IMG/VR virus record: IMGVR_UViG_3300030117_004491
Location: 1 to 24,837 of that record
Reading direction: 5' to 3' (one strand)
DNA: 24,837 bases
Origin: a virus
Positions 1 through 24,837 of this stretch are shown piece after piece. The stretch's first letter is position 1; every line of letters starts with the position of its first letter. Position numbers and translations under genes: made by a program. Under the pieces are notes generated by a model. That model was not told the DNA's origin. It did no database searches and saw only the letters and a list, made by a program, of their open reading frames with translations.

Positions 1-2
1 GA

Positions 3-44
3 TACAAAGACTTGTTAGAGCTCTTAAAGAGTTTAACAGGATAA
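3..44 (+). CDS. Possible 3' end of an upstream gene (partial)
   Basis: The frame starting at base 3 is open from the window edge to a TAA at 42-44 and would encode the tail YKDLLELLKSLTG. That leucine/lysine pattern is compatible with a helical C-terminus. A second frame (from base 2) is also open until about base 58, so the choice is a guess. No product can be assigned. Confidence 0.3.
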   Translation, partial: YKDLLELLKSLTG

Positions 45-105
45 TACTAATAACTTAAACTAGTGTTTGGTAAAACATTGGGATAAAATTAGTAATAAGT
101 GAAAG

Positions 106-135
106 ATAGGGGATTGGTTGGCTCTAGTCCCCTAT
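106..135 (+). promoter_or_regulatory. Leader hairpin ahead of the first small gene
   Basis: ATAGGGGA (106-113) pairs perfectly with TCCCCTAT (128-135) around a 14-nt loop, and a ribosome site (AAGGAT) and ATG at 151 follow within 16 nt. There is no U-tract after the stem, so it is not an intrinsic terminator. It resembles the stems at 563-624 and 2152-2216, which also use AGGG-A / T-CCCT arms just ahead of a start codon. Possible roles are mRNA stabilisation, RNase III processing, or control of initiation. The rest of 45-150 shows no other feature I can support. Confidence 0.5.
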
Positions 136-150
136 TAAAAAGGATCATTA

Positions 151-348
151 ATGAACATAAATAAAAACATTTTAAAAATAAAAGATATATTAAATCATAT
201 ACATTCTATATCGGTGCAGCACAGTAATCATACTGGAGATAAACCTATAAGCGAATTGTATAAACGTCAAATAGACAAAATACATAATCTTTTAGATAAA
301 ATAAAAAAAGAATGTAAACAAATTAATATTTACGGAAAGGATTATTAG
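151..348 (+). CDS. Small helical protein of unknown function (65 aa)
   Basis: The ATG at 151 follows AAGGAT at suitable spacing. The product is lysine- and isoleucine-rich (ILKIKDILNHIHSIS near the N-terminus, KIHNLLDKIKKECKQI near the C-terminus) and reads as two amphipathic helices joined by a polar segment. It has no signal peptide, membrane span or known motif. It is the first gene of a rightward cluster of small, probably early, phage genes, and the histone-fold gene starts 2 nt after its stop. I do not recognise the family. Confidence 0.65.
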   Translation: MNINKNILKIKDILNHIHSISVQHSNHTGDKPISELYKRQIDKIHNLLDKIKKECKQINIYGKDY

Positions 349-350
349 TA

Positions 351-545
351 ATGATAATACAAAAAACAAAAGTAAAGAAAATATTCAATGCTAATGGAAT
401 ACAGTTAAGTGCAGATACAATGGAAAGCATCAATAGAGAAATATTAACAAGTATTTCAAAAATGGCACATAGATGCAAAGAAAATAAAGTTAAAAGACTT
501 ACACCTGATTTAATGTGGTGTGCTCTTGGAAACTATAATTTATAA
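351..545 (+). CDS. Putative histone-fold DNA-binding protein (64 aa)
   Basis: The product has the helix-loop-long helix-loop-helix layout of a single histone fold. A short helix (VKKIFNANG, residues 8-16) is followed by a loop with LSAD, a long central helix (about 22-46, rich in I/M/L and K/R), a loop KVKRLT, and a last helix PDLMWCAL. The pattern S-x-D-x-x-x-x-[IL]N and [KR]-x-[LV]-T-x-x-[DE]-[LIV] follows archaeal-type histones, in which the R/K-T pair contacts DNA. The length (64 aa) fits a minimal fold. Known bacterial and viral relatives compact or bend DNA. The ribosome site AAAGGATT lies ahead of ATG 351. A DNA-packaging or host-chromatin role is inferred; an unrelated three-helix protein remains possible. 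Confidence 0.6.
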   Translation: MIIQKTKVKKIFNANGIQLSADTMESINREILTSISKMAHRCKENKVKRLTPDLMWCALGNYNL

Positions 546-562
546 TAACTTAAGTAGACTGA

Positions 563-624
563 AGTAGGGAACAGTAGAGTGTAGAGGACTAGTGCACAAG
601 TATACCGCCTCGACCTTCCCTACT
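563..624 (+). promoter_or_regulatory. Structured leader RNA in the 546-644 gap
   Basis: AGTAGGGAA (563-571) pairs perfectly over 9 bp with TTCCCTACT (616-624). Inside it, GAGG (584-587) can pair with CCTC (608-611) and ACT (588-590) with AGT (599-601), giving a second stem-loop with a loop containing the palindrome GTGCAC. The ribosome site TAAGGAG begins 7 nt after the closing stem, and the ATG is at 645. No U-run follows, so termination is unlikely. This fills most of the 99-nt gap between the histone-fold gene and the next gene. Confidence 0.55.
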
Positions 625-644
625 GACGTTTAAGGAGAATTTAA

Positions 645-794
645 ATGAAAGAATCATTTGAAGAAGAACTTATGAGAAAGTGTCAATTGTTAATTGATGC
701 TTTAGATAAGATAATAACAACAAGTGCAGACAGTGGTACTCTTAAAAAGATCGCTCGTCAATCACTAAATCTCGTATTAGAAAAGGAGAAATAA
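645..794 (+). CDS. Small helical protein of unknown function (49 aa)
   Basis: The ATG at 645 is preceded by TAAGGAG at good spacing, and TAA at 792-794 abuts the next ATG at 795. The translation begins MKESFEEELMRKCQLLIDAL and ends LVLEKEK. It is acidic at the start, basic in the middle (LKKIARQSLN) and probably helical throughout. There is no membrane span. The head-to-tail spacing and the shared AAGGAG site within its last codons suggest translational coupling to the membrane protein that follows. The family is not recognised. Confidence 0.65.
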   Translation: MKESFEEELMRKCQLLIDALDKIITTSADSGTLKKIARQSLNLVLEKEK

Positions 795-1013
795 ATGAAA
801 GATACAATATTATGGTATGCGTGGGAAATGTTTACAGGATCAGAAGCTAACGGTTGGTGGCTTATGATGTGTATACTAGCTATAGCATTAATAACATTTA
901 TATATCAAAATGCTAAAAGAGATAGTAAAGTAAATCTCTTATTAAAACATTTTAATATTGAGCTTAACGAAGAAAGTCTTTTAGATAAAATTAAAAAGTT
1001 ATTTAAAAGATGA
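795..1013 (+). CDS. Single-pass membrane protein (72 aa)
   Basis: The N-terminal part (about residues 18-38, WWLMMCILAIALITFIY) is one clear transmembrane helix. A basic stretch QNAKR and a charged amphipathic C-terminus (about 45-72) follow, so the C-terminus is probably cytoplasmic. An AAAAGGAG site precedes the ATG. The motif YQNAKR directly after the span is also found in the 106-aa late membrane protein at 21044-21364. The last 4 nt overlap the next gene as ATGA. Function is unknown; a superinfection-exclusion or host-membrane role is possible but unsupported. Confidence 0.7.
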   Translation: MKDTILWYAWEMFTGSEANGWWLMMCILAIALITFIYQNAKRDSKVNLLLKHFNIELNEESLLDKIKKLFKR

Positions 1014-1237
1014 ATAATAATGAAGAAATAGTTGATTTAATTAGAAAAAGGCTAAACAAAGGAAAAAAAGAATACGGAAAAGAAATAGACATATATGATG
1101 GCAGAGATTGGAACGTAGAGGCATTAGAAGAACTACTAGATGCTTGCGTTTATTTAGCGGCTAGTATGCTTAAAGTAATAAAGTCTGAAACTAAATTAAT
1201 ATCAATATTGATGGACAAAAACAAAGAGGAAAGCTAA
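1010..1237 (+). CDS. MazG-like (all-alpha NTP pyrophosphatase-like) mini-protein (75 aa)
   Basis: The product has an N-terminal helix of the type LIRKRLNKGKKEYG, a short linker, and a second helix with EALEELLDACVYLAASMLKV. The pattern R...G...YG, then EELLDA.VYLAA..L resembles small phage proteins related to all-alpha NTP pyrophosphohydrolases, whose EExxD/E acids bind magnesium. Only half of such a fold is present, so it may act as an oligomer or be a non-catalytic relative. It is translationally coupled by ATGA overlap to the upstream gene, and its TAA overlaps the next ATG by one base. Confidence 0.6.
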   Translation: MNNNEEIVDLIRKRLNKGKKEYGKEIDIYDGRDWNVEALEELLDACVYLAASMLKVIKSETKLISILMDKNKEES

Positions 1238-1395
1238 TGGGCAAACTAATGAGCAAAATTGAAAACATATACAAAGAGCGATTACTAGATTATGAAAGAG
1301 ATATTGCAGATTTAATACAAATAATAGAAAGGCTAACTAAAAAACAACAAAGTACTAGAAAAAAAGTAGAGGGATTAAAATATGGGAGCAATTGA
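1237..1395 (+). CDS. Small coiled-coil protein (52 aa)
   Basis: The ATG at 1237 overlaps the upstream TAA by one base (TAATG), with GAGGAAAG upstream as ribosome site. The translation runs MGKLMSKIENIYKERLLDYE and continues as a charged heptad-like helix ending in KKVEGLKYGSN before TGA at 1393-1395. It overlaps the next gene by 14 nt. Heptad spacing of I/L residues suggests a short coiled coil. Function is unknown. It is small, but the site, the coupling and the coding-like composition support it as real. Confidence 0.55.
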   Translation: MGKLMSKIENIYKERLLDYERDIADLIQIIERLTKKQQSTRKKVEGLKYGSN

Positions 1396-1723
1396 TCAAA
1401 ACGAATTAGCAGTAGGTAGATATAAAAACGCAAAAGAAGCATATAATAGTTTAGTAGAAGGTGCAGAATACAAGTATGGTCACAATGGCTACAATGGAAC
1501 AATATCTACATCTGATGGATTTAGAATGATAAAAAAACATCCTAGATATGGTACAAAAAAATTCTGGGATTTTGTTAATGCTACTATAGATAATACAAAG
1601 TGGGATAACTGGAATTGTATAGAACTAAAAGGAACTGCTTTAAAAAAAGCAAAAGAATACAATGGTTATAAAGGCAAACGTAACATTAAAGCCTTTTTCT
1701 TTTGGGGATTAGCAGCAACGTAA
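1382..1723 (+). CDS. Phage early protein of unknown function (113 aa)
   Basis: ATG 1382 follows AGAGGG at usable spacing. The protein is soluble and tyrosine/glycine-rich near YKYGHNGYNGTISTSDGF, has a central KFWDFVN helix and a WDNWNCIELKG strand, and ends in an aromatic FFFWGLAAT tail. The combination of a YGxxxYNGTI segment and a later CIEL.G strand looks like a family of small phage proteins I have only a weak sense of; I cannot name its function. It has no membrane span or catalytic motif. It sits mid-cluster among the small rightward genes. Confidence 0.65.
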   Translation: MGAIDQNELAVGRYKNAKEAYNSLVEGAEYKYGHNGYNGTISTSDGFRMIKKHPRYGTKKFWDFVNATIDNTKWDNWNCIELKGTALKKAKEYNGYKGKRNIKAFFFWGLAAT

Positions 1724-1744
1724 TAAAACATAAAAAGGAAAAGT

Positions 1745-2035
1745 ATGGCTAAATATATAAATGCAGACTTAAAACTAATTGATAAGTTTGAAGACGTAAT
1801 GTTATCATCTGATAAGTATACAAAAAACTTTGAAAAATGTTTAGAGTTAGCCGTTGATAAGATATTTGATAAAAAAACCAATAAATCGCTTAACATAAAA
1901 TCAACACTTGGTTATTTTATGAAAAAATATTATTGGTCACACGAACAAATAGAATCAGACAATCTCCCTATTGATAATATCTGTAGGGATTTTAATATAA
2001 CAATAGACGAAAAAAGTAATATGTATATATTGTAA
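1745..2035 (+). CDS. Protein of unknown function (96 aa)
   Basis: ATG 1745 is preceded by AAAAAGGAAAAG. The translation is mostly helical with many lysines (LKLIDKFEDVMLSSDKY, KCLELAVDKIFDKK) and a C-terminal beta-like end (FNITIDEKSNMYIL). No known motif, signal peptide or membrane span is visible. It is followed by 201 nt of structured non-coding sequence before the last small gene. Function is unknown. Confidence 0.6.
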   Translation: MAKYINADLKLIDKFEDVMLSSDKYTKNFEKCLELAVDKIFDKKTNKSLNIKSTLGYFMKKYYWSHEQIESDNLPIDNICRDFNITIDEKSNMYIL

Positions 2036-2042
2036 AACAACT

Positions 2043-2144
2043 TGGGGTATAAAAATAAAAATCAATAGGAAAAAATCAGCAATACTAAATAAAAGTTAGC
2101 ACAATATCTTTGTGTTGCTGATAGGCAGTTATGCCTTTACCCCA
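2043..2144 (+). ncRNA. Candidate structured RNA, multi-stem element
   Basis: Four compatible stems can be drawn by eye. P1 is TGGGGTA 2043-2049 with TACCCCA 2138-2144. P2 is ATCAGCAA 2075-2082 with TTGCTGAT 2115-2122. P3 is CACAA 2100-2104 with TTGTG 2110-2114, inside P2. P4 is AGGCA 2123-2127 with TGCCT 2132-2136, with a GTTA loop. P2 and P4 are directly adjacent, and one base separates P4 from the P1 strand, so helices could stack coaxially around one junction. No open reading frame occupies this space. I do not recognise it as any named riboswitch or tRNA. It could be an independent small RNA or the upstream half of the 2237 leader. Confidence 0.5.
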
Positions 2145-2151
2145 TTTAATT

Positions 2152-2216
2152 AGGGAAGTTTAGCATCCATTAGTACTTGTGGGATTGCACATAAAGGTCA
2201 GCCCTTTATCTTCCTT
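2152..2216 (+). promoter_or_regulatory. Three-way-junction leader RNA ahead of 2237 gene
   Basis: A closing stem AGGGAAG 2152-2158 pairs with CTTCCTT 2210-2216 (one G-U). Inside it lie two hairpins: GC-ATCC 2163-2168 with GGAT-GC 2182-2188 (one bulged T), and a perfect 7-bp ATAAAGG 2191-2197 with CCTTTAT 2203-2209 around TCAGC. The second hairpin abuts the closing strand, so the helices could stack. The ribosome site AAAGGAG starts about 10 nt after the closing stem. The geometry is riboswitch-like, but no known ligand-binding consensus is seen. Confidence 0.5.
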
Positions 2217-2236
2217 GTAAATTTAAAGGAGAACAT

Positions 2237-2461
2237 ATGAATTTAGATCCAACGATAATAAGAACTAGAACATCTACAAGTCTTTTAAAACTATTAACAG
2301 CTTGTAAAAAATATCTTAAACATAATATAAAATATCATTCTAATAAACTAAACAAAGAAAAAAATAAAAGAGCTGAAGACATTCTAAGAAGAATAGAGAA
2401 AGCTGAAAAAGTACATAAAGAAGAAATGGAAAGAGTTGGTTATCAAAAATATGAAGATTAG
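2237..2461 (+). CDS. Basic coiled-coil protein of unknown function (74 aa)
   Basis: ATG 2237 follows TTAAAGGAGAACAT, an excellent ribosome site. The product is very basic and helical (KHNIKYHSNKLNKEKNKRAE, then a K/E/R-rich heptad helix to the C-terminus). It has no membrane span. Its composition would suit nucleic-acid or phosphate-backbone contact, but no family is recognised. It is the last gene of the rightward block, 10 nt before a strong terminator, and is preceded by the longest structured leader of the window. Confidence 0.6.
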   Translation: MNLDPTIIRTRTSTSLLKLLTACKKYLKHNIKYHSNKLNKEKNKRAEDILRRIEKAEKVHKEEMERVGYQKYED

Positions 2462-2470
2462 AGTGTAACA

Positions 2471-2506
2471 AAAAAGGGAGGCGGCTTAGTGCTGCCTCTT
2501 TTTTTT
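2471..2506. terminator. Bidirectional intrinsic terminator between convergent blocks
   Basis: GAGGCGGC (2478-2485) pairs with GCTGCCTC (2491-2498) as an 8-bp GC-rich stem with one G-U pair and loop TTAGT. A run of eight T (2499-2506) follows on the plus strand and six A (2470-2475) precede it, giving a U-tract for the minus-strand transcript as well. It ends the rightward small-gene block and the leftward late block. The stop codon of the 3305-aa gene (2505-2507) lies at its edge. Confidence 0.9.
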
Positions 2507-5500
2507 ACACACTGCCTAAACTTTCTTCAATCTCTTCAGCTTGTAATGCTCTACGCTTTGCTCTTTCTAATCTTGAATCTATCTTGTTTATTGGTAATCT
2601 AAACAATACCTCACCTACTCTTTCAGGTCTTTCGTAGATTTGCTTACCCTGTCTGACTGCCCTACCAAATGGAAACATAGTATATACTGTATAATCACTA
2701 AACTTTTCCCAATCTCCAGTCATAAGTTCTATCATAGCTTCTGGTACTCTAGCTATAGGAGGCTTTAGTAAATTAGCAGGACCAAGCTTAGATCCAAAGA
2801 AAGCCATATCACGCTCACGTTTATCACCATACATCCAATCAGCTAAAGACTGAATCCAATCATAAGGAGGAGCTAATGCAGTATCAAATATACTAAACAT
2901 AAAAGCACCGCCTAATGCCATTAAAAACATATCAATCATAAACAAGTCTTTAAATCTTTCATACTCAGGAGTTCCATTTCTAAAGCCATAAAGCTTTGCC
3001 TGATTATAAAATTCCTTACGTACTCTTATTGAGTTCCAAACAAACAGCTTAAACCTAGATAAAACTTTACCAGTTGCTGTTCTCATAAAAGCAGGTCTTT
3101 GAGCATTCTGATACAAGAACTGTGAATTTTCTATACCTTTTAAAGCCATTTCAAAAACAAAATCATCTGATATATTTAAATTCCTACCTTCAGGTCCAAA
3201 CTTTTCAACTGCTTGTAAGCCATGAGCTATAAAAGCATTTAAACGATTAACTCTTTCAGAATGTTGCATAAAGAATCCACCGTATTTTACCATAGCATCT
3301 TTAACGCCATAGCGTTCAACAACTTGCAAAACACTTTCTTCACGCTGCTTGCCACGATTTTTAATAGCTTTGCTTATATCACGCCTAAAATCACTGATGT
3401 TAACGCCAGCTTTTTTAAGACCATTCTTTAAAGGTTCGTTATATTCAAATTCGTTTTGAATAAAATCATCCATAACGCCACGTTCTTTTAACCATTCATA
3501 CAGATCTTTTCTATTTTTAACTTTACTACCATTAAACAAATTTAATACAGCTTCACCTTTATCATTAGATAACAATCTCTCAAATATTTTTTTATCACTA
3601 AAAGAATTTCTAAAATTTCTAAATCCAGCACTAGCAATAGTCATTAGATTGCCACTAAATATATTTGTAGACCAAGTGCCAGTATTAGCTAATAAAGTCA
3701 TAAGCTCATACTGTGCTTCCATTCTGCCAAAGTCATGTATCTTTCTTGAAAAATACTCTTTCCTTGCTGCCTTATCTTTAGGAGCTTCTCTTAAAGTACT
3801 GCCTATAAAAGGAGCTTTATTCCATTTCTTTGACTTCCATAACTTCTCATACAGCTTAACCATATTTTGATCAGATGTCATATAAAACATATTTCTTTTA
3901 TCTTTTAAATATAAAGGATCTATTCCCTTTTGAACTTCAGACATAATCTGTTGAGGAAAATAAGACTGGTGTCCTAAAACACTTTGCATATACAACTTAG
4001 TATAATCAGCCCAAACATCTACATAGCTATCATATCTTTTACTGTCTTTAAACTTTTTAAGTTCAGCCTTGCTTGGTTTGTAATCTCCCATTCTATGCTT
4101 CATGTTGCTTATTTCATAGTCGCCTTTAATAGCAACAAGATTTTTATACCAGCCATTAATAAGTTTTGAATGATAATCTGTAATTAGAGTTGGTCTTTTA
4201 TCGTATCCTTTTAGATCGAAAAGTCTAGCTTCTAATACTCCAATCTTACTGTCAAATCCTAATTGATTTAATTTAACATCAAGGTCTGCATCTGTTAAAC
4301 CTTTGTGATCTATTAAATCTTTCATGCTAAAAAACTCTGTAGAAAACTGTGCTTTTCTTTCCATTAGTTTAATAAATCTTTGTCTAGCTTTATTTCCAAT
4401 TTGCTCAGCTTTAGTAAAATCATTTTCTGTAGGGTTTTTTATAGACTCTAAATATTCATTTTTAATTTTTTCTTTAATCTTTAAAGACTCTTTATTAACA
4501 GACTTAACAAACTCACGCTGTGCTCCTTCATTGTAGCCAAAATTTAAATGAGGTATGTATGCCTCTGTATTCTTTTCACCAATACCAGAAAACCTACTCT
4601 TACCTGAACGATAATTTCTAATAAAAGTATTCTGTTTTATTTTAGGGTTTGTAGCTGTTAACCTATTAAAATAATCCATCATTCTTTTTTCATACTCATA
4701 TCTTTTCAAGCCGTCAATTCCTACTAATCTTATTAGTTCAGGATTAGTTATATCCTTGTCTAAAACTTTATTTCTAAAGTTCTTAAAATCAAACACACCA
4801 TCTTTATTCCAACGCATATACTCATTAATAACGCCTTTGGTTTTTTTATACCAAGCGTCAAAATTGTCATCCATTTCCCACTTGCCAGTTTTGTCAGATA
4901 TTCTTTCACCTTTAGAATTATATGTGTATATCCATTTATTACCCATAGATTTAAAAAATTTAGTTAATTCATTATCAAGTCTTTTTAATACGGGAGACAT
5001 ATTTTCTTTATTGCCGGATTCTCTAATATCTACAATCTGTTTAAATAATTCCTTTCTTTGATTTACGGTGTACTTAGATAGTATATCACTAATAGGTTTT
5101 ATAACTTGTTCAGCTGCATTTCTATCTTTAGACATACCACGCTCAGACTTAAGAACATAATTAGATATAGCACCAATAGGAGACATAAACCTGTAAACAG
5201 GCTCTCTACGTATTTTACCAGAGCCATGCTTTACAGGAGCATAATATGTTTTATATTTATTAACCATTCCCTTCATAGCCATTTCACTATCAACAAACCT
5301 AGGATCTAAATGCCAATATCTTAATTTAAATTCAAGGCTATTTGGATCGTGAAACTGTTTCATGAATCTATTAATAGCTACAATGTCTTCCATTTTAAGA
5401 TCTGTAGCACTCCTTGGTATGCCTCTGCCGCTTAATTCTGCAGTAAAAAACTTAAACCATTCATTAAAATTCTCAGCTATAAAAGGATGCTCATCTAAAA

Positions 5501-8500
5501 ACTTTCTAAATTCTTTAACTTGTTTTACTTGTGGCTTGTTTATAGCCATCATATCCAAAGCTTTAGATTGTATAACTCTTTCTACTGTGTTAATAACTTC
5601 TTTCTTAGGCTTAGAAATAAAACTTTCTACAGGTATTTTAATATCTTCTTGTTTCTCTAAATTAGTTCTTCTAAATGTAAGGTTAATTCTTTGACCACGA
5701 GCTTTAGTACTCTTCTCTACTCCATGATCCCATCTTTCTTGAGTTTTACCTTGCATTATTAATAAATCTTTATCTGATAAAGGAACGTCTATTATTTTTT
5801 TACCACGCTTTAATTTAAAACTTACAGTTTCTCCAAAACTAAGCGAAGCTATAATAGGATTTTTTCCAAGTTCAGGTTCATTATCTTTATGCCAACCGAT
5901 ACTATCTTTTTCGTTTCTATATTTATTAGCTAAAACAGAATTAAATTCTACACCCGTTATATCTTCTACCTGTTTTTTAATTTCCAATAACTTAGGTGTC
6001 CATTCTTTTGGCTTATTTAATTTTAACGTATAAACATAATCAGTCCCCTTGTCTCCATAATAAGCTGTAAGCCTTGGTTCTTTACCAAATTTATTATAAC
6101 CTTGTTCCCATTCAACAGCTTTATCTACATCTTTAAAAGATACATTTTTCATTTTTTGTTTAAGATGTATTATATCTCCATTTTCATAATTAACAACTTT
6201 AGAATCTGGATTACGTTTAGATATATTATCAATAATCTTAACATCGAGCTGCATATCTGCTTTTTTATCTACAGATCTATTATAAACATCCTCTATCCTT
6301 GAATAAAATTCACGCCTTGTAAAAGGATCTATACGCTCAGAGCCGTGTATTAATTTTTGATAATTAATTATAGGGTAACCATTTTTATCTTTAACACCTG
6401 TTATTGGAGAAAGTAAAATGGTATGAAAATATTTCATTAGAGGTTCTGGATTTATATTATATTTATCAGCTAAATCATTAATACGCTTATTACCTAAAGC
6501 AATAGCTGTATCTATTTCAGCAGCAGGTGCTTTATCTATAATCATTTTATTTAGCTTCTTATTCATCCCCATTATTTGAGGAATTAATTCTTTAATAATA
6601 TTGCCTTTAATGCCCCTATTTACTAAAGACCTATGTATATCTACAAAATGTTTATTTGCGAGCTCTATGGTAGCAATTTGCCCCATTCCTTTGCTATATG
6701 ATTCTAAAGCAAAAGGTATACGATTTGAGCTTACTGCTTTTCCTATGTTATTTAGAGAAGGTATTAACATATCGCTAGTCAAAATACCCATATGATCATT
6801 AACAAACTTTTGAATTTCTTTAGTAGAATAAGAAACTAATGCTCCTTTTCTAATATTCTTTTTTTGTGCTTCACTCGCTTCAATCTTTTCTGGAGCTTGT
6901 AGTTTTACTTCTAAATCTCTGTAAAATTTTTGGTAAGCTTCTTTAAGATTACCAAATCTAAAACTTGCAAAATTTATTTTAGCATTCTCTAATCTTAATG
7001 GTAATGAACTAATAACAGATGTTCTAAAAGCATTATCACCTAAAGCTTTAGCAGATATTTTGCTATTAACAAAAGCAAGATCATATATATTCATAGCTGG
7101 TTTTGGAAATTCATTTACAAGAAGAGTTAATTTTTTATCAGCAGGTTGTGTTATATTTGTAATTCTTCTTTGACTTCCCTTTAATTTAACATTTGCACTT
7201 TCACCCAGTTCTAACCCTATATAAGATTTCCATTTTAAATCACCAACTATTTTATTCTTACCTTTCCATTCTAATGGTTCAGGAGGCTTTCTCCCACCTA
7301 CGGGTTTTCTAGCTTCAAACAAAGGTTTTATTCTCTCAGGAGAAATTGTTCTTGTTTTAGACCTAGGTTTAGCAACATTTACTGATTGAGCTAATAGTCC
7401 TAAAGAACCATTAAAATTTTCATTAATAATATCTTGATATTTTTTCTCACCAGAACTAATCATTTTACCCGGAGCATATTCAGCAGCAAGTCTAGCTAAT
7501 CTATGAGCATGACTATCAATTGCATTTGGCTGATAATACTTTAAAGTTTTACCTATAAGACTTCCTTCTTGCAAAGCTTTAACAATTTTTTGTCGTCTTT
7601 CTGGAAAAACTTCTAAATGATCAGTTCCTCTTATCCAATTTTCATAGCTATTAGCAGCATCTTCTCTGCTATTTGCTTTTATAAAACCCTGCTTTCTATA
7701 CCAATCTTTATTTTTATTCCATATTGCAGGATCAATAAAAGGATTGCCAAAAGTACTTCCTCTCATTGTCTCTATACCTTTATCACTTATGCGAGGAGGT
7801 CTAGCTAATTCATAAACATTAACATCAAACATTGAATCAAATAACATATCCCTAAATCTAGTATAAGGAATAACAGTAGGGTCGTTACTTGCGTCAGCTG
7901 ATTTATTTACTATTTTATATATAAGGTCACGAAAATATTGTTCATTAGGAATACCCTGAACATTGTATTCTTTTAAAGTAACATCATTTAAATAAGTCCT
8001 ACCAGATTTAGCATCATAAAAAGGAAAAGAATAAGAGCCTCCTTTTGATTTTACATAATCAACCCACTGTCTCATTACAACAGCAGAAGACAAGCCATAG
8101 CCTAAACCTTGTTTACCACTTGCGGCTCCTTGTGCAGCAATATGTCTGTAAGCTGGTGAAAATTTAAAGGCATTGTAAAATTCAAAATTAGGTTCTTCCT
8201 TTTTAACACCTCTAAATCTTTTCAACACTTCTTCGGGATTGCCTTTTATAATTGCACTTTTTTCATGAAACTGACTATCTAATTCGTTAGCATATTTTTC
8301 ATTGTATTTCTTTGGGTTGTCAGGATCTAAATGAATCCTTTCATCTGAAACTTTTTCTTGTTTAAAATAATTTCTTAGTTTCTCACTAAAGCCTTGAAAT
8401 ACTTTAATGCTATCAGCATCCTTATCAGCACCACCTAAATAATTATTATCAAAATGATGAGTAAAAGAACCAGCTCCTCTCTGTCCAGTAAAACCTCTAA

Positions 8501-11500
8501 ACCTAAGAACTCTTGTACCAGACATAGAATCAGCTGGAGTACGTATAACTGTTAAAGAAAAAGTATTTTTCCAGCCTTTATATTCTTTGCTGTTTTTATG
8601 CAATCTTTCAGGATTAGATCTTTTATAATAATTCCAAGCATCACCTAGTGTAATAGCACCTTTAGTTTTTTTAGTAGCATTTATTTTTGCTACTATATCA
8701 CGAGGAAGAAACTCTGTGCTAATAGGCATTAGTCTAAAAGCTTCATCTAAATAAATTTCACCTTTTTCTAAAGTTCTCCAATCTTCAGCCTTTAAATCCC
8801 TACCTTTAGTCTTAGCTGTTATTCTTTGTTTAGGCTGATCTTTTGGTCTTTTTCTAGGATCAATATCAACATAAGCCATTTGATCTGGAGTAAAAGCCTT
8901 AAGCCAAGACTTGCCACCATGTTCAACAAACGGATTAGAATATCTTCTAACAAAATATTTTTTTAAAGCATTTCCCCAGTTTTCAATAAACATAGTATTT
9001 CTAGTAAAATACTGATCACGCATAGACTCTGATATAGATTTATTTAAATCGTGATATTTAGTATAATCAGAATCAGCATCAAACTCAAAGTCTCTATCAA
9101 AGTATCCTTCTTTATCAAGCTTGTTTATTTTGTTCATAAATAAAGCTGTTAATTTTGGATCTTTATTATTTACTATTCTTTTAAGAACAAAATCAACTGG
9201 AAGTTCAAACACTCCAAGATCGTGACGTTCAAACAAATCTACAAATTCATTTTGAATAGCTTCTTTTTCTTTAGCAGATATTTTATCAAAAGACTTTAAA
9301 ACATTATTATATTCTTCAGCTAATTTTTTACCTCTGTCACTTCCTAGTACAGAACGATCTAAAACTTCTTTTAAATAAATATCTGTAAAACCAGATGCCT
9401 GATCTTTATTAGTTTGACCATAAAGCTGAATAGGAACTTCTTCTCCAATAACTTGTTTATAAGGCTTTTCAAAAGTACCAAGACTTAACTGTAAACTTTC
9501 TACTGGCATTTCATATACTTTTAAATCAGTAGGAAAAATTTCAGTCTGTAAAGCTTGTTCACCTTCTTTTGTTTTAAGCCATCCACGCTGATAGCCAATT
9601 TCACTTGTCTCATGCAATCCTCTAAGTTTTGCACCACTATCAAAAACAATAGCATCTATATTGTTTTGTTCCATAAACCTATTCCAAACTTCATTAGCTC
9701 TTTGTCCATTAGACTTGGTAGCTAATATACCTAAGTTTGTTCTACCTACAATAACAGGTTTATAATGCCCAGCTTGAGGATCTAAACCAACGCCTTTTAA
9801 ACCAGCGTCAAAAAACTTTTGTCTTATAATCATGCCTCCATCAGTATCGCTTATGCCAGTCATTCCTTTTACTTTTTGAAACGCATCGTCAGATGCAATA
9901 ACAATACGCATTTTACCATCAGGATTAGTTTGAGCAAAACTAGACGCTGATACTGGAGTCATTCTATTGGCAAGTAATTGCATTCTTTTATTTACGTCAG
10001 ATACGCTTTTCCCAAAGCCCGAAGATAACAACCTTCTAATACCTGTAAAATCACTGCCTTTAACAAGACCGTTATTAATAGCATCATTCATAACATTGGA
10101 CACCCATTTACGTTCATGTAAAGTAGTGTCACCAAATATAGGTTTTTCTGCTTCTAGAGATAGTTTATAAGACTCAGCTACAGCTTCTCTAACTCTGCTG
10201 TTGCCATTAGATAATAAATCAAATAACATTTCTTTTGTTATCTGCTGGTTGCCTATTCTATCTTTAAAAGTAGAAAGCATTAAAACGCCTTTATCCTTTA
10301 CGCCTGAATAAATATATTGATTCTTTTCAGCTAAAGCATCTTGCATTAAACTAATTTCTTTAGGCTCAAGATTAAACTTTATATTCTCACCTTCCATACG
10401 GTGACTTAATATTTTATTAGGAACGCCTTTAGGATCTATGTAATGAGTTAAAAACTGAAAACCTTCTCCTAATCTATTCAAAGGAAGCTCTATATATCTT
10501 TCACCGATTGTAACATTATTTATTTCCTCACCTTTAAACTTTAAATATCTTGGCATATTAACTTTATCATCAAACTTAATAGCTATTACTTCATTCATAG
10601 GTTCAGCATCTTGTAGAAAATGTGACCTTAGTTTAGCTTCAGTCTCAGAACCTATTTGTTTAGAATAAGGCTTGCCCTTAACTCTTCCTTTTGTATCTGG
10701 TATTAATCCTCTTGGTTCCGTTCCTCTTATGTATATATGTTTATCATCGCCAGCTGTATGCTTTAATATATAATGGTCTTCAAATTTTACTATCTCATTC
10801 GCAAAGTTTACACCCCCACCTTCTCCTTTTTTTATAGAAGCTAATTGTTCTCTTGCTTGTGATAAATTATCGACAACCCAAACATCTTGAAAATCTCCAG
10901 TTTTGTCCTTTATCTTTGGGTTTTCATACATATCAACTTTTACATCATATATTTTCTTGCTTCTGCCACTTACCTGATCCTCACCAACAACTTTTTTAAT
11001 ATTTTGTATAAATAATTCTGGATCTGGTTTGTTGTTTACAATACTTTTATCTCTAGCTTTTTCCATCGCATCAACAAATCTTCCGATGTCAGGATATAAA
11101 TTTTTATCTGCTTTTTCATAAAAACCTTTAGCTAGGTTTACAATCTTTTGTCTTCTTATTTCAACTGGATCGTGAAAGTCTTCATTCTGTGGATTAGCTA
11201 CAGCATTTTCACGGATTACAGCTTCTACAAATTTCTGCCTAGAAAGTTCATCTTGTAACCTAGAAGCTTCTTTTCTGTAAAATCTATTTATATCGCTTTG
11301 CCCATACTCATCTGGTTTGTGTTTTCCTAAATGAGCTTCAGCTTTTGCTCTCCAACGAGTATTTGGAAAATAATTTTCTAAAAAACTTAAAGCCATTCCT
11401 GAAGAACCAGCTAGGTTTTCAGAGTTTCCTTTAATGTTCCCAGCTTCATGTTCGTTAAGTATATACTCTCTAGTTTTTGTTGTGTATTCTTTAAAATCTT

Positions 11501-12422
11501 TAGAAGATTCTGGATCTAAATTTTCACTTTGTTTTCTTTCTGGCTTAACAATCCATTCTTGAGCTGCTGCTTTATAAGCAGGTCTTGTATTGTAACCAAA
11601 AAAACCACCTAATAAATATTCATATATTTGCATCTCTGTAGGTTCATTACGCAATGTAGCTGGTAAACCAGTAACCATAGCACCCAAACCAGTACGTAAT
11701 ATTTTCTCAGCTCTGTCTATTTGTTGAGGAGTCCCTTTAAACAAATTACCTAAAGACACAAAATTACCTATACCACCAAAAGCACCACCAGCTATAGCAC
11801 CACCTATATAGCTATCAACAATAGCATCTGTCCCTTTCCAAACACTACTTACAGCACTAGCAGATGCCAGACCTAAAGCTTCTTCTCCTATAGCTCTAGT
11901 TCTAGACCCTCTTGCTAAAAAGTCCATAGACTCTAAACCAGTTTTCTGAAGTTGTTTATCTATTAATCTTTTTGTAGCTCTTGAAGCTAACATAGGAACA
12001 GCTATAGCATCTAATCTATCTATACCTGCTATAGTAGCTTTAGTTATAGTACCACCTAATACATCTTTCATTTTAGCACCAGTTAACTTAGATGTAACTT
12101 TAGCTAAACCATATATGGGAGCTTTCATAATACCGGGAGCAAAACCAGCAAGATGACCAAGCTGTCTAAAAATAGCTTCACCAGTATTGCGTGGTTCTTT
12201 AGGTATTAAATCTAATGTAGTTAAACCTTCAACAAAACCAGCAGTAGCCTGTTGAAATGCTCGTCTTATTGAGAAAGGGCTTTGCTTACGTTTAAACTCT
12301 ATAAGATTATCAGCAGCTAAGCGTTCAAGCTCATCAAGCTGATCTTCATTAAACATATCAGGGTTAGTCCTGTACTGATTAATTAGCCCCTGAACTTTGT
12401 AGGCTTCATAAGGTGACGGCAT
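2505..12422 (-). CDS. Giant virion-type polyprotein: two-barrel RNA polymerase-like, DUF4326-like and AlkB domains (3305 aa)
   Basis: The N-terminus (residues 10-90) is a module shared with the adjacent 197-aa protein. It is followed by a Gly/Ala-rich, partly hydrophobic region (about 55-290). Residues about 858-935 contain DGGMII, GHYKPVIVG (K888) and DSGAKLRG (K932), like the first double-psi barrel of phage single-chain RNA polymerases. Residues 1294-1340 (RTPADSMSG, then GADKDADSIKVF) match the second barrel with the DxDxD triad D1333/D1335/D1337, and SADASNDP (about 1508-1515) recalls a conserved motif further downstream in that family. A DUF4326-like domain has GNPF at 1559-1562 and a C-terminal H where the family has CxxCH. 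The AlkB domain (about 2080-2255) keeps HxD H2178/D2180, H2233, R2245 and R2251. The C-terminal 700 residues are helical with a hydrophobic span near 3160-3180. The ATG overlaps the upstream stop (TAATG) with only a weak ribosome site. Ejection with the genome is inferred. Confidence 0.85.
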   Translation of the reverse strand: MPSPYEAYKVQGLINQYRTNPDMFNEDQLDELERLAADNLIEFKRKQSPFSIRRAFQQATAGFVEGLTTLDLIPKEPRNTGEAIFRQLGHLAGFAPGIMKAPIYGLAKVTSKLTGAKMKDVLGGTITKATIAGIDRLDAIAVPMLASRATKRLIDKQLQKTGLESMDFLARGSRTRAIGEEALGLASASAVSSVWKGTDAIVDSYIGGAIAGGAFGGIGNFVSLGNLFKGTPQQIDRAEKILRTGLGAMVTGLPATLRNEPTEMQIYEYLLGGFFGYNTRPAYKAAAQEWIVKPERKQSENLDPESSKDFKEYTTKTREYILNEHEAGNIKGNSENLAGSSGMALSFLENYFPNTRWRAKAEAHLGKHKPDEYGQSDINRFYRKEASRLQDELSRQKFVEAVIRENAVANPQNEDFHDPVEIRRQKIVNLAKGFYEKADKNLYPDIGRFVDAMEKARDKSIVNNKPDPELFIQNIKKVVGEDQVSGRSKKIYDVKVDMYENPKIKDKTGDFQDVWVVDNLSQAREQLASIKKGEGGGVNFANEIVKFEDHYILKHTAGDDKHIYIRGTEPRGLIPDTKGRVKGKPYSKQIGSETEAKLRSHFLQDAEPMNEVIAIKFDDKVNMPRYLKFKGEEINNVTIGERYIELPLNRLGEGFQFLTHYIDPKGVPNKILSHRMEGENIKFNLEPKEISLMQDALAEKNQYIYSGVKDKGVLMLSTFKDRIGNQQITKEMLFDLLSNGNSRVREAVAESYKLSLEAEKPIFGDTTLHERKWVSNVMNDAINNGLVKGSDFTGIRRLLSSGFGKSVSDVNKRMQLLANRMTPVSASSFAQTNPDGKMRIVIASDDAFQKVKGMTGISDTDGGMIIRQKFFDAGLKGVGLDPQAGHYKPVIVGRTNLGILATKSNGQRANEVWNRFMEQNNIDAIVFDSGAKLRGLHETSEIGYQRGWLKTKEGEQALQTEIFPTDLKVYEMPVESLQLSLGTFEKPYKQVIGEEVPIQLYGQTNKDQASGFTDIYLKEVLDRSVLGSDRGKKLAEEYNNVLKSFDKISAKEKEAIQNEFVDLFERHDLGVFELPVDFVLKRIVNNKDPKLTALFMNKINKLDKEGYFDRDFEFDADSDYTKYHDLNKSISESMRDQYFTRNTMFIENWGNALKKYFVRRYSNPFVEHGGKSWLKAFTPDQMAYVDIDPRKRPKDQPKQRITAKTKGRDLKAEDWRTLEKGEIYLDEAFRLMPISTEFLPRDIVAKINATKKTKGAITLGDAWNYYKRSNPERLHKNSKEYKGWKNTFSLTVIRTPADSMSGTRVLRFRGFTGQRGAGSFTHHFDNNYLGGADKDADSIKVFQGFSEKLRNYFKQEKVSDERIHLDPDNPKKYNEKYANELDSQFHEKSAIIKGNPEEVLKRFRGVKKEEPNFEFYNAFKFSPAYRHIAAQGAASGKQGLGYGLSSAVVMRQWVDYVKSKGGSYSFPFYDAKSGRTYLNDVTLKEYNVQGIPNEQYFRDLIYKIVNKSADASNDPTVIPYTRFRDMLFDSMFDVNVYELARPPRISDKGIETMRGSTFGNPFIDPAIWNKNKDWYRKQGFIKANSREDAANSYENWIRGTDHLEVFPERRQKIVKALQEGSLIGKTLKYYQPNAIDSHAHRLARLAAEYAPGKMISSGEKKYQDIINENFNGSLGLLAQSVNVAKPRSKTRTISPERIKPLFEARKPVGGRKPPEPLEWKGKNKIVGDLKWKSYIGLELGESANVKLKGSQRRITNITQPADKKLTLLVNEFPKPAMNIYDLAFVNSKISAKALGDNAFRTSVISSLPLRLENAKINFASFRFGNLKEAYQKFYRDLEVKLQAPEKIEASEAQKKNIRKGALVSYSTKEIQKFVNDHMGILTSDMLIPSLNNIGKAVSSNRIPFALESYSKGMGQIATIELANKHFVDIHRSLVNRGIKGNIIKELIPQIMGMNKKLNKMIIDKAPAAEIDTAIALGNKRINDLADKYNINPEPLMKYFHTILLSPITGVKDKNGYPIINYQKLIHGSERIDPFTRREFYSRIEDVYNRSVDKKADMQLDVKIIDNISKRNPDSKVVNYENGDIIHLKQKMKNVSFKDVDKAVEWEQGYNKFGKEPRLTAYYGDKGTDYVYTLKLNKPKEWTPKLLEIKKQVEDITGVEFNSVLANKYRNEKDSIGWHKDNEPELGKNPIIASLSFGETVSFKLKRGKKIIDVPLSDKDLLIMQGKTQERWDHGVEKSTKARGQRINLTFRRTNLEKQEDIKIPVESFISKPKKEVINTVERVIQSKALDMMAINKPQVKQVKEFRKFLDEHPFIAENFNEWFKFFTAELSGRGIPRSATDLKMEDIVAINRFMKQFHDPNSLEFKLRYWHLDPRFVDSEMAMKGMVNKYKTYYAPVKHGSGKIRREPVYRFMSPIGAISNYVLKSERGMSKDRNAAEQVIKPISDILSKYTVNQRKELFKQIVDIRESGNKENMSPVLKRLDNELTKFFKSMGNKWIYTYNSKGERISDKTGKWEMDDNFDAWYKKTKGVINEYMRWNKDGVFDFKNFRNKVLDKDITNPELIRLVGIDGLKRYEYEKRMMDYFNRLTATNPKIKQNTFIRNYRSGKSRFSGIGEKNTEAYIPHLNFGYNEGAQREFVKSVNKESLKIKEKIKNEYLESIKNPTENDFTKAEQIGNKARQRFIKLMERKAQFSTEFFSMKDLIDHKGLTDADLDVKLNQLGFDSKIGVLEARLFDLKGYDKRPTLITDYHSKLINGWYKNLVAIKGDYEISNMKHRMGDYKPSKAELKKFKDSKRYDSYVDVWADYTKLYMQSVLGHQSYFPQQIMSEVQKGIDPLYLKDKRNMFYMTSDQNMVKLYEKLWKSKKWNKAPFIGSTLREAPKDKAARKEYFSRKIHDFGRMEAQYELMTLLANTGTWSTNIFSGNLMTIASAGFRNFRNSFSDKKIFERLLSNDKGEAVLNLFNGSKVKNRKDLYEWLKERGVMDDFIQNEFEYNEPLKNGLKKAGVNISDFRRDISKAIKNRGKQREESVLQVVERYGVKDAMVKYGGFFMQHSERVNRLNAFIAHGLQAVEKFGPEGRNLNISDDFVFEMALKGIENSQFLYQNAQRPAFMRTATGKVLSRFKLFVWNSIRVRKEFYNQAKLYGFRNGTPEYERFKDLFMIDMFLMALGGAFMFSIFDTALAPPYDWIQSLADWMYGDKRERDMAFFGSKLGPANLLKPPIARVPEAMIELMTGDWEKFSDYTVYTMFPFGRAVRQGKQIYERPERVGEVLFRLPINKIDSRLERAKRRALQAEEIEESLGSV

Positions 12423-13327
12423 TAAGCTAACTCAGTTGTATACTTCCTATTATCCCAATCAAATGTATCTAGTCCTTGTCTTCTTGCATCCCTAAAAGCA
12501 TCTCTAAAAGACTGAGCTTTAGCACTTTGCTTTGGAAAAATAGGATACATATTTTTATCATATCTTAAAGGACCTATAGGGATCGAAGGTCCTGCAACGT
12601 TTGATGGTGCTTGAGGGGTTGAAGGTCTTGAAAGAGTTGACCAAGCCGAAGAAAGTAGCGATGGAGATTCTTTTAAAGGTCCTGCAACTTTACTAATAAA
12701 ACTTTTAAACTTTTTAGTCTTTGTAGGTTTTTCTGGAATTGATTCTTTATCAGAAATATATTTTAATACATTTTCTTTCATTTTATCTGCTGTAGTATCA
12801 TAAGCGTGCTCATCAAACCAAGGGTGATAATTGCGTCTATTAGAATATTCAGTTTGTTGAGTAGCTCTATTCTCATTCCACCAATTACTAAAACGATTAT
12901 CTCCGGGAAGAGTTGGTCTTCTTGCTGCTGGATGAATCGAAGGAAGCCACCCCCCTAATGCCATATCTGCTTTTGTATAAGGATCGAGCTCCTTTGGAAC
13001 TCCCGAAGATTTGCCTGTTACATGACCAGAAAAATAATGAAGAAGTTCATGAGGAATAGATCCTTCATTTCCTTTTGGATAATGTATTTCATCGTCAGAA
13101 TAATAAGCACCTATACCTCTTGGGTTACCCCTGTCTGGCATAACTCTTCTTATGTGACTGTCCCATTCATCTGTTGTATAGGATTGAAGTGGAATATTAC
13201 CTGTTCTTACATCTCTTAATAAATCGTCATATGTTCTTGTTATAGAAGGTCTTTGACGTACCCAACCCTTTAAAAGATCTTCGTTAGCTAATGTAAGTTG
13301 TAATAAATTAGTATAATCTGGTCGCAT
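12422..13327 (-). CDS. Zincin-type metallopeptidase, virion-associated (301 aa)
   Basis: HELLH at residues 93-97 is the HExxH zinc-binding/catalytic signature, followed by YFSGH. A helix with WWNENRATQQTEY (149-161) offers E152 or E160 as a possible third zinc ligand of gluzincin type. The last 60 residues form a Pro/Ser-rich linker and end in AFRDARRQGLDTFDWDNRKY plus TTELA, a pattern I associate with the C-termini of phage internal virion proteins. Start and stop overlap the neighbours by one base each (TAATG), so it is coupled to both the 197-aa protein and the giant protein. crAss-like phages also place a zincin near their RNA polymerase protein. Processing of the giant protein or local wall digestion during infection is inferred. 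Confidence 0.75.
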   Translation of the reverse strand: MRPDYTNLLQLTLANEDLLKGWVRQRPSITRTYDDLLRDVRTGNIPLQSYTTDEWDSHIRRVMPDRGNPRGIGAYYSDDEIHYPKGNEGSIPHELLHYFSGHVTGKSSGVPKELDPYTKADMALGGWLPSIHPAARRPTLPGDNRFSNWWNENRATQQTEYSNRRNYHPWFDEHAYDTTADKMKENVLKYISDKESIPEKPTKTKKFKSFISKVAGPLKESPSLLSSAWSTLSRPSTPQAPSNVAGPSIPIGPLRYDKNMYPIFPKQSAKAQSFRDAFRDARRQGLDTFDWDNRKYTTELA

Positions 13328-13920
13328 TAAAGCCCTGCTCTTGCACCCATATTAATAACATTTGGATTACCAGCTGTAAGTTGTAATAAATCACGATTAG
13401 CACCTCTAGCAAAACCCCATCTTAGTTCATCTAAAAAACTAGGACCAAATTGATTTTGACCTCTTGCAGTACTAGTAAAAGTATTTTTAGATCTTCTGTA
13501 AAAATCCCCAGCTTGTTCTGCATATTTAGGAGCTGCCTGTCTAGCAGACGCTAAACCTCTTTTTGCTGCTCCAAAACCTCTTCCTGCTGCTCCTGCAATA
13601 GCCATTGGATTTGCTAAAGCTAACAAACCTCCTGCAGCTAATGGTATTCCCATTCCTAACTGACCAGCAAACCTTTCTGATTTTGTTTCTCCAAATACAG
13701 ATTCACCTCTTGATCTTGGTCGCCATTCATTAGGCAACATACCAAGCATAGTTGTATCTGCTAAATCAAAAGCAAATTTTTTCAAAGCTTTTGATTCTCT
13801 TGGAAAACGAAATCCATATTGATTAGCCAAAACAGCTATTTGTTCAGCTTGCCTATCCGTAAACTGCCTTGGGTCGTTTTCGTATTGGTACATTAAAGAC
13901 TGTATTAATAATGGATTCAT
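13327..13920 (-). CDS. Internal virion protein sharing the N-terminal module of the giant protein (197 aa)
   Basis: Residues 7-90 align by eye with residues 12-95 of the 3305-aa protein. The shared pattern is QY..(N/D)P..F..(D/R)Q...(L/I)..LA....(F), then a helix, L/MLP.EWRPR.RGE..F, and a (L/F)AG..G. turn. A Gly/Ala-rich hydrophobic segment (about 90-125, LAAGGLLALANPMAIAGAAG) follows, then a basic tail. No catalytic motif is present. The layout fits a small ejected or core protein whose N-terminus carries a shared virion-loading or membrane-entry signal. It is joined by TAATG overlaps to both neighbours. Confidence 0.7.
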   Translation of the reverse strand: MNPLLIQSLMYQYENDPRQFTDRQAEQIAVLANQYGFRFPRESKALKKFAFDLADTTMLGMLPNEWRPRSRGESVFGETKSERFAGQLGMGIPLAAGGLLALANPMAIAGAAGRGFGAAKRGLASARQAAPKYAEQAGDFYRRSKNTFTSTARGQNQFGPSFLDELRWGFARGANRDLLQLTAGNPNVINMGARAGL

Positions 13921-14492
13921 TATTGTCCTCCATAAGGTTGATTCATTGCTTGGTTAAGAACAGATTGAAGAGCAAACTGTCCAGTGCCTTGAGTATAAGG
14001 CATTAATGAAGACATTAAAGATAATTCTTGAGGAGTTTTTAATTTGCCAATAAGACTAGGATCAATCATAGGAGGTTCAAATCCTAAACTTTTACGCATT
14101 CTTTTAGCTGCTTCTCTTGTATCTGTTGCACGAAAAGCTTCTCCTGTTTTTGGATCACTGTAAGCTAACCAAGGCATTACTTGCCTTAACCAGCTATCGT
14201 CTAATCTATTTTGAATCTTAGCTATCTCGCCTTCTTCTTGAGACATCTTTAATTGTTGTTGAGCTATGCCTTGAGTAATATCCTTTTGTCTTTTAGACTC
14301 TGCTAATTGTCTAGCTTCAGTTCTATCAAATCTGCCTTGAACTCTTTCAAACTCTTTATCTCTTTGTGCAATTTGTCTATTAAATTGTCTAGCATTTTCT
14401 TGTAAACGCCTATTAGACATCACATAATTTAGTAATGTATCTTGAAGTGTTTTAGATACTTCAAAGCCTACTAATGCTGGATCTATTGCCAT
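13920..14492 (-). CDS. Helical internal virion protein (190 aa)
   Basis: The ribosome site AGGAG precedes the ATG at 14492. Residues about 20-110 are a long Gln/Arg-rich helix (RRLQENARQFNRQIAQRDKE and onwards) with coiled-coil character. The C-terminal third is shorter and mixed (PSLIGKLKTPQELSLMSSLM). There is no signal peptide. Such Q/R-rich helical proteins between tail and giant-protein genes are typical of phage internal core or ejection proteins. Its stop overlaps the 197-aa gene's ATG by one base. The family name is not recognised. Confidence 0.65.
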   Translation of the reverse strand: MAIDPALVGFEVSKTLQDTLLNYVMSNRRLQENARQFNRQIAQRDKEFERVQGRFDRTEARQLAESKRQKDITQGIAQQQLKMSQEEGEIAKIQNRLDDSWLRQVMPWLAYSDPKTGEAFRATDTREAAKRMRKSLGFEPPMIDPSLIGKLKTPQELSLMSSLMPYTQGTGQFALQSVLNQAMNQPYGGQ

Positions 14493-14513
14493 AATATACT
14501 CCTATTAATTTTT

Positions 14514-15281
14514 TTAATCATATGGATTACTTGGATCAAAACCATCACCTTGGTCTTGTAATTGATCCCAAGACGATTGGTTTATCCAAGAAGTGCCATC
14601 CCAATAAAAGGTTCTTCCTTTAAAATCATAATTATCTCCATATTGAGCAGATGCTGATGGATTCCAATCTGGATCGGTCGTAGGTGCTCCAGTATTGCCG
14701 GGAAGAACACCACCCGGTGTTACTTTAAGATCTTCATCTTCTCCTGAAGCTAACAAATTACCTAAAGCACTTGTTAAAGCATCTTGGTACCTATATTGCT
14801 CTTGTAAAACATCGCTCTTATATCCAGATAAGCCTTGCTGCACTCCTTGCCTATATGCTGTGCCTGCTTGTCCAACTGCTTGTTGCTGTCCGTATTGTGA
14901 TCTTCCAAATCCACTACCCATAGTACCAGCTAAACCTTGCCCTCCAGTCATGCTAAGTAAATTTTGCTGACCTGTTAAAGCTTGACTTTGCATATCAAAA
15001 CCAAGACTTGACCTTGCCTGTCCAATCCTTTGTTGCATTTGTCCCGGATCGGGTAAAAATATTCTTGATTCTTCATCTAATCCTGTAACATTTATATCAG
15101 CAAAATCACTTAAAAAATCTTCAGCAGATCCCCAACTAGCTGGAGGTGTTCCTCCAGATGGAGTTTGATACCAGCTTGGAGCATATGGGTTTGCACTGTA
15201 AGGATTTGGACCGCTATAAGGATTCCCAGTTTGTGTAGAACCGGGATAATTTTGCATTGGGTTTGTTGGATCGTATGCCAT
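14514..15281 (-). CDS. Low-complexity Gly/Gln/Tyr-rich virion protein (255 aa)
   Basis: The N-terminus (residues 1-50) is Pro/Tyr/Gly/Asn-rich with repeated NPYS/NPYA units. The centre (about 85-165) is a Gln/Gly/Ala-rich helix (GQARSSLGFDMQSQALTGQQ and onwards). The C-terminus is acidic and aromatic (FKGRTFYWDGTSWINQSSWD). FYWDGTSW resembles the short C-terminal motif of phage internal proteins. The ribosome site GGAGGT precedes the ATG. A structural or internal core role is inferred from context and composition only. Confidence 0.65.
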   Translation of the reverse strand: MAYDPTNPMQNYPGSTQTGNPYSGPNPYSANPYAPSWYQTPSGGTPPASWGSAEDFLSDFADINVTGLDEESRIFLPDPGQMQQRIGQARSSLGFDMQSQALTGQQNLLSMTGGQGLAGTMGSGFGRSQYGQQQAVGQAGTAYRQGVQQGLSGYKSDVLQEQYRYQDALTSALGNLLASGEDEDLKVTPGGVLPGNTGAPTTDPDWNPSASAQYGDNYDFKGRTFYWDGTSWINQSSWDQLQDQGDGFDPSNPYD

Positions 15282-15283
15282 AA

Positions 15284-16402
15284 TTAACCTCCGCCTACTC
15301 CAAACATCAGCCTTCTTGCATTATAAGGAACTGATGGTTGCCTTGTTATTTGAGACATAGTTCCTCCAGTCGTATTTTGCTGGGCTGCTTGTTTAGCTAT
15401 CCCAACTAAAGGATTAGAACTAGGATTAAAATTTGGCATTAATCCAAAAGGGTCTAATTCATTTTGATATAAATCGTATTGCAGTGCTCCTTCTCCTTGA
15501 GGAGAGCCTGTACCAAGAATTTGATCAAATATGTTATCTGCAGTTTGAGCTTCTGGTGTAAAAGATACTGGATCGCTTATAGGAGTTGTATAAGGATCTG
15601 TAGGTGCTAAATTAGAAAAAGCATCTGATGAAGCTTCTGATATATTTAACATATTATTAGGTTGTGCAATAGGTGCTGGTGGAACTGCAACAGATGGATT
15701 TGGCAATTGAGGATAGCCCATTAATTCTGTAGATGGTCCTTGAAATTGACTTAAAGTATCTACTGGTGCAGGAACTTGTGGAGCGTTTTGAAATAAAGTA
15801 CCTCCAGTTGGATCACCAAGGGGGTTGTAAGCTTGTGCTCCAGCTAAATTTACTTGAGGTATAACAGGTCCTGCTCCACCCCCACCAAATAATCTACTTG
15901 CACCACTACGCATATCCATTCTTAAACCTTGAGCAGCTGTAGGGTTTGTATAAGCCATAGTAGCTGCTTTTATTCCAGTATTAATAGCATTAGAAGCTAT
16001 AGCATTGTTTAATTGAGTTTGAAAATCATTAACGCCTCTTTTATATCTTGATTTAATATCACCTGAAAATTCTTTTTGCTGACCTGATATAGCACTTGTA
16101 TTCATTCCAATTGGAGTAGCATCTGATTGTCTGCCGTCTCCAATTTCTAAACCGGCTCTAGAACCTAAAAGAGAACCTCCTGCAGCTCCTAAACCAGTGG
16201 CTAAAGCAGCAATGCTAGCTCCACCTGTTGCTGGTGCTAAAGCTAATCCCAATAAGCCACCTGCTACGCCACCAAGAGTTCCAAGACCAGAAGCCCAGCC
16301 ACCTGCTCTTTTTCTTCTCTTAGCTTCTTGTTCCTCTACCCTATCTAGGTTTTCTTGAGTTTGTCTCATTTGCTGAGATAGAAATAAATTCTGTATTGAC
16401 AT
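15284..16402 (-). CDS. Internal virion protein with Gly-rich hydrophobic segment (372 aa)
   Basis: A charged N-terminal helix (QQMRQTQENLDRVEEQEAKR) leads into a long Gly/Ala/Leu-rich hydrophobic segment (about residues 35-85), like glycine-zipper membrane inserts. Then come a basic helical stretch and a long Pro/Gln/Asn-rich disordered half (about 190-340), ending RRLMFGVGGG. Such a Gly-zipper plus disorder layout is common in phage ejection proteins that insert in the host envelope. The ribosome site AGAGGT precedes the ATG. The stop is 3 nt ahead of the 255-aa gene. Role inferred from composition and position. Confidence 0.65.
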   Translation of the reverse strand: MSIQNLFLSQQMRQTQENLDRVEEQEAKRRKRAGGWASGLGTLGGVAGGLLGLALAPATGGASIAALATGLGAAGGSLLGSRAGLEIGDGRQSDATPIGMNTSAISGQQKEFSGDIKSRYKRGVNDFQTQLNNAIASNAINTGIKAATMAYTNPTAAQGLRMDMRSGASRLFGGGGAGPVIPQVNLAGAQAYNPLGDPTGGTLFQNAPQVPAPVDTLSQFQGPSTELMGYPQLPNPSVAVPPAPIAQPNNMLNISEASSDAFSNLAPTDPYTTPISDPVSFTPEAQTADNIFDQILGTGSPQGEGALQYDLYQNELDPFGLMPNFNPSSNPLVGIAKQAAQQNTTGGTMSQITRQPSVPYNARRLMFGVGGG

Positions 16403-16403
16403 A

Positions 16404-16829
16404 CTAAACCTCTTTTACTGGTATTTGGTATAATGTACCATTTATATAAACTTTTAAACTTCCATCTGGTGTAACAGAACTACCTACAGTTTCTTCAGTA
16501 ACAAAACTTAAAGTTCTATTACTTCCTGTAAGTTTTGTAGTAATGTTTACTCCTTTATCAAATTTTATAGTACCATCCAATTGTATATTTTTTCCTACTT
16601 TTAAATCTTTTTTAATGTTTAAAGATTTATCTATTATATGGTTTCCATCATTACTCATCTCAGACTTCCACAATAAACCTCTCTCTTTTCTATATCTACA
16701 TAGCTTATTGTCCTTATTAAGATACAGAACTTCTTCCCCTTCACGCAAGGTTTGTATAGAAGGTTGAGTCTTAGATAGTCTTATTTTATCTTGCTTTAGA
16801 TTAGTTAATCTTCTAGCTATTCTATCCAT
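16404..16829 (-). CDS. Short fibre-like or tail accessory protein (141 aa)
   Basis: The product begins with a basic helix, then has a strand-rich part: EGEEVLYLNKDNKLCRYRKE, followed by repeating short beta segments (KSLNIKKDLKVGKNIQLDGT, then IKFDKGVNITTKL) that recall the repeated beta-turns of phage fibre shafts. The C-terminus is a small beta domain (SLKVYINGTLYQIPVKEV). It starts by TAATG overlap with the 847-aa tail gene, so the two are coupled. A head- or tail-fibre role is inferred. No enzymatic motif is seen. Confidence 0.6.
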   Translation of the reverse strand: MDRIARRLTNLKQDKIRLSKTQPSIQTLREGEEVLYLNKDNKLCRYRKERGLLWKSEMSNDGNHIIDKSLNIKKDLKVGKNIQLDGTIKFDKGVNITTKLTGSNRTLSFVTEETVGSSVTPDGSLKVYINGTLYQIPVKEV

Positions 16830-19372
16830 TATGTTGTTCTCTTTTTAATTGTTCTATACTCAACACTAATATCATTAATCCAAAGAACAGGATCTTCAGC
16901 TCCTGAATTGTATCGTATTTGAATTTTTTCACAAGATATAGGAGAATCTGGAGCTATTTTTACAGTAGCCCAGTCTTGTCCACTATTACCAGTAGCAGCT
17001 ATTGTTCCATTTAAAGCTGTAGTGCCATCATAAGTTATAGCTGTAAAATCATTGGTTATGTCTTCATCTGATTTATAAGTAATATAAACAGCATATACTT
17101 TCTTCATAGATGAAGGATCTCCAAAGTCAATCATTTTTGTTGTGAATTGTGTATACGTTGTTTTAGAATAAGGTCTAGGATAAGAACTATCATTTCTATC
17201 AATTGTATATAAATCAGCTTGACTTCCTGCATCGTGAAATAAATATATATTTTGATCTTGATCTACGCTATTAGTAATTCCGTCATTTGTATCTGGAATA
17301 AAGTTTTTTATATATGTAAAAGATTGCTTTTTTAAATTACACATATAAGCATCACCATCACTGCTTACATTTTTAATAACATAAACTAAAGATTCCTGAC
17401 CATCGTAAATAATAGAACTATTTGATCCAACATGATCGCTCCATGTTAAATCATCTATTTTTTCTTCTGATAGATTAACTATTGTTTTACCATTATATAA
17501 AAACAAACCATTTGGATTTGCAAATACTATACCATACTGAGTTTTCTTTACAAGCTCTGGATTTCTAACACCTGCGTATCTTAAACTTTCTTCTAAAAAC
17601 CAAGAAGAATCGTCAGGTGAAGATATATTAATAATATCTAAAGTAAATCTTTTAAATGCTAACAAACGATCACCGAATGAATCTATGGCTGTATACCAAT
17701 CTGCATCTCCTTTAGCTGCTTCTATAAAATTAATTGAGGGAAATGTATCATACCTATTAGGCATTGAATACATAATTCTATCTGGCTTATTAACGACATT
17801 TGCATAAACTTTAGATATTCCTTGTTCTTCATCCTTAATTGAAACATTACAAACAAAAGCTCTATTATTTGCAATGCAAGCATCTTTCCAGTTTTCACCT
17901 GCGTCTCCTAAAGCATTGCTAAATATATCAGAACTATAACCATTAATAACTTCATATGTAAGTAGTCCCAATTCTCTAACAACAAAATTATCAGAAGCTG
18001 TAGCTGTTGGACAATTAAATGTAGTACTACTAGCATCATGCCAAGGAGTATATTCATCTGAAAATTTAGTTCTACAGCCTTTTGATAAATCTATATCAAC
18101 TAACATAATCCATTCTGAATCAGTTCCTTCCTCTCTAATGTATATTCTGCCACCAGTTAACCTAGGATCGTAAGCTCCTTTAGCTGTTACATTTAAAGAT
18201 AAAGATTGTAAATCATTTGCATCAGCAATAGTATGTGTATTTGTATACTTAAGCGGAAGAGACTCTTGGTTTCCATCGTAAATAAATGTACTTGCACATT
18301 CATAAACACCTGCAGGTATAGCTCCTGCCTCATCAGTATCTGTAATTATATTAAGATTAAAACCAAGTCCTGCACTTGACGGGTATGTAGTATAATTAGC
18401 AGGAGACGCTGTAGATGCTGAAAGTAAAGTTTTGCTAGTTGGTGGTGCTAATCTATTATCTTTAGCATAGTATCCTTGGTATTTATCAGTATTGCCAGCT
18501 GCTCCTATATTCCCATCCCAACTAAAATGTTCTCTTTGGATATATCCATACCATTTTATAGTAGAAACATTATTTGATACAGTATCACAACAACGTATAG
18601 CTTCATCTACTTGATAATATAAAACTTTAGAATTAACACCAGTAGCAGTAGAGTTTAATGTTATTGAGTCTTGTTCCCATTTGGTACCTGCAGTATTAAA
18701 AGAAAAAACATCTATTTTATGTTCATCGGGGTGAGCTAACAATAAAAGTTTATCACCTGATGCGTTACCTTTTAAAGTAGCGTACCAACCATTAAGGTAA
18801 CTAGTTGAACCTGTTGGTTCATCATCGTGGTCAATAGTTCTGTTTAATATAATATTATTTCCACTGTGACCAACAACTTTATAATACCCTGCAGCTCCTG
18901 CATCCGCACCTTTATTTAACGTACTTCCCATATTTAATTCTATGTCTGTTCCAACTGGAAAAGAAGAAGCTAAATTTACATCAGCACCTGCAGATGCTCC
19001 TGAAATACCCCTAGCTCCCATAATTAAAGAAGAAGCACCACCTACCATATAAAACCCACGTTCACTTCCACCTACTCCAGAAGCAGTACCATCTGAAGAT
19101 TCAAAAGCAACAGTAACAGGGTCCCTGACTCTATCAGTTTCAAAATAACCTAAACCGTAACCAGCCTCTATGTGATCTACATGGCTTGTACTATAAGTAG
19201 CTTGTGCTAATCTTCCATTTGTGTTAATTGAAAAAGCAGGAGTCATAATACCAAACTTATTAAACATAAGATTCTGGACTGCAGCAACTTCACTATTTCT
19301 AATATCAGCATCGTCTTGCAAGGTATTTAAACCACCACTAAAATCTTTAAATTGATAAATTTGTTTAGGCAC
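16829..19372 (-). CDS. Tail/neck beta-rich protein (tail nozzle or stopper type, 847 aa)
   Basis: The N-terminus (FKDFSGGLNTLQDDADIRNS, then EVAAVQNLMFNKFGIM) is the characteristic opening of phage tail-nozzle/neck proteins in the T7 gp12 and P22 gp10 style. The remaining length is beta-strand-rich. It includes the recurrent segment GDRLLAFKRFTLDIINIS, then an EES..AGVRNP..V stretch and GIVFANPNGLFLYNGK, all typical of propeller-like tail proteins. The start codon is GTG (19370-19372), with GGAGG 11 nt upstream and no nearby alternative ATG. It overlaps the phosphoesterase gene by 8 nt. The protein probably sits at the bottom of the portal or tail. Exact homologue is uncertain. Confidence 0.75.
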   Translation of the reverse strand: MPKQIYQFKDFSGGLNTLQDDADIRNSEVAAVQNLMFNKFGIMTPAFSINTNGRLAQATYSTSHVDHIEAGYGLGYFETDRVRDPVTVAFESSDGTASGVGGSERGFYMVGGASSLIMGARGISGASAGADVNLASSFPVGTDIELNMGSTLNKGADAGAAGYYKVVGHSGNNIILNRTIDHDDEPTGSTSYLNGWYATLKGNASGDKLLLLAHPDEHKIDVFSFNTAGTKWEQDSITLNSTATGVNSKVLYYQVDEAIRCCDTVSNNVSTIKWYGYIQREHFSWDGNIGAAGNTDKYQGYYAKDNRLAPPTSKTLLSASTASPANYTTYPSSAGLGFNLNIITDTDEAGAIPAGVYECASTFIYDGNQESLPLKYTNTHTIADANDLQSLSLNVTAKGAYDPRLTGGRIYIREEGTDSEWIMLVDIDLSKGCRTKFSDEYTPWHDASSTTFNCPTATASDNFVVRELGLLTYEVINGYSSDIFSNALGDAGENWKDACIANNRAFVCNVSIKDEEQGISKVYANVVNKPDRIMYSMPNRYDTFPSINFIEAAKGDADWYTAIDSFGDRLLAFKRFTLDIINISSPDDSSWFLEESLRYAGVRNPELVKKTQYGIVFANPNGLFLYNGKTIVNLSEEKIDDLTWSDHVGSNSSIIYDGQESLVYVIKNVSSDGDAYMCNLKKQSFTYIKNFIPDTNDGITNSVDQDQNIYLFHDAGSQADLYTIDRNDSSYPRPYSKTTYTQFTTKMIDFGDPSSMKKVYAVYITYKSDEDITNDFTAITYDGTTALNGTIAATGNSGQDWATVKIAPDSPISCEKIQIRYNSGAEDPVLWINDISVEYRTIKKRTT

Positions 19373-20126
19373 TAATTATTTTACCTCCATAAGCAGTAAC
19401 TCCATCAACTATATCAAGAACAACAATATTAAAATTGTTATTAGTAAATATATCTATAATGCCAACATTGTGAGTCCAGTTTGTAGGTCTTCCTTTTAAA
19501 AAGTCTTTTTCCATTTTACTTAAGCACCCCATTGAATACGCCATATGTGCTCCGTCAATGTGTTGCACGGTTGATTTCTGACTGTCATGAGTGTGCCCGT
19601 AGATAATGTTACATCCCATTTGCAAGGCGTGAGTTCTGGCATGGTGTATTCCACTATAGTGACCTCCGTGATAGACGTACAATTTACTTCCAAGGAGTTT
19701 AAATACTTTACCATACTTATGCCATTCATATCCTCTCTCCTTTATTTTAAAAGCTTCATAGGAAGAAAGATGGGACATAAAAGGATTTTCTTCCACGAAA
19801 TTGTCAAACCAAAGTTCGTGATTTCCTTGTGCCATAATTTTCTTTTTACATTTAACATCTTTTAAAACCTTATCTATTCTATCTAAACCAGAATTAATAT
19901 AATTAACTTCTTCCCAAATTTCAGGAAGTTGATATTCAAGAGGTGGTCGTTTTCTCTTTTTCCACTTCCAATGAGAGACACTTTCACCTTCTGCAAAATC
20001 TCCAAGACATAAAAAAGCACTAGGCTTTACTTCTTTTATTACATTTAAAGCACATGAGAAAGCCTTTTCATCTTCTTTTGGAAAATGAATATCTGGAAAA
20101 ACCACTACTTGATGTTTTATTTTCAT
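19365..20126 (-). CDS. Calcineurin-like metallophosphoesterase (253 aa)
   Basis: All five metal-binding blocks are visible in order: D12-x-H14, G42-D43, G101-N102-H103-E104, H153-G154 and G177-H178-T179-H180. The length is normal for a single-domain enzyme. These proteins hydrolyse phosphodiesters or phosphomonoesters with two bound metals; the substrate here cannot be told. The insert between blocks 2 and 3 (HWKWKKRKRPPLEYQLPEIW) is basic and aromatic, suggesting nucleic acid. The ribosome site is weak (GGATGACAA). The gene lies between the lysozyme and tail genes, 3 nt after the former, which is an unusual place for a nuclease-like enzyme. It may be packaged or simply late-expressed. Confidence 0.85.
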   Translation of the reverse strand: MKIKHQVVVFPDIHFPKEDEKAFSCALNVIKEVKPSAFLCLGDFAEGESVSHWKWKKRKRPPLEYQLPEIWEEVNYINSGLDRIDKVLKDVKCKKKIMAQGNHELWFDNFVEENPFMSHLSSYEAFKIKERGYEWHKYGKVFKLLGSKLYVYHGGHYSGIHHARTHALQMGCNIIYGHTHDSQKSTVQHIDGAHMAYSMGCLSKMEKDFLKGRPTNWTHNVGIIDIFTNNNFNIVVLDIVDGVTAYGGKIISA

Positions 20127-20129
20127 TTG

Positions 20130-20606
20130 TCATCCGTGTTTTTTAACGATTTCAATAAATTTTTCTACAGTACCTTTTCCCTTTGACGTATTATAATAAA
20201 CTTTCCATTGTGCTGCTTGGTCTTCAATTGTTTTAGGTAGTGGTTTTGGAACTCTCCTATAGTGCAATCTGCACATAGCTATCTGAGCTGATATATTAGT
20301 CGTAAGTATATTTTCCCACTCTGGTTCTTTTGGATCTAAAAAATACCTCCATTCTAATTTACAAGCCTTCGCTACTTTTTTCATCAAAGACTCTCTATAC
20401 TTTAAATAATTTTTACATATATCTACAGCCACCCAACTTTCGCACTGAAATAGTCCTTTCGCTGGTCCTTTGATTTGCTTAAGGTATTCATATCTACTTT
20501 CAACCAATCCAGTATTATAGATAAGACTGACAGCTTCATCGCTATGTAAATCTATATCCTTTAAAGTATCAGAGATAATTTCTTTTATTTGTTTAGAATT
20601 TAACAA
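20130..20606 (-). CDS. Lysozyme/transglycosylase-like protein, probable endolysin (158 aa; longer start possible)
   Basis: The segment TGLVESRYEYLKQIKGPAKG, then LFQCE carries a catalytic-type Glu (the E of VESR) and the GLFQ turn of SLT/lysozyme-like phage muramidases, which cleave the glycan strands of peptidoglycan. Relatives usually start just before KQIKEIIS. A TTG at 20606 (giving MLNSKQIKEI) has GGAG 8 nt upstream and overlaps only 1-2 nt with the upstream stop region, so I choose it. An ATG at 20732, also with AAAGGAG at 7 nt, would add 42 residues containing KKKKNNWLKS and the lipobox-like LLLSSC. That extension lies inside the upstream gene and may be chance. Host-cell lysis at the end of infection is the likely role. 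Confidence 0.75.
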   Translation of the reverse strand: MLNSKQIKEIISDTLKDIDLHSDEAVSLIYNTGLVESRYEYLKQIKGPAKGLFQCESWVAVDICKNYLKYRESLMKKVAKACKLEWRYFLDPKEPEWENILTTNISAQIAMCRLHYRRVPKPLPKTIEDQAAQWKVYYNTSKGKGTVEKFIEIVKKHG

Positions 20607-20607
20607 A

Positions 20608-20841
20608 TTAGAATCTCCACACGAGCTTAACAAGAGCCATGATAACATCCATACACTCTTTAGCCAGTTGTTCTTTTTCTTTTTCTGTAATATTACCATC
20701 CTTAGATGCTTCTTTGTACTTCTGAGCCACATCCTTTAACTCCTTTACTACGATACGGTACTTTTGAGCAACCATCGTGCCCATAATCGTAAATACCAAA
20801 ACCATAGCATATGCAAAATTAGTCCAGTTCATCCAATCCAT
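20608..20841 (-). CDS. Holin-like membrane protein with C-terminal helix (77 aa)
   Basis: There is one transmembrane span at residues about 8-27 (NFAYAMVLVFTIMGTMVAQ). A charged helix (KYRIVVKELKDVAQKYKEAS), a turn DGNITEKE and a final amphipathic helix ECMDVIMALVKLV follow. The gene lies directly upstream of the lysozyme-like gene and overlaps the XhlA-like gene by 13 nt. Its size, single span and position suit a holin or lysis accessory. Holins have no firm sequence motif, so this stays an inference. Confidence 0.65.
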   Translation of the reverse strand: MDWMNWTNFAYAMVLVFTIMGTMVAQKYRIVVKELKDVAQKYKEASKDGNITEKEKEQLAKECMDVIMALVKLVWRF

Positions 20842-21044
20842 TTATTACTCCAAGTTATTATTACTGTTAATATAGCTATGCCACCTAGCATATAACTACG
20901 CCAATTTTCTAAAGAGCTAGTTCTGCCATTTAAAGCTTTTAATTGATCTTTAATATCTGGCAGCTCTCTATTAAGAATTGTTTCAATTCTTGTAAGGCGT
21001 TCTTTAACATCATTGCGATAAACGTCTATAGGTTCATAGTCCAT
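20829..21044 (-). CDS. XhlA-like lysis-associated membrane protein (71 aa)
   Basis: A charged coiled-coil N-terminus (RNDVKERLTRIETILNRELP, then DIKDQLKALNGRTSSLE) is followed by one C-terminal transmembrane span (about 51-66, MLGGIAILTVIITW) and a short tail. This order, helix first and span last, is that of haemolysin XhlA-type phage proteins, which work with a holin during lysis. It starts by TAATG overlap with the preceding 106-aa gene. Confidence 0.7.
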   Translation of the reverse strand: MDYEPIDVYRNDVKERLTRIETILNRELPDIKDQLKALNGRTSSLENWRSYMLGGIAILTVIITWSNKWIG

Positions 21045-21364
21045 TATCTACTGCTATTGCCTCCATTAATTCTACCAGACATATAAGAAACTTTATCTGA
21101 TAGCTCATTTAATTCTTTAGTTATATCTTCTCTATGTCTTAAAGATGTTTCATCAGACTTGTTCCACCTATCTAACATTTTTAATACAATACTTTCTAAG
21201 TTTTCTAAAGTCTCAGACTGACCTTTATTTTCTATTTTTAATTCTTGTATAGCTTCACCTTGCTGCTCTGCTCTTTTAGCATTTTGATAGACCATAAAGA
21301 CAAACATCGCTCCAACAACGCCTATCATTCCAGCTTCAGAATATAATGCTAAAAACTCTTCCAT
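21044..21364 (-). CDS. Membrane-anchored coiled-coil protein (106 aa)
   Basis: One N-terminal transmembrane span (about residues 10-27, AGMIGVVGAMFVFMVYQ) is followed by the basic YQNAKR stop-transfer motif and about 70 residues of charged coiled coil (EAIQELKIENKGQSETLENL and onwards). It is polar, with no signal peptidase site. It is coupled by TAATG overlaps to both neighbours (start at 21364, stop at 21044). It could be a spanin-like or lysis-regulating partner of the neighbouring holin-like proteins, or a virion membrane factor. The sequence does not decide. Confidence 0.65.
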   Translation of the reverse strand: MEEFLALYSEAGMIGVVGAMFVFMVYQNAKRAEQQGEAIQELKIENKGQSETLENLESIVLKMLDRWNKSDETSLRHREDITKELNELSDKVSYMSGRINGGNSSR

Positions 21365-21648
21365 TAGTTGCTATTTCTTAATCTTTCTATTTCTTTTTCA
21401 ATATATTCAATTCTTTGATTTTGTTTAATATCAGCAGGTATCTCAGCATCTTGATTCTTTTCTGCATCTTCTTCTAAATCAATAATATGTTGCTCATTCA
21501 TAGCAACTTGATATTCTAAAAATGATATTCTAGCATTTAATTGACTATAGCCCCAAACTAACATTACTATAAAAGTAACAGCTTGTATTAACATGGGGAG
21601 GCTAATATCTAAACTACTTGAATCTGATATAGGATTAGTTTTTGCCAT
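21364..21648 (-). CDS. Membrane-anchored coiled-coil protein, paralogue of the 115-aa protein (94 aa)
   Basis: A polar N-terminus (1-16) precedes a transmembrane span (about 17-34, LPMLIQAVTFIVMLVWGY), then a coiled coil beginning NARISFLEYQVAMNEQHIID and continuing acidic to the end. The block Q....(F/L)(I/V)..LV, N.RI..LE and N..I..L is shared with the 115-aa protein at 21697-22044, so the two look like paralogues. The ribosome site is weak. The stop overlaps the next ATG (TAATG). Confidence 0.65.
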   Translation of the reverse strand: MAKTNPISDSSSLDISLPMLIQAVTFIVMLVWGYSQLNARISFLEYQVAMNEQHIIDLEEDAEKNQDAEIPADIKQNQRIEYIEKEIERLRNSN

Positions 21649-21696
21649 TACCCATTATAATTGATTCTACTCTTGCACAGACTTCCATAAAGCCTA

Positions 21697-22044
21697 TTAC
21701 TTTCCTTTTTTCTTTTTTCGTTTCCAGCTTAACGGATTTAGGTTTAAGCCTAGTTCCTTTTGATACCATTGTAACTCCTCCTCCATTTTTTCATATCTAA
21801 CACGTTCTTCAGATATATGTTTTGAAACAAGTTCGGATATTTGATCATTAGCTTCAGCCATCCTTTGTTCCAGTACTGTGATACGATTTTCGACACGCCA
21901 AGCTGCGTATACAAGTCCACCAACAAGTACCAAAAGCTGACCCAACCACTTAATATTAATAGAGAGGGCGAGATTGTCATCAATGACATCGCCTCGTATA
22001 CTTCTAGCGGTTTTGGGCTTACCATTTATTGACCTATTAGCCAT
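21697..22044 (-). CDS. Membrane-anchored coiled-coil protein with basic C-terminus (115 aa)
   Basis: A basic N-terminus (MANRSINGKPKTARSIRGDV) leads to a transmembrane span at about 34-50 (LGQLLVLVGGLVYAAW). A coiled coil (VENRITVLEQRMAEANDQIS and onwards) follows, and the protein ends in KRKKKKGK. No ribosome site is visible at the ATG; the gene overlaps the preceding 31-aa micro-gene by 19 nt and is probably translated by coupling to it. The basic end could bind nucleic acid or the inner membrane. Function unknown. A reading frame of similar length in the next frame (21750-22025) is its shadow. Confidence 0.65.
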   Translation of the reverse strand: MANRSINGKPKTARSIRGDVIDDNLALSINIKWLGQLLVLVGGLVYAAWRVENRITVLEQRMAEANDQISELVSKHISEERVRYEKMEEELQWYQKELGLNLNPLSWKRKKKKGK

Positions 22045-22121
22045 TTAACTAAATATATAAATATCATTATAAATCCAACAACTCCTAACCAAAAGTGCAA
22101 CTCTGTATCATCATCGTACAT
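22026..22121 (-). CDS. Single-span membrane micro-protein (31 aa)
   Basis: Reading on the minus strand from ATG 22121 gives MYDDDTELHFWLGVVGFIMI, then a hydrophobic continuation FIYLVKWLIGQ to TAA (22026-22028). It has an acidic head and one transmembrane helix. AGAGG lies 9 nt upstream of the ATG, inside the end of the 90-aa gene. It overlaps that gene by 11 nt and the 115-aa gene by 19 nt. The coupling and composition make it likely to be translated, but its length leaves doubt. Confidence 0.5.
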   Translation of the reverse strand: MYDDDTELHFWLGVVGFIMIFIYLVKWLIGQ

Positions 22122-22383
22122 TTTTTACTACCTCTTCATATTGATGATGGTAATAACACCATTGATTTCCTTCGTATAGCTTAATATACCAATGAACTAC
22201 AGAATCTTGGTCTATTATTTCATTAAATATTGTAGAATAATGAGTAGAATCTGGTTTTACTTTACTGGATATTAAGTTTGAATTAGAACAACTAGTAAAC
22301 AATACAGCTATTAACATACATAATAAAAACACAATATATGTTATAATATAAACTTTTATTTCTTTTTTTGGATCGCCAAACAT
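22111..22383 (-). CDS. Probable small lipoprotein or membrane-anchored protein (90 aa)
   Basis: A basic N-terminus (DPKKEIK) is followed by a long hydrophobic stretch (about 12-31, YIITYIVFLLCMLIAVLFTS) ending at C32 in the lipobox-like FTSC. A periplasmic-looking polar domain with aromatic residues follows (WYIKLYEGNQWCYYHHQYEE). Position -3 is Phe rather than Leu/Val/Ile, so lipid attachment is only possible. The segment after the Cys (SNSNLISSK) resembles the reading-frame extension of the lysozyme-like gene (GDSNLLNSK). Small lipoproteins next to lysis genes recall spanin outer-membrane subunits. Confidence 0.6.
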   Translation of the reverse strand: MFGDPKKEIKVYIITYIVFLLCMLIAVLFTSCSNSNLISSKVKPDSTHYSTIFNEIIDQDSVVHWYIKLYEGNQWCYYHHQYEEVVKNVR

Positions 22384-22384
22384 A

Positions 22385-22846
22385 TTACCTCGTTAAAAAT
22401 TTAGACAATTCTTTTACTGGATCATCATCAGACATTTCAATTACTATTCTAGATAATAATTCTGCCTTTGTCTCACTAGAATTATAAGCAATATTTCTCT
22501 TATCATAAAAGTCTTTAATTTGGGCTTTTGTGTTAGAATCAGTTGGATAGTCTGATTGAGATGTAGCAATACCATTTATTAAATGATGCTTACCTATAAT
22601 AATCCTACCATGTCCATTATCGTGTTTTTTAGAACACTCATCAACATAAAACTCTTCTATAGTTTTAAAAGAATTAGATCTTTTTTTTACTTCACCATCA
22701 ACTTCTACAAAATATTTATAACTAGACGTAGGGTAAGTCAAAGTCTCTGTAGTTCCATCAGGAAAGGACTTTGTGCGTGTTACATTGGGAGATGTATTTA
22801 AATGGAGTCTAACAGAATAACCTTGACTGCACCTACGAATTATCAT
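22385..22846 (-). CDS. Virion accessory protein with C-terminal HeH/LEM-like domain (153 aa)
   Basis: The N-terminal two thirds (about 1-95) are beta-strand-rich (YKYFVEVDGEVKKRSNSFKT) with several His residues (GRIIIGKHHL). Residues about 104-136 (NTKAQIKDFYDKRNIAYNSS, then ETKAELLSRI) match the short helix-extension-helix (HeH/LEM) motif found at the ends of phage structural proteins. The start directly follows the stop of the upstream gene. A role in tail or fibre attachment is inferred from its position between fibre and lysis genes. Confidence 0.6.
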   Translation of the reverse strand: MIIRRCSQGYSVRLHLNTSPNVTRTKSFPDGTTETLTYPTSSYKYFVEVDGEVKKRSNSFKTIEEFYVDECSKKHDNGHGRIIIGKHHLINGIATSQSDYPTDSNTKAQIKDFYDKRNIAYNSSETKAELLSRIVIEMSDDDPVKELSKFLTR

Positions 22847-23071
22847 TTAGGATTTTTCCTCTTCAGGTTCTTTTAAAGATTCTCTAAGCATTTCTACAAA
22901 AGACTTTCTACCAACTTCTAACTGTTCTCGTATAAAAGTATTTGTATTTATCTTATTTTGAATGTCGTTAATATGATTTAATATGTTTTTAGACTTTTCA
23001 GATAAGTCTTCAATAACATATTCTTTATCATCGAAGTTCAGTATAGGCTTTTCTTTTTTATCTTTAGCCAT
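22847..23071 (-). CDS. Small phage protein, DUF6447-like (74 aa)
   Basis: The pattern PILNFDDKEYVIEDLSEKSK followed by a helix with Q/N/E repeats matches the layout of DUF6447-type small phage proteins (a short D-x-KEY strand pair, then a coiled helix). AGGAG lies 7 nt ahead of the ATG. The C-terminus is acidic (KEPEEEKS). Its function is unknown, and the family name is from memory without a search. It sits between the two HeH-bearing virion proteins. Confidence 0.6.
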   Translation of the reverse strand: MAKDKKEKPILNFDDKEYVIEDLSEKSKNILNHINDIQNKINTNTFIREQLEVGRKSFVEMLRESLKEPEEEKS

Positions 23072-23088
23072 ATTACTCTCCTATTTTA

Positions 23089-23466
23089 TTATTGGTTAAA
23101 TTTTGCTTTTGCCTTTGTAAGTAAACTAGATTTTGCTTCTGATTCTGTATAAGAAACATTATTATTTTTCAAGTAAGCCTTAAGCTGATCTTCCGTCCAA
23201 CTATCTGCTGGTTCGCCACTTGGATGCCCAGATATAGAAACATGGTATGCTTCTTTCTCTGTATCGCCCCACAAAGACTCAGCAATCTTTTTTACCTTTG
23301 CATCTTCTGATGTAAGTACAGAGTTTGGATGCACTGTATGACGGTGATAGCTAGTACTGCCAATTTGAACGCCATCATCCATTACTTTTGTAGCTGTTCT
23401 TACTTGAATTGAGTATTCACCTTTTACTTCTATTTTATCAACTTCTACTATTTTTTCTAATGCCAT
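23089..23466 (-). CDS. Fibre-associated protein with C-terminal HeH/LEM-like domain (125 aa)
   Basis: The N-terminal half has strand-like segments (VEVDKIEVKGEYSIQVRTAT) and SYHRHTVHP, which recalls small proteins encoded after phage tail fibres. Residues about 90-120 (TEDQLKAYLKNNNVSYTESE, then AKSSLLTKAK) form an HeH/LEM-like helix pair, the same module as in the 153-aa protein. An AAAGGAG site precedes the ATG. It is separated from the fibre gene by 35 nt. It may help fibre assembly or attachment; this is inference. Confidence 0.6.
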   Translation of the reverse strand: MALEKIVEVDKIEVKGEYSIQVRTATKVMDDGVQIGSTSYHRHTVHPNSVLTSEDAKVKKIAESLWGDTEKEAYHVSISGHPSGEPADSWTEDQLKAYLKNNNVSYTESEAKSSLLTKAKAKFNQ

Positions 23467-23501
23467 TTTTGGCTCCTTTTAATTATCCAATTAAAATCTA
23501 A

Positions 23502-24837
23502 TTATATTATATATGTTCCTTGAAACACTGCATGACCAGCATTTGTAAATTCATCAAATCGCAATGCTCCTTCAGCTGTACCATCATTTGTATATAAATT
23601 AATTTGAGAGGCATTTTGAATGATATAACCACTAACTCTTTTTCCAGATGCAAGATTGCCAGTAAGCGAAACCAATGTAGCAGCACCACGATTATATTGC
23701 GAATTGGGAGTTGCGTAAGGCAATCCTTTTATAGCTAATGAATCAGACGCTGACATATCTCCAGTAGAACTATTTCCTATAACCTGACCAGAAACATGTA
23801 CTACATTTCCTATTCTAACATAACTTCCAGTAGTTTCAGCGTGCATTGCAAGAGCATCACTTAAATCATCAGCTTGACAAATTACAGGACTCCAAGTTCC
23901 TTCTTCATAAATTAAACCATCATCTGCAGTAGGAGCATTATGAATAGCTCCATTTGTCAAAGCTAAATGTAAATCATTACCAGACTTATCAAACCACTTA
24001 TCAGCTGATATTCCAGTAGGGTCAAAATCAATTATACAACCTACTTCACGAATATCAAGACTTGTAATTACTGTTTCATCTGCATTATCATAATTTTTCC
24101 AAGCAATGCAATTTTCAGTACCTACAGCAGTATAATAACCTCCATAAGTTGCAGAAGTTGTAAAAGCATATGGTATTGCTGTATAACCAGGTATAGCTCC
24201 CCATGAACCACTAGGAGCTAAAGCAGTAGCTGTAGTTGAATTTGTTGTAGCGGTTCCAAATCTAACAATACATCCGCTTCCAGTTGTACTAGCTCCAGCA
24301 AAAGTAACTCTATATATTTTACCTTGCTCTAAAGTTGAACTAAAAGAATGAGCTACAGTTCCCCATCCACTTGTATCAAATGTAACTGCTGTTGTTGATT
24401 GAGCAGATACATTACCAGAAGCTGCGTCATAAGCACTAACTGTTCCACTTGTTATTCTGTGAGTATTGTCTGCTCCTTGATATTTATAAGGGACAGATCC
24501 ACCTGAATAATAATGCTTTACTTCATCAGCGCTTAAAATTCTATTATGAAATCTGAAATGTGAAATTTCAACATCTTTATAAGTACCAGTATCATTACCA
24601 GTATAAGTTCCAAATGCTAGCTTTCCAGAAGAATTTGTGACACCAGCAGCACTATAACTTGTAATATCTGATGTACCTACGCTTACACCATCTTGATATA
24701 TCGTAAGATTACCACTTCTGTCAAAAGTAAAAACAGCATGAACCCATTTACCAAATTCCCAAGTTGCATTAGGATTGTAATCTAAAGTGCTAGAACCATC
24801 GCTTAGTCTTACTCTCCAAACATTACTTCCAGAACCA
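23502..24837 (-). CDS. Tail fibre / receptor-binding protein with LamG-like domain (3' part of gene)
   Basis: The frame is open from the window edge (24837) to TAA at 23502-23504, giving about 444 residues without a start inside; the gene begins outside. The visible part opens with a concanavalin/LamG-like fold: W-x-F-G-K-W-V-H-A-V-F-T-F-D, then a strand with YQDGVSVG, then ISHFRFHNRILSADEVKHYY. It continues with Thr/Ser/Gly-rich strands. The last 150 residues have EEGTWSPVI, GSYVRIGNVVHVSGQV and GLPYATP, the tip-type beta domain of many phage fibres. A TTG at 23960 is not a true start, because the reading frame upstream is coding-like. It binds host surface glycans or proteins. Confidence 0.85.
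   Translation of the reverse strand, partial: GSGSNVWRVRLSDGSSTLDYNPNATWEFGKWVHAVFTFDRSGNLTIYQDGVSVGTSDITSYSAAGVTNSSGKLAFGTYTGNDTGTYKDVEISHFRFHNRILSADEVKHYYSGGSVPYKYQGADNTHRITSGTVSAYDAASGNVSAQSTTAVTFDTSGWGTVAHSFSSTLEQGKIYRVTFAGASTTGSGCIVRFGTATTNSTTATALAPSGSWGAIPGYTAIPYAFTTSATYGGYYTAVGTENCIAWKNYDNADETVITSLDIREVGCIIDFDPTGISADKWFDKSGNDLHLALTNGAIHNAPTADDGLIYEEGTWSPVICQADDLSDALAMHAETTGSYVRIGNVVHVSGQVIGNSSTGDMSASDSLAIKGLPYATPNSQYNRGAATLVSLTGNLASGKRVSGYIIQNASQINLYTNDGTAEGALRFDEFTNAGHAVFQGTYII

Follow-up and report, generated by a model that had tools for sequence, protein, structure and literature searches.

The question raised by the window analysed here (the whole stretch of 24,837 nucleotides, positions 1 to 24,837 of the IMG/VR virus record IMGVR_UViG_3300030117_004491) is whether its giant open reading frame encodes an RNA polymerase that enters the cell together with the phage DNA. 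The two-barrel fold, built on double-psi beta-barrels (DPBB), is the fold of human RNA polymerases too, and crAss-like phages and one group of Thermus phages have yielded characterised examples of injected two-barrel polymerases. The preliminary description had proposed paired barrels in the 3305-aa product from short motifs, all of which were found where it had placed them: DGGMII at residues 861-866, K888, K932, RTPADSMSG from 1294, and GADKDADSIKVF carrying D1333/D1335/D1337 (window positions 8412-8426). Their conservation in relatives, described below, shows that these motifs exceed a chance resemblance. The layout of the giant gene and its surroundings is given in Table 1.

Table 1. Features of the window, with the basis of each assignment.
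Feature	Position	Strand	Basis
Giant ORF, 3305 aa, with the predicted two-barrel RNA polymerase inside	2505..12422	-	Near relatives L002-L005, 75-92% identity
N-terminal region, residues 1-639, no function assigned, partial conservation in relatives	10506..12422	-	
RNA polymerase module (predicted), residues 640-1540	7803..10505	-	AF2 model, Foldseek and VIA matches, hhalign
DPBB-B-like barrel, residues 850-940	9603..9875	-	Invariant D861/K888/K903/K932, aligned with crAss invariants
D861, invariant Asp of DPBB-B (TDG; crAss TDA)	9840..9842	-	
K888, invariant basic residue of DPBB-B	9759..9761	-	
K903, invariant basic residue of DPBB-B	9714..9716	-	
K932, invariant basic residue of DPBB-B	9627..9629	-	
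Connector / clamp-like helical region between barrels, residues 941-1284	8571..9602	-	Secondary structure of model
DPBB-A barrel, residues 1285-1345, with R1294-x-P1296 and catalytic loop	8388..8570	-	
Catalytic triad D1333-K-D1335-A-D1337 (DKDAD)	8412..8426	-	80/80 relatives keep the three Asp
Long helix after DPBB-A, residues 1423-1459, bridge-helix position	8046..8156	-	AF2 model H784-820
DUF4326-like stretch, residues ~1546-1640	7503..7787	-	Weak: E 0.08, fails cut-off
AlkB-type 2OG-Fe(II) dioxygenase domain, residues 2092-2251	5670..6149	-	PF13532, PDB match
C-terminal region, residues 2290-3305, mainly helical	2508..5555	-	Low-confidence model
Small rightward genes	151..2461	+	Gene order of relative G001
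Hairpin and T-run, intrinsic terminator by sequence, between converging small genes and giant gene	2476..2506	+	Read directly
Metallophosphoesterase gene, in leftward cluster shared with giant ORF	19365..20126	-	phrog_221 E 7e-27, PF00149

Residues 9-422 of the N-terminal region have a counterpart with 34% identity in a Prochlorococcus-SAG phage, and a Prochlorococcus SAG suggests one possible host of a distant family member. The connector between the barrels is less conserved (59% to L004), the DUF4326-like stretch is missing in L004 and L005, and the C-terminal region is among the best conserved parts of the protein, with one hydrophobic segment (3157-3185) and a weak PLxRFG-type match in the profile libraries; its model (pLDDT 61) was unresolved and too poor for a structure search. 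The hairpin between the converging genes was not listed by the automated terminator scan.

A model of residues 640-1620, computed with AF2 from 40 homologs, reached a pLDDT of 78.4 and a pTM of 0.79. When it was searched against PDB with Foldseek, phi14:2 gp66 was the sole match below 1e-3 (E 1.7e-9), the further matches listed being polymerase chains, and essentially all structures listed by Foldseek and VIA-align were two-barrel polymerases. In VIA-align, QDE-1 (Z 18.4, 507 aligned, rmsd 5.4) was followed by RDR2 (Z 16.9), P74 gp62 (12.1), gp66 (11.9 over 642) and P23-45 gp96 (9.8), while BFVD gave 21 matches at E <= 1e-3, among which are several proteins of crAss-like phages. One superposition of the model covers both barrels of QDE-1 and of gp66, although this was judged without residue-by-residue inspection of the coordinates. 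A predicted structure without two facing double-psi barrels would have refuted the preliminary description; the two-barrel fold is present in the model and the refutation failed. That residues ~640-1540 form a two-barrel RNA polymerase is, at the level of a predicted structure, supported.

No RNA polymerase family matched the giant protein in the profile libraries Pfam, PHROGs and NCBIfam; these searches and those of PDB sequences returned AlkB and the weak C-terminal PLxRFG matches only, with nothing beyond AlkB in the PDB sequence search. Against gp66 as a single sequence, hhalign gave a probability of 0.2, which is too weak, though in register, so that an alignment of 11 crAss-like polymerases was required. 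With this alignment the catalytic residues lined up and the module scored 71 (E 7e-7, probability 91.9, 455 columns), as against 17.5 or less for 30 column shuffles and 23 for the reversed control. Both segments singled out earlier, 858-935 and 1294-1340, fell in register on the crAss barrels and not on an unrelated fold. It could be argued that short motifs resembling DxDxD are common and that the standard profile libraries are silent, the motifs being a coincidence within a region of some other fold. The predicted fold, the profile-profile alignment with its shuffled controls and the invariance of both barrels leave almost nothing of this argument, which we regard as refuted as far as computation can refute it.

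Two further searches were of less use. The catalytic loop, searched as a consensus peptide, gave weak matches only (E 3-10), 13 of 14 in Lactococcus phages; the RefSeq copies of these proteins are annotated as "RNA-dependent RNA polymerase". A search of the relatives for PF00940 (T7-type RNA polymerase) found nothing, but control genomes were silent as well and the result is hence uninformative.

The residues on which catalysis would depend are kept throughout the family. Relatives were collected with short DPBB-A peptides only, and R1294, P1296 and D1333/D1335/D1337 are present in all 80 of them, also in the 10 that were retrieved without recourse to the YLGGADKD pattern. The DPBB-B residues, which lie 350-470 residues from DPBB-A, played no part in this selection, and D861, K888, K903 and K932 are kept in 78 of the 78 rows that could be aligned. 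The module is under purifying selection, with a dN/dS of 0.13-0.18. The preliminary description had taken ADKDAD for a variant of ADFDGD in which all three Asp remain and the central Gly has become Ala. The first half of this statement stands; the Gly cannot serve as the crAss reference, for phi14:2 gp66 has SDFDID, with Ile at that place. Since the consensus of the D-x-D-x-D found in 11/11 crAss-like sequences is likewise DFDID, Gly is not a family invariant. Among the relatives the second and third Asp are separated by A, S, G or I, and as the active gp66 has DFDID, an Ala there is no sign of inactivity.

Perhaps DKDAD nevertheless marks a lost function, the module surviving as a dead relic with a structural or DNA-binding part to play in an injected multi-domain protein. 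The loop does differ from the cellular DFDGD at two positions (K and A), and domains come and go in large injected proteins, as the AlkB pattern described below illustrates. Yet no locus among the 78-80 compared has lost any of the three Asp or of the distant Lys/Asp residues, dN/dS is low, the loop of gp66 departs from DFDGD in an active enzyme, and L010, L261 and other members carry G or I; we rejected the relic on conservation and think it very improbable. In an active polymerase, D1333/D1335/D1337 of DPBB-A would hold two catalytic magnesium ions, DPBB-B would contribute K888, K903 and K932, and the long helix, whose GK-x-G-x-G resembles the GKSGVG of gp66, would take the place of the bridge helix.

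The family is large in the data searched and seems mostly marine. The first scans for related loci had found four near relatives only, and the datasets from which the near relatives stem are apparently marine. Among 50,697 GenBank phage records (INPHARED, crAss-like phages included), tblastn found no match to the N-terminal, polymerase or C-terminal parts, nor to two distant family members. A relative of ~47 kb carries an N4-like terminase (TerL; nearest to N4-like phages, at ~24%), a P22-type portal and Erf, and with this gene content and size, and without a tblastn match of the giant protein to any crAss-like record, the genome that encodes the giant protein does not qualify as one of the Crassvirales. 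In the gene order of the relatives, the giant gene ends a structural-gene cluster that faces an early block.

In the relatives this early block, with helicase, Erf and DUF932 genes, is encoded on the other strand from the giant gene, and because the small rightward genes of the window occupy the same strand, they are plausibly its promoter-distal end. Upstream of many early genes in the relatives stands a phage-specific motif, YTCCYYTATKTNTRGYA, a candidate early promoter whose use as such is inferred. In seven independent records, the early strand has 12 occurrences of the motif followed by a Shine-Dalgarno sequence and a start and the giant-gene strand has 0, a count that strand composition could bias. 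Sigma-70-like sites in one early region (15 found, 20.4 expected) were not in excess of chance. The motif was derived from the relatives and not from the window, and it was not found upstream of the window genes, the window covering only the distal end of the block. A second repeat array, AAGTTRAAAAnnGG, was seen in G001 but had no counterpart in G004, and it was not considered further.

Computation supports the fold, the homology, the conservation of the catalytic residues, purifying selection and the enrichment of the motif. We consider it quite likely that residues ~640-1540 make up the whole of a DNA-dependent RNA polymerase of the single-chain, two-barrel kind, injected and reading the early block, although activity, packaging, injection and promoter use are all inferred. 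The giant protein probably enters the cell along with the phage DNA, and the polymerase would then transcribe the opposite-strand early block, probably from YTCCYYTATKTNTRGYA. Phage two-barrel polymerases of virion and non-virion kinds both exist (PMC10770324), and no biochemical or proteomic data place this one in the virion. It may instead be active without being injected early, either made after infection for middle or late genes (the non-virion type, such as P23-45 gp64), or primase-like or RNA-templated as QDE-1, which is RNA- and DNA-templated and is the top VIA match. However, the module sits in a polypeptide of ~3000 aa that ends a structural-gene cluster, as in phi14:2, whose giant polymerase carries a structural-protein annotation based on mass spectrometry; gp64 and YonO, which are non-virion enzymes, are small proteins that stand alone, and the early block has a motif of its own. 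A non-injected enzyme is therefore unlikely, though less so than a dead one.

The AlkB domain (PF13532, E 2e-27; AlkB homolog 3 in PDB, E 4.6e-31) keeps HxD...H...R..R, with the HKD and H of the metal site present. Six of the 49 family records, including the window, have it within a giant frame that is open. The odds are slightly below even that podovirus-like phages with small genomes, forming an unnamed, widespread and apparently mostly marine lineage, inject a two-barrel polymerase with YTCCYYTATKTNTRGYA as dedicated early promoter, and that in a scattered subset AlkB frees the incoming template or the earliest transcripts of alkylation. This large two-barrel polymerase family, which belongs to uncultured phages with ordinary genome sizes and an apparently mostly marine origin, has no name in the profile libraries searched. 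If the injected polymerase is real, a start of infection independent of host RNA polymerase would be common in viral metagenomes. A, S, G and I are all accepted in the catalytic loop of the family, YTCCYYTATKTNTRGYA is a concrete candidate promoter for testing, and the recurrent insertion of AlkB raises the question of template repair coupled to first transcription.

Among known systems, the virion RNA polymerase of N4 shares the logic of a giant injected polymerase, the product of a late gene, that reads early genes, but its palm fold is of the T7 type and unrelated to the double-psi barrels of this module. YonO of the Bacillus phage SPbeta is a single-chain DNA-dependent RNA polymerase whose catalytic Asp triad was shown by the 3D>3N mutation (PMC5467207); the likeness lies in the single chain and the triad, whereas YonO is a stand-alone protein of ~100 kDa. 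QDE-1 and RDR2, the best structure matches to the whole module (Z 17-18), are cellular RNA interference enzymes, RNA- and DNA-templated, without a virion context. P23-45 gp96 (PMC10770324; PDB 8H2M/8H2N), a virion polymerase joined in one chain to the tail tape measure protein, is likewise a two-barrel module in a giant virion protein, with proposed transcription during DNA entry (PMC10770324), yet it is clamp-less, has DFDGD, belongs to a siphovirus tail protein and is a weaker structure match. With gp66 of the crAss-like Cellulophaga phage phi14:2 (PDB 6VR4), the giant protein has in common a single chain, the order of the two DPBB barrels, a DxDxD with a residue other than Gly before the last Asp, the same Asp/Lys set in DPBB-B, an RxP before the triad, a GKxGxG helix after it, and a giant size with a gene among the structural genes. 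The two differ in sequence (~12% identity), in length (3305 vs 2180 aa), in DKDAD, in the extra AlkB domain, and in the genomes that carry them, ~47 kb with an N4-like terminase in a relative of the giant protein and ~100 kb in the Crassvirales of gp66.

The giant protein encoded in the window contains a two-barrel RNA polymerase (RNAP). The preliminary description had read two double-psi-barrel signatures in this protein (residues 858-935, within the barrel DPBB-B at 850-940, and 1294-1340, within DPBB-A at 1285-1345), and the motif positions it quoted are correct. On the giant ORF, standard libraries returned only an AlkB-type dioxygenase and weak C-terminal matches; they are blind to the RNAP, and the claim therefore needed tests of another kind. 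An AlphaFold2 model of residues 640-1620 built with 40 homologs (pLDDT 78.4, pTM 0.79) gave a single Foldseek match below 1e-3 in the PDB, gp66, the virion RNAP of crAss-like Cellulophaga phage phi14:2 (E 1.7e-9). VIA re-alignment gave Z of 18.4 for QDE-1 (507 residues), 16.9 for plant RDR2, 12.1 for P74 gp62, 11.9 for gp66 (642 residues) and 9.8 for gp96, the P23-45 virion RNAP. Z below about 8 is frequent by chance; the matches of the predicted model exceed this level, gp96 only somewhat. Viral structure models matching it include crAss-like phage proteins. The two-barrel fold is thus upheld by the predicted structure through gp66 and QDE-1, and the suggested crAss-like resemblance by profile comparison, at which the window-family alignment met that of 11 crAss-like RNAPs with both barrels in register (E 7e-7, probability 91.9, score 71, 455 columns), while 30 column-shuffled controls reached at most 17.5 and a reversed alignment 23.

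The first homologs found were four near relatives (75-92%), and the wider family was retrieved from IMG/VR with two degenerate patterns at the DNA level, GGADKDxD and GGADxDGD, that represent the catalytic loop. It is large, most ORFs having 1500-3200 aa unless cut by a locus edge, and its sequences are mainly of two types, R-T-P-A-D-S-M-S-G-T-R...Y-L-G-G-A-D-K-D-[A/S/G]-D and R-V-P-M-D-S-x-S-G-A-H...L-G-G-A-D-L-D-G-D, which 80 distinct loci from an additional scan connect. These loci were selected by DPBB-A peptides only, DPBB-B playing no part; D861, K888, K903 and K932 of DPBB-B are invariant in all 78 loci alignable upstream, so that constraint on this barrel is, judged from sequence, independent of the one by which loci were chosen. 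The 11 crAss-like polymerases likewise have an invariant D, K, K and K at the equivalent positions, along with invariant RxP and the three Asp. A separate phage-protein group (L074, L105, L138; two in records of ~200 kb) carries an RNAP-like loop, HDF...GGADxDGD, unaligned to the window family.

As to the ADKDAD loop, proposed to keep the catalytic Asp of ADFDGD while losing its Gly, the first part held, all three Asp (D1333/D1335/D1337) being present in 80/80 loci. The Gly is not invariant: the position between the last two Asp is Ala in 35 loci, Ser in 30, Gly in 9 and Ile in 6, and it switches repeatedly within the fully supported clade (n=13) that holds the window. The gp66 triad is DFDID, and this enzyme is active according to Drobysheva et al. 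2021, as cited in PMC10770324 and PMC7886860; a non-Gly residue before the last Asp is hence compatible with an active enzyme. A dead relic is argued against by low dN/dS between the window and two near relatives, L002 and L004 (0.13 and 0.18 for the RNAP module, 0.05-0.10 for DPBB-B). In another relative (L003, 92%) the giant gene is broken into two frames, by assembly error or a real interruption.

Of 49 family records, 6 carry the AlkB domain within a giant ORF that stays open over 3000-3300 aa, and the 92%-identical relatives lack it; by such comparison it would have been gained or lost recurrently. Its metal-site residues are intact in the window. The role of the domain is unestablished, and that it removes methyl lesions from the entering template or the earliest transcripts is only a guess. 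A DUF4326-like stretch (GNPF ... YQPNAIDSHAHRLA), under the curated cut-off, is missing from L004/L005.

Features of the window, its homologous loci (L) and the relatives' longer records (G)
Feature	Record	Position	Strand	Residues
Giant ORF	window	2505-12422	-	3305
AlkB-type dioxygenase	window	5670-6149	-	2092-2251
DUF4326-like stretch	window	7503-7787	-	~1546-1640
Gaps with complementary arms	window	560-645; 2040-2236	+	
Hairpin and T-run	window	about 2476-2506		
Broken giant gene	L003	~13818-14380		
YTCCYYTATKTNTRGYA before early genes	L159 (G001)	~36.2-39.0 kb		
YTCCYYTATKTNTRGYA before early genes	L156 (G004)	65.7-73.2 kb		
YTCCYYTATKTNTRGYA before early genes	L177 (G006)	36.6-38.7 kb		
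~35-base repeat array	L159 (G001)	18164-18364 (~38.2-38.4 kb)		
Distant homolog	L174	6863-14761		2633

In G001 (47 kb), the terminase (phrog_38; nearest to N4-like phages, ~24%), P22-type portal, tail fibre and other presumed structural genes are co-directional with the giant gene, which comes last, and helicase, Erf, DUF932 and small genes are oriented against it. By this gene order, the small rightward genes of the window, divided from the giant gene by the hairpin, look like the distal end of an early block. Gaps between them hold long complementary arms (GTAGGGAA...TTCCCTAC; GGGGTA...TACCCC). G004 (88,986 bp; L153-L157) has two unlike ~45-kb phage-like halves with one giant gene each (3078 and 3030 aa), which suggests that the assembly is joined or chimeric.

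The phage-specific motif YTCCYYTATKTNTRGYA was found 20-70 bases upstream of early genes in G001 and G004. A matrix built on eight of these sites was run on seven other records. At the loosest threshold the early strand had 12 matches with a Shine-Dalgarno and start after them, against 0 for the giant-gene strand (10:0 to 6:0 at tighter thresholds). Because the strands differ in composition, the strand test by itself is not clean evidence, and position upstream of early genes is the stronger point. Sigma-70-like sites in the G001 early region showed no excess over chance (15 found vs 20.4 expected). YTCCYYTATKTNTRGYA is a candidate promoter, its role and cognate enzyme both inferred. It sometimes directly follows a terminator-like hairpin, and a short inverted repeat (GGCAATTCTGCC) often comes after it. 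An iteron- or operator-like array (AAGTTRAAAAAYGGnATTg) lies between G001 early genes and was not seen in G004.

Fold, homology and conservation of the RNAP module are supported by computation. Activity of the enzyme, its packaging and injection, and its use of promoters are inferred from gp66 and gp96. Most likely, by analogy with these, the giant protein would be made late, packaged and injected with the DNA; D1333/D1335/D1337 together with the DPBB-B lysines would perform two-metal catalysis, and the early block would be transcribed ahead of host RNA polymerase involvement.

The distant full-length homolog (28-34%) lies on a 46-kb phage contig from Prochlorococcus SAG AG-436-M02, possibly an uncharacterised cyanophage lineage or a co-sorted virus, and one family fragment occurs in a Flavobacteriaceae MAG; neither is proof of the window phage's host. 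By our own reading of dataset accessions, without a tool result, most family members are marine. No description of this RNAP family was found in the literature searched. On profile evidence, the window RNAP is related to the crAss-like virion RNAPs, yet the genome that encodes it is not of Crassvirales.
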